64,000 nucleotides of DNA from Pseudonocardia kunmingensis (GTDB lineage: Bacteria > Actinomycetota > Actinomycetes > Mycobacteriales > Pseudonocardiaceae). The DNA lies in the NCBI RefSeq assembly GCF_006716445.1, contig NZ_VFPA01000001.1, forward strand, positions 124,001 to 188,000, read 5' to 3'. This document shows positions 1-64,000 of this stretch, in pieces; within the stretch, counting starts at the first letter, position 1, and every line of letters begins with the position of its first letter. The position numbers and the translations under genes are program-made. The notes beneath the pieces were generated by a model. That model ran no database searches, was not told the DNA's origin, and saw only the letters and a program-made list of their open reading frames with translations.

Positions 1-202
1 CATGGTGCTGGTGCTGATGATCGGCCTCGTCACACCGCCGGTCGGGATGGTCCTGTTCATCACCGCCGGCATCGGCCGCACGAACGTCATCGAAGTCGCC
101 CGCGGCTGCGTGCCGTTCATGGCCGCGATGATCGCCGTCGTGATCCTGGCCGTCGTCTTCCCCAGCTGGGTGATGTGGCTGCCCGGCCTGCTCGCGGACT
201 GA
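1..202 (+). CDS. TRAP transporter large permease (DctM family), C-terminal end only
   Basis: Only the last 66 or so residues lie in the window; the gene begins to the left. The fragment is very hydrophobic and reads as the last two membrane helices of a DctM/SiaM-type TRAP permease, with the family-typical TPPVG turn near its start. TRAP systems use an ion gradient and a periplasmic binding protein to import organic acids. It is followed after 38 bp by an RraA-like aldolase and then an Ldh2-type dehydrogenase, which suggests uptake and oxidation of a hydroxy- or oxo-acid. The substrate cannot be read from this fragment. Confidence 0.8.
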   Translation, partial: MVLVLMIGLVTPPVGMVLFITAGIGRTNVIEVARGCVPFMAAMIAVVILAVVFPSWVMWLPGLLAD

Positions 203-240
203 TCCCCGTCCCACCCCTCTACCCGTACCGGAGAACTCCT

Positions 241-984
241 GTGGAGAAGCACCCCACCCGCCCGCATACCCTCAGCGCGGAGGCGACCCGACGTCTGAAG
301 GGCACGTCGACGGCAACCCTCACCACACAGCTGCTCAAGCGCGGTCTACGCAACACCTTCCTCGGCGGCCTGCAGGTCCTGCGCCCGGACCTGCGAATGG
401 TGGGCTACGCGTTCACCCTGCGCTACGCGCCGGCACGGGAGGACCGCGGCTCCGCCGTCCACTACGACAACAGCACCGACGTGCAGCGGCTCGCCGTCGA
501 GGCGATCGGCCCCGACGAGGTGCTGGTCATCGACGCCCGTGGCGAGACCCGCTCCGCCTCGCTCGGGCACATCCTCGCCACGCGAATCACCCGGCGCGGC
601 GCGGCCGGGATCGTCACCGACGGTGCCCTACGCGACCTGGGCGGATTCTCCGAGCTGCCGATCTCGACCTACGTGCGCGCAGCCCACGCCACCACGTCCT
701 CCGTCATACACCACCCGGTCGACATGAACGTGCCCATCGGCTGCGCCGGCGTTCTCGTCATGCCCGGCGACGTGCTGGTCGGTGATGCTGAGGGGGTGGT
801 CGTCATTCCGGCGGCGATGGCCGAGGAGGTGGCCCACGACGCGTACGAGCAAGAGGTCCTGGAGGAGTTCATCCTCGCGAAGGTCGACGCGGGCGGCGGC
901 ATCAACGGCCTCTACCCGCCGAACGAGGCCACGTTGGCCGAGTTCGAGCAGTGGCGACGAGACCGACCCGCGACCCGGGCATGA
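241..984 (+). CDS. RraA-family protein (HMG/CHA aldolase-like)
   Basis: This is a 247-residue RraA-fold protein. The DGALRDLGG segment matches the family D-G-x-x-R-D signature that binds the divalent metal and substrate in 4-hydroxy-4-methyl-2-oxoglutarate/4-carboxy-4-hydroxy-2-oxoadipate aldolases, which release pyruvate or oxaloacetate. The GTG at 241 was chosen because GGAGAA sits a few bases upstream; a longer frame from 175 would overlap the TRAP gene. The family also contains the RNase E regulator RraA and dehydratase-like members, so the exact reaction is open. Its place after a TRAP permease and before an Ldh2-type oxidoreductase favours an organic-acid catabolic role. Confidence 0.75.
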   Translation: MEKHPTRPHTLSAEATRRLKGTSTATLTTQLLKRGLRNTFLGGLQVLRPDLRMVGYAFTLRYAPAREDRGSAVHYDNSTDVQRLAVEAIGPDEVLVIDARGETRSASLGHILATRITRRGAAGIVTDGALRDLGGFSELPISTYVRAAHATTSSVIHHPVDMNVPIGCAGVLVMPGDVLVGDAEGVVVIPAAMAEEVAHDAYEQEVLEEFILAKVDAGGGINGLYPPNEATLAEFEQWRRDRPATRA

Positions 985-1132
985 CAAGTCGTCGCCGAGA
1001 CCACAACTCGCGCATCTGCTCGCGCTCACGAAGAACGTCCACATCCCCTAAGGGATCGTGTCAGTCGCGCGGAGAACGCTCGCGCTGGCCGGCGTCTCCT
1101 CCCGCCCCGTTCCGCAAACCCTGAGGATCTCT

Positions 1133-2194
1133 GTGAAAGACCAGAAGAGCGTCACTGTGGACCCGTACCGGCTCGAGGAGTTCTGCAGCCGGGTGCTCGT
1201 CGCAGCCGGGCTGCCGCAGACCGAGGCTGTCGTGGTTGCCGAATCCCTCGTGGCCGCCGATCTCTGCGGCGTGGGATCGCACGGCGTGTCCCGCATCAGC
1301 GACTACCTGGGTCGGCTGGATGACGGCCTGATCGAGCGGAGGACGCGGCTGGAGATCGTCAGTGAAACGTCCACGACAGCGCTCCTGGACGCCGGCAACG
1401 GCTGGGGCCAGGTGGCGTCGGCGCGCGCGGTGGAGCTGGCGATCGGCAAGGCTCGCGAGCACGGCAGTGCCTGGGTCGGAGTCCGCAACTCCAACCACAA
1501 CGGCACCGGCAGGTACTGGGTCTCCCGTATCGCGGAAGCCGGCATGGTTGGTATCGCGGCGACGAACGGCTCCCCGGTGATGGCGCCGTTCGGTTCCCGC
1601 GAACCCTCGCTGGGCACCAACCCGATCGCGATGGGCGCGCCCACCCGTTCCGGCGCTCCCGTGGTCCTCGACATGGCGACCAGCTCGCAGGCGCGCGGGA
1701 AGATCCTGCTTGCGGCGAAGAACGGCGAGCCGATCCCCGAGGGGTGGGCGCTCACCGCGGACGGTGCACCCACGACAGACGCGAAGCAGGCATGGGACGG
1801 GGTGCTGCTACCGATGGCAGGCCCGAAAGGTTCCGGGCTGGCCATGATGATCGACGTACTCGCTGGTGTGCTGACCGGCGCGCGGTTCGGCGCGCACATG
1901 CCCCGGATGTACGCCGACCCCGAACCGCAGCGGCTCGGCCACTTCTTCGCCGCGGTCGACATCGCGGCCATGACACCGATGGAGGAGTTCCTCGACCGCA
2001 TGCACATGCGGGAGCATGAGACCCGGGACAGCGCCCCGGCCGAAGGCTTCACCGAGGTGCTGATGCCCGGTGACGTGGAGAACCGCAGAGCCAGCCACCG
2101 CGCAAGTGCCGGCATCCGGCTCTCGCCCGCCATCCACGAAGAACTACTCACCACGGCCAGGCGCTACGGCGTCCATCAGATGCTGGCCGTCTGA
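1133..2194 (+). CDS. Ldh2/MdhC-type NAD(P)-dependent malate/lactate dehydrogenase-like oxidoreductase
   Basis: This 353-residue protein belongs to the malate/L-lactate dehydrogenase 2 family, which is unrelated to classical Rossmann LDHs. Visible family features are an N-terminal helical region, GVGSHGVSR near residue 45, the NSNHNGTG segment, the GTNPIA segment, DMATSS, and the KGSGLA stretch near residue 235. Members oxidise 2-hydroxy acids (lactate, malate, sulfolactate, ureidoglycolate) with NAD(P)+. The GTG at 1133 is preferred over GTG 1058 because GAGGA precedes it by five bases and because family N-termini begin near here. It is the last gene of the short plus-strand group; a 211-bp convergent gap to the MFS gene follows. 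Confidence 0.8.
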   Translation: MKDQKSVTVDPYRLEEFCSRVLVAAGLPQTEAVVVAESLVAADLCGVGSHGVSRISDYLGRLDDGLIERRTRLEIVSETSTTALLDAGNGWGQVASARAVELAIGKAREHGSAWVGVRNSNHNGTGRYWVSRIAEAGMVGIAATNGSPVMAPFGSREPSLGTNPIAMGAPTRSGAPVVLDMATSSQARGKILLAAKNGEPIPEGWALTADGAPTTDAKQAWDGVLLPMAGPKGSGLAMMIDVLAGVLTGARFGAHMPRMYADPEPQRLGHFFAAVDIAAMTPMEEFLDRMHMREHETRDSAPAEGFTEVLMPGDVENRRASHRASAGIRLSPAIHEELLTTARRYGVHQMLAV

Positions 2195-2405
2195 GCGAAC
2201 CAACGGCCTGCTCGCCAACATCCGTGGGAGCTAGTTCGGAAAGTCCATCTTCGCCTGCTTGTCGGTGAGCGGAGACCTCGTGAGGAACCTGCCCGTGGGG
2301 GGACGCAGGGACGTCACCGATGTTTCGCGGCTGACAGCGCTCCCACCTTAGTCTGCGGCGCGCGCACCGCCACCGAACTGCAGGCGGAGCGCCCACCGGG
2401 CAGGC

Positions 2406-3728
2406 TTAATCCGCCGTCGACCGGGACACCTCACCGGCCCGTGCGCGAGGGTGCCCGTCGGGCAGCTCCGCGGTGGAGGTCTCGGTGAGCGCGAGCGTGC
2501 AGAGGAGCGAAACCACGATCATCGCGATCATGTACCACGCAATCCACTCGTAACCGCCCGTGGCGTCGAGAAGCCATGTCGCGACGATCGGCGCCACCGC
2601 GCTGCTCGCCAGGGTGCCCAGGGTGTAGCCGAAGGAGATGCCGGAGTACCGGATCCGGGTCTCGAACGACTCGGCGAAGAAGGCCGCGAGCGGCCCGTAC
2701 GACGCCGCGAAGGCGACGCAGGCCAGCACGTAGCCGAGCATGGCGAGCACGTGCGAGCCCGAGTTGAGCGACCAGAACCACGGGAACACCATGGCCCCCA
2801 TCGCGATCACGCCGCCGACGAACACCGGTTTCCGCCCGACCCGGTCGGACAGGCTGCCGAACACCGGCAGCGCGAAGAACGTCACAGCCATGGCCACCAG
2901 GACGAAGACGAGCATCGCGTTGCGGCTGAAGCCGAGCTGCTGGGTGCCATAACTCAGGCCGAACACCGTGGTGACGTAGAAGGTCACGCCGATCGCCAGG
3001 TACGCCCCGCCGGTCAGCAGCACCTGCTTCGGGTACTTGCGCAGCACCACGGCGATCGGCAGCTTCACGACGTCGTCGCTCTCCTTGAGCGCGGCGAAGT
3101 TGGGGCTCTCGCCGAGCTTCAGGCGCATCACGAGCCCGAAGAGCACGAAGACGCCACCGATCAGGAACGGGATTCGCCAGCCCCACTGCAAGAAGCTCTC
3201 GGGTGACATCGCCCCGAATGCGAGGAAGACCGCGTTGCCGAGCATCAAGCCGGCCGGCACCCCCATGTGCACCCAGCTCCCGTAGTACCCGCGCCGGCCG
3301 GCCGGCGCGTGCTCGACCGCCATCAGTACCGCACCGCCGTACTCGCCGCCGAGCGAGAGCCCCTGGATGAAGCGCAGGCTCACCAGGAGGATCGGAGCGG
3401 CGATGCCGATCGTGTCGTAGCTCGGCAGGAGACCGACCGCGAACGTGGTCGCCCCCATGATGGTGAGGGTCAGCACCAGCATCGACTTGCGACCGATCCG
3501 GTCGCCGAAGTGCCCGAACAGCACACCCCCGATCGGCCGTGCCACGAACGCCGCGGAGAACGTGGCGAAAGCCAGGAGGGTGCCGATCAGCGGGTCGAAC
3601 TGCGGAAAGAACAGGTGGTTGAAGACCAACCCGGCCGCGGTACCGTAGATGAAGAAGTCGTACCATTCCACCGTCGTTCCGACGGCACTGGCCAGACCCA
3701 CTTTCCCACTGCGCGTGACGAGAGGCAT
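2406..3728 (-). CDS. MFS transporter, metabolite:H+ symporter (MHS) type
   Basis: A 440-residue, 12-helix major facilitator of the MHS subfamily (ShiA/ProP/KgtP relatives). Markers are GTTVEWYDFFIYGT at the first helix, the loop motif FGHFGDRIGRK between helices 2 and 3, RFIQGLSLGGEYGG in helix 4 and a second SDRVGRKP loop halfway through. MHS proteins import carboxylates, betaines or aromatic acids with protons. The ATG at 3728 is preceded by AAGGAG. It lies 50 bp downstream of the truncated ANL-like gene and behind a two-component system on the same strand, so it is probably the transport output of that sensor. The substrate is not evident. Confidence 0.85.
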   Translation of the reverse strand: MPLVTRSGKVGLASAVGTTVEWYDFFIYGTAAGLVFNHLFFPQFDPLIGTLLAFATFSAAFVARPIGGVLFGHFGDRIGRKSMLVLTLTIMGATTFAVGLLPSYDTIGIAAPILLVSLRFIQGLSLGGEYGGAVLMAVEHAPAGRRGYYGSWVHMGVPAGLMLGNAVFLAFGAMSPESFLQWGWRIPFLIGGVFVLFGLVMRLKLGESPNFAALKESDDVVKLPIAVVLRKYPKQVLLTGGAYLAIGVTFYVTTVFGLSYGTQQLGFSRNAMLVFVLVAMAVTFFALPVFGSLSDRVGRKPVFVGGVIAMGAMVFPWFWSLNSGSHVLAMLGYVLACVAFAASYGPLAAFFAESFETRIRYSGISFGYTLGTLASSAVAPIVATWLLDATGGYEWIAWYMIAMIVVSLLCTLALTETSTAELPDGHPRARAGEVSRSTAD

Positions 3729-3778
3729 GCGAGCTCCTTCAGCGTGTGTCGGACGGCCATTGCCGGGCGCCCGGAAGT

Positions 3779-4762
3779 TCATCGGAATGTGCGATACAAC
3801 GTGGTTCCGGGGAGGATCCGCGCGACCACGACCGGTTCCGCCCGGTCGAGCCCGAGCGCGGTGTCGGTTCTCAGCACGGCACCTCCCGCGCCGAGCGCGG
3901 CGTGCGCGGAGGCAGGGACGGACAGGGTGGACACAGGGAAGCGGTCCACGAGCGCGGCGACCCGTGCGACGGTCCCGGAGTCCGTAGAGGCCGTCAGATC
4001 CGCCGCGATCTCGTCGACCAGGATCGCGGCGCCGGCCGACCAGGGCTCGAACAGCGCGAACACCACGCCGGCGAGGGTGTGCGACGGCACGAGGTTCAAA
4101 TGCAGGTCCGGCTTCGGCCGGGTCCAGCGCCGCGCGGCGAGCCGGTCCTGCGCCTCGCGTATCTCCTCGTACCCGCGCGCGGTGACGGTCGCCGCATCGT
4201 CGTGGGTCAGCACCACCGGACCGCGGGACGGAGGGGCGTCGTGGTCCGAGTCCGAGGAGTGCATGACGGCCCAGATCGCCGACCCGTAGTCCACGACACC
4301 ACCCATGGCGGGTACCGACGGACCGCGCACCCGGATCACCCGGCGCACCGAGGGACATCCCTCCCGGACCGCCTGAACGAGTTCCGACCGCGCGCCGTCG
4401 AGCACGAGGACCGTCGCGGCCACGGCGCGCACCGCGGCCACCAGGTCCGGCATGCCGCCACCTTCGGGCAGCGGCGCGAAGGGAACGCCCGCATGCGCCG
4501 CCCCGGCCGCCAGCTCCCACCACTCGGGAACCGGCGGCAGCGCCAGCGCGATCCGGTCGTCGGGCGTCACGCCCAGACCGTCGAGCACGTTCGCGACGCG
4601 CCTCGCCATGTCCGAGAAATGGCCGACGGTGCGCAGCAGCGGCGGGCCGACCCGCGGGACCCACACCATTGCGGGCCTTTCTCGCCACCGCTCCCACTCG
4701 GCGTAGAAAACCGAGTCAAAACTCGTTCTCGGCGGCGTCTCGCGCACCCGACAGCCGTTCAT
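3779..4762 (-). CDS. Truncated ANL-superfamily (acyl-CoA ligase-like) protein lacking P-loop and C-terminal domain
   Basis: The 327-residue product resembles the N-terminal half of AMP-forming acyl-CoA ligases: an opening helix-rich segment, then PDDRIALALPPVPEWW and GVPFAPLP typical of the first subdomain. The A3 phosphate-binding loop (SGTTGxPKG) expected near the middle is absent, replaced by VVLTHDDAATVTARG. The A8 hinge and the C-terminal lid with the catalytic lysine are missing; family enzymes are 500-550 residues. The reading frame is open with normal codon use, a GGAGG ribosome site and an ATG, so it is not obviously a recent pseudogene. It may be a non-catalytic ligand-binding relic. 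The gene sits between the response regulator and the MFS transporter. Confidence 0.6.
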   Translation of the reverse strand: MNGCRVRETPPRTSFDSVFYAEWERWRERPAMVWVPRVGPPLLRTVGHFSDMARRVANVLDGLGVTPDDRIALALPPVPEWWELAAGAAHAGVPFAPLPEGGGMPDLVAAVRAVAATVLVLDGARSELVQAVREGCPSVRRVIRVRGPSVPAMGGVVDYGSAIWAVMHSSDSDHDAPPSRGPVVLTHDDAATVTARGYEEIREAQDRLAARRWTRPKPDLHLNLVPSHTLAGVVFALFEPWSAGAAILVDEIAADLTASTDSGTVARVAALVDRFPVSTLSVPASAHAALGAGGAVLRTDTALGLDRAEPVVVARILPGTTLYRTFR

Positions 4763-4831
4763 TTACAGCACCTCCGCGCCTTGTCGGACAGCATCGACCT
4801 TAGACAAGAACTCCGGTCAGACCACAACTTT

Positions 4832-5473
4832 TCAGAGCAGCCGCAACTGGTGCGCTTTCGCAATAGCTTCGACCCTGTTGCGCGCATTCAGCTTCTGCAT
4901 CGCGGTCTGCAGATACGTCTTGACGGTGTTCCGGGCGAGTGCGAGCTCGTCGGCGATCTCGGGGTTGCTGTGTCCCATCGCCGCGAATCGGAGCACCTCG
5001 TACTCGCGACGGGTCAGCCCGACCCGGAACAGCAGTTCGGGTGTGGCCGAGGTGTGTCGGCCGGTCAGCCGCGGGTCGACGACCCGGACGCCGTGCGCGA
5101 CCCGGTGCACCGCGGTGGCGAAGTCGCCGCCGGTGATGTCCTTGACCAGGCATCCATCGGCTCCGGCGTCGATCAGCACGTCGATGGCGCCGTGGTCGGC
5201 GAACGCGGTGAACAGCAGGATCTTGGCGTTCGGCGCCACCCGCCGCAGCCGGGTCACCAACTCCGGCGCCGGCATATCGGGCAGGCGCAGGTCGAGCAGG
5301 ATCACGTCCGCAGCCACCTGCTGGGCAACCTGCAGGGCCTCGTGCCCGGTGCCGGCGCCGCCCACCACGGTGATGGTCGGGTCCTCTGCGGCCAGCAACT
5401 CCACCCCGTCGCGGATCACCGGGTGGTCGTCGACGACCAGCACCCGCACCTGCACACGGGCCTGCTCAATCAT
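4832..5473 (-). CDS. NarL/LuxR-type response regulator
   Basis: This 213-residue protein has an N-terminal receiver domain and a C-terminal LuxR helix-turn-helix. VVDDHP at residues 14-18 provides the acidic pocket, Asp61 in ILLDLRLPD is the expected phosphorylation site, and LVKD carries the conserved lysine. The HTH runs through LTRREYEVLRFAA to NTVKTYLQ. The ATG at 5473 overlaps the end of the histidine kinase gene by 8 bp, so the two are translationally coupled. It probably activates the ANL-like and MFS genes directly downstream on the same strand, possibly also the divergent functions nearby; the latter is inference. Confidence 0.9.
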   Translation of the reverse strand: MIEQARVQVRVLVVDDHPVIRDGVELLAAEDPTITVVGGAGTGHEALQVAQQVAADVILLDLRLPDMPAPELVTRLRRVAPNAKILLFTAFADHGAIDVLIDAGADGCLVKDITGGDFATAVHRVAHGVRVVDPRLTGRHTSATPELLFRVGLTRREYEVLRFAAMGHSNPEIADELALARNTVKTYLQTAMQKLNARNRVEAIAKAHQLRLL

Positions 5474-6629
5474 CGGTCGCCTCCTCGCTGGCCTGCGGCA
5501 CCCACGCCCGCACCGTGACGCCGCCGTCCTCATTGCCGATGACCGACAACCCGCCCCCGACGCGCTCCATGCGCCGGGCTGCCAGCGGGAGCCCGAGATG
5601 ACCGGCCTTCTCCGGCGCGGTGCCGCCGTCCTGGCTGCCCTGCCCGTCGTCAGCGACGGCCACCGTCAGCGCGTTGCCGGTGACCACGACGCTCACCACC
5701 ACGGTGCATGCGCGGGCGTGCTTCTCGACGTTGACCAGGGCCTCCCGCACGACGCCGGTGAGCGCCTCGACCCTGCTGGGCGGCAGCTCCGGGATCTCGG
5801 CGAGCGCAACATAGCGGGCCGGGATCCCGGTCCGCTCCTCGAACGCCTCGCAGTCCTCCTGGATCGCGACGGCGAGCTGCCGCTCCGCCGGCTGTTCGGT
5901 GAGCCGGGCCAGCGAGGTGCGCAGCGCCGCGTTCACCGACTGGACCTGGCGCTCGACCTCGTCGAGCCGCCCACGGATGCGGTCAAGGTCCTGCACCGAC
6001 CGCAGGCTTCGCAGCTCGGCACCGATGCGGAACAGCACCGGGCTGACCGAGTCGTGCAGGTCGGCCGCCAGCCGCCGCCGGTCGGCGTCCAGTGTCAGGT
6101 CCGTCCGCATTTTGGCGCGGTGCGAGCTGACGAGACTGATCGAGGCCCCTGCCGCCTCCTGCTCGACCCGCGCGATCACCCCGTCGCCGAAGGAGACCTT
6201 CTCCCGCACCCCGACGTACACGGCGCCGAGCACCGCGCCGTCGTAGACCATCGGAACGGCCAGCATGGCGCGCAGGCCCTCCCGGTCCACCAGCTCGTCG
6301 AACTCGTGGCTGATCGTCGTCGACGCGAGGTAGTCCCGCACCCAGACCGGCTTGCGCAGCGCGATGCTCTTCCCACCCAGGCCGATCCCCTCGGGCACGA
6401 CGAGCCGGTGCAGCGCCGTGCTCTGGGTGCCCTGCCAGCTGCGGTGCACCATCCGCCTGCCGGCCTCGACGCGGCCGACCAGCGACATGTCGAATCCGCC
6501 GAGCTCCCGCAGACGGCGCGCGACCGCCTGCATCGCGACCGAGTCGTCCTGCAGCACGAGCAGCTCGGAGTGCCGGACGGCCAGCTCGTCGAGCACGGCG
6601 TCGGTCTCGCCTCCGGACGGCAGCGACAT
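5466..6629 (-). CDS. GAF-domain sensor histidine kinase (HisKA_3 type)
   Basis: A 387-residue soluble histidine kinase with no clear membrane segment. Residues about 30-175 form a GAF-type sensor. The dimerisation segment contains LAADLHDSV near residue 190, whose histidine is the predicted phosphoacceptor of the NarL-partner (HisKA_3) class. The C-terminal HATPase has EALVNVEKHA (N box) and DDGQG followed by GHLGLPL (G boxes). It overlaps its response regulator by 8 bp. A GAF sensor without a transmembrane domain suggests a cytoplasmic small-molecule or redox input. The ATG at 6629 is the first in frame. Confidence 0.88.
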   Translation of the reverse strand: MSLPSGGETDAVLDELAVRHSELLVLQDDSVAMQAVARRLRELGGFDMSLVGRVEAGRRMVHRSWQGTQSTALHRLVVPEGIGLGGKSIALRKPVWVRDYLASTTISHEFDELVDREGLRAMLAVPMVYDGAVLGAVYVGVREKVSFGDGVIARVEQEAAGASISLVSSHRAKMRTDLTLDADRRRLAADLHDSVSPVLFRIGAELRSLRSVQDLDRIRGRLDEVERQVQSVNAALRTSLARLTEQPAERQLAVAIQEDCEAFEERTGIPARYVALAEIPELPPSRVEALTGVVREALVNVEKHARACTVVVSVVVTGNALTVAVADDGQGSQDGGTAPEKAGHLGLPLAARRMERVGGGLSVIGNEDGGVTVRAWVPQASEEATDD

Positions 6630-6705
6630 CGCTCGTCTCCTCGTTCCTCGTCGCCCGACCCTACGTTTCGGGAGTCAGGCCCTCACAGGTCACAGGCAAC
6701 ACGGG

Positions 6706-7812
6706 TCACAGCGATGCGGGCTCGATCCTGCCCCGTAGCGCCAGGAGACTCTCCAGCAGAAAGTAGTCACCCCATACCAGCTCGCTGTCGGTCGCCACGC
6801 CCCGTGTGGGGTCGAAGCACCCGCCGCTGAGCGCGCCGGACGGGGTGAGGTGGCCGGCAACCAGCATGTCCACCATCGCCGCCGCGTGCTCCCGGTAGTG
6901 CGAGCGGTCCGGCAGCAGCGCCGCGAGCTTGAGCAGCGCCGCAGCGGCGATCGCGGTCGCCGAGGTGTCCCGCGGCTCGTCGCGGCCGGCATCGAAGTCC
7001 CACAGCGCGACACGGTCGGCCGGCAGGTTCTCGATCCACCAGTCCGCGACGGTCACCGCGGTGGGCAGGAAGTCCGGCGACACCCACCGGCCCGCCTGCG
7101 CGAAGCCCAGCATCGCCCAGGCCTGGGCCCGCGCCCACGTGCTGTCGTCCGAGCGCCCCTTGTGCGTGTAGCGGCGCAGCAGGCTCCCATCCCGCTCGTC
7201 GAACGCCGCCGACTGGCAGATGGAGCCGTCGGAGCGGACGCAGTACTCGACGTGGCGCTGCGCATGCCGGCGGGCCATGTCGAGGAGCGCGGGTTCGCCG
7301 AGCTCGCCGGCCGCCCACGCGAGGAGGGCGACCGTCCCCGGCACGGCGTCGATGTTCGCGGCGCCCCGCCCGACGGCGCCGGCCTCCTCGGCCTGCGTGC
7401 CCAGCGGGATGAGCCCGGCGGCGTGGTGGAAGCTCGCCGCGAGGCCCCGGGCACCGGCCAGCGCGGCATCTCGCGCCGCGTCGCTCGGCGCGGTCAACTG
7501 CGCGACGCCCGCCCCGTAGAAGAACAGGAATCCGCGGAAGGCGGTGTCCGATCTCGCCCGTGGGACGAGCCGACGCGCCACGTCCTCGGCCAGCCCGGCG
7601 TAGGACCGGTCACCGGAACCGAGTGCGCTCAGCGCGAGCAGGCCGCCCCAGAACCCGCCGGTCCAGAACCCATCCGGGGTGCGTGTCCACCGCCCGCCCG
7701 CGGTCTCCGCGTAGTGCGGGAACCCGGTGTCGGCCTCGGCCGCGGTTGCGTTGACGCGGGACAGCATCTGACGCACCCCGTCGTCGATCCGCCGCAGCTG
7801 CTCCCCGCTCAC
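6706..7812 (-). CDS. Glycoside hydrolase family 88-like unsaturated glucuronyl/rhamnogalacturonyl hydrolase
   Basis: The 368-residue product looks like an (alpha/alpha)6-barrel GH88 enzyme. Recognisable segments are DGFWTGGFWGG near the start, GRSDDSTWARAQAWAM in the middle, DTSATAIAAAALL, and WGDYFLLE near the end. GH88/GH105 enzymes hydrate and cleave 4,5-unsaturated uronic residues made by polysaccharide lyases. The GTG start at 7812 overlaps the stop of the upstream alcohol dehydrogenase (GTGA), so it is co-translated in an operon otherwise devoted to CoA-thioester chemistry. No signal peptide is seen, so it should act on imported oligosaccharides in the cytoplasm. Its physical link to CoA enzymes is unusual. 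Confidence 0.75.
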   Translation of the reverse strand: MSGEQLRRIDDGVRQMLSRVNATAAEADTGFPHYAETAGGRWTRTPDGFWTGGFWGGLLALSALGSGDRSYAGLAEDVARRLVPRARSDTAFRGFLFFYGAGVAQLTAPSDAARDAALAGARGLAASFHHAAGLIPLGTQAEEAGAVGRGAANIDAVPGTVALLAWAAGELGEPALLDMARRHAQRHVEYCVRSDGSICQSAAFDERDGSLLRRYTHKGRSDDSTWARAQAWAMLGFAQAGRWVSPDFLPTAVTVADWWIENLPADRVALWDFDAGRDEPRDTSATAIAAAALLKLAALLPDRSHYREHAAAMVDMLVAGHLTPSGALSGGCFDPTRGVATDSELVWGDYFLLESLLALRGRIEPASL

Positions 7813-8924
7813 GTCCGTGCCCCGTTCACCAGCACCGGCTTGAGCGTGCGCCCCGCGCGCATGTCCGCCAGCGCGTCGTTGGCCCGCTCGAGCGGATAGG
7901 CCGTCAGCAGCGCCGGCAGGTCGAAGCGGGCGGCCAGCGCGGGAACCGACAGCACGTAGTCGACGTGGTTCTGCGGCGAGAACGCCCAACTGCCCAGGAC
8001 CCGCAGCTGCTTGCGGGTGATGTGGTGCGGGTTGATCGGCGTCTCGCCGTGGTCGGTGTACTGGCCGACCACCAGGTACGTGCCGCCCCGCCGGGCCATG
8101 TCGATCCCCTCGGCCACCGCGGACGGCACGCCCGTGGCTTCGATGACCAGATCCGCGCCGCGACCGTCCGCTGTCTCGGCGAGCACGCGTGCCAGCCGGC
8201 CCCGCGGGTCGGTCTCGGCGCCGATGTCGATGTGCACGTCACCGACGCCGATCCGCCGCGCGGTCTCGAGCCGGTTCGCGGGGCCGCCCACGACGACCAC
8301 CCGGCGCGCCCCGGCGACCGCGGCGAGCATCGCCGCCGCCATGCCGACCGGGCCACTGCCCTGGACCACGACCACATCCCCCTCGCGCACCTGCGCAACG
8401 TCGCGCAGCGCGTGAGTCACGGTCGGGCCCGCGCAGCCGAGCGCGATCACCTCTTCCGGCCCGACGCCGTCGGGCACCCGCACGATCGTCGAGCCGGGCT
8501 GCAGGTAGATCTGCTCGGACCAGCCGCCGGACACGTGCGGCGGCTGCGCGCAGCCCTGGTTGATGCCGTAGACCCGCCGCGTCTCGCAGAGCGAAGGCGC
8601 GCCGTCGGCACCGCAGGCGGTGCACGCGCCGCACGGGATGTTCGATGCCCACGACACCAGGTCGCCCACGCACAGCGGCGCGCCGGTGGCGTCGGTGCGC
8701 ACGCCCGCACCGAGCGCGCGGACCCGCCCGACCGCCTCGTGACCGAGCACGATCGGCAGCGGGATCGCCAGCCGCCCCTGCTGCAAGTGCATGTCGGTGC
8801 CGCAGACGCCGGCGTGCGTGACGTCGGCGAGCACCGCGCCCGGCTCGGGCACCGCCTGTGGGAACGTGCGGAGTTCCAGATCCGTGCCGAACTCGTGCAG
8901 CACGATGGCGCTGGGCCGGCTCAT
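7809..8924 (-). CDS. Zinc-dependent medium-chain alcohol dehydrogenase
   Basis: A 371-residue MDR-family dehydrogenase. The GVCGTDMHL segment near residue 40 and LGHEAVGRV near residue 65 carry catalytic zinc ligands, and the PCGACTACGADG..LCE region has the four cysteines for the structural zinc. The Rossmann fold reads VQGSGPVGMAAA (GxGxxG). Such enzymes oxidise alcohols or polyols with NAD(P)+. Its ATG at 8924 overlaps the CoA-transferase stop (ATGA) and its end overlaps the GH88 start, placing it in the middle of a tightly coupled minus-strand operon. The substrate is unknown. Confidence 0.88.
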   Translation of the reverse strand: MSRPSAIVLHEFGTDLELRTFPQAVPEPGAVLADVTHAGVCGTDMHLQQGRLAIPLPIVLGHEAVGRVRALGAGVRTDATGAPLCVGDLVSWASNIPCGACTACGADGAPSLCETRRVYGINQGCAQPPHVSGGWSEQIYLQPGSTIVRVPDGVGPEEVIALGCAGPTVTHALRDVAQVREGDVVVVQGSGPVGMAAAMLAAVAGARRVVVVGGPANRLETARRIGVGDVHIDIGAETDPRGRLARVLAETADGRGADLVIEATGVPSAVAEGIDMARRGGTYLVVGQYTDHGETPINPHHITRKQLRVLGSWAFSPQNHVDYVLSVPALAARFDLPALLTAYPLERANDALADMRAGRTLKPVLVNGART

Positions 8925-10135
8925 GGGGTGACCTCCTTGCGCTCGCCGCGGTCGCGAATCGCCCCGCTCGCCCGCAGCGCGTTGATGTCGGAGTCCCCGA
9001 AGCCGGACTCCCGCAGGACGGGTTCGGTGTGCTCGCCGACGGCAGCGACGCCCCGGGTGATCCGCGCGGGGGTCCGGGAGAGCGTGACCGGGTTGCCGAG
9101 GATCCGGGTCGACGTGCTGCCGGCCACTTCGACCCGGGTGATCGTGCCGTTCGCGAGCACCTGCGGGTGGCGCAGCGCCTCGTCCAGCGTCAGCAGCGGC
9201 GCGGACAGCAGGTCCGCGGAGTCGAACCGCTGGATGGCGTCCTCGGTGGTCAAGGCACGAACGGCGTCGCGCAGCAGTTCGTTGGCCCGCTCCTTGTTGC
9301 GCGCCTGCAGGCTCGCGGTGCCGAACTCCGGCCGCCTGCTCAGGTCCTCTAGGTCGAGCGCCTTGCACACCAGGTGCAGCGCGTTCTCCCGGAACAGGCC
9401 GAGCACCGTGACCATTCCGTCGCTCGTCTCGAAGACACCGCTGTACCAGTCGGTCACCCAGTTCGTCTCGCGCCCATACATCAGCATCGACGCGCTCTCC
9501 AGCGTCTGCAGCGCCATCGCGGTGTCCAAGAGGTTGACACTCACATGCTGCCCGCGCCCCGAACGCTCCCGCTCGAGCAGCGCCGCGAGGATCCCTTGGG
9601 CCAGCGCCATCCCGGAGGCGTAGTCAACCACCGGCACCGGTGAGATGTGCGCCGCAAGACCGGGGTCCCCCACCGTCCGGGCCATCCCGCTCAGCGACTG
9701 CGCGAGCATGTCCTGGCCCGCCTTGTGCGCGTACGGCCCGGTCTCCCCGAAACCGGACGCGGACGCGTAGACCAACCGCGGGTAGCGGTCGGCCAGCTCC
9801 TCGTAGGACAGGCCGAGGCGGCGCACCGCGGCCGGCCGGTAGCTGTGCACCAGTACGTCGGCGCGCTCCAGCAGACGGTGCAGCGCCGCCAGCCCCTCGC
9901 GCGTCTTGAGGTTCAGCGAGACGCTGCGCTTGTTGCGGTTCACCGCCACGTAGTAGGAGGACGGCTCGCCCGCCTCGATGGCATCGCGGTCCAGCGAGCG
10001 CATCATGTCGCCCGCCACCCCGCGCTCGACCTTGACGACGTCGGCCCCGAAGTCGCCGAGCACCTGCGCCGCAAGCGGCCCCTGCATGATCTCGCCGAGG
10101 TCGAGGACACGGATCCCCTCCAGCGCGCGCGTCAT
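8921..10135 (-). CDS. Class III CoA-transferase (CaiB/BaiF family)
   Basis: The 404-residue protein is a family III CoA transferase: LEGIRVLDLGEIMQGPLAAQVLGDFGADVVKVE at the N-terminus, NRNKRSVSLNLKT, a conserved aspartate near GQDMLAQSLSG, and SVNLLDTAMALQ. These enzymes move CoA between carboxylic acids through an aspartyl-CoA anhydride route. The start ATG (10135) overlaps the acyl-CoA dehydrogenase stop by 4 bp. Together with the dehydrogenase it suggests activation of an organic acid as CoA ester and its alpha,beta-oxidation. Confidence 0.88.
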   Translation of the reverse strand: MTRALEGIRVLDLGEIMQGPLAAQVLGDFGADVVKVERGVAGDMMRSLDRDAIEAGEPSSYYVAVNRNKRSVSLNLKTREGLAALHRLLERADVLVHSYRPAAVRRLGLSYEELADRYPRLVYASASGFGETGPYAHKAGQDMLAQSLSGMARTVGDPGLAAHISPVPVVDYASGMALAQGILAALLERERSGRGQHVSVNLLDTAMALQTLESASMLMYGRETNWVTDWYSGVFETSDGMVTVLGLFRENALHLVCKALDLEDLSRRPEFGTASLQARNKERANELLRDAVRALTTEDAIQRFDSADLLSAPLLTLDEALRHPQVLANGTITRVEVAGSTSTRILGNPVTLSRTPARITRGVAAVGEHTEPVLRESGFGDSDINALRASGAIRDRGERKEVTP

Positions 10136-11262
10136 GCCCGCGCCTGCCCGGCGTAGACGTCCTTGGCGATCACCAGACGCTGGATCTGGTTGGTGCCCTC
10201 GTAGATCTGCGTGATCTTGACGTCGCGCATCATTCGTTCGACCGGGTAGTCCCGCACGAACCCATACCCACCGTGCAGCTGCACCGCGTCCGTGGCCACC
10301 GACATGGCGTTGTCGCTGCACAGCAGTTTGGCCATGGAGACCCGGGCCCGGGCACGCGGATCGTCGTCGGAGATCAGGCGGACCGCGTCGTAGAGCAGCG
10401 CGCGCGCCGACTCGATCTTCACGGCCATGTCGGCGACCATCCCGCGGAGCATCTGGAACCGGGAGAGCTGCTGGCCGAACTGCTCCCGCTGACCGGTATA
10501 GGCGACGGCCGCGTCGAAAGCACCCTGCGCGATCCCCAGCGCCTGTGCGGCAATCAGCGCGCGGCTGCCGTTGAGCTCGCCGTTGATGTAGCGGTACCCC
10601 TGCACGGGATCGCCCACGACCCGACGGGCGGGCACGCGGCAGTCGTCCAGGGCGACGTCGGTGGTGGGGCTGCCCCGCATGCCCATCTTCTTCTCGTGCG
10701 GGCCGAAGGAGATGCCGGGGTCGTGGCGGTGGACCATGAGGACGCCGAAGTCCCGTTCTCCGGTCCGGGCGAGGATCGCGTACCAGTCGGCCCAGGGCGC
10801 GTTGCTGATGAAGCGCTTCTGGCCGTTCAGCACCCAATCGCCGCCGTCCCGTACCGCGCTCGTCCTGATGCCGGACAGGTCCGAGCCGACAGTCGGCTCG
10901 GTCATGCACCACGCCGCTCCGGCCTCGCCGCTCGCGACGCGCGGGACGACCTCGGAACGCAGCTCGTCCGAACCCTGGCTGACGACGGTGGACGTGCCCG
11001 CCCAGTTGACGAGCAGCACCAGCGCCGAGCTGGCGCAGGCCGCCGCGACCTCCTCCACCGCGATCACCTGCGAAAGCAGGTCGGCACCGGAACCTCCCAG
11101 CTCCTCGTCGTAAGGCAGGCCCGGGAGGTCCGCCGCGCACAGCGCATCCCACGCCTCCTGAGGGAACCGCTCCTGGTCGTCCACGTCCGCGGCGTGGGGG
11201 GCGACCTTGTCGGCCGCGAGCCGCCGCACGCTGCTGCGAAAGTCGTCGTACTCGGTCTGCAT
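10132..11262 (-). CDS. Acyl-CoA dehydrogenase
   Basis: A 376-residue FAD-dependent acyl-CoA dehydrogenase. WCMTEPTVGSDLSGI is the FAD/substrate-binding signature, QLHGGYGFVRDYPVER and QIYEGTNQIQR are the C-terminal signatures, and the glutamate in YEGT is the expected catalytic base. Members introduce a 2,3-double bond into acyl-CoA and pass electrons to ETF. It starts 33 bp after the AMACR-like gene and overlaps the CoA-transferase gene. Acyl substrate length cannot be read from the sequence. Confidence 0.92.
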   Translation of the reverse strand: MQTEYDDFRSSVRRLAADKVAPHAADVDDQERFPQEAWDALCAADLPGLPYDEELGGSGADLLSQVIAVEEVAAACASSALVLLVNWAGTSTVVSQGSDELRSEVVPRVASGEAGAAWCMTEPTVGSDLSGIRTSAVRDGGDWVLNGQKRFISNAPWADWYAILARTGERDFGVLMVHRHDPGISFGPHEKKMGMRGSPTTDVALDDCRVPARRVVGDPVQGYRYINGELNGSRALIAAQALGIAQGAFDAAVAYTGQREQFGQQLSRFQMLRGMVADMAVKIESARALLYDAVRLISDDDPRARARVSMAKLLCSDNAMSVATDAVQLHGGYGFVRDYPVERMMRDVKITQIYEGTNQIQRLVIAKDVYAGQARA

Positions 11263-11295
11263 TCGTTCTCGCTCCTCGGGATCGTCGAGATGAGT

Positions 11296-12498
11296 TCAGA
11301 TCGGCGGCCAGCGCAGGCCTCGCACGGCATCGGGCGTGCTCGAGCCGATCGCCTTGCGCGCGTCCTCGTCGCCGATCCCGAAACGCGCGAGCACGCGCGC
11401 CGTCGAGTCAGCGGTCTCGGTCGGGCCAGCTGCCGCCGGGGTGCGCGAGTACTGCGGAACCGCCGGCACCGATCGGGTCGGGGAGTCCGGGTAGCGCTGC
11501 GCAATCTGGTCAGATCCGGCGAGCTCGTGCGGTTCCAGCACCGGGGTAACGCAGGCGTCGATGCCGGAGAAGAACTCTGCCCATTCCGCCATGGTGCATT
11601 GCCGGAACGACTCGGTGAGGCGGACCTCGATGGTCGCGAACTCCTCCGGGTCCATGTGGTCTGGCACCGGACCCAGTTCGAGGGCCTGCCACAGGTTCGT
11701 GAAGAACGCGTTCTCCAACGCCCCGACGGCCACGTACCGGCCGTCTGCGCACGCGTAGCAGCGGTAGGCGGGGTGCGTTCCGGCGAGCACACCCTCACCG
11801 CGCCGCGGCAGCGACGGCCCACCCCAGTCAGCGAGGTTCATACCCATCATCGACAAGACCCCGTCGACCATCGCCGCGTCGATGTACTGGCCACGCCCGG
11901 AGTGCTCGCGCTCGTACAGCGCACCGACGACCCCGAAGGCGGCGAGCAGTCCTCCGCCCGCGAAGTCGGCCACCAGGTTCAGCGGCGGCACCGGCGGTCC
12001 GCCGGGCGGACCGAAGGTGCCGAGCGCACCACCGACGGCGAGGTAGTTGATGTCGTGTCCGGCGCGCTGCGCCCACGGACCTGTCTGCCCGTAGCCGGTG
12101 ACGCTGCAGTAGACCAATCGCGGATTGATCTCGCTCAGCTCGGCGTAGCCCGCACCGATCCGGTCGGCCACGCCGGGCCGGAACCCCTCCATCAGGACAT
12201 CCGATTCCGCCACCATCCGTTGCAGCACGGCTCGCCCTTCGCCGGTCTTCAGATCCAGCGTGACGAACTCCTTTCCGCGCGACAGCGCCGGGACCGGCAG
12301 GCCCGATCTCCCACCGCCGACGGCGATCACCTCGGCACCGAGATCGGCCAGCAGCATGCTGCCGTATGGCCCGGGCGCGAGCCGGGTCATGTCGAGTACG
12401 CGCACTCCGGCGAGCGGCCCTTTCCGGCGGGCGGTTCCGTCATCGGCGGTGCCCCCGGAAATCACCGGACTTGACGGGCCGGTCTGTGCGTGAGGCAA
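11296..12498 (-). CDS. Alpha-methylacyl-CoA racemase-like class III CoA-transferase family protein
   Basis: The 400-residue protein shares the class III fold (GPLAGVRVLDMTRLAPGP, LADLGAEVIAV, GHDINYLAVGGAL) but resembles alpha-methylacyl-CoA racemases in its C-terminal half (AGTHPAYRCYACADGRYVAVGALE). Racemases shift the configuration of 2-methylacyl-CoAs so that stereospecific acyl-CoA dehydrogenases can use them. That fits the dehydrogenase immediately downstream. A true CoA transferase remains possible. It is the first gene of the operon; a gene-free region of about 450 bp lies upstream. Confidence 0.75.
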   Translation of the reverse strand: MPHAQTGPSSPVISGGTADDGTARRKGPLAGVRVLDMTRLAPGPYGSMLLADLGAEVIAVGGGRSGLPVPALSRGKEFVTLDLKTGEGRAVLQRMVAESDVLMEGFRPGVADRIGAGYAELSEINPRLVYCSVTGYGQTGPWAQRAGHDINYLAVGGALGTFGPPGGPPVPPLNLVADFAGGGLLAAFGVVGALYEREHSGRGQYIDAAMVDGVLSMMGMNLADWGGPSLPRRGEGVLAGTHPAYRCYACADGRYVAVGALENAFFTNLWQALELGPVPDHMDPEEFATIEVRLTESFRQCTMAEWAEFFSGIDACVTPVLEPHELAGSDQIAQRYPDSPTRSVPAVPQYSRTPAAAGPTETADSTARVLARFGIGDEDARKAIGSSTPDAVRGLRWPPI

Positions 12499-12956
12499 AT
12501 TCGTCCTCCTCGTCGAGGTCCTCTCAGAACGCGTCGGGCTTCACCTTCCGCGGGACGGCGATGGGTGTGCACCTCCACATGGAGGGGTCGCTTTCACGCG
12601 CCGTCTGCCTCCCGGCCGGCAGGGATCACACCGCTACAGCATCGGCCGCACCAGGCGATGCGGGCCGTCCGAGACGCACCGCGCCGATCACGCACCTACG
12701 GCCAATCCCCCGCCGCGCGTCGCGCCGCCTCGGTGGAAGAGCCACCCCAGGTTTGGCCTCCACAGGTGCGTCGCCGCGCGAGCAGGCGCGGCGGGCGTGG
12801 GGTCGCCGCCGGTGGAGCCATGGCCTGCGGCGCCGCCGACCGTGATCACCTCGTCGGGCCCCGGCTCGCACCTTCCCCGCCGGTCGGCGACTTCGTCGCG
12901 ATCGCGGGCCGCAGGTCGCGGGCACGGGCGAGGGAGGCGACCCCTCCGCAACCGGC
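12499..12956. other. Gene-free stretch upstream of the racemase-like gene
   Basis: About 458 bp lie between the start of the racemase-like gene and the end of the GH127 pseudogene, both on the minus strand. Only overlapping G/C-driven open frames are present and none looks like a known protein. It should hold the promoter of the CoA operon. No clear operator palindrome was recognised. Confidence 0.4.
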
Positions 12957-14311
12957 TCAGACCGTCGGCAGCCAGATCCGCATCGTCGACGGACCGCGGG
13001 CCGCCCATGAGTGGTAGGGCACCAGTGGGATCCTGACGGGCGCGCCCGCCCGATCGCGCTGCCCGGCCTGTCCGTAGGGCCATGCCGCGTCCGTGTGCTC
13101 GACCAGCACGCCGGACGCCGTCACCGCGCCGTCGTCCCGCAGCGGCCGGTCCGGGTCGACCCGGACGCGGTCCACGTGCGGTCCGCCGGGGAGATCCGTG
13201 GACTCCGCACACAGGACGAGCGGGCCACGCTCCACCGCAACGCACCCGCGGACCGCGTCGATGCGCGGATCGGCCGCGGTCCAGCGCGGCGCGACCGGCA
13301 GGTCCAGGTGGATCTCCTCACTGACCGAGAAGCGCCGGCGCATCGAGACGCTCCCGGGTCCGGCTTTCCTGTGCCCGTCCCTGTCGACCACCGCCGCACC
13401 CGCCGCCCAGGACGGCACGCGGAGGGTAGCGACCACGGCGCATCGTCGGTCTCGGTGACCCCGCACCGTGACGCGCCCCGCGTCCGGGTAGGCCGTGCCG
13501 ATCTCGACGAACACCGCGCGACCGTCGGGGAGCCGTGTGGAGATCCGCGCATCTGCGTACTGGTGCACCTGCAGACCGTCCTCGTCCGCCGTCGCGAGGT
13601 AGGTGTCGAGGCTCGCGAACGTACGCCCACGTTCGTCGGACAGCACGAGACCGAGAACCACCGCGCCCGCAGGCTGCTTGCCGCCCGCGGGGTCTCCACC
13701 TCGAGCGAAGCCGGAAGCCCCAGCTGCCGCTGGGTGCAGCGTGTTGATGTAGTAGAACGCCCGGCCGTCGGGAGAGGGGCGAGGTTGCAACGACGTTGAA
13801 CAGCGTCCGCTCGGCGACGTCGGCGTACCGCGGATCGCCGGTGGCGAGCAGCAGCCGCCAGGACAGCATCACCGACGCCACTCCCGCACAGTCTCGCAGT
13901 ACGCGCGATCGGGTGGCAGGACGTAGTCGTCGCCGAACGACTCGTCCTGGTGGTGCGACCCCATCCCGCCAGTGAGGTACGTCCGTCGGGCGATGGTGGG
14001 TCCCACTGCCGCTCCACGGCGGCGAGCAGATCGGCGTCCCCCGTCTCCACCGCGACGTCCACGGCCCCGGCAGCCAGGTACAGCGCACGGACCGCGTGCC
14101 CCGCAGGACCGTCGCCTCGCGCACCGGCACGTCGTCCTGGAAGTAGGCACGCCCGAACTCGATGTCCGCGAGCCGCTGGTGCCCCCGCCGCTCGACGAAC
14201 TCGGCCGCCATCTCGAGGTAGCGCTGCTCGCCTGTCAGCCGGGCGAGCTCCACGAACGCGGTCTCGATCTCGGGATGGCCGTCGATCCCGGGGCTCCCGC
14301 CAGGGCCGAAG
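12957..14311 (-). pseudogene. GH127 (beta-L-arabinofuranosidase, DUF1680) pseudogene, N-terminally deleted and multiply frameshifted
   Basis: Pieces of one GH127 enzyme follow each other in different minus-strand frames. GIDGHPEIETAFVELARL to ADIEFGRAYFQDDVPVREA lies near 14100-14300. YLTGGMGSHHQDESFGDDYV lies near 13920-13980. CAGVASVMLSWRLLLATGDPRYADV lies near 13800-13890. AFYYINTLH lies near 13750, the catalytic-type SCCPTNVG near 13650, and the C-terminal beta domain to MRIWLPTV ends at 12957. At least five frame changes are needed to read through. The roughly 150 N-terminal residues are missing, cut where a plus-strand LacI fragment begins. A functional enzyme would remove L-arabinofuranose from plant glycans. 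Confidence 0.8.
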
Positions 14312-14802
14312 ACTTCGGGCTCGGGCGCCGGCACATCGCCCACATCACCGGCGACCGGGAGTACGCGGCCGCCACCGACCGCGCCGAGGGCGCGGCGAGC
14401 GCACTCGCCGCGCACGGCCTGCGGTTCGCGGGCCAGGCCCCCCTCTTCGGTGAATGGTCGGAGTACTGGGGCTACTCGGCCATGCGCTCCCTGCTCGACC
14501 GCTCCACGGAGGTGGACGCCGTGATGTGCGGCAGCGACCAGGTGGCCCGTGGCGTGCTCGACGCGCTGCGCGAGCGCGGCCGGTCGGTCCCCTGCGACGT
14601 CGCCGTGATCGGCTTCGACAACTGGGGATCGATACTGGCCGGCGCCCGTCCGCCGCTCAGCACGGTCGACATGAACCTCGAGCAGCTCGGCCGTTCGGCC
14701 GCCCAGCGGCTCTTCGACCGCATCGACGGCAGCGCCGCACAGGGCGTCCAACGCCTACCGTGCCGGCTCGTGCTGCGCGAGTCGACTCTCGGCGCCGGCT
14801 GA
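14312..14802 (+). pseudogene. LacI-family regulator remnant (C-terminal half of ligand-binding domain)
   Basis: From about 14312 the plus strand encodes GLGRRHIAHITGDR and continues through GEWSEYWG, CGSDQVARGVLDALRERGRSVP, AVIGFDN and STVDMNLEQLG, the C-terminal half of a LacI-type sugar-binding domain. The DNA-binding domain and first half are gone; no start codon suits the fragment. It is clearly paralogous to the intact LacI gene that converges on it, whose stop lies only 7 bp away (shared GEWSE/GAWSE and CGSDQVARGV segments). Its lost 5' end faces the lost 5' end of the GH127 pseudogene, so one deletion probably removed both. Confidence 0.8.
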
Positions 14803-14809
14803 CCCCCGG

Positions 14810-15850
14810 CTACGGACCCGCGACCGGCACGCCCGTCGACCCGCGGAACACCATGCTGGGCGCGACCGTCTCGACACCACCGCTCGGACGACCGTCGATC
14901 GCCTCGAGCAGCCGCTGCGCCGCCCGGCGCCCGATCAGCTCCAGCTGCGGGTCCAGCGTGGTGAGCGCAGGCGACCGGCCGGTCGCCATCACGTCCCAGT
15001 TGTCGAACCCGATCACGGCGACGTCGCCCGGTACCGACCGACCGGCGCGCTCCAGGGCGTCGACGACACCGCGTGCGACCTGGTCGCTGCCGCAGATCAC
15101 CGCGTCGAGGTCCGGGGCGACGGTGAGGAGCTGGTGGGCGGCCTGTCGACCCCACTCCTCCGACCACGCCCCGTACCGGGGCGCTCCCCCGGTGAGCGCG
15201 AGTCCGGCCTCGGCGAGCACCCGCGCGGCCGACTCGGCCCGCTGCGTGGCGGAGCGCTGGTCGTCCCGCCCGGAGATGCACCCGATGCGCCGCCTGCCCG
15301 CGCCGAGGAGGTGCTCCACGGCCAGCCGGCCCGCGCGCTCGTTGTCGATCGTCACCGACGCGTCCCGCGGGTCAGCTGACGGCGCGATGGCGTAGACGAC
15401 CGGCACCCCCTCGGGCACGTCGATCGGCGGGCGGGGATCGGTGACGCACCCGGTCACGATCAACCCGTCGACCCGGCGCCCGACCAGCGTGTCGACGTAC
15501 AGGCGCTCACGCACCGGGTCGCCCCGCGTGTCGCACAGGAACACCGCGATGCGGCCCGGTCCGAGCGCGTCCTCCGCGCCGAGCAGGACCGGGAAGTAGA
15601 ACCGGCCCACGTCGTCGGTCGCGACGAGGCCGACGGTGTAGGTGCGACCCGAGTGCAGCGCTCGAGCGACGCCGTTCATCGTGAAGCCGAGCTTCTCCGC
15701 CGCGGCCACGACGGCCGACCGCGTCTCGCTCCGCAGTTGGCCCCGGCCGTTGAGCGCCTTCGACGCGGTGCCGACGGAGACGCCGGCGAGCCGGGCGACA
15801 TCTGCCAGCGTCGCGGCGCGGCCACGCGCGGAAACCCCTTGCGGATCCAC
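14810..15850 (-). CDS. LacI-family transcriptional repressor
   Basis: A 346-residue LacI/GalR regulator. The N-terminal helix-turn-helix reads TLADVARLAGVSVGTASKALNG, followed by the hinge and VGLVATDDVGRFYFPVLLGA of the periplasmic-binding-like domain. The C-terminal part has ICGSDQVARGVVDAL and AVIGFDNWDV. The GTG at 15850 has a strong GGAGGGAGG upstream. It is divergent from the sugar ABC operon, and a perfect 16-bp palindrome with the LacI-type central CG lies between them. It therefore very probably represses that operon and responds to a sugar. Its C-terminal half has a close paralogous remnant right after its stop. Confidence 0.92.
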   Translation of the reverse strand: MDPQGVSARGRAATLADVARLAGVSVGTASKALNGRGQLRSETRSAVVAAAEKLGFTMNGVARALHSGRTYTVGLVATDDVGRFYFPVLLGAEDALGPGRIAVFLCDTRGDPVRERLYVDTLVGRRVDGLIVTGCVTDPRPPIDVPEGVPVVYAIAPSADPRDASVTIDNERAGRLAVEHLLGAGRRRIGCISGRDDQRSATQRAESAARVLAEAGLALTGGAPRYGAWSEEWGRQAAHQLLTVAPDLDAVICGSDQVARGVVDALERAGRSVPGDVAVIGFDNWDVMATGRSPALTTLDPQLELIGRRAAQRLLEAIDGRPSGGVETVAPSMVFRGSTGVPVAGP

Positions 15851-15973
15851 GCCCCTCCCTCCGACCCGGACTGATCGTGACCCTACCCGGACCCAGGGTA
15901 CTGATCACGGAGCCGCACGCAAGGAGCCGCCTTGACCGTCGGCCGCGGCCCGACCTACATTCCGAACCGCGCG

Positions 15974-15989
15974 CGGCAAACGTTTGCCG
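15974..15989. promoter_or_regulatory. Predicted LacI-family operator
   Basis: CGGCAAACGTTTGCCG is a perfect 16-bp palindrome with the AAACGTTT core and central CG typical of LacI/GalR operators. It lies between the divergent lacI-type gene (start 15850) and the solute-binding protein gene (start 16015), 25 bp before the latter. It should bind the adjacent repressor and may control both directions. Confidence 0.8.
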
Positions 15990-16014
15990 TCATATTTCCG
16001 AGGGTAGGTGTCAG

Positions 16015-17250
16015 ATGGTGGCTCGGATCAGCCGCCGGCGGATGCTGGGGGCGGCCGGAGCTGCCGCGCTCGGCGCTACCGCCGGGTCCGTCACGGGCTG
16101 CGCGGCCCACTCGGACCCGCGCACCGTCCTGTCGGTCTGGGACTACTGGACCGCGGGCGGCACCAGCGCGGCCGCCGACTGGGTGCACGAGCAGTACATG
16201 GCGCACCGCCCCGACGTCCGTGTCGAGCGCCAGGTCGTGCCGTTCGACCAGTACAAGCGCACGGTGCTGCAGTCGGCGAGCGCAGGCGACGTCCCCGACG
16301 TCCTCGCGATCGACAACTCCGATGTCGCCGCCTTCGCCGCGATCGGTCTGCTCGACGACCTCACCGACCGGATCGCGGTCTGGTCCGGCGCCGCGGACAT
16401 CCTGCCCGCCGCATGGCGGACCACGGAGTACCGCGGGCGGCGGTTCGCCGTCCCCGACACGGTCAACGACCTCGCCCTCTACTACGACCGAACCGTCCTG
16501 GACGCCGCCGGGGTGCGTCCGCCGTCCACGTGGGACGAGCTGCGGGAGGCTGCCGCCCGGCTCACCACCGACGGCCGGTACGGGTTCGCCGTCTCCGCGG
16601 TGCAGAGCGAGGAGGCCACCTTGCAGTTCCTCCCCTGGCTGTGGCAGGCGGGCGGCGACGTCCCGACCCTCGCGGGCACCGGAGGGCAGGCCGCGCTCGG
16701 GCTCTACAGGGAGCTGCTCGACGCCGGGCACATGTCCCGCGGCACGCTCGGCTGGACCCAGGCGGACCTGCTCAACCAGTTCGTCAACGGCCAGACCGCG
16801 ATGATGGTCAACGGCCCGTGGCAGATTCCGGAGCTGTCCACATCCGACGTCGACTGGGCGGTCGCCCCCCTTCCCCGCCGGGACACCGCGGCCACCGTGA
16901 TCGGCGCCGAGGACCTGGGGATCTGCGCCGGCGCCCCGCACGCCGACCTCGCCTGGGACTTCGTCACGTTCTGCAAGTCCCTGCCCGTCGCCACCCGCTA
17001 CACGCAGATCAGCAACCAGCTGCCCAGCAGTCGCACCGTGTCGGAGGATCCGCACTGGTCCGCCGACCCCGCCCTCAGCGTGTTCACCTCCCAGCTCGAC
17101 GTCGCCCGTCCCCGGGCGTACGGCGAGAACTACCTCGCGATCTCGCAGGACATCCAGAAGGCGATCCAGGCCGCCCTCACCGGGCAGGCGCCCGTGGCCG
17201 ACGCGCTGCAGCAGGCGCAGGACGCCATCGGCGGGAAGCTCGCCGCATGA
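16015..17250 (+). CDS. Sugar ABC transporter substrate-binding lipoprotein
   Basis: The 411-residue protein is an extracellular solute-binding protein of the carbohydrate (family 1) type. Its signal has a twin-arginine-like SRRRMLG and a lipobox VTGC with Cys29, predicting a Tat-exported lipoprotein. GLLDDLTDRIAVW, AVPDTVNDLALYYDR and VNGQTAMMVNGPW are typical binding-protein segments. The ATG at 16015 was chosen over upstream in-frame starts because it gives the signal peptide and follows GAGGGTAGG. It is the first gene of a three-gene transporter operon under the LacI operator. Confidence 0.9.
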   Translation: MVARISRRRMLGAAGAAALGATAGSVTGCAAHSDPRTVLSVWDYWTAGGTSAAADWVHEQYMAHRPDVRVERQVVPFDQYKRTVLQSASAGDVPDVLAIDNSDVAAFAAIGLLDDLTDRIAVWSGAADILPAAWRTTEYRGRRFAVPDTVNDLALYYDRTVLDAAGVRPPSTWDELREAAARLTTDGRYGFAVSAVQSEEATLQFLPWLWQAGGDVPTLAGTGGQAALGLYRELLDAGHMSRGTLGWTQADLLNQFVNGQTAMMVNGPWQIPELSTSDVDWAVAPLPRRDTAATVIGAEDLGICAGAPHADLAWDFVTFCKSLPVATRYTQISNQLPSSRTVSEDPHWSADPALSVFTSQLDVARPRAYGENYLAISQDIQKAIQAALTGQAPVADALQQAQDAIGGKLAA

Positions 17251-18170
17251 TCCCCCTGGACGCCCGCAGGCACGGGCGAGGTCGTCGGGACCTGCGGCAG
17301 GCGATCGGCCGCTACGCCTTCGCCGCCCCGGCGATGCTGTTCATCGTCCTGGCGCTGGTCTATCCGCTCGGCTACAACGTCTACCTCGCCCTGCACGACG
17401 TCACGATCGCCACGCTGCTGCGCGGGCAGGCCCCCTTCGCGGGGTTCGCGAACTACCGCGCGCTGTTCGCCGACCCGACGTTCGCCCCGTCGCTGCTGAT
17501 CTCCGCGGTCTTCACGCTGGCCAGCCTGGCGCTGCAGTTCACGCTCGGCTTCGCGCTGGCGCTGCTGTTCCGCCAGCCCTTCCCCGGCGCCGGGACGATG
17601 CGCGCGCTCCTGCTGCTCGGCTGGCTGCTGCCGATCGTGGTCTCCGCGAACGTGTGGCGCTGGATCCTCGACGGCGACTTCGGCGCGCTCAACGCCGTCC
17701 TCACGGGGACGGGCCTGCTCGGGCACGGCGAGTACTGGCTCAGCCAGCCGGTCACGGCGCTGGTGAGCGTGGTGGCGGTGAACGTCTGGATCGGGATCCC
17801 GTTCAACATGATCCTTCTGCTCGCCGGGCTGAACGGGCTGCCGGAGAGCGTCTCCGAGGCCGGGACGCTCGACGGTGCGGGAGCGTGGCAGCGGTTCCGG
17901 TACCTGACGCTGCCGATGATGCGGCCCGTCGCGCTGACCGTGCTGCTGCTGTCGTTCGTGTACACGTTCAAGGTCTTCGACCTCGTGTACGTGCTGACCG
18001 GCGGCGGTCCGGTCGCCGCGACGACGACGCTGCCGATCTACACCTACCAGACGACGTTCACGGCGTTCCGCTTCGGACAGGGCGCCGCGGCCGCGACCGT
18101 GCTGCTGGTGATCTCGCTGGTCGTCGCCGGGTTCTACCTGCGCCTGATCCGCCGCGAGGAGGCGTCCTGA
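17247..18170 (+). CDS. Sugar ABC transporter permease (MalF-like)
   Basis: A 307-residue permease with about six membrane helices, beginning AFAAPAMLFIVLALVYPLGYNVYLA as in MalF/UgpA relatives. The cytoplasmic EAA loop reads EAGTLDGAGAWQRFRYLTLP. The ATG overlaps the binding-protein stop (ATGA). With the second permease it forms the membrane channel of a CUT1-class sugar importer. No ATPase gene is next to it; actinobacteria commonly share one MsiK-type ATPase among such systems. Confidence 0.92.
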   Translation: MIPLDARRHGRGRRDLRQAIGRYAFAAPAMLFIVLALVYPLGYNVYLALHDVTIATLLRGQAPFAGFANYRALFADPTFAPSLLISAVFTLASLALQFTLGFALALLFRQPFPGAGTMRALLLLGWLLPIVVSANVWRWILDGDFGALNAVLTGTGLLGHGEYWLSQPVTALVSVVAVNVWIGIPFNMILLLAGLNGLPESVSEAGTLDGAGAWQRFRYLTLPMMRPVALTVLLLSFVYTFKVFDLVYVLTGGGPVAATTTLPIYTYQTTFTAFRFGQGAAAATVLLVISLVVAGFYLRLIRREEAS

Positions 18171-19009
18171 TGGCCCGCACCCCGACCCGGCGGCGGCGCC
18201 GCACGCTCACCCTCGTCGGCCTCGCCGTCACCGTCGCGTACCTGTTCCCGGTGTACTGGATGGTGGCCACGTCGGTGAAGACGCAGTCGGCGATCTTCGC
18301 CTCGCCCCCGCAGCTGGTGCCGCTGCAGCCGGTCCTGCAGGCCTACCGGGACACCGTGCTCGGCAACCCGGCGATCCTGCGCGGCTTCCTCAACAGCCTC
18401 GTCGTCAGCACCGGCACGATGCTCCTCACGCTCGTGCTCGCCGCACCGGCGGCGTACGCGCTCGCCCGGTTGCGGCTGCGGTTCGTCGGGGTCGCGGTGC
18501 TCGTGCTGCTCGTGGCCCAGATGCTGCCGACGATCAACCTCGCGGTGCCGCTCTTCCTGATCTTCCGGAAGCTGCACCTCGTGGACACCTACCCGGCGCT
18601 GATCCTGGCCAACACGCTGTTCACGCTGCCGCTGGCGATCATCATCCTGCGCCCGTTCTTCCTGGGCCTCCCCGGCGAGATCGAGGAGGCCGCGCGGATC
18701 GACGGCTGCGGGCAGCTGCGCACGTTCTGGTCGGTGATCCTGCCGCTGACCCGGCCCGGCCTGATCACCGTCGCCACCATCTCGTTCGTCCTGACGTGGG
18801 GCGAGCTCGTCTTCGGCCTGACCCTCACGACGAAGGAGAACATGCAACCGATCACCGTCGGACTGGTGTCGCTGGTCGGGCAGTACGGCACCCGGTGGAA
18901 CGACCTGATGGCAGTGGCCACGGCCGTCGCGATCCCGATCATTGTGGTGTTCGCGGTGCTGCAGCGCCAGATCGTCAGCGGGCTGACCACGGGAACGGGG
19001 CGGGACTGA
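18170..19009 (+). CDS. Sugar ABC transporter permease (MalG-like)
   Basis: A 279-residue partner permease. The N-terminus has a basic RRRRRTLTL stretch then AVTVAYLFPVYWMVATSVK, as in MalG/AraQ-type proteins. The EAA loop is EEAARIDGCGQLRTFWSVILPL. Its ATG shares one base with the stop of the first permease. It completes the CUT1 importer with the two upstream genes. Confidence 0.92.
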   Translation: MARTPTRRRRRTLTLVGLAVTVAYLFPVYWMVATSVKTQSAIFASPPQLVPLQPVLQAYRDTVLGNPAILRGFLNSLVVSTGTMLLTLVLAAPAAYALARLRLRFVGVAVLVLLVAQMLPTINLAVPLFLIFRKLHLVDTYPALILANTLFTLPLAIIILRPFFLGLPGEIEEAARIDGCGQLRTFWSVILPLTRPGLITVATISFVLTWGELVFGLTLTTKENMQPITVGLVSLVGQYGTRWNDLMAVATAVAIPIIVVFAVLQRQIVSGLTTGTGRD

Positions 19010-19010
19010 C

Positions 19011-21218
19011 ATGCGATTGGAACCGTTCCCCTCCAGCGGCGGCGACGGCATCGCCCTGCGGGCCGAGGGCATGGAAGTGAGTGTGCCCACCCCGGTGGCG
19101 GCCGAGTGCCTCGGCCACGTCCCGGTGCTCGCGCGGTACGACTGCCTCACACGCGAAGGCATCGCGCTGGTCGGAAGGTCGGGGTGGCGGGTGGCGGAGC
19201 GCGACTGGGAGCTGCGCGATGTCTGGTCGGCCGACGACCACGGCGTCACAGTGCACCGGCGGCTGCGCGTCGGCGCCGGCGCGGGCACCGTGGGCGCGGC
19301 GCTGGCACTGAAGGCGCACGTCAATGACGGCTTCCGCATGCTGGTGCCGGGCGCGGTCTACTCCCCCGAGCAGCACGCCGGGCACGCCGAGACGGTGTTG
19401 TCGGAGGACCGGATCGCCACCCCGGCGGTGACGGCCCGCCGCCCCGACGGCCGGGTGGTGGGCCTCCTGCGGCTCACACCCGCGACCCGGGATACAGCAC
19501 CGGTCCGCACGCCGGGCGGCCAGGAGTTCCTGCAGGACACCGACATCGGGGCGGTGGGCTTCTCCCCCGACGCGCTGCACGCCCGGGTGCCCTACCGCAA
19601 CAGCGCGGGGAGCTCCGCGTTGGACAGCGACGGCACGCCGTCGCGCACCTACCTGCCGATCGGCCCCGACGGGGGCGAGATCACGGTGTCCTACCGGTTC
19701 TGGGCCGACCAGATGCCGACGTTCGCCGACGCGGCAGCGGCCACGGTCGAGCGGGCGCTCGCGGCCCACGGCATCGAGCCCGTCGACCCGCCCATCACCC
19801 TCGCGGAGGCGGTGCGGCTGCGCCGGGACGGACTGGCCCGCACCTACCGCGAGTGGTCCGGCGGTGGCGCCGGTTTCGTCCTCAACTTCGATCCCGACCG
19901 CGGGTACACGACACCGGCCCGCGCCTTCGGCGCGAGTTTCGCCAACCACGAGATGTCCCGCGCGTTGGACATCCTCGAGTACGGGTTCACCGGCCGCCAG
20001 CTCGACGCGGCGCATGTACTGGCCGAGCACGACCCGGAAGCATGGCTCGACCGTGGGGGCCGCGTCTGCGACTTCTTCGTCGCAACCATGACCACCCCGT
20101 CCGGCTGGAACCACAGCCACTACGACCTGGCGCGGGCCGCTCCGGTGCCGCCGATCGGCGGCGACCGCCCGCTCCTGCACTACCTCGCCCCGTCCGACGT
20201 CACGGGCACCTATCTGCGGCTCATCACCGAGCCGGCCGAGGACCTGCTGCACAACTATCTGTTGCACCGTGTGCACGGCGACGAGCGCCCGCACTGGCGC
20301 GACGCCGTCCGCCGGACCGCCGACTTCCTCGTGCGCGTGCAGCAGCCGGATGGCTCCTGGTTCCGCGCGTACACCCCCGACGGCGACCCGATCACCCAGG
20401 GCAGCTGGTTCGGTGACGACGGACCCGCGGCGCGCAGCGCGACCGCGGTACCCGTTCCGTTCCTCCTACACGCGGCGTCCGCGCTCCCCGACCGCGCCGA
20501 CCGGTTCAGACGCGCGGCAGAGCACGCCTGCCGGTTCGTGCGCCACGCACAGGTCGATCCCGACGAGTACCGCGGCGGCACGCTCGACAACCCCAACGTC
20601 GTCGACAAGGAGGCCGCCCACCTCGCGTGCCGGGCACTGCTCGCCCTGTACCGCGCCACCGGCACGTCCCGCCCGGAGCTACTGGAGAGCGCCGCACGTG
20701 CCGCAATGGTCGCGGCCAGCTGGACGTCACTGTGGGACGTCCCGTCCCGCCCGGGCACGCGGCTTCACCGCCATGGCGTGCGCTCCATCGGCTGGGGCGG
20801 CATCAACGAAATCTGGGGCACCGGCGTCACCGACATCTACAGCCTCTTCTTCCTCGACGACCTGCTCGTGCTCTCCGAGCTCACGGGCAGACCCCTGTTC
20901 GCGCGCGTCGCCGACCTCATCGCGCACGGCACCGCCCAGCTGCTCGCCCACGACGGCGACTGCTACGGCTTCGCCGACACCGGGATGCAGCCGGAGGGCA
21001 TCGCGTTCGCCGACCAGGGCGTGGACGACAGCCTGATCCGAAAGGGCGACACGTGGGGTGGCCTCGGCTGGATCTATGCCGCCGGCACGTCGGGGCTCAG
21101 CTCCTGGTGCCGGGCGGCGGAGGCGACCGGGCGGGCGCGGATCAGCGGGCCGCTCAGTAGTTCCGGAGCAGCTAGTGCCTCGTCAGGAACGGTCGACGTC
21201 GTCACCGGGCCAGGTTGA
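19011..21218 (+). CDS. Large uncharacterised protein, possible (alpha/alpha)-barrel carbohydrate enzyme; C-terminus altered by IS insertion
   Basis: The 735-residue protein starts one base after the permease stop, so it belongs to the sugar operon. Residues 1-260 look like a beta-rich domain. Residues about 270-720 are helix-rich with repeats of the type seen in six-hairpin glycosidases (YGFTGRQLDAAHVLAEHD, LLHNYLLHRVHGDE, ADFLVRVQQPDGSWFRAY, WGGLGWIYAAG). I do not recognise a family with confidence and see no signal peptide. From about residue 722 the frame runs into the left end of an IS630-type remnant starting at 21175, so the last 14 residues are IS-derived and the native end is lost. 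Confidence 0.55.
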   Translation: MRLEPFPSSGGDGIALRAEGMEVSVPTPVAAECLGHVPVLARYDCLTREGIALVGRSGWRVAERDWELRDVWSADDHGVTVHRRLRVGAGAGTVGAALALKAHVNDGFRMLVPGAVYSPEQHAGHAETVLSEDRIATPAVTARRPDGRVVGLLRLTPATRDTAPVRTPGGQEFLQDTDIGAVGFSPDALHARVPYRNSAGSSALDSDGTPSRTYLPIGPDGGEITVSYRFWADQMPTFADAAAATVERALAAHGIEPVDPPITLAEAVRLRRDGLARTYREWSGGGAGFVLNFDPDRGYTTPARAFGASFANHEMSRALDILEYGFTGRQLDAAHVLAEHDPEAWLDRGGRVCDFFVATMTTPSGWNHSHYDLARAAPVPPIGGDRPLLHYLAPSDVTGTYLRLITEPAEDLLHNYLLHRVHGDERPHWRDAVRRTADFLVRVQQPDGSWFRAYTPDGDPITQGSWFGDDGPAARSATAVPVPFLLHAASALPDRADRFRRAAEHACRFVRHAQVDPDEYRGGTLDNPNVVDKEAAHLACRALLALYRATGTSRPELLESAARAAMVAASWTSLWDVPSRPGTRLHRHGVRSIGWGGINEIWGTGVTDIYSLFFLDDLLVLSELTGRPLFARVADLIAHGTAQLLAHDGDCYGFADTGMQPEGIAFADQGVDDSLIRKGDTWGGLGWIYAAGTSGLSSWCRAAEATGRARISGPLSSSGAASASSGTVDVVTGPG

Positions 21219-21472
21219 TCGACTGGCTTGGTGACCGGGAGGCTGTCGCCCGGAGGTGGGTGATGACGCGACAGCCTGAGGTGTTCGTCCGCGAGCTCGA
21301 CCCGACCGAAGCGCAACGCCTGGTGAAGATCACCAGGACCGCGCGGGACCGGGTCCGGCTACGCCGGGCCGGGATCGTGGTGGCCTCGGTGCAGGGCCGC
21401 AGCGCCGCCGATGCGGCGGCGATGTTCGCCGCGACGGCGCGGTACGCGCGGGAGATGATCCACGCCTCCAAC
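21175..21472 (+). mobile_element. IS630-family remnant: left end and transposase N-terminus
   Basis: CTAGTGC at 21172-21178 resembles the end of the complete IS630 copy elsewhere in the window, with TA at 21173-21174 as the likely target dinucleotide. A transposase frame starts at ATG 21263 behind GGAGG. It encodes the usual IS630 N-terminal helix-turn-helix region (VRELDPTEAQRLVKI, RRAGIVVAS, YAREMIHA). After about residue 70 the homology stops. The open frame continues to 21679 only as antisense of an unrelated permease fragment. It is a distant relative of the intact copy rather than a recent partial duplicate. Confidence 0.65.
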
Positions 21473-21486
21473 GAGAAGGAGGTCCT

Positions 21487-21633
21487 CAAGGGCATCGACC
21501 TGGACGTGCGCAGCACCAGCGCGGCGGTGACACCCATCAGGATCGTCGCCACGGCCGTGATCGCCGGATCGACGCCGAACTGGACCGAGTCGAAGATCAG
21601 CTTTGGCAGTGTGACGAGTCCGGGGGCCGGACC
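21487..21633 (-). pseudogene. Fragment of a PotC-like ABC transporter permease (C-terminal helix region)
   Basis: On the minus strand, GLVTLPKLIFDSVQFGVDP and AITAVATILMGVTAALVL match the C-terminal periplasmic loop and last helix of spermidine/putrescine-type permeases, where TLPxxIFxSVxFGVxP is a usual sequence. Only about 45 residues survive, with no start, and the fragment abuts the IS630 remnant. It records a lost polyamine or similar ABC operon. Confidence 0.55.
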
Positions 21634-21742
21634 CGCCGAGGAGGTCGCCGGCCCGCAGCGGCGGGCAAGCACCCCTTAGCAGCCGACGGGTTGGGTTCGA
21701 TGGCCCCGGCAGACACCCGTCCGAACGAGCCAGCGGCCCCGT

Positions 21743-22435
21743 CTACCGCGTCGCCTGGGTCGGCTCGTTCTCCGTGAAGTGCCGCAGCGCGAGCGCGCGG
21801 GAGTCGCCCACGTGCTCGCGCATGAGCTGCTCGGCGCGCTCCGCGTCGTGGTCGCGCAGCGCCATGATGATCGCCTCGTGCTGGGCGTTGGCTCGGCGGA
21901 GCTGATCCGGCGGGTAGGGGTATCGGGAGCGGTAGGTGGCGGTGAAGGCGTGCACCTGGCCGAGGATCGTGCGCAGCAGCTGACTGCCCGCCGCGTCCGC
22001 GATCAGACCGTGCAGCTTCAGGTCCGCCTCGGCCTGCTCCTGCGGGGTGGCGTGGTCGTTGAGGCGCTCGATCCGGCCGTGCGCCTCGTCGAGCGCGGCC
22101 AGTTCCCGCTCGGTGATCCGGCCCGCGGCCAGTGCGGCGGCATGCGACTCGAGCAGCGTGCGGACGGAGTAGATCTCGGAGATGTCGGTGGCCGTGATGG
22201 TGCGTACCGTTGCCCCCCGGTTCGGCGTCATCCCGACGAGACCCTCTCCCTGCAGGATGAACAGGGCCTCGCGGATCGGGGTGCGGCTGATCCCGAGCTC
22301 TTCGGCGAGCGCCCGCTCCCGGAGGGGCTGTCCCGGCTGAAGCCGGCCGTCGAGGATCGCTCTGCGGACGATGCGGGCGACGCCCTCGCTGCTGCGCTGG
22401 GACATGGGCAGGCCGTCATCGGTCAGAAGATCCAT
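21743..22435 (-). CDS. GntR-family regulator, FCD (FadR) subgroup
   Basis: The 230-residue protein has a winged helix (RRAILDGRLQPGQPLRERALAEELGISRTPIREAL) and a C-terminal all-helical FCD ligand domain (IYSVRTLLESHAAALAA, DLKLHGLIADAAGSQLL, NAQHEAIIMALRDHDAERA). The ATG at 22435 is preceded at about 10 bases by GGAGA; a second ATG at 22405 is possible. It is divergent from the pyridine-type catabolic operon, and a near-perfect palindrome of the FCD-operator type lies between them. It most likely represses that operon and responds to a pathway carboxylate or hydroxypyridine. Confidence 0.9.
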   Translation of the reverse strand: MDLLTDDGLPMSQRSSEGVARIVRRAILDGRLQPGQPLRERALAEELGISRTPIREALFILQGEGLVGMTPNRGATVRTITATDISEIYSVRTLLESHAAALAAGRITERELAALDEAHGRIERLNDHATPQEQAEADLKLHGLIADAAGSQLLRTILGQVHAFTATYRSRYPYPPDQLRRANAQHEAIIMALRDHDAERAEQLMREHVGDSRALALRHFTENEPTQATR

Positions 22436-22752
22436 TGCGTGGCCGTCTCCAGAGTCCGCCCCCACGAGGCATCTGCGTGCCCCTCCGCCGACGATCGTAG
22501 ACGCCCGGGTCGTCCGGGCCGGTGGACGCAGCAGGCGGCCCGGCCCGGGAACGACGGGCAGGCCCGGTACTTCGTCACGAGTGTTACGAGCTCGTTGATT
22601 CGAGACGAAGGTCTTGCCCGATCGGCGGTCCACCCGTCATGGTGGAGCCACCCCAAGCCGGGAAGCCGCGAACGAGTACGGCCCCAGATGGTATACAAGT
22701 ATGCCATTCGTCTCGCTCGGGCCCGGCACCAACGACGCAGGGGAGGACCAAC
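22436..22752. promoter_or_regulatory. Divergent control region between the GntR regulator and the hydroxypyridine operon
   Basis: These 317 bp hold no convincing gene. They should carry the promoters for both directions. Besides the operator near 22700 there is a short CGAGCTCG palindrome near 22590. Confidence 0.6.
22688..22707. promoter_or_regulatory. Predicted GntR/FCD operator
   Basis: ATGGTATAC and GTATGCCAT flank a central AA, forming a 20-bp palindrome with one mismatched pair and the GTATAC core frequent in FadR/VanR-type operators. It ends 45 bp before the GTG of the first catabolic gene, a position suited to repression of that promoter. Confidence 0.65.
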
Positions 22753-23445
22753 GTGGATCGGCCTTCGACGGCCCACGTCTACGAGCGGGCCGGGTTCGGC
22801 AGACCGGTGGTGCGCGGCGCGCGGCCTGCCGTTGTGGTCGTGGACTTCACCTACGGCTTCACCGATCCGCAGTACCCGACGGCAGCCGACATGACGGCTC
22901 CCGTGCTGGCGACCGCGCGCCTGCTCGACGCGGCCCGGGCCGCAGGCGCCCCGGTCGTCTTCACCACGATCTCCTACGACGCTGCGCAGGTCGCCGCGCT
23001 CGCCTGGCTGCGCAAGGCCCCGGGCATGGCAGCGCTGCAGGTCGGGAGCCGACTGGTCGAGATCGACCAGCGATTGTCGCCGCGACCGGACGAGCACCTG
23101 CTCACCAAGACCGGGGCATCCGCCTTCTTCGGCACCGCGCTGGCGGGCCACCTCGCCTCGGTGGGGGCCGATACCGTGATCGTGACCGGCGCGACCACGA
23201 GCGGGTGCGTCCGCGCGACCGCCGTGGATGCCGTGCAGCACGGCTACCCGGTCCTGGTCCCGAATGTCTGCGTCGGTGACCGGGCGCGGGCCCCGCACGA
23301 CGCGAGCCTGTTCGACATCAACGAGAAGTACGGCGACGTCGTCGGCCTCGACGACGTCCTCGCCTACCTCGAAGCCCTGCGGCCGGATCCCCCCGAACCG
23401 GAGCAGCTGTCCACCACCACGTCCCAGGCGGAGGCGCGCGCATGA
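22753..23445 (+). CDS. nicF: Isochorismatase-family amidohydrolase, probable maleamate amidohydrolase (NicF-like)
   Basis: The 230-residue protein is a cysteine hydrolase with the family triad Asp31 (VVVVDFTYGF), Lys119 (LTKTGASAF) and Cys152 (TTSGCVRAT). Members include nicotinamidase, N-carbamoylsarcosine amidase and maleamate amidohydrolase. The last releases ammonia and maleate in pyridine-ring breakdown. The operon also encodes NicX-, NicD- and NicE-type enzymes, which makes the maleamate assignment the most economical one. The GTG at 22753 follows GGGGAGG; a longer upstream frame is open but lacks a better start. It is the first gene of the operon and overlaps the next by 4 bp. Confidence 0.78.
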   Translation: MDRPSTAHVYERAGFGRPVVRGARPAVVVVDFTYGFTDPQYPTAADMTAPVLATARLLDAARAAGAPVVFTTISYDAAQVAALAWLRKAPGMAALQVGSRLVEIDQRLSPRPDEHLLTKTGASAFFGTALAGHLASVGADTVIVTGATTSGCVRATAVDAVQHGYPVLVPNVCVGDRARAPHDASLFDINEKYGDVVGLDDVLAYLEALRPDPPEPEQLSTTTSQAEARA

Positions 23446-25346
23446 CGTCCACCAGTCCCACCCCGACCGACGCCCCACCCGTGCCGGCGGGAGCGGCGGA
23501 CGCGCCCGCTCAGGCAGTGCCGGGGAAGCGCTTCGCCAGCCCGTTCGCGGTGCAGACGCCGCCAGGTGCGGAGGGCTGGCACAGCATGTACCCGTACTAC
23601 GCGCTGCTGTGCGACGAGCGCCGCGAGTTCGACGACGGCAAGTTCTGGTTCTTCGACGGGATGCACAACCCCGAGCCGCTCTACCCGTTCGACACGATCA
23701 TGACCGAGAACTGGTGGGTCGCGGTCAGCCAGATGTCGACCCGGGTGTGGCCGATCCCGCTGGCCGGCGGCATCGACCACCGGATCATCAACGGGTACCT
23801 CTACATCAGCCCCAACGCGGTCACCGACGCCGACGAGATCGCCCAGCGGGCCCAGGAGTTCACCGTCCGCGCCGGGCACTACTACGAGAACTGGGACGAG
23901 ATCTACGAGCAGTGGGTCGCCAAGGCGACCGACTGCATCGAACGGCTCAAGGCCATCCGGTTCGCGCCCCTGCCCGGCATGGAGCCGGCGGACCGCGTCT
24001 TCGAGCACCGCGGCCTCTACTCCAGCTACGACCTGCTGAAGAGCTACGGCGAGCTGATCACGAACCTGTTCGAGATGGGTTCGTACCACTTCGAGATGCT
24101 CAACCTCGGCTACGGCGCCTACCTCACGTTCCGCGAGTTCTGCCAGACCGCGTTCCCGGGCATCACCGACCAGACGATCGCCAGCATGGTCTCGGGCATC
24201 GACATCATGCTCTTCCGTCCCGACGACGAGGTCCGTGCGCTGGCGGAGCTCGCCGTCGAGCTCGAACTGACCGACGTGCTGCTGACCGAGGAGGACCCGA
24301 GCTCCGCGCTCGCCGCGCTCGCCGCGCTCCCGGGAGGCGCGCGGTGGCTGGAGTCCTTCGAACAGGCCAAGGACCCGTGGTTCTGGTTCTCGACCGGGGC
24401 GGGCTACCAGCACAGCGACCGCGCCTGGATCGACGACCTGCGTCTCCCGTTCACCGCGCTGCGCGGCTACATCACGAGGCTGCTCGCCGGCGAGGACATC
24501 CGCCGGCCCCTCGAGGAGATCCTGGCCGAGCGCGTGCGGGTGACCGACGAGTACCGCAGCTACCTGCCCACCGACGCCGACCGCGAGTCCTTCGACGGGC
24601 TGGTCGCGCTCGCCCGGCAGGTCTTCCCGTTCGTGGAGAACCACAACTTCTACGTCGAGCACTGGCACCACTCGATGTTCTTCTCGAAGGTGCGCGAGCT
24701 CGGCGAAGTCTTCGTCGCCCATGGGTTCTTCGACGACCGCGAGGACATCTTCTACCTGCACCGCAACGAGATCTACTCGGCGCTCTACGACCTCAACATC
24801 GGCTGGGCCACCGGCACGGAGGCCCGCGGGGTCACCTACTGGCGGCCCGAGATCGAGCGCCGGCGCCGCATCCGGGAGGTGCTCAAGGCCCACCCGCCGC
24901 AACCTGCGCTGGGCGTCCCGCCGGACTACATCACCGAGCCGCTGACGGTGATGCTCTGGGGCATCACCCAGGAGTCGGTGCAGGAGTGGCTCGGCAGCGA
25001 GGGCCGCGACGGCGGTGAGCTGCGTGGGGTCGCGGCCTCGGCCGGCAGGGCGACCGGCCGGGCGCGGGTGATCGTCGACCCCGAGCAGCTGCACGAGGTG
25101 CAGGACGGCGACATCCTCGTCTGCCGGATCACCGCTCCCAGCTGGGCGCCGGTGTTCTCCCGGCTGTCGGCGGCGGTGTCCGACGTCGGCGGGATCATGG
25201 CCCACACCGCGATCGTCTGTCGTGAGTACGGCCTGCCGGCAGTCGTCGGCACCGGCTTCGCCACCACATCCCTGCGCACCGGCCAGCTCATCGAGGTCGA
25301 CGGCAACACCGGCGTCGTCCACGTCGTGGAGGACGTGCCCGCATGA
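23442..25346 (+). CDS. PEP-utilising enzyme with mobile phosphohistidine domain (phenylphosphate synthase subunit A-like)
   Basis: The 634-residue protein resembles the about 70-kDa subunit of phenylphosphate synthase. It has a long N-terminal region (EGWHSMYPYYALL, WFFDGMHNPEPLYPFDT, GGIDHRIINGYLYISP) and a C-terminal PEP-synthase-type swivelling domain (ISAPSW-like ITAPSWAPVFS, then GGIMAHTAIVCREYGLPAVVG). The histidine near residue 588 is the expected carrier of the phosphoryl group. In the known enzyme this subunit transfers beta-phosphate of ATP to phenol. A homologous PEP-utilising protein was reported as needed for 3-hydroxypyridine dehydrogenase activity in Ensifer adhaerens HP1. Here the likely acceptor is the ring hydroxyl of a hydroxypyridine (inference). 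It overlaps both neighbours by 4 bp. Confidence 0.85.
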   Translation: MTSTSPTPTDAPPVPAGAADAPAQAVPGKRFASPFAVQTPPGAEGWHSMYPYYALLCDERREFDDGKFWFFDGMHNPEPLYPFDTIMTENWWVAVSQMSTRVWPIPLAGGIDHRIINGYLYISPNAVTDADEIAQRAQEFTVRAGHYYENWDEIYEQWVAKATDCIERLKAIRFAPLPGMEPADRVFEHRGLYSSYDLLKSYGELITNLFEMGSYHFEMLNLGYGAYLTFREFCQTAFPGITDQTIASMVSGIDIMLFRPDDEVRALAELAVELELTDVLLTEEDPSSALAALAALPGGARWLESFEQAKDPWFWFSTGAGYQHSDRAWIDDLRLPFTALRGYITRLLAGEDIRRPLEEILAERVRVTDEYRSYLPTDADRESFDGLVALARQVFPFVENHNFYVEHWHHSMFFSKVRELGEVFVAHGFFDDREDIFYLHRNEIYSALYDLNIGWATGTEARGVTYWRPEIERRRRIREVLKAHPPQPALGVPPDYITEPLTVMLWGITQESVQEWLGSEGRDGGELRGVAASAGRATGRARVIVDPEQLHEVQDGDILVCRITAPSWAPVFSRLSAAVSDVGGIMAHTAIVCREYGLPAVVGTGFATTSLRTGQLIEVDGNTGVVHVVEDVPA

Positions 25347-26449
25347 CATCCACCGCCTCTGTCCACCCGTTCGTGCTCTGGATCGACGACTCGACTGCTG
25401 TGGGCAACCGGCTGCTGGGTGGCAAGTTCGCGAGCCTCGCGGAGATGACCGCGAACGGCTTCGCCGTGCCCCCCGGTTTCGGGATCACCACCACCGCCTA
25501 CCGGCACTTCCTGGACTCCGCGGGGCTCGCGCAGCGCGCCCGCCAGGTCCGGGCCGAGGCCCGTGGGGCCGACCTCCCACGGGTGCAGGAGCTCAGCGCG
25601 GAGTTCGCCGCCGCGATCGAGGCGGCGCCGATGCCGGCCGACCTCGAGACCGCGATCCGCGAGTCCTACGCCGAGCTGGAGCGGCGGACCGGGAGCACCG
25701 GCCTGCCCGTGGCCGTGCGCTCCAGCGGGGAGTCCGAGGACCTGGCGGGGGCCAGCTTCGCCGGGCAGTACGACACGTTCCTGTGGATCCGGACCGGAGA
25801 CGGCGTGCTCGCCCACGCGCGGCGCTGCTGGGCCGGGATGTTCGGGCCTGCTGTCCTCACCTACCGCCCCGACACCGAACGGGACGCGGCTGCCGGCGAC
25901 CACGCCATCTGCGTCGGTGTGCAGCAGATGGTGCAAGCACGGGCGGCCGGTGTCATGTTCACCCTCGACCCCGTCACCGGCGACCGCTCCAAGGTCGTCA
26001 TCGAGGGCTGCTGGGGCCTCGGGGAAGGCGTCGTCAGCGGCGGGATCACGCCGAGCCGCTACGTCGTGGACAAGGTGACCTTCGAGGTCGTCGCCCAGGA
26101 GGTGCAGCGACAGGAGACCCAGTACGGCTTCGACCCCGACACCGGCAGCGTCGGCCTCGTGCCGGTCGATGCCGAGGTGTCCGGCTCGCCCTGCCTCGAG
26201 GCCGCACAGATCGACACGCTTGCGCGGCTGGCGAAGGAGATCGAGCGGCACCGCGGCGCCCCCCAGGACATCGAATGGGCCGTCAGCCAGACGGGCGAGG
26301 TGCACGTCCTGCAGGTTCGCCCGGAAACCGTCTGGAGCCGACGCCAGGCCGAGCAGCTCGTCACCGAACGCAAGTCCGCGGTCGGTCACGTCCTGGCCCG
26401 CTTCGCCGGCGTCGGCGTGACGCATGGCGGCGGGGGCCGCACGTCGTGA
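25343..26449 (+). CDS. PEP/pyruvate-binding ATP-domain protein (phenylphosphate synthase subunit B-like)
   Basis: The 368-residue product is a free-standing PEP synthase/PPDK N-terminal nucleotide domain. GGKFASLAEMTANGFAVPPGFGI, AVRSSGESEDLAGASFAGQYDT and QQMVQARAAGVMFTLDP are the standard signatures, and DIEWAV..VHVLQVRPETV ends the domain. In phenylphosphate synthase this about 40-kDa subunit uses ATP to pyrophosphorylate and thereby phosphorylate the histidine of the large subunit. The gene order and 4-bp overlap with the large-subunit gene support a two-part kinase. The third, CBS-domain subunit of the phenol enzyme is not present in this operon. Confidence 0.87.
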   Translation: MTSTASVHPFVLWIDDSTAVGNRLLGGKFASLAEMTANGFAVPPGFGITTTAYRHFLDSAGLAQRARQVRAEARGADLPRVQELSAEFAAAIEAAPMPADLETAIRESYAELERRTGSTGLPVAVRSSGESEDLAGASFAGQYDTFLWIRTGDGVLAHARRCWAGMFGPAVLTYRPDTERDAAAGDHAICVGVQQMVQARAAGVMFTLDPVTGDRSKVVIEGCWGLGEGVVSGGITPSRYVVDKVTFEVVAQEVQRQETQYGFDPDTGSVGLVPVDAEVSGSPCLEAAQIDTLARLAKEIERHRGAPQDIEWAVSQTGEVHVLQVRPETVWSRRQAEQLVTERKSAVGHVLARFAGVGVTHGGGGRTS

Positions 26450-27309
26450 AGCCCGCCCCGTTCGCCTACCACCGTCCGACCTCGGTCGCCGAAGCGGTTG
26501 CCCGCCTGGCCGAGTACGACGGGGCGGCCCGCGTGCTCGCCGGAGGCCAGAGCCTCGTGCCGATGCTGAACATGCGGCTGTGGCGGCCCGCGGCACTCGT
26601 CGACATCAACGAGCTCGACGAACTCGACGACGTCCGGCTCGACGGGCACCGGATCACCCTGGGCGCCCTGGTCCGCTACGCCGCCCTGGAGCGCTCGCCT
26701 CTCGTGGCCGAGCGGCTCCCGCTGCTCGCGCGGATGGTGGGGCACATCGGCGACCGGCAGGTGCGCAACCGCGGCACCGTCGGTGGTGCACTGGCCCAGG
26801 CCGACCCCACCGGGGAGCTGGCCCTGGCGTGCCTCGTGATGGGCGCGGTCGTGACCGCCACCGGGCCGGGCGGGACGCGGCGGATCCCCCTGTCCGAGCT
26901 GTACGCCGGCTCCTACGCGAGCACGCTGGAGCCCGACGAACTGCTCACCGCGGTGGAGATACCGCCACAGTCGCGCCACGTCGCCTTCCGCGAGGTCTGC
27001 CGCAAGCACAACGACTTCGCCGTGCTCAGCGTGGCCACCACCGGCGACCGGGATGCCGACGGCCGGTGGCACGACGTCCGCATCGGCCTCGGCGGGGTCG
27101 CGGACACCCCAGTCCTCGCCGGAGCGGCCGCCGCCGCCGTCACCGGCACGGCCCTCGACGACGCCGACCTCGAGGCCGCCGCGGCCGCCGCACTCGAGGT
27201 CGTCGACCCGCCCACCGACGTGCGCGCCTCGGCCGAATACCGCCGGCATCTGGTCCCCGTCCACGTCCGCCGGGCGCTCGCCGAGCTGCGCGCGGCGCCG
27301 TCCCGGTGA
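26446..27309 (+). CDS. Molybdenum hydroxylase, FAD subunit (CoxM-like)
   Basis: The 287-residue protein is the medium subunit of a xanthine-oxidase-family hydroxylase. LAGGQSLVPMLNMRL near residue 30 and RGTVGGALAQADPTGELAL near residue 105 are the FAD-binding signatures. It carries electrons from the 2Fe-2S subunit to an acceptor. The GTG at 26446 overlaps the previous stop (GTGA). Unlike most such operons, the three hydroxylase subunit genes are not adjacent: the SRPBCC, HD, NicD- and NicX-type genes sit between this gene and the other two. Confidence 0.92.
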   Translation: MKPAPFAYHRPTSVAEAVARLAEYDGAARVLAGGQSLVPMLNMRLWRPAALVDINELDELDDVRLDGHRITLGALVRYAALERSPLVAERLPLLARMVGHIGDRQVRNRGTVGGALAQADPTGELALACLVMGAVVTATGPGGTRRIPLSELYAGSYASTLEPDELLTAVEIPPQSRHVAFREVCRKHNDFAVLSVATTGDRDADGRWHDVRIGLGGVADTPVLAGAAAAAVTGTALDDADLEAAAAAALEVVDPPTDVRASAEYRRHLVPVHVRRALAELRAAPSR

Positions 27310-27355
27310 CCCCGTCCACCACCCGCCGACCCGCCCCGAGCGGAGGAGAGGTTCC

Positions 27356-28039
27356 ATGAAGCTGCGCGAGACGTTCGAGGTCGACCAACCGGTCGCCACG
27401 GTCTGGAGGTTCTTCGAGCAGCCCGAGTCCGTGGCCGGGTGCATGCCCGGGGTCGAACAGCTCACCGCGGTCAGCTCGGACGACATCGAGGTCCGGGTGA
27501 CCCAGAGCGTCGGGCCGATGCGCGCGACCTTCGCGGCGACGATCAAGATCGTCGAACGGGTTCCCGAGAAGCTGATCTCCTTCACCGCCACCGGCAAGAG
27601 CGTCGGCGGGGCCGTGGGCAACGTGCGCGCCACCGCGAACGTCCAGCTCGAGCCGGCCGCTCGGGGCACCCTCGTGCTGGTCGACGGGGACGTCGCGCTG
27701 GCGGGCGCGCTGGGCAGCGTGGGCCAGAAGGTCGTCGCCAAGCAGGTCGGCAAGGTCACGACCCAGTTCGCCCGCAATCTGGAAGTTGCCCTCGGGGGCG
27801 GCCCCGCAGCGGCGCCCTCGGAGCCGCGGACACCCGGCACGCTCGCGCCCTCGGGGTCGCCGTACCCGGAGTCCGTGAGCGGGACCGCCGGACGCCTCGG
27901 CATGCCCCCGCCGGAGGGACGGCCGGGCGGTGATCCCTGGGCCAAGGTGGCGGCGGCCCTCAGCGCGGTGTCGGTGGTGCTGGCCGTCGTGGCCCTGCGG
28001 CGCGGATCTCGGCCCGGAACGCGGCGAGGGCGGCGGTGA
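27356..28039 (+). CDS. SRPBCC-domain (CoxG-like) subunit with C-terminal membrane anchor
   Basis: The 227-residue protein starts with a CoxG/SRPBCC domain (ETFEVDQPVATVWRFFEQPESVAGCMPGVE) of about 145 residues. A proline/glycine-rich linker follows, then a C-terminal helix KVAAALSAVSVVLAVVAL and a basic tail, which predicts membrane attachment as in CO-dehydrogenase CoxG. GGAGG precedes the ATG by seven bases; this is the only clear non-overlapping start in the first half of the operon. A separate SRPBCC subunit was described as the fourth component of 3-hydroxypyridine dehydrogenase in Ensifer. The anchor suggests that the hydroxylase docks at the membrane. Confidence 0.87.
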   Translation: MKLRETFEVDQPVATVWRFFEQPESVAGCMPGVEQLTAVSSDDIEVRVTQSVGPMRATFAATIKIVERVPEKLISFTATGKSVGGAVGNVRATANVQLEPAARGTLVLVDGDVALAGALGSVGQKVVAKQVGKVTTQFARNLEVALGGGPAAAPSEPRTPGTLAPSGSPYPESVSGTAGRLGMPPPEGRPGGDPWAKVAAALSAVSVVLAVVALRRGSRPGTRRGRR

Positions 28040-28695
28040 CCCCGGTGCCCAGCCCCGCAACGAGTCCGGTCACCAACCCCACGGGCCTGCCCTGGACGGC
28101 ACCGCAGGTGCCGGTCGACACCGAGATCGAGGCGCTGGCCGCCGATTGGGTACGGGCTTACGACCAGGTCGAACACCTGATGCGGGCACGGGACTGGCTC
28201 GTACATCTCGACCCGGCCGCGACCGTGGAGATGCGGCTCGCGGCGATGACCCACGACATCGAGCGGATGTTCCCCGGCGGCCCGAGGCTCGACCACGCCA
28301 CGACGGAGTGGGACGACCCCTTCTACCTCTACCCGCACTCGCTGCGCTCCGCCGAGGCGGTCGGCGTGTGGTTGGGCGGGCTCGGCCGGGCCGCGTCCGG
28401 CGTCCGGCTGAGCGAGGTCCGCCGGCTGATCGGGCTGCACGAGGTGGGCGGGCTGCAGGGGGCGGACGCGGTGCAGGCGGGCGACTCGCTGTCGTTCCTC
28501 GAGACCCTCGCCGGGCTGACCCGCGACTGGGTGCTCTCCGGGGCCTGCCCACGGGACAAGGCGATCGCAAAGCTGCGCTACATGGCCGAGCGGGTGCATC
28601 TGCCGCAGGCCACCGAGCTCGCCGCTCCCCTGCTGGAGTGGGCGATCGACCAGTTGCCCGCGCAGGGCGCGGGATCGGAAGGGAGCCGGCGATGA
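28036..28695 (+). CDS. HD-domain protein, candidate phosphohydrolase of the pathway
   Basis: The 219-residue protein has metal-ligand residues in the HD-superfamily order: His47, the doublet His73-Asp74 in AAMTHDIERMF, His101, His135 in LIGLHEVGG and Asp150 in QAGDSLSF. Most HD proteins are metal-dependent phosphohydrolases, and a few with extra histidines are di-iron oxygenases. I do not recognise a closer family. It is translationally coupled on both sides (GTGA and ATGA) between the SRPBCC subunit and the NicD-type hydrolase, so a role in this pathway is very likely. Removing phosphate from a phosphorylated hydroxypyridine intermediate is the simplest proposal, but it is inference. Confidence 0.65.
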   Translation: MTPVPSPATSPVTNPTGLPWTAPQVPVDTEIEALAADWVRAYDQVEHLMRARDWLVHLDPAATVEMRLAAMTHDIERMFPGGPRLDHATTEWDDPFYLYPHSLRSAEAVGVWLGGLGRAASGVRLSEVRRLIGLHEVGGLQGADAVQAGDSLSFLETLAGLTRDWVLSGACPRDKAIAKLRYMAERVHLPQATELAAPLLEWAIDQLPAQGAGSEGSRR

Positions 28696-29531
28696 GCGGT
28701 GTCACGATCCGGGGCCGCAGCGCGGTGGTCGAGGCCAACGGGCTGCGGCACCGCGTGCTGCGGTACGGCGAGCCCGGGGCGCGCGATCTGCTCGTGCTGC
28801 CGGGGATCACCAGCCCGGCCGTCACCGCCGACTTCCTGGCGGTCCGGTTCGCCGAGCTGGGCTACCGGGTGACCGTGCCCGACATCCGCGGGCGCGGCGA
28901 GAGCGACCGCGCCTCCGCCGGCGCGTACCGGATGCAGGACTACGCCGCCGACGTCGCCGGTCTGGTCGATGCGCTCGACCTGCGCGAGCCGGTGATCGTC
29001 GGACACTCCATGGGTGCGCGGATCGCCGCCGCCTACGCCGCACGGCACGCCCCCGACCGGCACGGGCTTCTCGTCCTGGTCGACCCCCCGGTCTCCGGTC
29101 CCGGCCGCGGCCCCTACCCCACCTCTCGCGAGGCGTTCCTGCAGCAGTTGCACGAGGCACAGCGGGGCACCACCGCCGACGAGGTTCGCCGCTACTACCC
29201 GCTGTGGCCCGAGCGGGAGCTGCAGCTGCGGGCCCAGGCGCTCGCTTCCTGCGACGAGACGGCCGTCTGCGAGACCCACACCGGTTTCGAGACCGAGGAC
29301 TTCTTCGATCACTGGGCGGCTGTGACCCCACCCGCGGTGCTGGTCCGCGGCGCCGACAGCCCGGTCGTGCCCCCGACGGCCACCGACGACCTTCGCCGCG
29401 CCCGCCCGGACATCGAGATCCACAGCGTCCCGGGCGCCGGACACATGGTGCCGTGGGACAACCTGTCCGGCTTCCTCGACACCGTCCGTCCGCTCCTGCT
29501 CACTCACGTCCACGACACCTCACCTGCCTGA
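28692..29531 (+). CDS. nicD: Alpha/beta hydrolase, probable N-formylmaleamate deformylase (NicD-like)
   Basis: The 279-residue alpha/beta hydrolase has the nucleophile elbow GHSMG with Ser106, an acid Asp222 in RGADSPVV and His251 in GAGHMVPWD. The cap region contains GPGRGPYPTSREAFL, similar to NicD of Pseudomonas putida. NicD hydrolyses N-formylmaleamate to formate and maleamate after ring opening of 2,5-dihydroxypyridine. The next gene encodes a NicX-type ring-opening dioxygenase, which supports this assignment over a generic esterase. Confidence 0.8.
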   Translation: MSGVTIRGRSAVVEANGLRHRVLRYGEPGARDLLVLPGITSPAVTADFLAVRFAELGYRVTVPDIRGRGESDRASAGAYRMQDYAADVAGLVDALDLREPVIVGHSMGARIAAAYAARHAPDRHGLLVLVDPPVSGPGRGPYPTSREAFLQQLHEAQRGTTADEVRRYYPLWPERELQLRAQALASCDETAVCETHTGFETEDFFDHWAAVTPPAVLVRGADSPVVPPTATDDLRRARPDIEIHSVPGAGHMVPWDNLSGFLDTVRPLLLTHVHDTSPA

Positions 29532-29544
29532 TCGGAGTGATCTG

Positions 29545-30576
29545 ATGGATCAGAACCTGTTCAACGAGATCTGCCTGCAGCAGCTCACCCTCTCCGGTGT
29601 GCACGAGGGCGAGACCGTGGCCGTGCTGACCCGCGGCGCCGACCGCGCCGAGTACGCCGACGCCTTCCTCTGGGCCGTGCAGAAACTCGGCGCCCAGGGC
29701 TTCCACCTGCGCCTGCCCTCCCCCGCCTCCGCGTCCGGCGCCTGGGCGGTCGGCGACTCCGGGCTGGCCGACAACCGGCTGGCGGTGGAGGCGCTCAAGT
29801 CCGTGGACATGGTCGTGGACTGCACGTTCCTGCTGTTCAGCCCCGAGCAGTTCGAGATCCAGGCCGCCGGCACCCGCATCCTCACCGCGGTCGAACCCGC
29901 CCCGCTACTGGCCCGGCTCATGCCCACGAAGGAACTGCGCGAACGCGTCGAGATCGGCGCCGAGCTGCTGGCCAAGGCCCAGACCATGCGGATCACCAGC
30001 CCGCACGGCACCGACGTCACCTACCGCCTCGGCGTCTACCCGACCATGAGCGAGTACGGCTACACCGACCAACCCGGACGCTGGGACCACTGGCCCGCAG
30101 CCTTCGTGTTCACCGGCGGCGCCGACGACGGCGTCGACGGGAAGATCGTCCTCGCCCCCGGCGACGTACTCCTGCCGTTCAACACCTACGTGCAGACCCC
30201 GGTGGAACTCACCATCGAGCAGGGTTTCATCCGCGACATCCGCGGAGGCCTCGACGCCGACCTGCTGTCCTCCTACATCCGCTCCTTCGACGACCCCCGC
30301 GGCTACGGCATGAGCCACGTCGGCTGGGGCCTGGACGAACGCGCGCACTGGCACGGGCTGACCCAGTTCGGCGGCGGCATGGGGATGGAACTGCGCAGCT
30401 TCTACGGCAACGTCATGTTCTCCATCGGCCCCAACAACGAGCTCGGCGGGCCGAACGACACCCCGTGCCACTTCGACATCCCCATGCGCGGCAACTCCCT
30501 CTACCTCGACGACGAGCTCATCGTCGACAACGGCGAGCTGACCGTGCCCGAGATGCGCCCGGCGGCCCGCCGATGA
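29545..30576 (+). CDS. nicX: 2,5-dihydroxypyridine 5,6-dioxygenase (NicX-like)
   Basis: The 343-residue protein belongs to the M29-like leucyl aminopeptidase fold family that includes NicX. The three iron ligands of P. putida NicX are matched here by His258 (MSHVGWG), His309 and Asp311 (CHFDIPM), with nearly the same spacing. NicX opens the ring of 2,5-dihydroxypyridine to N-formylmaleamate using Fe2+ and O2. The ATG follows CGGAGTG and its stop overlaps the 2Fe-2S subunit gene. A metallopeptidase function is unlikely given the adjacent NicD, NicF and NicE types. Confidence 0.87.
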   Translation: MDQNLFNEICLQQLTLSGVHEGETVAVLTRGADRAEYADAFLWAVQKLGAQGFHLRLPSPASASGAWAVGDSGLADNRLAVEALKSVDMVVDCTFLLFSPEQFEIQAAGTRILTAVEPAPLLARLMPTKELRERVEIGAELLAKAQTMRITSPHGTDVTYRLGVYPTMSEYGYTDQPGRWDHWPAAFVFTGGADDGVDGKIVLAPGDVLLPFNTYVQTPVELTIEQGFIRDIRGGLDADLLSSYIRSFDDPRGYGMSHVGWGLDERAHWHGLTQFGGGMGMELRSFYGNVMFSIGPNNELGGPNDTPCHFDIPMRGNSLYLDDELIVDNGELTVPEMRPAARR

Positions 30577-31127
30577 CCGGCGCCGTCGTGGGGCGGGCGG
30601 AGCCGCTCGTCGAACTGGTCACCACCGTCAACGGTCAGCAGGTGAGCGAAAGCGTGCCGCCGCGGCTGCACGTCGCCGACTTCCTGCGCCAACGGCTGGG
30701 GCTCACGGGCACCCACGTCGGCTGCGAGCAGGGTGCCTGCGGCATGTGCACGGTGGTGGTCGACGGCGAGGCGATCAAGTCCTGCCTGATGCTGGCCTGT
30801 CAGCTCGACGGCCGGAACGTGCAGACGGTCGAGTCGCTCGCCGAGGACGACCGGCTCAACCCGCTGCAGCAGGCCTTCAGCCAGGAACACGCACTGCAGT
30901 GCGGGTTCTGCTCACCCGGGTTCCTCATGACCGCGACGGCGCTGGCGTACCAGGGCGGGCACCCGACGCGGGAGGAGATCCGCGAGGAGATCGCCGGGGT
31001 CCTCTGCCGGTGCACCGGCTACGCCACCATCGTCTCGGCCATCGAGCGCTACTTCGCCGGATCCTCCCGGCCCGACCCGGACGACGACGCCGCCGACGTG
31101 ACCGAGGGGACGCGAGGCCGACGATGA
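30573..31127 (+). CDS. Molybdenum hydroxylase, 2Fe-2S subunit (CoxS-like)
   Basis: The 184-residue small subunit has both clusters of the family: plant-type CEQGACGMC with a distal cysteine in SCLM, then CGFC and CRCTG in the C-terminal helical domain. It relays electrons from the Mo site to FAD. The first about 12 residues extend beyond the common start. ATGA overlap with the dioxygenase gene and with the large subunit gene places it firmly in the operon. Confidence 0.94.
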   Translation: MTGAVVGRAEPLVELVTTVNGQQVSESVPPRLHVADFLRQRLGLTGTHVGCEQGACGMCTVVVDGEAIKSCLMLACQLDGRNVQTVESLAEDDRLNPLQQAFSQEHALQCGFCSPGFLMTATALAYQGGHPTREEIREEIAGVLCRCTGYATIVSAIERYFAGSSRPDPDDDAADVTEGTRGRR

Positions 31128-33568
31128 CCATCCTGGACCGCCCCGCCCCGGCCGGGACCGAGCGGCGGACCGGCGTGATCGGCACCTCCGTCCTCCGGAA
31201 GGAGGACGAGCGCCTGCTGCGCGGCGACGGCCGGTTCACCGCCGACGTCGAGCCGGCGCACGTGCTGCACATGGCCGTCTCCCGCTGCCCCTACCCGCAC
31301 GCGCGAGTGCTGCGGGTGGACGCGGATGCGGCGCGGCGGCTGGACGGGGTTCTGCACGTCCTCGTCGGCGCGGACGTCCGAGCCGCCACCGAGCCGATGA
31401 CGGTGCTCCGGCCGGTGCCGGGCGCGCCGCAGCTGCCCTACTACGCGCTGGCCCAGGGCATCGCGACGCACGAGGGCCAACCGGTGGTGAGCGTGGTGGC
31501 GACCAGCCGGCACGTGGCCGAGGACGCCCTCGAACTGGTCGACATCGAGTACGAGCCGCTGCCGCACGTCGTCGACGTGCTCGCCGCGCTCGAGCCGGAC
31601 GCCCCGGTGCTGCACCCCTCTGTGCTCGACTCGAACCTGCTGGCCGCGAACTCCGACGGCAGCGGGGATCCCGAGGCGCGGATGCGTGAGGCCGCCGTCG
31701 TCGTCGAGGGCCGGTTCCGGATCAACCGGGTGACCGCCCTGCCCATGGAGACCCGGGCCGTCCTGGCCCAGTGGCGGCCCGGCGCTCGCGAGCTGACGGT
31801 GCACTGCTCGACGCAGGTGCCGCACCTGGTCCGCAAGCAGCTCGCGGAGTCGCTGCGCCTGGCCGAGGGCGACATCCGGACGATCGCCTCCGACGTCGGT
31901 GGCGGCTTCGGCCTCAAGCTCGGCGTCTTCCCGGAGGACGTGCTCGCATGCCTGCACGCGATGGCGCTGCGCCGTCCGGTCAAGTGGGTGGAGGACCGCG
32001 CCGAACACTTCCGGGCATCCACCCACGCCCGCGAGTCGGTGCACGACTACCGCATCGCAGCCGACGCCGAGGGGCGCATCCTGGCGATGACCAACGTCTA
32101 CGCCACCGACATCGGCGGCTGGAACTCGCCGTTCGGGTCCGCGCAACTGTCGAGCGTGGTGTTCAACGGCCCGTACCGGGTGGAGGACGGCTACGCCGAG
32201 CGCCGGGTCACCCTCACCAACAAGACGCCGATCGGCGCCTACCGCGGCTACGGCCAGCCCGAGGTCAACTTCGCCTACGAGCGGCTGATGGACCAGCTCG
32301 CCCGCCGGCTGGACCTCGACCCGGTGGAGCTGCGGGCCAAGAACATGCTGACGCCGCAGGAGCTGCCCTGGAAGAACCCGACCGGCGCCGTGTACGACAG
32401 CGGGGACTACGAGCGCTGCCTGCGGATGGCTGCCGAGGCGATCGGATGGTCCGAGCACCGGGCCGCCGCCCCGGCGCCGCGGGCGGACGGCCGGCTCGTC
32501 GGGATCGGGTTCTCCTCCTTCGTCGAGCGCACCGGCTACGCCAGCGCCCGCTTCCTGGCCCGGCGCGGGTCGCAGTTCGGGGCGCACGAGAGCGTTACGC
32601 TGCGCGCCAACCGGTCCGGCGGGATCGACGTCTACACCGGCGTCTCCACCATGGGGCAGAGCAGCGAGACGGCCTTCGCCCAGGTGGTCAGCGACGTGTT
32701 CGGCATCGACTACGCCGCGGTGAAGGTGCACGCCGGGGATACCGGCGCCTCCCCGCTGAACACCGGCGCCTTCGCCTCTCGCACCATGATCGCGGCGGGT
32801 GGGGCGCTCAAGCAGGCCGCGGAGGTGCTGGCGGGCAAGATACTCCGGCTGGCCGCCTGGCGGCTGGAGGTCGAGGCCGCCGATCTGGAGATCGCCGGGT
32901 CGCTCGTGCGGCACCGCGAGAACCCGGACGTGCAAGTGTCGCTCGCGGAGGTGTTCGGGGTCGCCATCACCGGCCAGGGCATCCCGCCGGACGAGGAGCC
33001 GGGCCTGGAGTCCACCACCCACTTCGAGCCCTCCGACGCCGCCTACTCCTACGGCACCGCTGCGGCGCGCGTGTCGGTGGACCCGCATACCGGGGAGTTC
33101 GACGTCGAGCGGTTCGTGCTGGTGCACGACGCCGGCACCGTGGTGAACCCGCAGGTCGTCGAGGGCCAGGTGCGCGGCGCCCTCGCGCAGGGCTTCGGTG
33201 CGGCGCTCACCGAGGAGCTGAGCTACGACCCGGACACCGGCCAACTGCTCAACGGATCGATGGTCGACTACTTCCCGCCGACCGCGGCCGACCTGCCCCC
33301 GATCGAGCTCCTGCACACCGAGGTGCCCTCCCCCGTCACCCCGTTCGGGATCCGCGGGGTCGGAGAAGCAGGCACCATCCCGCCCGGTGCCGCGGTCGCG
33401 AACGCCGTCTGCGACGCGCTCGCCGACTTCGGCGTGGAACTCGACAGCCTGCCCGTCACCCCCGAGGTCATCTGGCGGGCTCTGTCCCACCGGGCGGCTC
33501 CCGAGGGACCCGACGACCACCTCGCGCCCACTCCGGGCGATCTCCCCGACGGAGGACCTGGATACTGA
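31124..33568 (+). CDS. Molybdenum hydroxylase, Mo-cofactor subunit (probable hydroxypyridine hydroxylase)
   Basis: The 814-residue large subunit has the standard order: N-terminal ald_Xan_dh domain (GTSVLRKEDERLLRGDGRF), DVGGGFGLK for molybdopterin binding, GAYRGYGQPE at the active-site loop, GVSTMGQSSET, and GVGEAGTIPPGAAV whose glutamate is the catalytic base. The CO-dehydrogenase loop AYRCSFR is absent, so it is not a CODH. By context it should add a hydroxyl from water next to the ring nitrogen of a hydroxypyridine, giving 2,5-dihydroxypyridine for NicX. No XdhC/CoxDEF-type maturation gene is in the operon. Confidence 0.87.
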   Translation: MTILDRPAPAGTERRTGVIGTSVLRKEDERLLRGDGRFTADVEPAHVLHMAVSRCPYPHARVLRVDADAARRLDGVLHVLVGADVRAATEPMTVLRPVPGAPQLPYYALAQGIATHEGQPVVSVVATSRHVAEDALELVDIEYEPLPHVVDVLAALEPDAPVLHPSVLDSNLLAANSDGSGDPEARMREAAVVVEGRFRINRVTALPMETRAVLAQWRPGARELTVHCSTQVPHLVRKQLAESLRLAEGDIRTIASDVGGGFGLKLGVFPEDVLACLHAMALRRPVKWVEDRAEHFRASTHARESVHDYRIAADAEGRILAMTNVYATDIGGWNSPFGSAQLSSVVFNGPYRVEDGYAERRVTLTNKTPIGAYRGYGQPEVNFAYERLMDQLARRLDLDPVELRAKNMLTPQELPWKNPTGAVYDSGDYERCLRMAAEAIGWSEHRAAAPAPRADGRLVGIGFSSFVERTGYASARFLARRGSQFGAHESVTLRANRSGGIDVYTGVSTMGQSSETAFAQVVSDVFGIDYAAVKVHAGDTGASPLNTGAFASRTMIAAGGALKQAAEVLAGKILRLAAWRLEVEAADLEIAGSLVRHRENPDVQVSLAEVFGVAITGQGIPPDEEPGLESTTHFEPSDAAYSYGTAAARVSVDPHTGEFDVERFVLVHDAGTVVNPQVVEGQVRGALAQGFGAALTEELSYDPDTGQLLNGSMVDYFPPTAADLPPIELLHTEVPSPVTPFGIRGVGEAGTIPPGAAVANAVCDALADFGVELDSLPVTPEVIWRALSHRAAPEGPDDHLAPTPGDLPDGGPGY

Positions 33569-34392
33569 TGACCGAGCACCGCACCCCCGAACCGGGACCC
33601 GATCTGGCAACGGAGGCCGTGGCCTGCGAGGACCAGCCCGCACCCGAGGGTCTCGACTCGTCGCGGATCGGCCTGATCGTGCCGAGTTCGAACACGACGA
33701 TGGAGACCGAGCTTCCCGAGCTCTTCCGCCGGCAGAGCGAGGCCACCGGGCACCGGTACACCTTCCACTCCGCCCGCTCGGCCATGAAGCAGGTGAACCG
33801 GGAAGAGCTGCTGGTCATGGTCGACAAGGCGGCCGATTGCGCGACAGCGGTATCGGACGCCGACGTCGACGTCATCGCCTACGCCTGCCTCGTCGCGGTC
33901 ATGGCGCAGGGACCCGGCGCGCACGAGAAGTCCGAGCAGGTGATCGCGGACGCCGCGCGCGCCAACGGGCACCCGGCCGACGTGGTCAGCAGCGCCGGCG
34001 CTTTGGTGCGCACGCTGCGGATGATCGGCGCCGACCGCGTCGCGATGGTGACCCCGTACATGGCGCCCCTCACCCGCATGGTCGGCGAGTACATCGAGGC
34101 CGAGGGCATCGAAGTGCTCGACGCGGTGGCCCTCGAGGTGCCCGACAACCTGACCGTCGGCCGGCTGGACCCCGCGCGGCTGCCGGAGATCGCCCGCGGT
34201 CTGCGCCGGGAGGGAGCGCAGGCCGTCGTCCTGTCGGCCTGCGTCCAGATGCCGTCGCTGCCCGCGGTGCAGCAGGTCGAGGACGAGCTGGGGCTGCCCG
34301 TCGTGACGGCCGCGACGGCAACGGCGTTCGAGGTGCTCACCGCGCTTGGCCATCGGCCTGCCATCACCGGAGCAGGTCGCCTGATGAGCTGA
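33568..34392 (+). CDS. nicE: Maleate cis-trans isomerase (NicE-like, Asp/Glu racemase superfamily)
   Basis: The 274-residue protein has an N-terminal extension of about 30 residues and then LIVPSSNTTMETE, typical of maleate isomerase and arylmalonate decarboxylase relatives. Two cysteines, Cys107 (AYACLVA) and Cys225 (LSACVQMP), are 118 residues apart, the same spacing as the catalytic pair of known maleate isomerases. The enzyme turns maleate into fumarate. Its start shares one base with the large-subunit stop. It is the last gene of the operon. Confidence 0.85.
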   Translation: MTEHRTPEPGPDLATEAVACEDQPAPEGLDSSRIGLIVPSSNTTMETELPELFRRQSEATGHRYTFHSARSAMKQVNREELLVMVDKAADCATAVSDADVDVIAYACLVAVMAQGPGAHEKSEQVIADAARANGHPADVVSSAGALVRTLRMIGADRVAMVTPYMAPLTRMVGEYIEAEGIEVLDAVALEVPDNLTVGRLDPARLPEIARGLRREGAQAVVLSACVQMPSLPAVQQVEDELGLPVVTAATATAFEVLTALGHRPAITGAGRLMS

Positions 34393-34543
34393 CCCGTATC
34401 GCCCCGGGAGGCGCTGGCACGGCGGGCGCCCGGTGGAAAGCCTGTCCCGGGGTAGCAGGGTGGGACCGCCACATCGAGGAGCCCGACGTGCCGCCGTCCT
34501 ACCCCCGCCGCCCGGACGCCGCCACGCCCTCCCGTGCCCGCTA

Positions 34544-35812
34544 GTGCGTTGACCACATACGTTCGCCGGGTTTGATCATGCGGCGGCGTGGGGCCGTCCC
34601 CAGCGCTGTTGGCGTTCGCTGCGTACCCGGGCGCGTTCGCGGCGTTGGGCCGCGAGGACGTCGGGGTGGCGGGCGTTGGCGTTGCGCCAACGCAGGTAGG
34701 CGTGCAGCTCGCGGGCCAGGACGGTGTGGTTGGGATGGTTCGAGGCGCCCATGACGAAGGTCCGCAGCGGCCCGAACTGGGCCTCCATCGGGTTGGCCCA
34801 AGAGGCGTAGGTCGGGGTGAAACACAGCTCGACCTTGTTGCGGGCCGCCCACACCCGAACCGCGGGAGTCTTGCTCGCCGACAAGTTGTCCATGATCACG
34901 TAGATCGGAGCGCCGTCGGGTCGAGCAGCCCGAATGGACTTCAGGGCGGCGAGGGTGTGGTCGCCGCCCTTGCGGCGCCGCAACATGCCCCACAGTTGGT
35001 CATCGCCGAGGCTGTAGCAGCCGTGGACGTAGCGGATGCCGTGCCTGCGGGTGTAGGTCGCCGGCAGCCGAGTTGGCTTCGACTCCGGCGCCCAGGTACT
35101 GCCGTGACACGGGCGGATGGACAGCGGCCCGAACTGGTCGAACGCGAAACAGCGGTCGAGATATCGGCTGGTCACTTCATCGATCCGGTCCAGCTTGGCG
35201 TCCTTGTCCGGGTCGCGCGACTCCTTCCAGGTCCGGGTTCGCTGAAACGACACCCCGCGCTCGCGCAGCAGTTGGCGCAGCCGCTCACGACCGATCCGCA
35301 CCGGCCGGGCTGGGTGCTCGGCCAGATACGCGGCGAGCTTGCGCACGCTCCAGCGGGTGAACGGGCGCCCGAGCTTGCGCGGGCGGGTGGTGGCCGTCGC
35401 GATGATGAACGCGATGTCCTCATCGCTGATCAGGCGGGGACGGCCTCCCGCCCACTGAGGGTCCAGCGCGGCCAACCCCCGCTGGTTGAACGCGTGGATC
35501 ACGTCCCGCACGGTGTCCTCATCCGCGGCGACCAGGCGGGCGATCGCGGGGACCGGGGTGCCCGACGACGACGCCATGATGATCATTGCGCGGCGGCCTC
35601 GGATCGAGCCGTGTTCGCCCCGGCGCACGATCTGGGTCAACCGCTGGCCCTCCTCATCGGTGAGCCTGCGCGCTCTGACTGGTTCTGCCATCAGACCCTC
35701 AGCCCCCGATCCCGACCCTGACGCCAGGACCGAGAGTGGGATCACCACGACTCCACGCCCGGGACGCTGCCCGGCGTGTCGCCAACCCGGTGAACGTTCG
35801 TGGTCAACGCAC
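34544..35812 (-). mobile_element. Complete IS630-family insertion sequence
   Basis: The element is 1269 bp and is flanked by a duplicated TA (34542-34543 and 35813-35814), the IS630 target rule. Terminal inverted repeats of about 29 bp start with GTGCGTTGACCAC at both ends and differ at three positions. It carries one transposase gene on the minus strand. It lies about 150 bp after the last gene of the hydroxypyridine operon and does not break a recognisable gene. Confidence 0.9.
34576..35691 (-). CDS. IS630-family transposase
   Basis: The 371-residue transposase has an N-terminal helix-turn-helix pair (LTDEEGQRLTQIV, VPAIARLVAADEDTVRDVI), a winged-helix segment and a DDE catalytic core. The candidate acidic residues are in FAFDQFGP, VIMDNLSA and NPMEAQFG. 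The ATG at 35691 follows GAGGG and the alternative start at 35748 would lie near the IS end. The frame is full-length and probably active. Confidence 0.92.
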   Translation of the reverse strand: MAEPVRARRLTDEEGQRLTQIVRRGEHGSIRGRRAMIIMASSSGTPVPAIARLVAADEDTVRDVIHAFNQRGLAALDPQWAGGRPRLISDEDIAFIIATATTRPRKLGRPFTRWSVRKLAAYLAEHPARPVRIGRERLRQLLRERGVSFQRTRTWKESRDPDKDAKLDRIDEVTSRYLDRCFAFDQFGPLSIRPCHGSTWAPESKPTRLPATYTRRHGIRYVHGCYSLGDDQLWGMLRRRKGGDHTLAALKSIRAARPDGAPIYVIMDNLSASKTPAVRVWAARNKVELCFTPTYASWANPMEAQFGPLRTFVMGASNHPNHTVLARELHAYLRWRNANARHPDVLAAQRRERARVRSERQQRWGRPHAAA

Positions 35813-35814
35813 TA

Positions 35815-36154
35815 GGGGCGCACCAGTTGCGGCCGGGTGCGAGCAGCCGCGGATCTGCGGTCGGTCGACGGCGACGTCGAAGGGTCATGGATGCGTCCGG
35901 CTGGTTGGCCAGACCGCATTCACGACGGCTCACCGAGATCGAACAGATCAGTAGACAGGGCGTCAGAGAAGAACGGTATCGCGGCGCCCCTCGACGAGAT
36001 GACCGGCCAACTCCACCTCTCAAGATCGGCGAGGTTCGACGATGCCACGCGCTACCGACCGGTCAGCCGCTGCGCTGCCTGGTCGAGGCGCCGTCATCGC
36101 TTCAACACTCACCATGGAGGCCGCGGGCGCGGTCAGCACGTCGCGGATCTTAGC
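35815..36154. other. Gene-free stretch between two insertion sequences
   Basis: About 340 bp separate the IS630 and IS701-like elements. GC content is somewhat lower than in the flanks and no frame resembles a known protein. It is probably older intergenic or mobile-element debris. Confidence 0.4.
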
Positions 36155-36179
36155 CTAGTACTACAGCCGTAGATCGTGA

Positions 36180-37502
36180 TCATGTTGCTGGTCGGCGGCG
36201 GTAGTGGCTGGTTCGGGCGCGGTGTTGGTGTCGGCGTCGCCAGTGGCTGCAGCGCAGGGTGTGGGTGCGTGAGCGGATCGGTTGGACGATCAGCCGGTTG
36301 ATCAGTCGGGCGATCTCGTTGCAGGTCAGCGGGATGAGTCCGTCGGGTTGATGGGATCTGGTGGTGGCGGCGAACACGGCGAGTAGGGCGTGGGCGAACA
36401 TGGCGATCAGAGTCCAGCGTCGCCATGAGCCCCAGCGGCGGACTTGGTGTTCGTCGAGGCCGGTGAGGGTCTTGGTGGCCTGGAAAGATTCCTCGATGCG
36501 CCAGCGGGTGCCGGCGACGCGGACCAGTTCGGTCAAGGGTGCGGGTTGGGGTGCGTAGCAGCGGTAGTAGGCCAGCTCGCCGTGCTCGGGGTGGCGGCGG
36601 ATCAGTAACCAGCGGTGCCCGGGCCCGTCGTCGGGGTGCAGGGCGATGAATGCCCAGTCGTAGAAGCGTGGGCCCTTCGCCCCTGCCCCGGCCGAGTAGC
36701 GGGTCCAGCAGTGCTCGCCCAGGCTGGCGGCGACCTGGTCGACGCGCATCCGGACACCCCCTTGGGCTCCTTAGATGGCGACGCGGCGGTTGCAGCCGAT
36801 GCCCAGCACATACCCGAGCTGGAAGGTTTCGAGTTGGGTGCGCAGGTCGGGGTCGATGCCGTAGACCTCGTCGCCGGTGACCCACCCTGCCGGGAGCCCG
36901 GCCGAGACCGCGTGTGTGATCATCGTGGTGGCCAGTGCGGGTTTGGTGGCGAACTCGACTTCCTCGGGCACTCCTGCCTCGGTGCGCCGGTCGGGGTCGG
37001 TGGCCCAACTGCGGGGCAGGTAGAGCTCACGGTCGATCAACGCGTGCCCGCCGCGGGAGGCGTAGGCGAGATAGACCGCGACCTGGGCGTTTTCGATCCG
37101 GCCCGCGGTGCCGGTGTATTGGCACTGCACCCCGACGGCGTGTTCGCCCTTCTTCAGATCGCCGGACTCGTCCACGATCAGCACCACGTCGGGTTCGCCG
37201 AGGTGATCGGTGACGAAGCCGCGTAGATCCGCGGCCACCCCGTCGGTGTCCCAGACCGCCCGGTTGAGCAGGTGCTGCATCGCGTTCGGGCTGACCTCCC
37301 CGGCGTGCTCGGCGATGCTCCAGCAGGTCTTACGCGGCAGCTCTGCCGCCATCCCGCGCAGGAACCACGCGAACCGTTGACGGGTCTCAACGCGCGGGAA
37401 GCGGTCCGCGATCAGGTCGAGGAGTTGACCTTCCAGCGCCGACCACAGACCGGCCTCTACGCTGTGGCCCGCGGCCACCGCGTGATCTTCTGACGTCCAC
37501 AC
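36180..37502 (-). pseudogene. IS701-family transposase interrupted by an in-frame stop
   Basis: The first part (37502 to 36771) contains WSIAEHAGEVSPNAMQHLL, DESGDLKKGEHAVGVQ and QYTGTAGRIENAQVAVYL, classic for IS701 transposases, and ends LGIGCNRRVAI before a TAA at 36771-36773. In the same frame eight codons later the protein resumes at MRVDQVAASLGEHCW and runs through RYSAGAGAKGPRFYDWA and GTRWRIEESFQATK. No frameshift is needed, so one nonsense codon (or a replaced short segment) separates the halves. The last about 25 residues are basic and probably not native. Confidence 0.8.
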
Positions 37503-37528
37503 AACTGATGATCATCACGCGGTGGCCG
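37472..37528. repeat. 15-bp perfect inverted repeat at the IS701 transposase start
   Basis: CGGCCACCGCGTGAT at 37472-37486 is repeated in inverted form at 37514-37528 with a 27-bp spacer that contains the transposase GTG start (37502). A third, partial copy (GCGGCCACCGC) follows at 37542-37552. The hairpin could hide the start codon in mRNA and limit transposase synthesis, or be part of the transposase binding site. Confidence 0.65.
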
Positions 37529-37693
37529 TCCAGGTTCCCGGGCGGCCACCGCCAAGATCACGAAGTCGTAGGGTCGGGGACTGGCGCGGTGGCGTTTGTC
37601 CGACGGTAGGTCTTGGCGCTTCCACCGAGAGTTTCCTCGCGGTAGCTTTCGCTGTAACCTTGGTCGACGCTCCGTTTCCAGTCCCCGCCCGTC

Positions 37694-37726
37694 AAACCGT
37701 GCATGCGGTTCTCCCGCACACGGCTT
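37694..37726 (-). ncRNA. Group II intron domain V
   Basis: Read on the minus strand this segment begins AAGCCGTGTGCGGGAG and ends CCGCATGCACGGTTT, so AGCCGTG pairs with CACGGTT and GCGG with CCGC around a GAGAA loop. This is the 34-nt hairpin with AGC near the base that marks domain V, the catalytic centre of group II introns. It lies 11 bp downstream of the reverse transcriptase stop. Confidence 0.8.
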
Positions 37727-37737
37727 ACCGACGTTCT

Positions 37738-39099
37738 TCACCTGCGGCGTTCGGCTTTCCAGGCGCGCATTGGCCTGGGCGGGACGACAATCCCATCGAG
37801 ACTGATCAGACCCAGGTGATTCGAAGAACGCAACACCTGGACCATGCCCCATCCCCAGGCTCGGCGTCGGTTGCCACGTTTCGACAACCACAGCGCCAGC
37901 CGGCGCAGGGCATAGTTCCTGATCTGGCCGAGCAGGAGGGCCGAGTTCCCATAACGGAAATACCCGGCCCAGCCGCGGAGGAACAGGTTCAGCTCATCCA
38001 CGATCTGCTCGACCGGCACCAACAGCCGGGACCGGCCGGTGATCGACCGGATCCGGTCTCGGGCGTGCCGGACCGCCTTGCGTGCGGGCCAACGGGCGGG
38101 GAAGGTCAGATGCGCCGACCGGGGAGTCCGCCCACGCACCAGCCGGTTGTGGAAACCGAGGAAGTCCAGCCCCTCGCCTCCTTCGACCAGCGCCACGATG
38201 CGGGTCTTGGCCAGCTTCGGTTCCAGCCCGAGCTCGCCCAACAGCACCGTCAACCGCGCCAGCGCGGCTTCGGCCTGTTCCCGTGAACGGCACATCACAA
38301 CGGCGTCGTCGGTGTAGCGCACCAGCACCCCGTACTCGCCTGCTGACCAGGACCGATCGATCTGGTGCAGATAGACGTTCGCCAGCAACGGCGAGACCAC
38401 GCCGCCCTGAGGGGTGCCGGTGACCGGCCGACGGACCCGGCCGTCCTGCATCACCCCGGCGCGCAACATCACGCGCAGAAGCCGCAGCACGCCCTAGTCA
38501 CAGACGCGTTCCTCGACCGCTCGCATCAACTCCTCGTGCGGAATCGCCCCAAAACAGTCGGCGATGTCCGTCTCCACCACCCACCGCCTGCCCCGCCAGG
38601 ACTCATCGATCAAGACCTGCAGGGCGTCGTGCGCCGAGCACCTCGGGCGGAACCCAAAGCTGCACGGCAGAAAGTCAGCCTCGAAGATCGGCTCGAGCAC
38701 GGTCTTCAACGCCGCCTGCACGATGCGGTCACGGACCGAAGGGATCGACAACGGACGCTGCTCGACCGTGCCGGGCTTCGGGATGAACACCCGCCGCGCC
38801 GACAACGACCGCCACCGTCCGTTCCTCAGGTCCTCGGCCAACTCGCCGAGGAGCCGACTGACGCCGTACTCCTCGGCATCAGCCAGGGTGATCTTGTCAA
38901 TGCCCGGCGCACCGTCATTCCGGCGCACCGTAACCCACGCTCGCCACAGGACGTCTCTGCGATAGACCTTGTCCCGCAGCGCGTGAAACCGTCGTCCCGG
39001 ATCAGCCTTGGCCGACCGGCAAAGCGCATGCTGCAAGGCACGGACCGAATCCAGTTTCACAGATCCCGCGGCGGTGAAACTAGCCTTATCGGCACTCAC
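37738..39099 (-). pseudogene. Group II intron reverse transcriptase/maturase with one internal stop
   Basis: The frame encodes a 450-residue intron-type reverse transcriptase. FIPKPGTVEQRPLSIPSVRDRI, SFGFRPRCSAHDAL, ETDIADCFGAIPHE, GTPQGGVVSPLLANVYL and RYTDDAVVM are the RT blocks, followed by the maturase X domain ending FLRGWAGYFRYGN. A TAG at 38494-38496 interrupts between VCD and the continuing GVLRLLRVML in the same frame, where CGG is expected. The active-site box is YTDD instead of the usual YADD. No HNH endonuclease domain follows. The GTG at 39099 has GGGAGGGG upstream. Mobility is probably lost unless the stop is a sequencing error. Confidence 0.85.
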
Positions 39100-39690
39100 C
39101 GGGCCCCCTCCCTACAGAACTACGCATGAACGAAGTAGCGGCCCTTCCCTCACCGGCGGTTGTGCTGTCCGCACAGCTCGATCAGTACTACGGCAGCCTC
39201 CGACTCCCTCCCGGCACCCGATCCACTTCCCGGCTCCACACCGGTTATAGGACGGGCCGTCCACGCCGATCGCAGGGCGCTTCGGCCGGGGAGGGTCTCT
39301 CCAGTTCCCGCCGTCACCATCTCAACGTTCCGCGCCCCATACGCCGAGAAGTCCTTCGCGGCTGCGCTTCCAGGCTCTTCACCGCTTCCATGGCCTTCAC
39401 CGTGAACCGCTCGGCTCGGCTCTCCCTCAATGTCTAACGACGCGGCAGGCTTCGCTACCCGCTACGGACCGCTGATTCGCTTCCCCTACAAGGGCTTTCG
39501 ACGCTGGGCTTCGGCCCGACCCGTTTCCAGACCAGACCGCCAGCCTGCTACCGGGCCTCCTGGCAGCTACCCGGACCGGACTCACACCGGCAGGCGACAA
39601 CGAGCTTCAAACCAAGGCACGACCTCGCGGACGCCGATCTCGGCCGTCAGACGGCGATCTCCGACTCGGCAAGCCCGCGTGCGCTGACCG

Positions 39691-40668
39691 TCAGCCGCCT
39701 TGGACCAGCGGGAGCACCTCCTTGACCAGCAGGTCGAGCTGCCTGCGCCAGTCCCACGACGTGATCCGCAGGGTGACCTCGGTGGCGCCGTCGGCGTAGA
39801 GCTGCCGGATGTCGGCGGCCGCCTGCTCGGGAGTGCCTGCGGCCGTCCAGTTCCGGACGGCCTCCGGGCCGAAGACCGGCCCGTAGTACTCCCGCATGAA
39901 GCGGTAGCTCTCGTCGTAGGCCGCCTCGCGGTCCGGGTCCAGGTTGAGGTTGTGGTACGCGGAGACGCCGAACGCGTCGGGGTCCCGCCCCTCCTCCACC
40001 AGGAACTCCTTGATCGCCGGGAGGTTGACGGTCAGGTGCTCCGGCGTCTTGCGGGTGGTCATCCAGCCGTCGGCGACCCGCGCCACGCGGTGCAGCGCAC
40101 GGGTGGCGAGCGGCTGCGGCACGGGGTTGGACGCGATGTAGATCGGCGGTGGCGACTGCACGGGCCGGGGCAGCACGGTGACGTTCTCGAACGAGGTGTA
40201 GCGACCGGAGAAGGTCACGTCGTCCTCCGCCCACAGGCGGCGGACGATCTCCATGTTCTCCTCCATGCGCGCGGCGCGGGAGGCGTCGGCGACGCCGTAG
40301 ACCGCGCCCTCGCGCGCCGACGCGTCGTTCGGCTTCACGATCCCGGTGCACACCGCGAGCAGCATGCGCCCGTTCGAGAGCTGGTCGAGCGTGGCCCACT
40401 GGTCGGCGAACAGCACCGGGTCGCGCACCGGGAACGTGGCGAGGCAGCCCACGGCCAGCGTGACGTTCCGGGTGACCGCGGCGAGCGACCCGAACAGCGC
40501 CACCGCCTCCGGCCGGGGCTTGGCCAGCAGGCTGTCGCCGATCCAGACCGAGTCGAACAGCCCGGTCTCGTCGGCCCAGTGGCCAGTCTCGACGAGCTCG
40601 GACAGGCTCAGCACGTCGAAGAAGGTGCCGCGCTGCGGGAGCGCCAGCCCGATCGTCCGCTTGGTCAT
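39691..40668 (-). CDS. LLM-class flavin-dependent oxidoreductase
   Basis: The 325-residue protein is a luciferase-like (TIM-barrel) flavoenzyme using FMNH2 or F420. Typical segments are GLFDSVWIGDSLL near residue 40, LAVGCLATFPVRDPVLFADQWATLDQLSNGR around residue 75-105 and FSGRYTSFENVTVLPRPVQSPPPIYIA-like strands in the middle. The ATG at 40668 follows GGAAGGA. It ends the P450-to-LLM operon, 17 bp after the glyoxalase-like gene. Its substrate in the island is unknown; monooxygenation of a ring or reduction with F420 are both possible. Confidence 0.85.
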   Translation of the reverse strand: MTKRTIGLALPQRGTFFDVLSLSELVETGHWADETGLFDSVWIGDSLLAKPRPEAVALFGSLAAVTRNVTLAVGCLATFPVRDPVLFADQWATLDQLSNGRMLLAVCTGIVKPNDASAREGAVYGVADASRAARMEENMEIVRRLWAEDDVTFSGRYTSFENVTVLPRPVQSPPPIYIASNPVPQPLATRALHRVARVADGWMTTRKTPEHLTVNLPAIKEFLVEEGRDPDAFGVSAYHNLNLDPDREAAYDESYRFMREYYGPVFGPEAVRNWTAAGTPEQAAADIRQLYADGATEVTLRITSWDWRRQLDLLVKEVLPLVQGG

Positions 40669-40685
40669 CCGGAGTCCTTCCGCGG

Positions 40686-41306
40686 TCAGAGGGTGATGCG
40701 GCCGTGGGGGGTGTCGAGCACCGCTTCCAGGCCGGGCGGCCCGGTCGTGACGTCCAGCTGCACGTCGAGGGCGGCCAGGGCGCTCTCGACGGCGGGCGGG
40801 TCGGGGTGGCGCCCGACGAGCGACACCAGCCGCAGCTGCGGCAGGCCGTCGGCGGTGGGGTGGCGGGCGTCCTGCCAGTCGATGAGCGCGGGTGCGAGCC
40901 CGCCGAACCGGTCGCCGCGGTTGGGGGTCAGGCGCCACTCGAGCAGACGCCCGTCCGGTGTGCGGCGCGACAGCGCCGCGATGTCCCCCGGGTCGTAGCC
41001 GCCGTCGCGCGCCCGCTGCACGGTGGCGTCGAGGTCGTCCGGGCGCACGACCCAGGCCGCCAGCCGCGACGCGGTCAGCCGGTCGATCCCGAAGACCTCG
41101 GGCAGGGGCCGCACCGCGGGGTCGTCCGGCCCGATCAGCTCCAGGTACGCGTTCCCGCCGAGACCGACGAGGTGGTTGCGGGTGCCGCGGCCGACGTGGC
41201 GGCCGCCGAGCACGGGCGCCACGCCGGTGCGCTCGGTGAACTCGGCGACGAGCGCGTCGAGGTCGGGGCCGGCGTGCACGAGGTGGTCCAGGCGCGGCTC
41301 GATCAC
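40686..41306 (-). CDS. Glyoxalase-like (VOC superfamily) domain protein
   Basis: The 206-residue protein starts LDHLVHAGPDLDALVAEFTERTGV and continues with GRGTRNHLVGLGGNAYLELIGPD, as in the glyoxalase-like domain group of the VOC fold (metal-binding betaalphabetabetabeta units). Such proteins act as dioxygenases, isomerases or lyases. The GTG at 41306 overlaps the UbiX stop (GTGA). I cannot assign a reaction; coupling to UbiX/UbiD suggests a role in the same pathway. Confidence 0.7.
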   Translation of the reverse strand: MIEPRLDHLVHAGPDLDALVAEFTERTGVAPVLGGRHVGRGTRNHLVGLGGNAYLELIGPDDPAVRPLPEVFGIDRLTASRLAAWVVRPDDLDATVQRARDGGYDPGDIAALSRRTPDGRLLEWRLTPNRGDRFGGLAPALIDWQDARHPTADGLPQLRLVSLVGRHPDPPAVESALAALDVQLDVTTGPPGLEAVLDTPHGRITL

Positions 41307-41887
41307 CTCGCCACCTCCGCCGGGGTCCCGCCCCACCGGCGGACGACGCCGACGTCGAGGTCGAAGAGGTCGAGCACGCGCCCGACGGTGTGGTCCACCA
41401 TCTCCTCCAGGCTCGTCGGGCGGGCGTAGAACGCGGGCACGGGCGGTGCGATCACCGCGCCGAGCTCCGTCAGCTCCGCCATGGTGCGCAGGTGGTTGCG
41501 GTGCAGCGGGGTCTCCCGGAGCATCAGCACGAGCCGGCGCCGCTCCTTGAGCACGACGTCCGCGGCGCGGGCGAGCAGGCTCGTCGTCACGCCCGAGGCG
41601 ATCTCGGACATCGACTTCACCGAGCACGGCGCCACGACCATCCCCAACGTCCGGAACGAGCCGCTGGAGATCGGCGCACCGAGGTCGGTGTTGGAGTGGC
41701 ACACGTCGGCGAGGGCGGTGAGGTCGCCGAGCGGCATGTCGGTCTCGTAGGCCAGCGTCATGCGCGCCGACTTGGTGACGACGAGGTGGGTCTGCACCGG
41801 CGTGGGGCGCAGCAGCTCCAGCAGCCGCACGCCGTAGGCGACGCCGGAGGCCCCGGAGATCCCGACGACCAGGCGGGGCTCAGCCAC
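41303..41887 (-). CDS. ubiX: UbiX-type flavin prenyltransferase
   Basis: The 194-residue flavoprotein begins VVGISGASGVAYGVRLLELL and has VAPCSVKSMSEIASGV and LMLRETPLHRNHLRTM, all UbiX/Pad1 signatures. UbiX makes prenylated FMN, the cofactor of UbiD decarboxylases, from dimethylallyl phosphate and FMN. The GTG at 41887 overlaps the UbiD gene by 8 bp. In the predicted furan pathway it would be the HmfG counterpart. Confidence 0.93.
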   Translation of the reverse strand: MAEPRLVVGISGASGVAYGVRLLELLRPTPVQTHLVVTKSARMTLAYETDMPLGDLTALADVCHSNTDLGAPISSGSFRTLGMVVAPCSVKSMSEIASGVTTSLLARAADVVLKERRRLVLMLRETPLHRNHLRTMAELTELGAVIAPPVPAFYARPTSLEEMVDHTVGRVLDLFDLDVGVVRRWGGTPAEVAR

Positions 41888-43265
41888 GGGCCACCTCCGC
41901 CCAGCCGGCCGGGGCGGGCGCGGTGAGCGCGTCGAGGTCGAGCTCCCGCTCGCCGGGCACGGCGATCCGCGTGAACTTCATCGGTGGCGCGTCCACCGGC
42001 ACCGTGGCGTCCAGCCCCATCTTGGCGCCGACCCCGTCGTCGGTGGACGGGTCGAGCTTCGAACCCTGGCTGCCGCCGACCACCACGAGGTCGCGGTCGG
42101 CCTGGAACCGCGTGGCGACGGCCCACTCGACCTCGGTGGGGTCGTGCACGTCGACGTCGGTGTCGACCACCGTGACGTGCTTGATGTCGTAGTGCGTGCC
42201 GAGCGCGCCGAGGACGACGTTCTTCGCCTCGCCCGGTGCGGGCCGCTCCACCTGGACGTAGAGGTGGTAGCGGCAGGTGCCGCCGCGGGACAGGTGGATG
42301 TCGCGCACGCAGGGGAAGCTGCGGCGCAGGCTCGCCAGGAACGAGGCCTCGCGCGGGATGCCACCGAGCAGCAGGTGCTCCAGCCCGCCGCCGACGATCG
42401 TGTGGAACAGCGGCGACTCGCGCGTCGTGATCGCGTCGATCTCGATGACGTGCCGCTCCGCGCGCGGCCCGTAGTACTGCGGGAACTCGCCGAACGGCCC
42501 CTCGGGCTCGCGGACCTGTGCGAGCAGCCGTCCCTCGAGGACGATCTCGGCGTCGGCGGGCACGCGCACCTCGTTGGTGACGCAGCGGACGACGGGCAGC
42601 GGCTCGCCGCGCAGCGCGCCGGAGATCTCCAGCTCGTCGTGGTCGATGGGGACGATGGCCTGCGACGCCATCAGCGTGAGCGGGTCGACGCCGATCACGA
42701 TCGCGATCTCCAGGTCGGCTCCCTCGGCCTCCTGCGCCTGGAAGAACGCGAGGGTGTGGCGGGGCAGCAGCAGCGCGCCGAGCCGGTCGGGCCCGCTCAC
42801 CTGCAGGCGGTGGATCGACACGTTCTGCACCCCGGTGCCGGGCCGGCGCGCGATCAGCAGGCCCGCCGTGATGTAGGCGCCGTGGTCGTGCTCGTTGTGG
42901 GTGGGGATCGGCAGCATCGTGGTCAGGTCGACGTCGGAGCGGACGACCTCCTGGCACGGCGCGGTCTCGACCTCCCGGCTGGGCACGGGCTCCAGGCACG
43001 CGCTGCGGTAGCGCTCGAGCAGCCCGTCCGGCGGCACACCCATGGCCTCGGCCATCCACGCGCGGTCCGACAGCAGCCCGGACACGACGGGGACCGGATG
43101 CCCGCCCGGGCGCGGGAACAGGGAGGCGCTGCGGCCGTCGAGGCGGTTGGCGACGCCGGCGACGCCGAAGCGCAGGTCGACGTCCGGTTGCGCGACGGCG
43201 AGCCGGCCGCGGGACTGCAGGTGGTCCAGCCAGCCGCGCAGCGACGAGCCCACGGGCGGGGTCAT
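41880..43265 (-). CDS. UbiD-family decarboxylase (candidate furan-dicarboxylate decarboxylase, HmfF-like)
   Basis: The 461-residue protein is a prenyl-FMN-dependent UbiD decarboxylase. PIPTHNEHDHGAYITAGLLIAR, NVSIHRLQV (family arginine) and REPEGPFGEFPQYYG (the two conserved glutamates) form the active site, and the C-terminus has VVGGSQGSKLDPS. Members decarboxylate aromatic, heteroaromatic or acrylic acids reversibly. UbiX is next door, and a CoA ligase, Mo hydroxylase and crotonase are in the co-regulated operon, the gene set of the Cupriavidus Hmf pathway. 2,5-Furandicarboxylate is thus a good candidate substrate. Vanillate/4-hydroxybenzoate-type decarboxylases are alternatives. Confidence 0.85.
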   Translation of the reverse strand: MTPPVGSSLRGWLDHLQSRGRLAVAQPDVDLRFGVAGVANRLDGRSASLFPRPGGHPVPVVSGLLSDRAWMAEAMGVPPDGLLERYRSACLEPVPSREVETAPCQEVVRSDVDLTTMLPIPTHNEHDHGAYITAGLLIARRPGTGVQNVSIHRLQVSGPDRLGALLLPRHTLAFFQAQEAEGADLEIAIVIGVDPLTLMASQAIVPIDHDELEISGALRGEPLPVVRCVTNEVRVPADAEIVLEGRLLAQVREPEGPFGEFPQYYGPRAERHVIEIDAITTRESPLFHTIVGGGLEHLLLGGIPREASFLASLRRSFPCVRDIHLSRGGTCRYHLYVQVERPAPGEAKNVVLGALGTHYDIKHVTVVDTDVDVHDPTEVEWAVATRFQADRDLVVVGGSQGSKLDPSTDDGVGAKMGLDATVPVDAPPMKFTRIAVPGERELDLDALTAPAPAGWAEVARG

Positions 43266-44668
43266 GCGGTCTGCTCCTTCACGAGGGGTTCCTGCGGGGT
43301 TCCGCGGCGCTTCCCGAGCAGGTGCACCACCGTCATGATCACCAGCGGGCAGGCGACGGCGACGTAGGCGTTGTCGATGCCGAACGGGTCGCCGGCGAGG
43401 AACCACCCGGTCGTCGCCACCAGCGCGGCGAGGATGGACACGACCGCGCCGCGGCTGCTGCCGTAGGTGGGCCGGTAGAACATCAGCACGATCAGCACGG
43501 CCAGCGCCGCGCGCAGCGACTTGGCCAGGAACGTCACGGCGAGCACGTCCGAGGCGAACAGCGCGAGCGCGATCGGCACGACCCCGGCCCCGAACGTCGC
43601 CACCCGCAGGAACACGACGTCCTTGCGGTCGTCGCCGTCGCGGTTGAAGAACGGCCGGTAGAAGTCCTTGAGCAGGAGCGTCGCCGAGCCGATGATCAGC
43701 GCCGCGATGCTGCCGAGGATCGCCCCGACCAGCCCGCACATGACGATCGCGGTCACCAACGGGTGCACGTCGACGGCGAGCGTCGGGAGCGCGTCGAGGG
43801 AGTCGATGCCCGGGTACAGGGCGGCGGCGACCATCCCGACCACGGCCGCGAGGATGCCGAACGGCACGAGCATCAGCGCCGAGTAGAAGCCGGCCCGCTG
43901 GGCGCGGCCGGGGTCGGCGACGGTCGTGACGGCCTGCACCACGTACTGGGTCGCGAAGATCGCCCCGACGCCGGCGATGAGCCAGGCGAAGATCTGGCCC
44001 CAGCCGACGCCGTCGACCGAGAAGTTCTCCGCCGGCAGCGCCGCCCGCAGCTCGCCGAGCCCGCCCACGCGGGTCACGCCGATCACGGCGAGCAGGCCCA
44101 CCGCGGCCAGCTTCAGCACCGCGTGCAGCACGTTCGTGTAGACCACCGAGCGCATCCCGCCGATCACCACGTACACCGTGGCGAGCACGCCGACGACGAC
44201 GATGGCCAGGTCCCGGTCGATGCCCAGCAGGCTCGACAGCATCGCCCCGCCGCTGGCGTAGATGGCGACGGCGACGATGAGCAGGGCGCAGGTCATGATC
44301 ACCGAAGTTGCGGTGCGGACGCCCTCGCCGTAGGTGCTGGCCAGCGCGCCGGAGATCGTGTTCTCCCCCAGCGCCTTGTACCTGCGCGCCACGAAGAGCG
44401 AGAACAGGACGAAGCCGATCGCGAGGGCGACGACGTTCCAGGCCGCGGAGATGCCGACGTCGTAGGCCTCCTGCGCGGTGCCGAGCGTCGCCGACGTCCC
44501 GATGAACTCCGACATCAGCAGGAACCCGATCAGCACCGCCGGGAACACCCGGCCGCCGTTGGCCAAGCCCTCCGAGGTCCGCGACGAGCGCCGCACGACG
44601 TAGCTGATGCCGGCGAGCACCACCATGTAGGCCACGACGGCGAGCAGGACCACCCACGCGCTGGTCAC
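43262..44668 (-). CDS. Sodium:solute symporter family (SSS) transporter
   Basis: The 468-residue membrane protein has about 13 predicted helices. GLANGGRVFPAVLIGFLLMSEFIGTSATLGTAQEAY-type segments at the start and AIYASGGAMLSSLLGI, ATVYVVIGGMRSVVYTN and AGVGAIFATQYVVQAV in the core are typical of SSS proteins (panthothenate/proline/acetate symporter group). The GTG at 44668 overlaps the SDR stop. It likely imports the carboxylate substrate of the pathway, with Na+. Confidence 0.88.
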   Translation of the reverse strand: MTSAWVVLLAVVAYMVVLAGISYVVRRSSRTSEGLANGGRVFPAVLIGFLLMSEFIGTSATLGTAQEAYDVGISAAWNVVALAIGFVLFSLFVARRYKALGENTISGALASTYGEGVRTATSVIMTCALLIVAVAIYASGGAMLSSLLGIDRDLAIVVVGVLATVYVVIGGMRSVVYTNVLHAVLKLAAVGLLAVIGVTRVGGLGELRAALPAENFSVDGVGWGQIFAWLIAGVGAIFATQYVVQAVTTVADPGRAQRAGFYSALMLVPFGILAAVVGMVAAALYPGIDSLDALPTLAVDVHPLVTAIVMCGLVGAILGSIAALIIGSATLLLKDFYRPFFNRDGDDRKDVVFLRVATFGAGVVPIALALFASDVLAVTFLAKSLRAALAVLIVLMFYRPTYGSSRGAVVSILAALVATTGWFLAGDPFGIDNAYVAVACPLVIMTVVHLLGKRRGTPQEPLVKEQTA

Positions 44669-45432
44669 GTGAACACCCCGCCCCCGTCGACGACGAGCGT
44701 CTGGCCCGTCACGAAACCGGCCTCCGCGGAGGCCAGGAACAGCACGGCGCCGACGAGGTCGTCGGGCGCCATCTCCCGGCCGAGTGCGCGCCCGCGGGCG
44801 GCGGTCGCGATGTAGTCGTCTGTGTTGAGCGTGCGGCTGGCCTCGTCGCTGACGAGGCCGGGCGCCACCGCGTTGACGGTGATGCCGTGCGCGCCGAGCT
44901 CCCGGGCGGCGGCCCGGGTGAGCCCGTCCACCGCCGCCTTGGAGGCGACGTAGTGCGCGAACCCCGGGGCACCCATCCTGGCCACCGTGGACGAGATGTT
45001 GACGATCCGCCCGCCGTCGGCGGCGCGCATCGCCGGCACGACCGCGCGGATGCCCTGCCACGAGCCGCGGACGTTGACCCGCAGCACGGTGTCCCAGTCC
45101 TCGGTGGTGAGCTCGGTCAGCGGGCGCTTGCTCGCGAGCCCCTGGTAGACGGCGGCGTTGTTCACCAGGACATCCACGCCGCCGAACTCGGCGCGCGCGG
45201 CCTCGACGACCGCCGCCCAGTCGTCGTCGGAGGTGATGTCGCCGGGGACGAACACCGCACGCCCCGCCGATGCCGTGCTCGCCTTCTCCGCCAGCGCCGT
45301 CCCGGCCCCGGTGGCCGCGGCGACGTCCGTGGCGAGGACGTTCGCGCCGGACGCGGTGAAGGCGTGCACGTAGCGGCCGCCGATCCCGCCCGCCGCGCCG
45401 GTGACGACGACGGTCCTGCCGTCGGCTCCCAT
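44665..45432 (-). CDS. Short-chain dehydrogenase/reductase
   Basis: A 255-residue classical SDR: TGAAGGIGGRYV nucleotide-binding motif at residue 11, NNAA near 90, catalytic Ser in VNISSTVAR, YVASK with Tyr/Lys near 160, and a C-terminal VTGQTLVVDGG. It oxidises or reduces an alcohol/ketone with NAD(P)(H). It lies between the MFS and symporter genes with overlaps, so it should act on a pathway intermediate such as a hydroxymethyl or hydroxy compound; this is inference. Confidence 0.9.
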   Translation of the reverse strand: MGADGRTVVVTGAAGGIGGRYVHAFTASGANVLATDVAAATGAGTALAEKASTASAGRAVFVPGDITSDDDWAAVVEAARAEFGGVDVLVNNAAVYQGLASKRPLTELTTEDWDTVLRVNVRGSWQGIRAVVPAMRAADGGRIVNISSTVARMGAPGFAHYVASKAAVDGLTRAAARELGAHGITVNAVAPGLVSDEASRTLNTDDYIATAARGRALGREMAPDDLVGAVLFLASAEAGFVTGQTLVVDGGGVFT

Positions 45433-45435
45433 GTC

Positions 45436-46835
45436 TCAGGCCTCCTTCGGAGTGGTCGGGGCAGTGGTCGGGGCAGTGGTCGGTGCAGTGGCCGGAGCGG
45501 TGGTCGGCGCGAGCGCCGCCTCCTCCCCGTCGCGGTCCAGGCCACCGCGGGTCTCCGGCGAGAGCACCGCGCCGACCAGGAACAGCGCGACGCTGGCGGC
45601 CAGGAAGACCGAGAGCCGGCTGGGGATGTCGGCCAGGTGGGGCTGGCCAGGCTGACGAACGTGGTCATGAGGCCGCCGATCGCGAACCCGCCGTTCCAGA
45701 CCAGCGCGGTCGCCGTCGCCCGCAGGCGGGTGGGGAACCGCTCGTTGAGGTAGATCGGCACCACGGCGTACGAGGCGTTGGCGAGCACCGTCAGCAGCAG
45801 CCCGTAGCCGAGCAGGGCCCCGGTGTCGGTGGGTCCGTAGCCGGCCATCGCCAGCGCGAGCAGCGGCAGCGCGACGATGTTGACCGCGCCCGCGACGAGG
45901 CAGATCGGCCGACGCCCGTACTTCTCCGACAGGTGCCCGGCGAGCAGCGCGGCCGGCAGGATCGCGAGGCTCGTCCACACGAGCAGCAGGCCCCGGGGCC
46001 CGGGCGGCACCTCGTTGATGCTGGCGTAGAACGTCGGCAGGTACCCGGACGTGAGGTAGTACTGGGCGCCGCCGCCGACCACCAGCGCGAGGCTGGTGAG
46101 CAGCGTGCGCCGCCGCTCGGGCGCGAACAGGTCGGCGGCCCGCGCCGGCGCGGCCTGCGGCTCCTGCTTCGCGGCCTTCCAGACCGGCGACTCCTCGACC
46201 ACGCGGAACAGCAGCAGGCTCAGCAGCGAGGCGGCCAGGCCACTGAGGAACATGACCCGCCAGCCCCACACCGCGAACTGCTCGCCCGGGAAGGCCGCGG
46301 ACACGGCGAGGAACACCAGCGACGCGATCACCGCGCCGATCGCCGCGCCGCCGCCGGCGACCAGCCCGGAGACCATGCCGCGCCAGCGCGGCGAGACGGT
46401 CTCGGTGCCGAGCGTATGGGTGGACGCGACGACCCCGCCGACCAGCAGCCCCTGCACGAGACGCAGGAGGATGAAGACGATCGGGGCGAGGACGCCGATG
46501 TCGGCGTAGGTGGGCAGGAGCCCCATCACCGACGTCGCGACGCCGACGCCGCCGACCGTGACGATGAGGGTGCGGCGCCGGCCGTGGCGGTCGGCGTAGC
46601 GCCCGAACACGCCGCCGCCGAGCGGGCGCATCACCAGGCTCACCCCGAACGAGGCGAACGTGGCCGCGAGCGTGAGCGTCGGGCTCGACGACGGGAAGAA
46701 CAGCGGCCCGACGGTCGAGGCGACGTAGAGGAGGATGAACAGGTCGAACAGGTCGAAGCCGAAGCCGACGACGGAGGCGCCGCCCGCCGTGATCATCTGG
46801 CGCCGCGTCGGTGCGGCAGGGGTGCTGGTGGTCAC
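45436..46835 (-). CDS. MFS transporter (MHS-like) with one apparent frameshift
   Basis: Reading from GTG 46835 gives a 12-helix transporter (GFGFDLFDLFILLYV, FGRYADRHGRRR, RLVQGLLVGGVVAS, SEKYGRRP). Near 45641 the frame must shift by one base: before it the protein reads FVSLASP, after it PHLADIPSRLSVFLAAS in the frame that ends at 45436. The site is a GGGG run where five G are expected, so a one-base deletion or sequencing error is likely. Repaired length is about 466 residues. The C-terminal tail has a Thr-Thr-Ala-Pro repeat. Its start overlaps the P450 stop, indicating uptake or efflux tied to the pathway. Confidence 0.8.
45452..45511. repeat. Five tandem 12-bp units in the MFS C-terminus
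   Basis: GTGGTCGGGGCA is repeated five times with few changes, encoding a TTAP/ATAP repeat at the cytoplasmic end of the MFS transporter on the minus strand. Such coding minisatellites vary in copy number by slippage. Confidence 0.85.
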
Positions 46836-48041
46836 GCGTTCCTCCGGGTCACGTCGTCGGACCAGGTCACGGGCAGGCGGCGCACGCCCAGGTGCCGCCC
46901 GCCGCCCTCGAGGGGATCGGTGCGCTCGACCTCGCCCGCGACGCGGAAGCCCGGGACGCGGGCGAGCAGGCCCTCCACGGCGGCCCTGATCTCGAGCTTG
47001 GCGAGCGCCATGCCGGGGCAGGTGTGGATACCGGCGCCGAAGGCCAGGTGCCGGTTCGGCCTGCGGTCGATGACGATGTCGTCCGGGCGGTCGAAGACCT
47101 CCGGGTCGCGGTTGGCCGAGGCGAACAGCAGCAGCACCCGCTCCCCCGCGCGCAGCTCCTGCCCGGCGAGGCAGGTGTCGGCCGTCAGCTGCCGCGGGAA
47201 CCAGTGCAGCGGCGTCTCGTAGCGCAGGACCTCGTCGATCGTGCTCGTCACCAGCGCGGGCTCGGCGCGCAGCCGTTCCTGCACCTCGGGGTGCTCGGCG
47301 AGGTAGAGCAGGGTGTTCGACAGACCGAGCGCGGTGGAGTCGTGACCCGCGTAGGTCAGGATGAACATCATGTTGGCCAAGGTGGCGTCGTCGGCGCCGA
47401 GGCCGTCGGCCTCGTTCGCGCGCACGAGGCCGGTGACGAAGTCGTCGCGGGGGTGCGCGCGCCGGTCGGCGAACATCGCCATCCAGTACTCGCGCACGCG
47501 GTCGATCACCTCGCGGCCCCGCGGGCCGGACGCGTGCGCGAGGAACTCCAGCGAGTAGGCGCGGATCTCCTCGGTCTGCTCCGGCCCCAGGCCGTACAGC
47601 CGGGTGATCACGTCCAGTGGCAGCGGGATCGCGAGCTCCTCGACGAGCTCGGCGGACCCGCGCTCGACGAAGCCGTCCACGAGCCGGTCGACGGTGGCCC
47701 GGACGTGCGGCTCCATCGCCTTCGCCGCGGCCCCGCTGGTGAGCGGGGCGATCAGCGCACGGAAGGCGGCGTGCTCGGGCGGGTCGTAGTCGATCGGCGG
47801 GAACCGGTGGTCGGACACCGCCGGGACGTAGACCCCGCCGCGCGAGGAGTAGGTGGTGTGGTCGCTCGCCGCGGCTTTGACGTCGGTGTACCGGGACACC
47901 GCCCAGTACCCGCCGTGCTGCTCGCCCCGGCTGACCGGGCACCCGGAACCGCAGCTGCGCGTACAGCTCGTACGCGCGGTCCGGGGACAGGTCAGGGGAA
48001 TGGGGGTCGAACACGGGACCGCGCTGTCCGTTCTCGCCCAC
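46832..48041 (-). CDS. Cytochrome P450 with one apparent frameshift near the N-terminus
   Basis: The heme loop FGAGIHTCPG near the C-terminus, the I-helix YAGHDSTA and the ExxR region (TIDEVLRYETPLHWFPR) define a soluble bacterial P450 of about 402 residues. The N-terminus begins at GTG 48041 (behind GGAGG) with VFDPHSPDLSPDRAYELYAQLR. Near 47943 a one-base shift is needed to reach CPVSRGEQHGGYWAVSRYTDV; an extra G in a GGG run explains it. It is the first gene of the UbiD operon, with a predicted PadR site upstream. It may hydroxylate or demethylate the entry substrate; no ferredoxin gene is adjacent. Confidence 0.82.
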
Positions 48042-48069
48042 GCTGGCTCACCTCCGCTGAGACTCTCCA

Positions 48070-48090
48070 GACCGTACGATCCGGACGGTC
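48070..48090. promoter_or_regulatory. Predicted PadR-type operator before the P450 operon
   Basis: GACCGT and ACGGTC form a perfect inverted repeat with a 9-bp spacer (ACGATCCGG), 29 bp upstream of the P450 start. The whole 21-bp site differs at only two positions from a site next to the padR-type gene 8 kb away. Confidence 0.75.
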
Positions 48091-48144
48091 CGATTGGTAC
48101 GTCCGATGCGCTATGGGAGGCATAGCTCGCGGCAGCGGGGCGCC

Positions 48145-49029
48145 TCAGCCGCGGCCGGCGTCACCCGCCGCGAGCAGCCGCTCCAGGAACGCGGCCACCG
48201 GCGGGGACTCCAGCGCCGTGCGCCGCCAGACGACGCCCAGCTCCCGCCGGGCGTCCGGGTCGGTCACGGGCACGACGTGCTCGGCTCCCGTCGCGGCGAG
48301 CCGGGGCAGCAGCGCGACCCCGAGCCCGCTGCGCACCATGCCGTGCACGATCGACAGCTGCCCGGTCTCGATCACGACCCGGGGCGCGAACCCGGCCTGG
48401 TCGCAGAGCCCGTCGGCGAGGTCGCGCAGGCCGTAGCCGCCGCGCATGCAGACGAAGTTTTCGTCGGCCAGCTCCCGCAGCGCGACGCCTGCGCGCCCCT
48501 GCAGCGGGTGGCCGGGCGGCACCAGCACCACGATCGGCTCGCGCACGAGCGTGCGGCACCCGAGGCCGGCGAGGGTCGCGGGCAGCCGCGTGACGGCCAT
48601 GTCCAGCTCACCGTCCTGGACGAGCCGCTCGAAGTCGCGCGAGACGTCGTGCTCCACCATCCGCACGGCCACGCCCGGATGCTCCTCGCGGAACGCCGTC
48701 AGCACGCCGGGCAGCAGGTACGCGCCGACGCTCGGCAGCACGCCGACGGTCACCCGGCCCTCGCGCAGCCCGCTGACCGCCGCCACCCGGTCGCGGGCGT
48801 GTGCGATCTCGGCGAGCGCGGCCTCGGCGTGCTCGAGGAACGCCTCCCCCGCCGCCGTCAGCACCACCCGCCGGGCCAGCCGTTCGAACAGCTTGGCCCC
48901 GACGTCCTGCTCGAGCTTGCGGATCTGGATCGACAGCGTGGGCTGGGCCAGGAACAGCGAGGTGGCGGCCCGCGTCATGCTGCCCTCGCGCGCCACGGCC
49001 ACGAAGTAGCGCAGCTGGTGCAGCTCCAC
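48145..49029 (-). CDS. LysR-family transcriptional regulator
   Basis: A 294-residue LysR protein: MELHQLRYFVAVAREGSMTRAATSLFLAQPTLSIQIRKLE-type winged helix at the N-terminus and an effector domain with VTVGVLPSVGAYLLP and GLGVALLPRLA. The GTG at 49029 lies 9 bp after the stop of the 2Fe-2S/SRPBCC gene, so it is probably the last gene of operon two. In proteobacterial Hmf clusters the regulators are also of LysR type. Confidence 0.92.
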   Translation of the reverse strand: MELHQLRYFVAVAREGSMTRAATSLFLAQPTLSIQIRKLEQDVGAKLFERLARRVVLTAAGEAFLEHAEAALAEIAHARDRVAAVSGLREGRVTVGVLPSVGAYLLPGVLTAFREEHPGVAVRMVEHDVSRDFERLVQDGELDMAVTRLPATLAGLGCRTLVREPIVVLVPPGHPLQGRAGVALRELADENFVCMRGGYGLRDLADGLCDQAGFAPRVVIETGQLSIVHGMVRSGLGVALLPRLAATGAEHVVPVTDPDARRELGVVWRRTALESPPVAAFLERLLAAGDAGRG

Positions 49030-49038
49030 GGCCGCGGG

Positions 49039-50256
49039 CTACCGGGTCCGGCGCAGCCGGCGCAACGCCGCGCGCAGCCGCGCCCCGAGCGTCGCGGCGA
49101 GCAGCGACAGCGCACCGGGCGGCCGCGCCGGGGTCGCCGGGGCCCGGCCCGTGCGCGCGTTCTCCTCGACGGCCACGGCGAACTGCTCGAACAGCCGCCT
49201 GCTCACGTCGCCGGCCAGCGCCCGCCCGAACTGCGCGATCCGCCCGGACAGGAACAGCGCCGCCTCGGCCTGCAGGACCGTGCCGCCGTCGGGAGCGGGC
49301 TCGGCGTGCAGCCGGATGTCGGCCTGCGTGGTGCTGCCCCCGGTGTCGGCGCCCTGGGCGTGCACCCGCAGGCGGTGCGCGTCCGGCGCGTGCTCGACCA
49401 CCTGCGCCAGCCCGTCGAAGGCCAGCTTCACGGGCCCGAGCGCGACCGTCGCCCGGCCGCGGTAGCGGTTCTCGGCCAGCACCTCGACGAGCTCCGCGCC
49501 GGGCAGGCAGGCGGCCAGGCGGTGGAAGTCGTCGAGCACCTCCCACGCCTTCTCGACCGGCACGGCCAGCTCGCTGCGCACCTCGACGGAGACCGACGGC
49601 GCTCCCGTCGGCAGCCGCACCTCGGCGGGCACCTGCACCCGAGGCTCGTCGGCCGGCTCCTCCGCCCCCGACTGCGGGCGCCCGCCCCCGCGGCCGACCA
49701 GCGTGCGCGCACCGCAGGCGCGCGGGCCGGGCAGGCCGTCCGGGTGCTCCGCGGCGACGTCGGCCACGGCCGCGAGGATGCCCCGGTAGCCCGTGCACCG
49801 GCACAGCACGCCCGACATCTCCACCGGCAGGTCCTCGGGCGGGATCGCGGTGCCCTGCGGGCCGTCGGCGAGCAGGTCGTAGCTGCTCATCAGCATCCCG
49901 GGCGTGCAGAAGCCGCACTGCAGTCCGTGGTGGGCGGAGAACGCCTGCTGCAGCGGGTGCTGCTCCTCCGGGCTGCCCAGCCCCTCCACCGTGACGACGT
50001 CCGCGCCGTCGCACTGCACCGCGAACAGCAGGCAGGCCCGGGCCGCCGCGCCGTCCACGAGCACCGTGCACATGCCGCACACGCCGTGCTCGCAGCCGAG
50101 GTGCGTGCCCGTCAGGCCGAGCTGCTCGCGCAGCACGTCGGCCAGGTGCACGCGCGGCGGCGCGTGCACCGTCACCTCGGTGCCGTTCACCGTCATCGTG
50201 ATCGCGACGGACTCCCCCGCCGCGACCTTCTCGGGACGTGCCTGCGGCCGCGTCAT
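49039..50256 (-). CDS. Molybdenum hydroxylase 2Fe-2S subunit fused to an SRPBCC/CoxG domain
   Basis: The 405-residue protein joins two modules. Residues 1-175 are a CoxS-type ferredoxin subunit (CEHGVCGMC, CGFCTPG, CRCTG). After a Pro/Glu-rich linker, residues about 220-370 are a CoxG/SRPBCC domain (ELAVPVEKAWEVLDDFHRLAACLPGAE), ending in a basic Arg-rich tail. The fusion supplies in one chain what the hydroxypyridine operon encodes as two. The ATG at 50256 overlaps the FAD-subunit stop. It would be the HmfC-like electron carrier in the furoate scheme. Confidence 0.9.
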   Translation of the reverse strand: MTRPQARPEKVAAGESVAITMTVNGTEVTVHAPPRVHLADVLREQLGLTGTHLGCEHGVCGMCTVLVDGAAARACLLFAVQCDGADVVTVEGLGSPEEQHPLQQAFSAHHGLQCGFCTPGMLMSSYDLLADGPQGTAIPPEDLPVEMSGVLCRCTGYRGILAAVADVAAEHPDGLPGPRACGARTLVGRGGGRPQSGAEEPADEPRVQVPAEVRLPTGAPSVSVEVRSELAVPVEKAWEVLDDFHRLAACLPGAELVEVLAENRYRGRATVALGPVKLAFDGLAQVVEHAPDAHRLRVHAQGADTGGSTTQADIRLHAEPAPDGGTVLQAEAALFLSGRIAQFGRALAGDVSRRLFEQFAVAVEENARTGRAPATPARPPGALSLLAATLGARLRAALRRLRRTR

Positions 50257-51128
50257 GCCGGTACCTCCTGGCGGGAACGTGCGCGGCGCACCGCACGGGC
50301 CAGCTCGCGCGCGGCGAGCACCCCGAACAGGCGCCTGCGGTAGCCGGTGGAGCCGTGAGCGTCCCCGGCGGTGTCGACGACCTCGGTGGCGAGCTCGGCG
50401 GTGGCGGCGCGCAGCTCCGGCTCGTGCTCGCCCGCGGCCCGGACCAGCGCCGTGACGTCGCGGGACACCGGCCGGTCGGAGACGCCGAACCCGGTGAGCC
50501 GCGCGTCGGTGACGCCGTCGCCGTCGACGCGCACGCGGGCGGCGACGCCCGCGAGGGCGAAGTCCCCGTGCCGCCGCGCGATCTCGGCGAACCCGAACCC
50601 CTCCCCCGGCCGCGCGGTCGGGAACCGGGCGGCGACGACGACCTCGTCCGGACCCGCGCCCGTCGTCATGGCGCCGGCGAAGAACTCGGCGGCGGGCACC
50701 GACCGGCGCCCGCGCGGGCCGGCGACCTCGATCGTCGCCTCCAGGCACGCGGCGACGGCGGGCAGCTCGGCCGCGGGGTCGGCGTGAGCCAGGCTGCCCA
50801 CGACGGTGCCGCGGCTGCGCAGCTCCCGGTGCCCGACGAACGGCAGCGCCATCCCGATCAGCGGCACCGCGCGGGCCTGCTCGGCCCGCTCGACCGTGCG
50901 CTGCCGCACGGCGGCACCGACCCGCAGCTGCCCGGACACCGCCTCGAGCCCGTGCAGGTCGGACACGGAGTTGATGTCGACGAGCGTCGCGGGCCGGCCC
51001 AGCCGCATCGCCAGCACGGGCACGAGCGACTGCCCGCCCGCGAGCACCTTCGCGTCACCACCCGCCAGCTCGGCGAGCACGTCGTCGAGCGTGGCGGGGC
51101 GGACGTAGGCGAACGGCGGGGCCTTCAT
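50253..51128 (-). CDS. Molybdenum hydroxylase FAD subunit (HmfB-like candidate)
   Basis: The 291-residue medium subunit has LAGGQSLVPVLAMRLGRP and RSRGTVVGSLAHADPAAELP as FAD-binding signatures. It is followed, with a 4-bp overlap, by the 2Fe-2S fusion and preceded, after one base, by the enoyl-CoA hydratase-like gene. In the predicted pathway it is part of 2-furoyl-CoA dehydrogenase. Confidence 0.92.
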   Translation of the reverse strand: MKAPPFAYVRPATLDDVLAELAGGDAKVLAGGQSLVPVLAMRLGRPATLVDINSVSDLHGLEAVSGQLRVGAAVRQRTVERAEQARAVPLIGMALPFVGHRELRSRGTVVGSLAHADPAAELPAVAACLEATIEVAGPRGRRSVPAAEFFAGAMTTGAGPDEVVVAARFPTARPGEGFGFAEIARRHGDFALAGVAARVRVDGDGVTDARLTGFGVSDRPVSRDVTALVRAAGEHEPELRAATAELATEVVDTAGDAHGSTGYRRRLFGVLAARELARAVRRARSRQEVPA

Positions 51129-51129
51129 G

Positions 51130-51909
51130 TCACCGCCCCTGGAAGGCCGGCTTGCGCTTCTCGCCGAACGCCTTCACACCCTCGGCGAAGTCGTTCGTGG
51201 CGCGCAGCATCGAGTAGGCCTTCCGCTCCAGCTCGACGCCGGTGTACAGCGGCCCGTCGAGGCCCTTGTCGAGGACCTCCTTCGCGGTGCGCTGCGCCGA
51301 CGGGGAGAAGTCGGCCATCTTCAGCGCCAGCTCGTCGACCGCGGCGTACAGGGCGTCCCGGTCGTCGTGCAGGCCGGCCACCACGCCCCAGTCGAGCGCC
51401 TGCTGCGCCTGGATCCGCGTGGCGGTCATGATGTGGAACTTCGCCCGCGACAGGCCGATCAGCCGCCCGAGCCGCTGCGTGCCGCCGGAGCCGGGGATCA
51501 TCCCGAGGTTCATCTCCGGCAGCGCGAACTGGCTGCGCGGGGTGGCCAGTCGGATGTCGCAGGACAGCACCATCTCCAGGCCCACGCCGAAGCAGTAGCC
51601 GTCGACGGCCGCGATCACCGGCTTCGGGCTGCGTGCCGCCGCCGTGACGTTGTGGCCGAGGTCGGTGAAGTCGATCGGGTCGACCTCCATGAAGCCCGCG
51701 ATGTCCCCGCCCGAGGAGAAGTGCTCGCCGTCGGACCGGACGACCACCACGCGCACGTCGCCGTCGCGGTCGATCTCGGCGAACCGCTCCGCCACGAGCT
51801 GGCGCATCTCCCACGTGATCACGGTGTACGTGCCGTGGGAGAGGGTCAGGTACGCGATCCGCCCGTCCGGGCTGCGGTCGAGCAGGACGTCACCGCCGGT
51901 CAGTGCCAT
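51130..51909 (-). CDS. Enoyl-CoA hydratase/isomerase family protein (HmfE-like candidate)
   Basis: A 259-residue crotonase-fold protein with SSGGDIAGFMEVD as the oxyanion-hole region near residue 68 and PEMNLGMIPGSGGTQRL near residue 130. The usual first catalytic glutamate position of hydratases is not obvious. The family also includes hydrolases, and HmfE of the furoate pathway is a crotonase-family 2-oxoglutaroyl-CoA hydrolase. Its ATG overlaps the end of the Mo-subunit gene by 20 bp. Plain hydratase activity remains possible. Confidence 0.85.
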   Translation of the reverse strand: MALTGGDVLLDRSPDGRIAYLTLSHGTYTVITWEMRQLVAERFAEIDRDGDVRVVVVRSDGEHFSSGGDIAGFMEVDPIDFTDLGHNVTAAARSPKPVIAAVDGYCFGVGLEMVLSCDIRLATPRSQFALPEMNLGMIPGSGGTQRLGRLIGLSRAKFHIMTATRIQAQQALDWGVVAGLHDDRDALYAAVDELALKMADFSPSAQRTAKEVLDKGLDGPLYTGVELERKAYSMLRATNDFAEGVKAFGEKRKPAFQGR

Positions 51910-54334
51910 GTGAGGACAGCTCCTTGTCTGTGTCGGTCCCGGCCAGCAGCTGGTGCAGCACGTCGCCGTGCAGCGGGAGCCGGGTGATGGGGACGCCTGC
52001 GGGCCGCAGCGCGTCGGCGACGGCGTTCGCGAACGCCACCGGGAAGCTCATCGACGAGCCCTCCCCGCACCCCTTCGCCCCGAGCGGGGTGAGCGGCGAC
52101 GGGGACACCACGTGGTCGGTGCGCAGCTGGTAGCCCGTCTCGGCGGTGGTGGGGCACAGGTAGTCGAGGAACGTGCCGGACGTCGGCTGGCCCGAGTCGG
52201 CGTAGGTGAACTCCTCGTACATGGCCCCGCCGAGGCCGTGGGTGAGCGCGCCGAGCACCTGGCCGTCGAGCAGCTGCTGGTTGAGCACGGTGCCGGCGTC
52301 GTGCACGGACGAGACCCGGTCGACGGTGATCTCGAGGGTGTCCGGGTCGATCCGCACCGCGACGATCTCGGCCACGAACCCGTAGCAGAGCGAGGAGTTG
52401 ATGCGGTCGTCCTTGGTCGCGGCCTTGGCCTCGGCCGGGGTGAACGCCGCCTCCTCGTACAGCCGGGCGGGTGTGCCCGGGGGCAGGGCGCCGGGGTCCC
52501 AGTGCACCAGCCCGGCCGCGTGCCGGAACTGCACGGCGCGGTCCGGCTCGGACCGGTGCCGGACCAGGCCGTCGGCCAGCTCCAGCTCCTCGGACGGCAG
52601 GTCCAGCAGCACCCCGGCGGCCGCGCGGACGGTGCCCGCGATCCGGTCGGCGGCCTCGACGACCGCGCTCGTCACCAGCGGGGCGAACCGCGACGAGTAG
52701 CTGCCGGAGGTGACCGTCCACGGCGTGGTGGCGGTGTCCATGTCGACGACGACGCGCACCTGCTCGACCGGCAGGCCGAGCCGCCGTGCCGCGACCGTCC
52801 GGGCCACGGTGGCGTGCCCCTGCCCCTGCGGCACGCTGCCCAGCATCACCGTGACCAGGCCCTGCATGTCGACGGCGATCCGCACGTGCTCGGTGGAGCC
52901 GGACTTGTCGCGCCCGGGCTTGCGCTGCTCGCTCGGCGTGGCCAGCCCGACGTAGCCGATGTTGGTGCCGGACGGGTCGACCACGAGCCCGACGCCGACG
53001 CCGTAGAAGCCGCCCGCCGCGCGCACCTCGTCCTGGCGGGCGCGCAGCTCGGAGAGGTCGGCGTTCTTCGCCGCCAGCTCGACGGCGGCGGCGTAGTCGC
53101 CCGAGTCGTACACGCCGCCCGTCGGCGTCTCGTGCGGGAACGAGCCGACGAGGTTGCGCCGGCGCACGTCGAGCACGTCCTGGCCGACGGCGTCGGCGAC
53201 GGCGTCCATCAGGCGCTCGAGCCCGAAGTAGAGCTGCTGCCCGCCGAACCCGCGGTTGAGCCCCACCGGCATCTGGTTCGTGACGACGGCCCGTGCCCGG
53301 ATCTGCACGGCGTCGATTCCGTACGGCCCGGTGATGTTGCCGAAGCAGCGGTACAGCGTGGACGGCTCCGGCGGGCGCAGGTACGCGCCGACGTTGTCGA
53401 CGAGGTCGGCCTTGAGCCCGGTGACGGTGCCGTCGGCGGCGACCGCCGCGGCGAACCGCATCACCCGGTCCGCGCCCGCGGAGCTCGCGAGCAGGTGCTC
53501 GCTGCGGTCCTCGGTCCAGCGCACCGGCGTGCCCGCGTGCTTGGACGCGAGCGCCATGAGCACCACGTACGGGTAGATCCCCGCCTTGATGCCGAAGCTC
53601 CCGCCGATGTCGGCCGGCACGTGCAGCCGGATCCGTGACGTCGGCAGGCCCAGCGCCCCCGCCATGACCGGCACCATCGTGAACGGACCGTGGAAGTTGG
53701 CCCACGCCTCGATGGAGGGCCCGTCGGACCCGTCGCGCCAGTCGGCGATCACGGAGTAGCACTCCATCGGCACCGACGAGTACCGCGGGAAGTCGTACTC
53801 GCCCTCGACGACGTGCGCGGCCTGCGCGAACGCCTCGTCCACCGGGCCGAAGGAGAACGTGCGGTCGGTGGCGACGTTCGACCCTGCGTCGTCGTGCAGC
53901 AGCGGCGCGTCGGCCTCCAGCGCGGCCCGCGGGTGCACGATGACGGGCAGCGGCTCGTAGTCGACCGCCACCAGCTCGGCGGCGTCCTCGGCCGTGTACC
54001 GGTCGGTGGCCACTACGACCGCGATCGGCTCGCCGACGAACCGCACCTTGTCGGTGCCCGTCGGGTAGTAGGGCATCACGGCCCCGGTGGACAGCGGGAA
54101 CGGACGCAGCGCGGCGCGCACGTCGTCCGGCCCGATCACCGCGGCGACGCCGGGGTGCGCCCGGGCCCGGGACAGGTCCACCGACCGCAGCCCGGCGTGC
54201 GGCTGCGTGGAGCGCACGACGGCGGCGACGAGGGTGCCGGGGAGCGGGTCGATGTCGTCGAGGAACCGGCCCCGGCCGGTGACCAGCGGCGCGTCCTCGA
54301 CGCGGGCGGGCATCCAGCGCTCGTGCTCAGTCAT
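51890..54334 (-). CDS. Molybdenum hydroxylase large subunit (2-furoyl-CoA dehydrogenase candidate, HmfA-like)
   Basis: The 814-residue Mo subunit has ADIGGSFGIKAG (molybdopterin region), VGLNRGFGGQQLYFGLERLMD at the active-site loop, VPQGQGHATV and KGCGEGSSMSFP with the catalytic glutamate. It lacks the CODH loop AYRCSFR. The ATG overlaps the ligase stop region by 8 bp. The adjacent CoA ligase and crotonase suggest that it hydroxylates an aromatic CoA ester, as HmfABC does with 2-furoyl-CoA. It differs strongly from the other large subunit in the window although both are 814 residues. Confidence 0.87.
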   Translation of the reverse strand: MTEHERWMPARVEDAPLVTGRGRFLDDIDPLPGTLVAAVVRSTQPHAGLRSVDLSRARAHPGVAAVIGPDDVRAALRPFPLSTGAVMPYYPTGTDKVRFVGEPIAVVVATDRYTAEDAAELVAVDYEPLPVIVHPRAALEADAPLLHDDAGSNVATDRTFSFGPVDEAFAQAAHVVEGEYDFPRYSSVPMECYSVIADWRDGSDGPSIEAWANFHGPFTMVPVMAGALGLPTSRIRLHVPADIGGSFGIKAGIYPYVVLMALASKHAGTPVRWTEDRSEHLLASSAGADRVMRFAAAVAADGTVTGLKADLVDNVGAYLRPPEPSTLYRCFGNITGPYGIDAVQIRARAVVTNQMPVGLNRGFGGQQLYFGLERLMDAVADAVGQDVLDVRRRNLVGSFPHETPTGGVYDSGDYAAAVELAAKNADLSELRARQDEVRAAGGFYGVGVGLVVDPSGTNIGYVGLATPSEQRKPGRDKSGSTEHVRIAVDMQGLVTVMLGSVPQGQGHATVARTVAARRLGLPVEQVRVVVDMDTATTPWTVTSGSYSSRFAPLVTSAVVEAADRIAGTVRAAAGVLLDLPSEELELADGLVRHRSEPDRAVQFRHAAGLVHWDPGALPPGTPARLYEEAAFTPAEAKAATKDDRINSSLCYGFVAEIVAVRIDPDTLEITVDRVSSVHDAGTVLNQQLLDGQVLGALTHGLGGAMYEEFTYADSGQPTSGTFLDYLCPTTAETGYQLRTDHVVSPSPLTPLGAKGCGEGSSMSFPVAFANAVADALRPAGVPITRLPLHGDVLHQLLAGTDTDKELSSHGTDRR

Positions 54335-55862
54335 GCGTCGGCTCCTTGGCGCTGTCGGCCAGCGGGGCGAAGTCCCCGGCGACGAGCGTGCGGCGCAGCG
54401 TCTTGCCCACCCCGGAGCGCGGGACGGACTCCACCGCGACCACGCGCTTGGGCCGCTTGAGCGACGGCAGCACCTCGCGGGCGTACGCCACCGCCTGCTC
54501 GACGGCGAAGACCGGATCGGTACCCTTCGCCGGCACCACGAAGGCGGTGACGGCGTGGCCCCAGCGCTCGTCGGGCAGCCCGACGACGCACACGTCGTCC
54601 ACGGCGGTGCAGCGCACGAGCGCGGCCTCGATCTCGTCGGGGTAGATGTTCTCCCCGCCAGAATTGATCATGTCGTCGACGCGGCCGGACACCCACAGGT
54701 CGCCGTCCTCGTCGGCGACGGCCAGGTCGCCGGTGTAGTACCAGCCCTCGCGGATCGACTTGGCGTCCGCGTCGGGGCGCTGCCAGTAGCCCGCGAACGC
54801 CTCCAGGCTCTCCATCGACACGATGACCTGGCCCTGCTCCCCCGGCGCGACGACCGCGTCTGGCGGCGCGCCGACCTCGGGCGCCACGAGCCGCACGCGG
54901 GAGAAGATCCCCGCCCGGCCGGCCGACCCGGGCTTGGCGGCCACGTCCGGGCCGATGGTGAACGTGTAGATCTCGGTGCTGCCGAAGTGGTTGACGAACG
55001 CGCGCGGCCCGACCTCGGCCACCAGCTGCTCGGCCAGCGACGGCGTCATCGCGGCCCCCGCGTAGGCGAGCCGGTCCAGCTGCCGCGCCTCCGCGAGCCG
55101 GCCGGTGCGCAGCAGCGACCAGTAGGTGGTGGGCACCAGGTACAGCGACGTCACGCCCTCCGACGCGATGAGCGCGACCGACTCCTCGGCGTCGAACGCG
55201 GGCTGCCCCACCCACGTGCCCCCGACGACGATGCTCGCGAGCAGCGTGCGCAGCCCCATTGTGTGGAACATCGGCATCACGCCCAGCACGACCTCGCCGT
55301 CGCGCAGCTGCGTCTGCACCGCGTGCGCGACGGCCGCGGAGTGCTCGGCGCGGTGGGTGCGCGGCACGCCCTTGGGCCGGCCGGTCGTGCCCGAGGTGTA
55401 GAGCATCACGCTGGTGTCCGACTCGGCGGCGCGGGTGCCGAGGGAGTGGTCGGGCTCGGCGCCGGCCCGGGCGTCGAGCTCGGACGCCTCCCGCAGCACG
55501 ACGGCGCCACCGGCGGCCGCCGCGGCGGCCCGCTCGCCGTTGGCCGTGTCGGCCACCATCAGGCGCGCATCGGCGTCCTCGACGCAGTAGCGCAACTCGT
55601 CCGGCGAGAACCGCGTGGACAGCGGCACCGAGACCGCGCCCAGCTTCTGCGCCGCCAGGTGGAGGCTGGCCAGCGGCTCTCCGCCGGCCAGGGCGAGCGC
55701 GACCCGGTCGCCCGGCCGCACCCCCTCGGCGGCGAGCGCCCGTGCCAGCTGGTCCGTGCGCGCGTCCCACTCCCGGTAGCTCAGGTGCCGGCCGCTCCCG
55801 CGCACCGCAGGGCGCACCGGGAAGCGCTCGGCGGTCCACCGCAAGACCGTTCCGAGATCCAT
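54327..55862 (-). CDS. AMP-forming acyl/aryl-CoA ligase (HmfD-like candidate)
   Basis: A complete 511-residue ANL ligase: YTSGTTGRPKGVPRTH phosphate loop, FGSTEIYTF, YYTGDLAVADEDGDLWVSGRVDD hinge and Lys487 in GVGKTLRR. It joins a carboxylic acid to CoA through an acyl-AMP. The ATG at 55862 follows GAGGAGG. It is the first gene of operon two, with a predicted operator 26 bp upstream. In the furoate scheme it makes 2-furoyl-CoA; benzoate-like or other aryl acids are alternatives. Confidence 0.88.
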   Translation of the reverse strand: MDLGTVLRWTAERFPVRPAVRGSGRHLSYREWDARTDQLARALAAEGVRPGDRVALALAGGEPLASLHLAAQKLGAVSVPLSTRFSPDELRYCVEDADARLMVADTANGERAAAAAAGGAVVLREASELDARAGAEPDHSLGTRAAESDTSVMLYTSGTTGRPKGVPRTHRAEHSAAVAHAVQTQLRDGEVVLGVMPMFHTMGLRTLLASIVVGGTWVGQPAFDAEESVALIASEGVTSLYLVPTTYWSLLRTGRLAEARQLDRLAYAGAAMTPSLAEQLVAEVGPRAFVNHFGSTEIYTFTIGPDVAAKPGSAGRAGIFSRVRLVAPEVGAPPDAVVAPGEQGQVIVSMESLEAFAGYWQRPDADAKSIREGWYYTGDLAVADEDGDLWVSGRVDDMINSGGENIYPDEIEAALVRCTAVDDVCVVGLPDERWGHAVTAFVVPAKGTDPVFAVEQAVAYAREVLPSLKRPKRVVAVESVPRSGVGKTLRRTLVAGDFAPLADSAKEPTHD

Positions 55863-55887
55863 CCGTCCTCCTCGACGCTCTGTTTCA

Positions 55888-55908
55888 GACCGTACTATCC
55901 GGACCGAC
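55888..55908. promoter_or_regulatory. Predicted PadR-type operator before the CoA ligase operon (imperfect)
   Basis: GACCGT, a 9-bp spacer ACTATCCGG and ACCGAC make a degenerate version of the 21-bp site, three positions different from the copy before the P450. It lies 26 bp upstream of the ligase start. Confidence 0.6.
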
Positions 55909-55922
55909 GGGAGGCAAGGCTG

Positions 55923-55943
55923 GACCGTACGACTCGGACGGTC
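55923..55943. promoter_or_regulatory. Predicted PadR-type operator before the padR-like gene
   Basis: GACCGT, spacer ACGACTCGG and ACGGTC form a perfect inverted repeat, 43 bp upstream of the padR-like GTG. Its closeness to the regulator gene suggests autoregulation and identifies the likely binding protein. Confidence 0.75.
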
Positions 55944-55986
55944 CGGACCGCTACCATCGCGGGTCCCAGGACGAGAAGGAGGGCCA

Positions 55987-56556
55987 GTGGACGACGTCCG
56001 CCTGTCCGCGACGTCGTACGTCGTACTCGGGATGATCGCGCTGCGCGGCCCGTCCACGCCGTACGAGCTCAAACGCGCCGTGGGCCACTCGGTGGGCTAC
56101 TTCTGGCACTTCCCGCACGCCCAGCTGTACTCCGAGCCGGACCGCCTGGCCGCGCTCGGGCTGCTCGAACTCGTCGTCGAGGAGACCGGGCGGCGTCGCA
56201 AGACCTACTCGCTCACCGACGCCGGCCGCACCGCGCTGCAGGACTGGCTCGCCTCCCCCACCCACGAGCACTTCCAGATGCGTGACATCGCCGAGCTGAA
56301 GCTGTTCTTCAACGAGGCCGGCGACCCGGCGAACGTGCCCGCGCTCGCCCACGACCAGATCAAGCAGCACGAGGAGCGGATCGCGGTCTACGAGGGGATG
56401 GTCGAGCGGTTCGGCGCCGACCCGCACGCCCAGCCGCGGATGATCACCCTGGAACTCGGGCTGGAGATGGAGCACGCGGCGCTGCGGTTCTGGTCGGCGC
56501 TCGCTGAGGGCGACCTCGAGCAGCTCCGGTCGGCGCGGCGCGCACGACGACCCTGA
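55987..56556 (+). CDS. PadR-family transcriptional regulator
   Basis: The 189-residue protein has a winged helix (SATSYVVLGMIALRGPSTPYELKRAV, HAQLYSEPDRLAALGLLELV, KTYSLTDAGRTALQDWL) and a C-terminal coiled-coil dimer domain of the Vir/PadR type (DQIKQHEERIAVYEGMV). PadR proteins repress aromatic-acid detoxification and catabolic genes until the acid binds. The GTG at 55987 follows GGAGG. It is divergent from operon two, with two related inverted-repeat sites in the 124-bp gap and a third before operon one, so it probably controls the whole island. Confidence 0.9.
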   Translation: MDDVRLSATSYVVLGMIALRGPSTPYELKRAVGHSVGYFWHFPHAQLYSEPDRLAALGLLELVVEETGRRRKTYSLTDAGRTALQDWLASPTHEHFQMRDIAELKLFFNEAGDPANVPALAHDQIKQHEERIAVYEGMVERFGADPHAQPRMITLELGLEMEHAALRFWSALAEGDLEQLRSARRARRP

Positions 56557-57150
56557 AGGCTCTCCGCCGCCTCGGAACAAGACTTTCCCGGGCCCGTCAT
56601 CCCCGCCCGAGCCAGAGGCGACTTATCGCCGACAGCGTTCTCTCGGGCACATCAGTGTGCGCGTAGTGGACGGCGGCTGCTCGTCCGCTGCCGCGGATCA
56701 CGGGAGCGCGGCCTCGCGCTCACGACCCGGAGGACGTCCGGCTCGTCGACATCGAAGGCCGGGAGGGCGCGTACGGACTGGCGGAAGCCGGGATCTCCTC
56801 GATCGCGCTCTGCCTTCGCGTCGGATGACCGGTCACCACAGTCGATCGAGCGGCGTGCTCGCCAGGCTTAGTTTCCCAACGTTAGCGCGCTACCCATTCC
56901 GGCAGCAAGCCCTGGTGGGAACCCCACCCGATGGGCGACGCCGATGAGCGCGCGCGAGGACGGGTACCGTCCGTCCGCCGCGCACCGTTCTTCCTCTGCG
57001 TGGAACCGGGGTCGGTGGTGGCATCCCGCGGAAGGGTCAGCCATCGGCGTCCGACGACTTCCCCCACCCGGTTGTCACGCTGGTGTTCCTCCTCGGCATG
57101 GCCGTCCCGGCGGTCGCCGGCGACGCTGTGACCAACCTGGGACAGCCGTC
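56557..57150. other. Gene-poor stretch with two short coding-like frames
   Basis: No full gene is recognised. At 56724-56828 a 34-codon frame reads DPEDVRLVDIEGREGAYGL and stops, like a gene tail. At 57053-57154 another frame, PVVTLVFLLGMAVPAVAGDAV, resembles a membrane helix and ends by overlapping the next start (GTGA) but has no start codon of its own. Both may be relics. Confidence 0.35.
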
Positions 57151-58266
57151 GTGACGGAGGCGCCCCCCGATTCTCCCGGCACCCGGGTGCGCATCGGGGT
57201 ACTCGCGGACCCCGGCGTGCCGACCCAGCTCGCGGAGTGGCTGGTCGACGAACTGCCCGCGTCACTGCGCTCGGCGGTGAGCGACGAGTTCGACTGGGTG
57301 ATGACGAGCAGGTGCGAGCCGATTCTGCTCGACGAGGACGGCCGAATCCCGATCACCGAACTGGCGGCCCGGCACCGGCGCGCCCGCGAGTGGGACCTCG
57401 TGCTCCTGCTGACCGACCTGCCACGTCGGTCGGGCGCTCGGCCCGTCGCGGCGGAGTTCGACCTGGACGCCCGGGCCGGGGTCGTGTCGGTGCCCGCCCT
57501 CGGCGCCGTCGGGCAGCGCCGTCGGGCCAGGGGGCTCGCCCTCCGGCTCGTCCGGAAGCTGACCGAACCCGGTCGGGAACCGACCGAATGCGCGATTCCC
57601 CCGGCCACCGGCACGCCTCGGCCCTCACGCGACGCATCCGCGGCGGGCCCGGCCGCCCGCGGTATCGACGGCGAACTCGCGATGGCGGCGCTGCCCGGGC
57701 GGTTGCGCCTGCTCAACGGGATGGTGCGCGCGAACCGGCCGTGGCGGTTGGTGCCGCAGCTGTCCAGCGCCACGGCCGCTGCAGTCGCGACTGCCGCCTA
57801 TGCGATCGTGACCGCGTCCTTCTGGGAGATGTCGGCGTCGTTGTCGGCGAGCCGCCTGATGTTGATCAATCTGCTCGCAGTGGGCGCGATGACGGTCTGG
57901 ATCATCGCGTACAACCGCCTGTGGGAGCGACCCCCTGACCCGACCGACCGGGCCAAGTCCGCGCTCTACAACGCCTCCACGCTCCTGACCATCCTGATCG
58001 GGGTGGCGTGCATGAACGTGCTGCTGTTCACGGTGATGCTCGTGGCCGCGGCAGCGCTCATCGATCCTGGCTACCTGGCGGACACCCTGCGTCGGCCGGT
58101 CGGCCCCGGCGGCTACCTCAAGCTCGTGTGGCTCGGCAGCTCGATCGGCATCGTCGCCGGCGCTTTGGGGTCCAGCCTGGAGAGTGAGGATGCTGTGCGG
58201 GAAGCCACCTACGGCGCGCGCGAGCGCGAGCGGCGGCGCGCGAAGCGGGATGAGGCCGAGCGCTGA
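57151..58266 (+). CDS. Uncharacterised membrane protein with soluble N-terminal domain
   Basis: The 371-residue protein has a soluble N-terminal part (about 1-170; VRIGVLADPGVPTQLAEWLVDELP, EWDLVLLLTDLPRR, AGVVSVPALGAVG) that alternates strands and helices. Four hydrophobic segments follow between about 210 and 350 (ATAAAVATAAYAIVTASFW, LMLINLLAVGAMTVWIIAY, LLTILIGVACMNVLLFTVML, VWLGSSIGIVAGALGSSL), then a charged Arg/Glu tail. I do not recognise the family. The GTG at 57151 was chosen because the protein-like reading begins there; the ribosome site is weak and the start may be coupled to an upstream frame. Confidence 0.6.
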   Translation: MTEAPPDSPGTRVRIGVLADPGVPTQLAEWLVDELPASLRSAVSDEFDWVMTSRCEPILLDEDGRIPITELAARHRRAREWDLVLLLTDLPRRSGARPVAAEFDLDARAGVVSVPALGAVGQRRRARGLALRLVRKLTEPGREPTECAIPPATGTPRPSRDASAAGPAARGIDGELAMAALPGRLRLLNGMVRANRPWRLVPQLSSATAAAVATAAYAIVTASFWEMSASLSASRLMLINLLAVGAMTVWIIAYNRLWERPPDPTDRAKSALYNASTLLTILIGVACMNVLLFTVMLVAAAALIDPGYLADTLRRPVGPGGYLKLVWLGSSIGIVAGALGSSLESEDAVREATYGARERERRRAKRDEAER

Positions 58267-58307
58267 GGCCGTAAGATCACCTAGCGCGACGAGAGGGAAG
58301 AACAGGC

Positions 58308-59293
58308 GTGGGCGAGCGGTTTCCCGGACGCTGCGTGATCCGCACCGTCGATCTCGACGAGGCGCACGCGGAAGTCGGCGCGGTGTTCCTGCCGCACCGG
58401 GTCGAGGTGCTCGAGCGTGCAGCCGAGCTGGACATGCAACTCAACGCGCTGCGGCTGGGCGCCGTCACAGCCGGGTACCTGCGGTACGGGCCCAAGATCC
58501 GGACGCTGACGGTCGAAGCGAGCAACTACCACGTGAACCTGCCGCTGACCGGCACCACACGGTCCCGTTCCGGTCTCCGCGAGCCCGTGGAGTCGACCCC
58601 CCGGCGACCGGCGGTCTTCATGCCGCGGGCGCCCGCCGACATCATGTGGAGCGCCGGTAGTACCCAGCTGTGCCTCATGCTCGAGCGGGGGGTGGTGGAC
58701 CGGGAACTGGAGAAGCTGCTGGGGCACCCGTTGCCGCGACCGCTCGAGTTCGCCGTGGCGATGGACCTCACCACCGGTGCGGCGAGCACGTGGCTCACGG
58801 CGCTCGACGTCCTCCAACGGGAGGCGGACCGGCCCGACGGGATGCTGCGCTTCCCGGCCGCCGCCGGGCACCTGGAGGGCCTCGTGATCCACGGGCTGCT
58901 GCTCGGCCACCGGCACAACTACTCCGAGGAACTGCGCCGCGGCGCAGCCGCTCCCGACCGCGGGTGGTTCGCCAGGCGCTGGAGCTGATCGAAGACCGGC
59001 CCGCCCACCCTTGGACGATCGCCGAGCTCGCCGCTGCCGTCGCCGTCAGCGCCCGCACCCTGCAGGACCGCTTCGCACACGCCCTCGGGCTGCCGCCGAT
59101 GACCTACCTGCGCAACGTCCGGCTGGACCGCATCCACGCCGAGCTCCTCGACGGCGACCCGGCGGAGATCACCGTCGGGGTCGCGGCGGCACGCTGGGGG
59201 TTCCTGCACCCCGGCCGGTTCGCGGCCGCCTACCAGCAACGTTTCGGCCGGCCTCCCTCGGCGACGCTGCGCGCGAGCCCCTTCGGAAACTAG
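58308..59293 (+). CDS. AraC-family regulator with one apparent frameshift
   Basis: The first 215 residues resemble the AraC-type ligand domain (YLRYGPKIRTLTVEASNYHVNLPLTGTT). Near 58956 the frame must change by one base. Beyond it, VVRQALELIEDRPAHPWTIAELAAAVAVSARTLQDRF and FLHPGRFAAAYQQRFGRPPS form the double helix-turn-helix of AraC/XylS proteins. Repaired length is about 328 residues. The GTG at 58308 has AGGGA upstream. It is either a recent pseudogene or a sequencing error. Targets are unknown. Confidence 0.75.
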
Positions 59294-59673
59294 CGGCCGA
59301 GCGCGCCCTGCACCGCGGCGATACTGTGGTGGATGACGAGCCGGTCACCGAACGGTCCGCCGGCGAGCAGGCCGTCCACCACACCACCCTTGGTCACAAT
59401 GTGCAGACCGATGCAGTCCGTCCGGACGTGCTCGGCCATGCGGGCGAGCTTCGCCACGGCGCCGACCCGCAACTCCGTCACCTCGGTCAGATCGACGACG
59501 ACCGCCCAGGAGGAAGCCTCGAGGCAGCGGTCGACGGCCCGACGCAGCTCGCCGCCCGTAACCCGGTCCAGCCGACCGCGGGCTCGTACAACGGGCACAC
59601 CAGGTCGCAGGCGTCCGCACTCGACGGTGAACACCTGCTCGAGGGCCGGCGGTCGGACGGCGTCCCAGTACAT
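59290..59673 (-). CDS. STAS-domain protein (anti-anti-sigma factor-like)
   Basis: The 127-residue protein has the STAS order: beta strand VVRARGRLDRVTGGELRRAVDRCL, then AVVVDLTEVTELRVGAVAKLARMAEHV. Anti-sigma factor antagonists usually have a phosphorylated Ser in a D-S-S-G turn; here the turn reads ELRVG, so switch control by phosphorylation looks absent. The ATG at 59673 follows AGGAG. It may bind an anti-sigma factor or another partner constitutively. It overlaps the end of the AraC-type gene by 4 bp on the opposite strand. Confidence 0.75.
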   Translation of the reverse strand: MYWDAVRPPALEQVFTVECGRLRPGVPVVRARGRLDRVTGGELRRAVDRCLEASSWAVVVDLTEVTELRVGAVAKLARMAEHVRTDCIGLHIVTKGGVVDGLLAGGPFGDRLVIHHSIAAVQGALGR

Positions 59674-60387
59674 CGACGGCTCCTGTGCTGCAGGTATTGA
59701 TCTTCCCCACAGTCGAACGTCGACGGCGCGTTCCGGCAAGCACGGAAGACGCACCGTCCTGGCCAATCCGCGCAGCTGGTGGACGACCGGCATAAGTCAG
59801 CGCGTGTCCTTGAGCGGGGCCCTGCTGTATCGCGTCGGCTTGGAGGACGCGGTGCGCGGGCTGCCCGACGAAACCAACGGCCGCGCGCCGGAGGCCCCTA
59901 CCCGGACGAGCGCGCTCAGCGGTCTGGAGGCCGTGTTGCAGGAGACGACTTCCTAGAAGGGCCAAGTCAACATGGCACGGCGCGTTGTGGATATAGCTTC
60001 ACTCAGCGAACTCGTCAGTCGGGCCCATCGCTGGGGCGGCGCATGTTGGGCATGCCAGCCAACTCAGCAACGGCTCCACCCAACTCCCGTCGCCTATGCG
60101 CTACCCGCACCGACTTCCTGCCGATATGTCGCCGAGGTCCATGACCGTCCCGAGCCGACCAACGGTCGCTCCGGTGTGGGCCTTAGGTCGAGAGCGTTTC
60201 CACAAACGGCATCGGCCGTCGCGATGTCGGGATGAGCTGCGGAGAACGCTGAGGGACGTGACCCAGGCGTGTCCAAATCTTGTGGGCTCGGGCGGCGTCC
60301 CGTCGACTCCGCATCGATCCGACCGCAGGCCGGGCAGAGACGCGAGGTGACATCCCGCGTTCACCCCACGCCCCTACGGTCGCCGTC
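59674..60387. other. Gene-free stretch
   Basis: About 700 bp hold no convincing gene. A short plus-strand frame near 59815-59956 (SGALLYRVGLEDAVRGLPDE) looks faintly coding but lacks a credible start. Base composition becomes less G/C-rich around 60000-60250. Confidence 0.35.
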
Positions 60388-61203
60388 GTGCCCACTCCCC
60401 ACTCAACCGGCTACAACCCGGACTTCCTCGGCGTCCGCGCACCGATGCCCACCGCACCCGGTGTGACGACCGCGCCGCTCGCCTACACCCACTTCTCCAC
60501 ACTGCACCGCCCGGACCGCCGACTCGCCGCCGCCACCGCCGTCGCGATCGACGGCGCGACCCTGCGTGACGTCGAACGTTCCGACGACTGGCGACTCGAC
60601 GACCGGCTCCCCCACGAGCAGCAGGCCGGCGAGGAGATCTACGTCGACAACGACCTCGACCGCGGCCACCTGGTCCGGCGCCAGGACCCGGTGTGGGGCG
60701 AGCAGGCCGAGGCCGAGCGGGCCGAGTCAGAGACGTTCTTCTACACCAATGCCGCACCCCAGGCGTCGTCGTTCAACCAAGACCGCGAGCTCTGGCTCGG
60801 CCTCGAGGACTACCTACTCGACAACGCCGCAGACCACGACCGCAAGCTCGTCGTGTTCACCGGCCCGGTCCTCGCCGACGACGACCCGCAGTACCGCGGC
60901 CTTCAGGTCCCACTGCAGTTCTGGAAGATCGGCGGCTTCAGCACCGAGGGCGCACTCGGCACCACCGGCTACCTACTCGATCAAACCCCCCAGCTCGGTG
61001 ACCTGCAGCAGGAGGGCGAGCCACCGCCGCTCGGCGAGTTCCGAACCTTCCAGGTCCCCCTCGCCCGGATCGCCGAACTCACCGGTCTCGACCTCGGTCC
61101 ACTGGCGACGGCCGACCGGATGCCCGTCCCCGAGCCCGCGGCGGCGGCGCTCTTCGACCAAGCCATCCGCCTAACGGACTACACTGACATCCGCGGTCTG
61201 TAA
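60388..61203 (+). CDS. DNA/RNA non-specific endonuclease (NucA type)
   Basis: The 271-residue protein has the DRGH catalytic motif at residues 91-94 (DLDRGHLVRRQDPVWG), with His94 as general base, the following FFYTNAAPQASSFNQ segment with the metal-binding asparagine, and VVFTGPVLADDDPQYRG. It is a beta-beta-alpha metal nuclease of the Serratia/NucA family. No signal peptide is visible, unlike secreted members, and no immunity gene was recognised beside it. The GTG at 60388 has no clear ribosome site, so translation may be leaderless. Confidence 0.85.
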   Translation: MPTPHSTGYNPDFLGVRAPMPTAPGVTTAPLAYTHFSTLHRPDRRLAAATAVAIDGATLRDVERSDDWRLDDRLPHEQQAGEEIYVDNDLDRGHLVRRQDPVWGEQAEAERAESETFFYTNAAPQASSFNQDRELWLGLEDYLLDNAADHDRKLVVFTGPVLADDDPQYRGLQVPLQFWKIGGFSTEGALGTTGYLLDQTPQLGDLQQEGEPPPLGEFRTFQVPLARIAELTGLDLGPLATADRMPVPEPAAAALFDQAIRLTDYTDIRGL

Positions 61204-61908
61204 CCCGATTGGGCTCTCTCTACGACCCGGATGCAGGCAACCCGCATAAGCGCAGCCGACCGCCGCTGCGGGGCTTCCACTGCGAGCGTCGCGGTCCGAC
61301 ACGTCCGCGTCAACCTTCAATGGCGTGCGCTGTTTCCGTGCCTGCCCGACCAGCCCGGCTAGCACAAGCGGTTCAAGGGCGCCCGCATGTTGCTGTCAAC
61401 GATGCTTCAGCACACCCCCTTCAAGTCGTGGTGTCCGGGGGCAGGTCGCTAGGTCCGGGGCGTCTCGGGCTGCGCAGCTCGGTGGCGACGGATCGACCAC
61501 GCTTCAGCCACACCAGGATCCGGCCGCCGCCTCAACGGCACGCGAGTCCAGTTCAGGCACGTCCCCTGACCACGCCCCGAAGGATGCCGCCGCCAGCCAA
61601 GATCACCGCGAGAAGGTCGAGCCCGCCCGACACAGCCGGACGCCCATAGCGGAGCGACGACCACGAGCTCCTTTTGAGACGACCGAAGCGACTACGGACT
61701 CTGGACCGCTGTCAGCGAGGCCGCCAGTTGTCCACAGCCAGTTGGAGCTTCCTTCCGTCATTTTCGTCGACGGTGACGATGCTGCCACACCGTGAGAGCA
61801 GTGGGCGACCATAGGACAGCTACCAGCAGACCACGCGACGAGCACTCGGGCCAGCAGGGTGATGGGCGGCTTCGCCTGGTCCGTCCGCCGTCCTTGCTGG
61901 AGAGGTCG
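61204..61908. other. Gene-free stretch before the excisionase
   Basis: Around 700 bp of lower GC than the flanks with no recognised gene. In integrative elements this position often holds regulatory sequences or a replication gene; none is seen. Confidence 0.35.
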
Positions 61909-62157
61909 ATGAAGGCACATGCGCGCCAGCGTCCCGAGACAGTCGGCGCTGGCGAGAAGAAGGAACTCTACCGAGTCTCCGACGCGATGGAGATCCTCTC
62001 ACTCGGTCGGAGCGTCATCTATGAGCTCCTGCGAAGCGGTCGGCTCCGATCGGTGCGCGAAGGACGGACCCGATTGATCCCGGCCTCGGCGATTCGCGAT
62101 TACGTCACGCTGCTCGAGCGAGAAGCAGATGCCGACGGACTCGGCGCAGCATCGTGA
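61909..62157 (+). CDS. xis: Excisionase-type helix-turn-helix protein
   Basis: An 82-residue protein with LYRVSDAMEILSLGRSVIYELLRSGRLRSVREGRTRLIPASAIRDYV, the MerR-like excisionase fold used by actinobacterial integrative elements. The ATG at 61909 follows GGAGAGG. Its stop overlaps the integrase GTG, as in pSAM2-type xis-int pairs. It should steer the integrase towards excision. Confidence 0.85.
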   Translation: MKAHARQRPETVGAGEKKELYRVSDAMEILSLGRSVIYELLRSGRLRSVREGRTRLIPASAIRDYVTLLEREADADGLGAAS

Positions 62158-63314
62158 CCTCCCGCCGAAGCCGCGGAGAGGGCGGACTGCACTGGGACGA
62201 GCGACGGCAGCGCTGGATTGCTACTGCGACCCTCGGGTTCAACGTGCACGGCAAGCGGATCACCCGCAAGGCGAGCGGCCAGACGAAGACCGAGGCGAAG
62301 AACAAGCTCCGCGCTATGCTTCGCGACCACGAGGACGGGCTCACCGTCAAGACCAACACCTACACCGTGGCCGACGCCGTGCGCGATTGGCTCGCGTTCG
62401 GGCTGGCCGGCCGTTCTCCTAACACGATTGCGAATTACCGGACGATCGCCGAGTCACAGATCATCCCGCCGCTCGGAGCGCGCCGCCTCCGGGACTTGTC
62501 GGCAGAGGACGTCGACCAGTGGCTGTTGACCGGGTCACGCAAGGTCAGCACCCGCACCCTCCGCCTCATGCATTCACTCCTCAACCGCGCGGTTCGACGT
62601 GCTATGGCACGCGACAAGGTCAAGCGCAATGTGGTCGCGTTGTGCGACGTGCCGACCGGTAAGCACGGCCGGCCGTCGAAGTCGCTGACCTTCGAACAAG
62701 CCGAAGCGGTGCTGGTTGCGGCGGACGAGTTCCCCCTGCACGCCTACGTCGTGCTCTCCCTCCTGACCGGCGCCCGCACCGAGGAACTGCGAGCACTGCA
62801 TTGGCGTGACGTCGACCTCGACGGACAGCCGGACGCCGACCCTCCCGTCCTGCCATCGATCGCCGTCTACCGGTCGGTCCGGGCGAGCGGCGACACCAAG
62901 ACCGTGAAGTCCCGGCGTCGCCTTGCGATGCCGCAGCGCTGCGTCGAGGCACTCCGCGAGCACCAGCGTCGCTCGCCACACCACCCGGCCGCCCACGCCC
63001 TGGTGTTCGCCACGAGCAACGGAACTCCGCTGGACGCGCACAACGTGCGGCGGTCATTCCGCCGGGTTGTCGCCGCCGCCGGGCTCGACCCGACGGACTG
63101 GACGCCGCGGGAGCTCCGGCACAGCTTCGTTTCGCTGCTGTCGGCGTCCGGCATCCGGATCGAGGACATCTCCCGTTTGGTCGGGCACAGCGGCACTGCG
63201 GTTACCGAGCGGGTCTACCGCCATCAGCTGAAGGCCATCCTGGACGAGGGCACCACAGCGATGGACGTTCTCTTCCCACTCGACAGCGAGTTGCCCTCCC
63301 CTAACGAAGGCTGA
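62154..63314 (+). CDS. int: Tyrosine site-specific integrase
   Basis: The 386-residue recombinase has an N-terminal arm-binding segment, a SAM-like core-binding domain (YTVADAVRDWLAFGLAGRSPNTIANYR) and the catalytic domain. The first Arg is in LLTGARTEELRALHW, His-x-x-Arg is replaced by the family-usual ELRHSFVSLL, then LVGHSG, and the nucleophile is Tyr in TERVYRH. It is translationally coupled to xis. It would integrate the element at an att site, commonly a tRNA gene, but none is visible in the 700 bp downstream. Confidence 0.92.
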   Translation: MTSRRSRGEGGLHWDERRQRWIATATLGFNVHGKRITRKASGQTKTEAKNKLRAMLRDHEDGLTVKTNTYTVADAVRDWLAFGLAGRSPNTIANYRTIAESQIIPPLGARRLRDLSAEDVDQWLLTGSRKVSTRTLRLMHSLLNRAVRRAMARDKVKRNVVALCDVPTGKHGRPSKSLTFEQAEAVLVAADEFPLHAYVVLSLLTGARTEELRALHWRDVDLDGQPDADPPVLPSIAVYRSVRASGDTKTVKSRRRLAMPQRCVEALREHQRRSPHHPAAHALVFATSNGTPLDAHNVRRSFRRVVAAAGLDPTDWTPRELRHSFVSLLSASGIRIEDISRLVGHSGTAVTERVYRHQLKAILDEGTTAMDVLFPLDSELPSPNEG

Positions 63315-64000
63315 CTTCGGCAAGCAGTGGCGAGGTGAGGCGAGTGTAGATCTCTCATCGAGGGCGCCACTCGGCGAGGGTCTAGTTCTTGCCCAGATTG
63401 GGGCCAGGACCCACGGCGGCGAGCATCTGCAGTCCCTCCCCCGATCCTGGGTACGGGTGGCGCCGTCCGCGGCCTCCTCCCGGTGCCCGACGCAGACTCC
63501 AGCCCCCCAAGGTCATTTCAGGCGTGTGCGCTGCCACCCCCCTAACCTTGTCTGAGAGCGCCGCTCTGGGCCTTGCTGCCGTGTTCATCGCTTCACTGCT
63601 TGCGGAACCCGCACCGGCGTTCGCGGGCTTGGCGGGCACTGATCTCGCGTGCCCCGCCGGCACTCGGCCGCGGCGATCCCCCGCACCGGCCTGGCCCGCA
63701 GCCCGATCGGTCGATGGGCCAGATCGGCTGGGATCACGGTGGTGCCCGGGCGCAACCGCGTGCTGCGCAGCAGCTTCACCTCTACAGCCTTCAGCAACGC
63801 CTCGTTGGAGCTCATCCCACCGCCGCTGTCAGCGGGTGGTCAGCTTCGTCGATCTGACCGTGCGGCACCCGCCCATCCGCCGGTCCGGCGGAACGGCCCC
63901 AGGTGATCGAATCGCCGACCCACGGGCGAAGGAGCTAGACACTCAGTTAGTCACTCACCACCAGGCCATGATCCTCAGGGGCTGGCGGGAGGATCTGCAA
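63315..64000. other. Gene-free stretch after the integrase
   Basis: No intact gene, tRNA or att-like repeat was recognised. On the minus strand a short frame (63585-63815) has a transposase-like stretch. The element end is not visible here. Confidence 0.4.
63585..63815 (-). pseudogene. Possible transposase fragment (IS1182/IS5-like)
   Basis: VKLLRSTRLRPGTTVIPADLAHRPIGL resembles the R-x-D-TTV-x-PA-x-x-AHPxDxGLL region of some DDE transposases, with the first catalytic Asp replaced by Gly. It is short and unsupported by ends or repeats. Confidence 0.25.

Follow-up and report, generated by a model that had tools for sequence, protein, structure and literature searches.

A putative phosphorylation, oxidation and dephosphorylation route to 3-hydroxypyridine degradation encoded by an eleven-gene operon of Pseudonocardia kunmingensis

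Why would the oxidation of a hydroxylated pyridine require a pair of proteins resembling PEP synthase? A gene cluster of the type described here has reportedly already been published for Ensifer adhaerens HP1, where 3-hydroxypyridine is said to be converted to 2,5-dihydroxypyridine. HpdA of that strain is reportedly a Mo hydroxylase made up of four components, its SRPBCC/CoxG-like protein being separate, and PEP-utilising and PPDK-like proteins are said to be needed as well; to our knowledge, no phosphorylation cycle has been proposed for the Ensifer 3hpd system. A stretch of 64,000 nucleotides of the Pseudonocardia kunmingensis genome (hereafter the window) raises the same question. Our analysis suggests that its operon probably degrades 3-hydroxypyridine through a phosphorylate-oxidise-dephosphorylate cycle joined to a NicX-type lower pathway, so that the puzzle of the PEP-synthase-like pair becomes a question about three enzymes with named proteins.

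Positions 22753-34392 of the window are filled by eleven same-strand ORFs, none with internal stops, which with the chosen starts overlap by 1-4 bases at eight of the ten junctions and are separated by gaps of 46 and 13 bases at the other two. Families were assigned with Pfam/NCBIfam profiles and sequence matches to PDB chains. An earlier note on this DNA had described eleven coupled genes encoding a Mo hydroxylase in four separate proteins, a two-part dikinase and NicX-, NicD-, NicF- and NicE-type enzymes, and all of these labels agree with the profiles and PDB matches; its roster, however, covered ten of the genes, the HD protein at 28036-28695 being absent from it. The window's eleven-gene order was found in 8 of the 20 loci listed, 7 further ones depart from it solely in the position of NicE, and one more locus (L045) follows it as far as its contig end; this recurrence indicates that the arrangement is not due to chance. 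Hydroxylase genes interspersed among those of the lower pathway, a feature also pointed out earlier, occur in 18 of the 20 listed loci (the exceptions being L019 and L051) and are thus not peculiar to this strain. A divergent gene for a GntR/FCD-family regulator (21743..22633, minus strand; PF00392, PF07729) adjoins the operon. GntR-like regulators also flank other copies of the cluster, according to a by-eye reading of L020 and L051.

All operon genes lie on the plus strand, and four of them encode the lower pathway: a NicF-type maleamate amidohydrolase of the isochorismatase family (22753..23445; 4l07, E 1.6e-72; 3ot4/3uao, E 3.9e-38; PF00857), a NicD-type N-formylmaleamate deformylase of the alpha/beta hydrolase type (28692..29531; deformylase 4l0c, E 4.3e-52), a NicX-type 2,5-dihydroxypyridine 5,6-dioxygenase (29545..30576; 7cn3, E 1.9e-89) and a NicE-type maleate cis-trans isomerase (33568..34392; 4fq7, E 1e-64). 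The NicX-type protein keeps the four iron ligands H265, S302, H318 and D320, as described in the available text of PMC7910607, together with E177 and H189. At the His105 position it naturally carries a phenylalanine (Phe98), as do 22 of the 25 aligned rows; since the same text reports that the H105F variant is active, and H105A inactive, this substitution leaves NicX function possible.

The two kinase genes encode a PEP-utilizers protein of 634 aa with substrate-binding and swivel domains (KA, HpeH/CreH/PpsA-like; 23442..25346; PF00391, NF006153) and a PPDK_N ATP-grasp protein of 368 aa (KB, HpeI/CreI/PpsB-like; 25343..26449; PF01326, E 7.9e-93), the latter matching ATP-grasp chains of PEP synthase and rifampin phosphotransferase. 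PpsAB/CreHI/HpeHI dikinases consist of two chains, near 70 and 40 kDa in mass, which these lengths fit, and the swivel motif GGIMAHTAIV contains the phospho-accepting His588, which is kept in 28/28 hpd KAs. Judged from size, domains and catalytic histidine, which all agree, the pair belongs to this dikinase group, whose studied two-component members phosphorylate aryl hydroxyls of small molecules according to the available part of PMC12167813. In a Foldseek search with the KA model, which is of low confidence (pLDDT 63), the top six matches were rifampin phosphotransferases (E 3.9e-14 to 2e-11), aligned over 487-578 columns, whereas PPDK rows mostly covered about 115-125; the exceptions, 1kbl and 1vbh, reached about 450 columns at an rmsd of 24-26. 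The modelled substrate domain of KA thus appears rifampin-phosphotransferase-like and not of the PEP synthase C-terminal type, in agreement with what the same source describes for HpeH. In L202, a KA-type protein is fused to a HAD hydrolase domain.

The Mo hydroxylase comprises an FAD subunit (26446..27309; PF00941, PF03450), a [2Fe-2S] subunit (30573..31127; PF01799, PF00111) and a Mo-binding large subunit of the xanthine-oxidase family (31124..33568; PF02738, PF20256, PF01315), accompanied by a separate SRPBCC/CoxG-like protein (27356..28039; PF06240). The last ends in a hydrophobic helix, in a stretch from residue 196 (a C-terminal stretch being present in 29 of 37 relatives), and is likely the membrane anchor of the hydroxylase. 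The best solved match of the large subunit is quinoline 2-oxidoreductase (1t3q, E 4.3e-152). A CO dehydrogenase identity was considered and rejected, the active-site Cys loop of CoxL being AYRCSFR and the window protein having a loop GAYRGYGQPE without it, in addition to this nearest solved chain. In a tree of Mo subunits, those of hpd clusters, including that of the window, form a single clade (28 rows, SH-aLRT 100), and the kinase/HD-linked subunits from Thermomicrobia and Thermoleophilia fall outside it with unlinked ones between. This points to two or more distinct Mo-hydroxylase lineages in kinase+HD clusters, assuming no wide loss and with some linked rows long-branched. A search of the Mo subunit for phosphate-binding residues pointed tentatively to R469, which is R/K in 30/30 hpd proteins and in about 1/28 unlinked ones, in a segment that is not the most charge-shifted; this residue is absent from the kinase-linked T. 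roseum subunit (L018).

The eleventh gene (28036..28695) encodes a protein with no Pfam match at E<=0.01. Among its relatives, L064 scored 20.8 bits against Pfam HD (cut-off 22), and L078 and L013 scored 35.7 and 33.2 bits against DUF4202 (cut-off 35.1 bits). Across 45 aligned sequences, window included, the ligands H73, D74, H101, H135 and D150 are invariant and H47 is kept in at least 90%. The best VIA-align match of the predicted model (pLDDT 91) was to the HD hydrolase 2pq7 (Z 13.6, rmsd 4.2 over 158 residues), followed by matches such as YpgQ (Z 12.8), values under about 13 being attainable by chance for helical models; the best Foldseek E was 0.06. Such structural scores are modest for a helical protein. 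Ligands and predicted fold together identify the product as an HD-superfamily metal hydrolase, the proposed phosphatase for the activating phosphate. Some members of HD folds are oxygenases or nucleotide hydrolases. On Rhodococcus plasmids, Cre-type clusters have the order P450, KB, KA, SDR, ferredoxin, reductase, HD, ALDH, the reverse of creC-creJ as given in the available text of PMC7764795, with HD at the creD position. Pairwise BLAST of the window protein against these Cre-type HD proteins gave nothing significant (E about 1), and a profile-profile comparison gave E 4.8e-5 and a probability of 68%, with the ligands aligned.

The HD protein travels with the kinase and the hydroxylase. At thresholds of E<=1e-220 for the hpd-type Mo subunit and KA and of E<=1e-20 for the HD protein, each of the three occurs in 11 of the 62 genomes of the genus, and in the identical 11, a pattern which within one genus reflects in part one linked operon. 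In a scan led by the HD protein, KA or KB was present within the examined stretch in 59 of 79 loci; among the 36 loci flanked by at least 8 kb on each side, 32 had a split-dikinase component and 29 had one plus a same-strand Mo large subunit. HD relatives with no kinase within the examined stretch made up 20 of the 79 loci and 4 of the 36 well-flanked ones (three Thermogemmatispora, one Bryobacterales). Conversely, in KA-led searches all eight clusters with a KA sharing 57% identity or more with that of the window contained HD. The HD protein therefore behaves as part of a dikinase/Mo-hydroxylase unit. The P. kunmingensis genome itself has two hpd-type clusters and 19 Mo-subunit matches, and its two KA matches (E<=1e-60) and two HD matches all lie inside those clusters.

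The upper pathway that we infer from these observations, in its reactions, their order and its substrate, would run as follows. KA and KB would transfer the ATP beta-phosphate via His588 to the ring hydroxyl, giving 3-pyridyl phosphate, AMP and Pi; the Mo hydroxylase, anchored by the CoxG-like protein, would hydroxylate the phosphorylated substrate at C6, beside the ring nitrogen; the HD hydrolase would strip the phosphate to give 2,5-dihydroxypyridine, which NicX, NicD, NicF and NicE would convert to fumarate, formate and ammonia. Mo enzymes of this type attack the carbon adjacent to nitrogen, and 3-hydroxypyridine is the simplest substrate because it combines such a position with a hydroxyl to phosphorylate and leads into the NicX lower pathway. 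Phosphorylation of the ring hydroxyl ahead of the hydroxylase was already proposed in the earlier note; it is strengthened by the operon having its own HD hydrolase, by the co-occurrence and by the second, distinct Mo lineage in kinase+HD clusters, which make it the best-supported reading. The dephosphorylation step by the HD protein and the closed cycle that it would complete are our own proposal. More tentatively, and with somewhat less than even confidence, this could be a general mode of molybdenum hydroxylation in which a hydroxy-(hetero)aromatic is first phosphorylated by a dedicated dikinase, its phosphate ester is the sole form that a Mo hydroxylase oxidises and a dedicated HD hydrolase frees the product, the cassette having recruited different Mo lineages at least twice (actinobacterial/proteobacterial hpd operons and Thermomicrobia) with different downstream pathways.

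Other roles for these proteins have been weighed. Oxygenases and nucleotide pyrophosphatases also have the HD fold, YpgQ ranks high among the structural matches and kinase-less relatives exist in Acidobacteria and Thermogemmatispora, so that the HD protein might be an oxygenase or a house-cleaning nucleotide hydrolase, with a general phosphatase removing the phosphate; its linkage to split dikinases and the presence of an HD protein at the creD 'phosphohydrolase' position in collinear Cre-type clusters make this quite unlikely, and none of the 50 structural matches listed is named an oxygenase, which is no exclusion. Even less probable is a role of kinase and HD protein in maturing or regulating the Mo hydroxylase, say through phosphorylation of a protein or cofactor in place of the substrate, as might be thought from the reported requirement of Ensifer HpdA activity for PEP-utilising and PPDK-like proteins, by a mechanism left unstated. 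The other Mo subunits of the genome have no accompanying KA of this type, the low-confidence KA model is like rifampin phosphotransferase beyond the swivel domain, and the nearest studied kinases use small aryl alcohols (PMC12167813, available part).

A further possibility is that 3-hydroxypyridine is phosphorylated mainly for trapping in the cell, the Mo hydroxylase having no need of the phosphate and the HD protein releasing the substrate on demand. The HpeHI authors, in the available part of PMC12167813, do find the reason for the initial phosphorylation unclear and propose scavenging by trapping. However, release ahead of hydroxylation would spend two phosphate bonds on each round of a futile cycle, HpeCBA works solely with phosphorylated substrates and HpeD takes the phosphate off (PMC9618137, available part), and the confinement of KA and HD to the hpd-type clusters of a genome so rich in Mo subunits also speaks against trapping, which we regard as unlikely.

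If the phosphorylation-first cycle is true, such tagging would explain the kinase need in 3-hydroxypyridine oxidation. The priming of aromatic compounds by phosphate, which serves P450, biotin carboxylase and UbiD-type chemistry, would then also serve molybdenum hydroxylases and take in N-heterocycles. In addition, the combination of split dikinase, Mo hydroxylase and HD protein provides a gene signature to find such pathways in several phyla.

Parts of the operon resemble known systems. With Ensifer HpdA, as it is reported, the window shares separate FAD, 2Fe-2S, Mo and SRPBCC proteins, while the order of the genes is, according to the earlier note, a different one. With the Pseudomonas nic/maleamate pathway it shares all four lower-pathway enzyme types and the NicX iron ligands, although the starting substrate upstream is different and NicX has His105 there and Phe here. 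The 3hpd cluster and HpdA of E. adhaerens HP1 are credited to Wang et al. 2020 (AEM 86:e01313-20) in the available text of PMC11962113. PpsAB phenylphosphate synthase has the same two-component kinase architecture and adjoins ppc genes in L015; that system serves anaerobic carboxylation by phenylphosphate carboxylase, and the window KA shares about 46% identity with the L015 protein and lies in a separate clade. The Hpe acetovanillone pathway, as far as the available texts of PMC9618137 and PMC12167813 describe it, combines the same kinase type with a modifying enzyme that needs a phosphorylated substrate and a dedicated phosphatase, but these are a biotin-dependent carboxylase and a NagD-like phosphatase, in contrast to the Mo hydroxylase and HD protein of the window. 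Lastly, the Cre 4-cresol pathway, with its CreHI kinase, CreJEF P450 system and CreD phosphohydrolase (PMC7764795, available part), likewise joins a two-component dikinase to an oxidising enzyme and an HD-family hydrolase. Its P450 oxidises the side chain of a phenol, whereas the Mo enzyme of the window would hydroxylate a pyridine ring; the window KA is about 49-50% identical to two Rhodococcus proteins of this type and the HD proteins are only distantly related.

The region 22753-34392 is filled by eleven plus-strand genes, encoding, in order, a NicF-type amidohydrolase, the PEP-utilizers component of a two-component dikinase (KA, 634 aa), its ATP-grasp, PPDK_N component (KB, 368 aa), an FAD subunit, a CoxG/SRPBCC protein, a 219-aa protein, a NicD-type hydrolase, NicX, a 2Fe-2S subunit, the Mo large subunit (31124-33568) and a NicE-type isomerase. 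The earlier note had also described an operon of eleven genes; the genes are all present, but it had passed over the one at 28036-28695. The lower pathway of NicX-, NicD-, NicF- and NicE-type enzymes that it proposed is fixed by matches to the solved enzymes 4l07, 4l0c, 7cn3 and 4fq7. The window NicX retains the four iron ligands reported in PMC7910607, and Phe occupies the position of its His105 in the window and, in all, in 22 of the 25 aligned NicX rows; according to that source, the H105F variant remains active. The nearest solved chain to the window Mo subunit was quinoline 2-oxidoreductase. All eleven gene types were also found in Geodermatophilus, Blastococcus, Modestobacter, Pseudonocardia, Amycolatopsis, Prauserella, Mycobacterium, Thermocatellispora, Planosporangium and Paraburkholderia tagetis. 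Downstream of the operon, the window carries transposase-like genes (34579-35748 and 36774-37502) and part of a group II intron reverse transcriptase/maturase (37741-38490), which suggests that the operon borders mobile DNA.

The 219-aa product of 28036-28695 gave no Pfam match at E≤0.01. Its putative metal ligands are H47, H73-D74, H101, H135 and D150, and in an alignment of 45 sequences five of these six were invariant and H47 was at least 90% conserved. An AlphaFold model from 42 sequences (mean pLDDT 91) had HD-superfamily hydrolases as its best VIA-align matches (2pq7, Z 13.6, rmsd 4.2 over 158 residues; YpgQ, Z 12.8; alarmone hydrolases, Z about 10-11), although by the tool's own warning Z values under about 13 may be chance for helical models, and the best Foldseek E-value was only 0.06. 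Ligands and predicted fold together make the case for a putative HD-superfamily hydrolase, hereafter the HD protein. Among its relatives, one scored above the Pfam cut-off of DUF4202 and another just below that of HD. No PhnZ/MIOX-type oxygenase was named among the VIA-align matches listed for the model, which excludes nothing. The window family and the HD proteins of 4-cresol (cre) type clusters matched at the profile level only (probability 68%, E 4.8e-5), with the ligands aligned. At one locus (L050), a relative adjoins, by eye, P450-like and LigAB-type dioxygenase-like genes, with no kinase in the 12-kb contig.

The distribution of the HD protein followed that of the kinase and the Mo enzyme. 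At the thresholds used, the Mo subunit and KA of 3-hydroxypyridine (hpd) type and the HD protein were each found in 11 of the 62 genus genomes, and these were the same 11; in some genomes the searches scored only a portion of the initial candidates (e.g. 16/40). This pattern is explained in part by linked inheritance. Additionally, an HD-led scan of the genome collection, using the HD alignment and two short peptide patterns, gave a sample of at least 79 loci; among the 79 listed, KA or KB lay near the HD gene in 59 and a same-strand Mo large subunit was present in 41. Where each flank extended for 8 kb or more (36 of the listed loci), the numbers were 32 with a kinase component, 29 with kinase and Mo subunit, and four with neither. 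The HMMs behind these tallies were built from the loci that they count. The HD relatives without a kinase neighbour (20/79, several on short contigs) weaken the route proposed below. Furthermore, HD was present in all eight KA-led clusters with a KA at least 57% identical to that of the window (the window, a second copy in the same genome, G397, G587, G1212, G1109, G1068 and G654, which holds L064); some of the eight share their contigs with loci of the HD-led scan. The idea that kinase and HD could serve NicX without a Mo enzyme, raised by G054 and L069, was dropped for these two because the Mo gene of G054 lies on another contig and the L069 cluster runs past the first flank. Other loci, such as L075, L077 and L087, hold a kinase without a same-strand Mo gene.

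The second, diverged copy lies outside the window (L019, G000:C1:62001-82000, at 2593-13674) and comprises KB, FAD, 2Fe-2S, Mo, SRPBCC, HD, KA, flavin-reductase-like, AllG-like and NicX-like genes. Its NicX-like gene has Gln in place of Glu177, and the copy probably serves another hydroxypyridine. Elsewhere in this genome, two further Mo-hydroxylase loci have a single-chain PPDK_N protein (G000:C1:2539780-2540643; open frame of 1106 aa) encoded about 10 kb away. In relatives, 17 loci (including L024, L025, L041 and L051) have a divergent Amt-family transporter gene upstream of the hpd operon; among the 20 hpd loci whose upstream sequence reaches 2.5 kb or more, 15 have it. A search for Amt in the window gave chance-level matches only, and its near-identical relative L022 also lacks the gene.

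The Mo subunits were compared in a tree of 69 of 72 rows (two hpd and one unlinked row were omitted by length; both linkC rows represent a single gene). The hpd subunits formed a single clade of 28 rows (SH-aLRT 100). Kinase- and HD-linked subunits of Thermomicrobia and Thermoleophilia fell in a well-separated part, a kinase-linked subunit of Thermomicrobium roseum without HD took a third place, and unlinked subunits sat between the kinase-linked groups. The T. roseum plasmid cluster L013 combines KB, HD, FAD, KA, Mo and 2Fe-2S with cyclase and fumarylacetoacetate-hydrolase genes, and no NicX is annotated there. The presence of kinase and HD with more than one Mo lineage makes the cassette appear modular; this tree came from a quick search, was midpoint-rooted and includes some long branches. 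A search of the Mo subunit for a phosphate site picked out 21 positions with K/R/H in more than 90% of hpd rows and less than 35% of unlinked rows. R469 was an appealing candidate because its loop presumably aligns with the xanthine dehydrogenase pocket, but the segment around it (457-497) was not the most charge-shifted of the subunit, and the L018 subunit lacks R469. The basic loop of the Thermomicrobia-type enzymes is common to L110, a relative classed as unlinked.

The split dikinase also occurs in other settings. Tree group labels are our own, assigned from neighbouring genes, and in the KA tree L201, labelled hpe (acetovanillone type), groups with cre and L049, labelled far, with hpd; the hpd group including L049 had an SH-aLRT of 85, below the 95 mark, and its 22-row core 99. 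KAs at most 51% identical to that of the window stood in settings other than hpd: beside a ppc carboxylase (L198), beside a P450 and two HD proteins (L199), with biotin carboxylase and HAD (L164 and, by eye, L165, L203 and L206), and with Rieske, extradiol-dioxygenase-like and HAD proteins (L154, Pfam-checked; the first KA of L158, Pfam-checked in part; by eye also L155, L157, L159 and L200). The last setting is possibly another phosphate-primed phenol pathway. A component also lies beside microcompartment shell genes (BMC, EutN/CcmL domains) at L156 7014-10907 and, with the second KA, at L158 11184-15706, which also holds LigB-type dioxygenase and HAD genes; the compartment may possibly serve phosphorylated aromatics. 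At L202 9895-12495 a HAD hydrolase domain is fused to the N-terminus of a KA-type protein adjoining KB, a natural fusion that fits kinase-phosphatase pairing. By eye, this fusion also adjoins polyketide-biosynthesis-like genes. KA settings in L160, L163, L201, L202 and L204 had no sure placement. Two KA genes with a single KB were seen in L057, G397 (L150) and G587 (L152), lying close together in L057 and G587. Within the order of G654, a search of 397 genomes gave KA matches in three: G654 (hpd), G947 (cre) and G757 (phenylphosphate type, pps/ppc, plus another, weak match of 29% identity). In PLSDB plasmids, tblastn with KA returned ten records covering at least 80% of the query. The six regions examined, from five of these records (H2, H3, H4, H6 and H7, and H1 as a second region of H3's record), held two cre, one hpe, one pps and two Thermomicrobium clusters, with NicX annotated in none.

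For Ensifer HP1, a cluster of this type has reportedly been published, as has its requirement for the kinase-like proteins. The window cluster presumably equals the Ensifer one, to which one sentence in PMC11962113 refers. Titles and abstract openings, with few subscription journals covered, mentioned neither a phosphorylated hydroxypyridine intermediate nor an HD protein in this pathway, and we make no claim that either is unpublished. New in our analysis are the constant presence of the HD hydrolase as third element, the distribution that the three have in common, and the occurrence of a second Mo lineage in kinase and HD clusters. Together they turn phosphate-primed molybdenum hydroxylation into a specific proposal that can be tested.

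Molybdenum hydroxylases attack carbons adjacent to a ring nitrogen. In the proposed route, the ring hydroxyl would be phosphorylated, the Mo enzyme would hydroxylate the carbon next to the nitrogen, the phosphate would be removed, by the HD protein as proposed phosphatase, and the ring would then open. Such an attack, together with the NicX lower pathway, points to 3-hydroxypyridine as the substrate, hydroxylated at C6. His588 of KA was kept in 28/28 hpd rows, and a low-confidence KA model (pLDDT 63) had rifampin phosphotransferase as its first match, over 487-578 columns. According to PMC12167813, HpeHI, CreHI and PpsAB phosphorylate phenolic hydroxyls, and HpeHI produces AMP and requires a conserved His. 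Rhodococcus plasmids carry, in order, P450, KB, KA, SDR, ferredoxin, reductase, HD and ALDH genes, which mirrors creJ to creC as given in PMC7764795, where creD is named a phosphohydrolase. The window KA and KB share the two-part architecture of HpeHI, CreHI and PpsAB, and the proposed route would place the window system with phosphate-primed aromatic catabolism.
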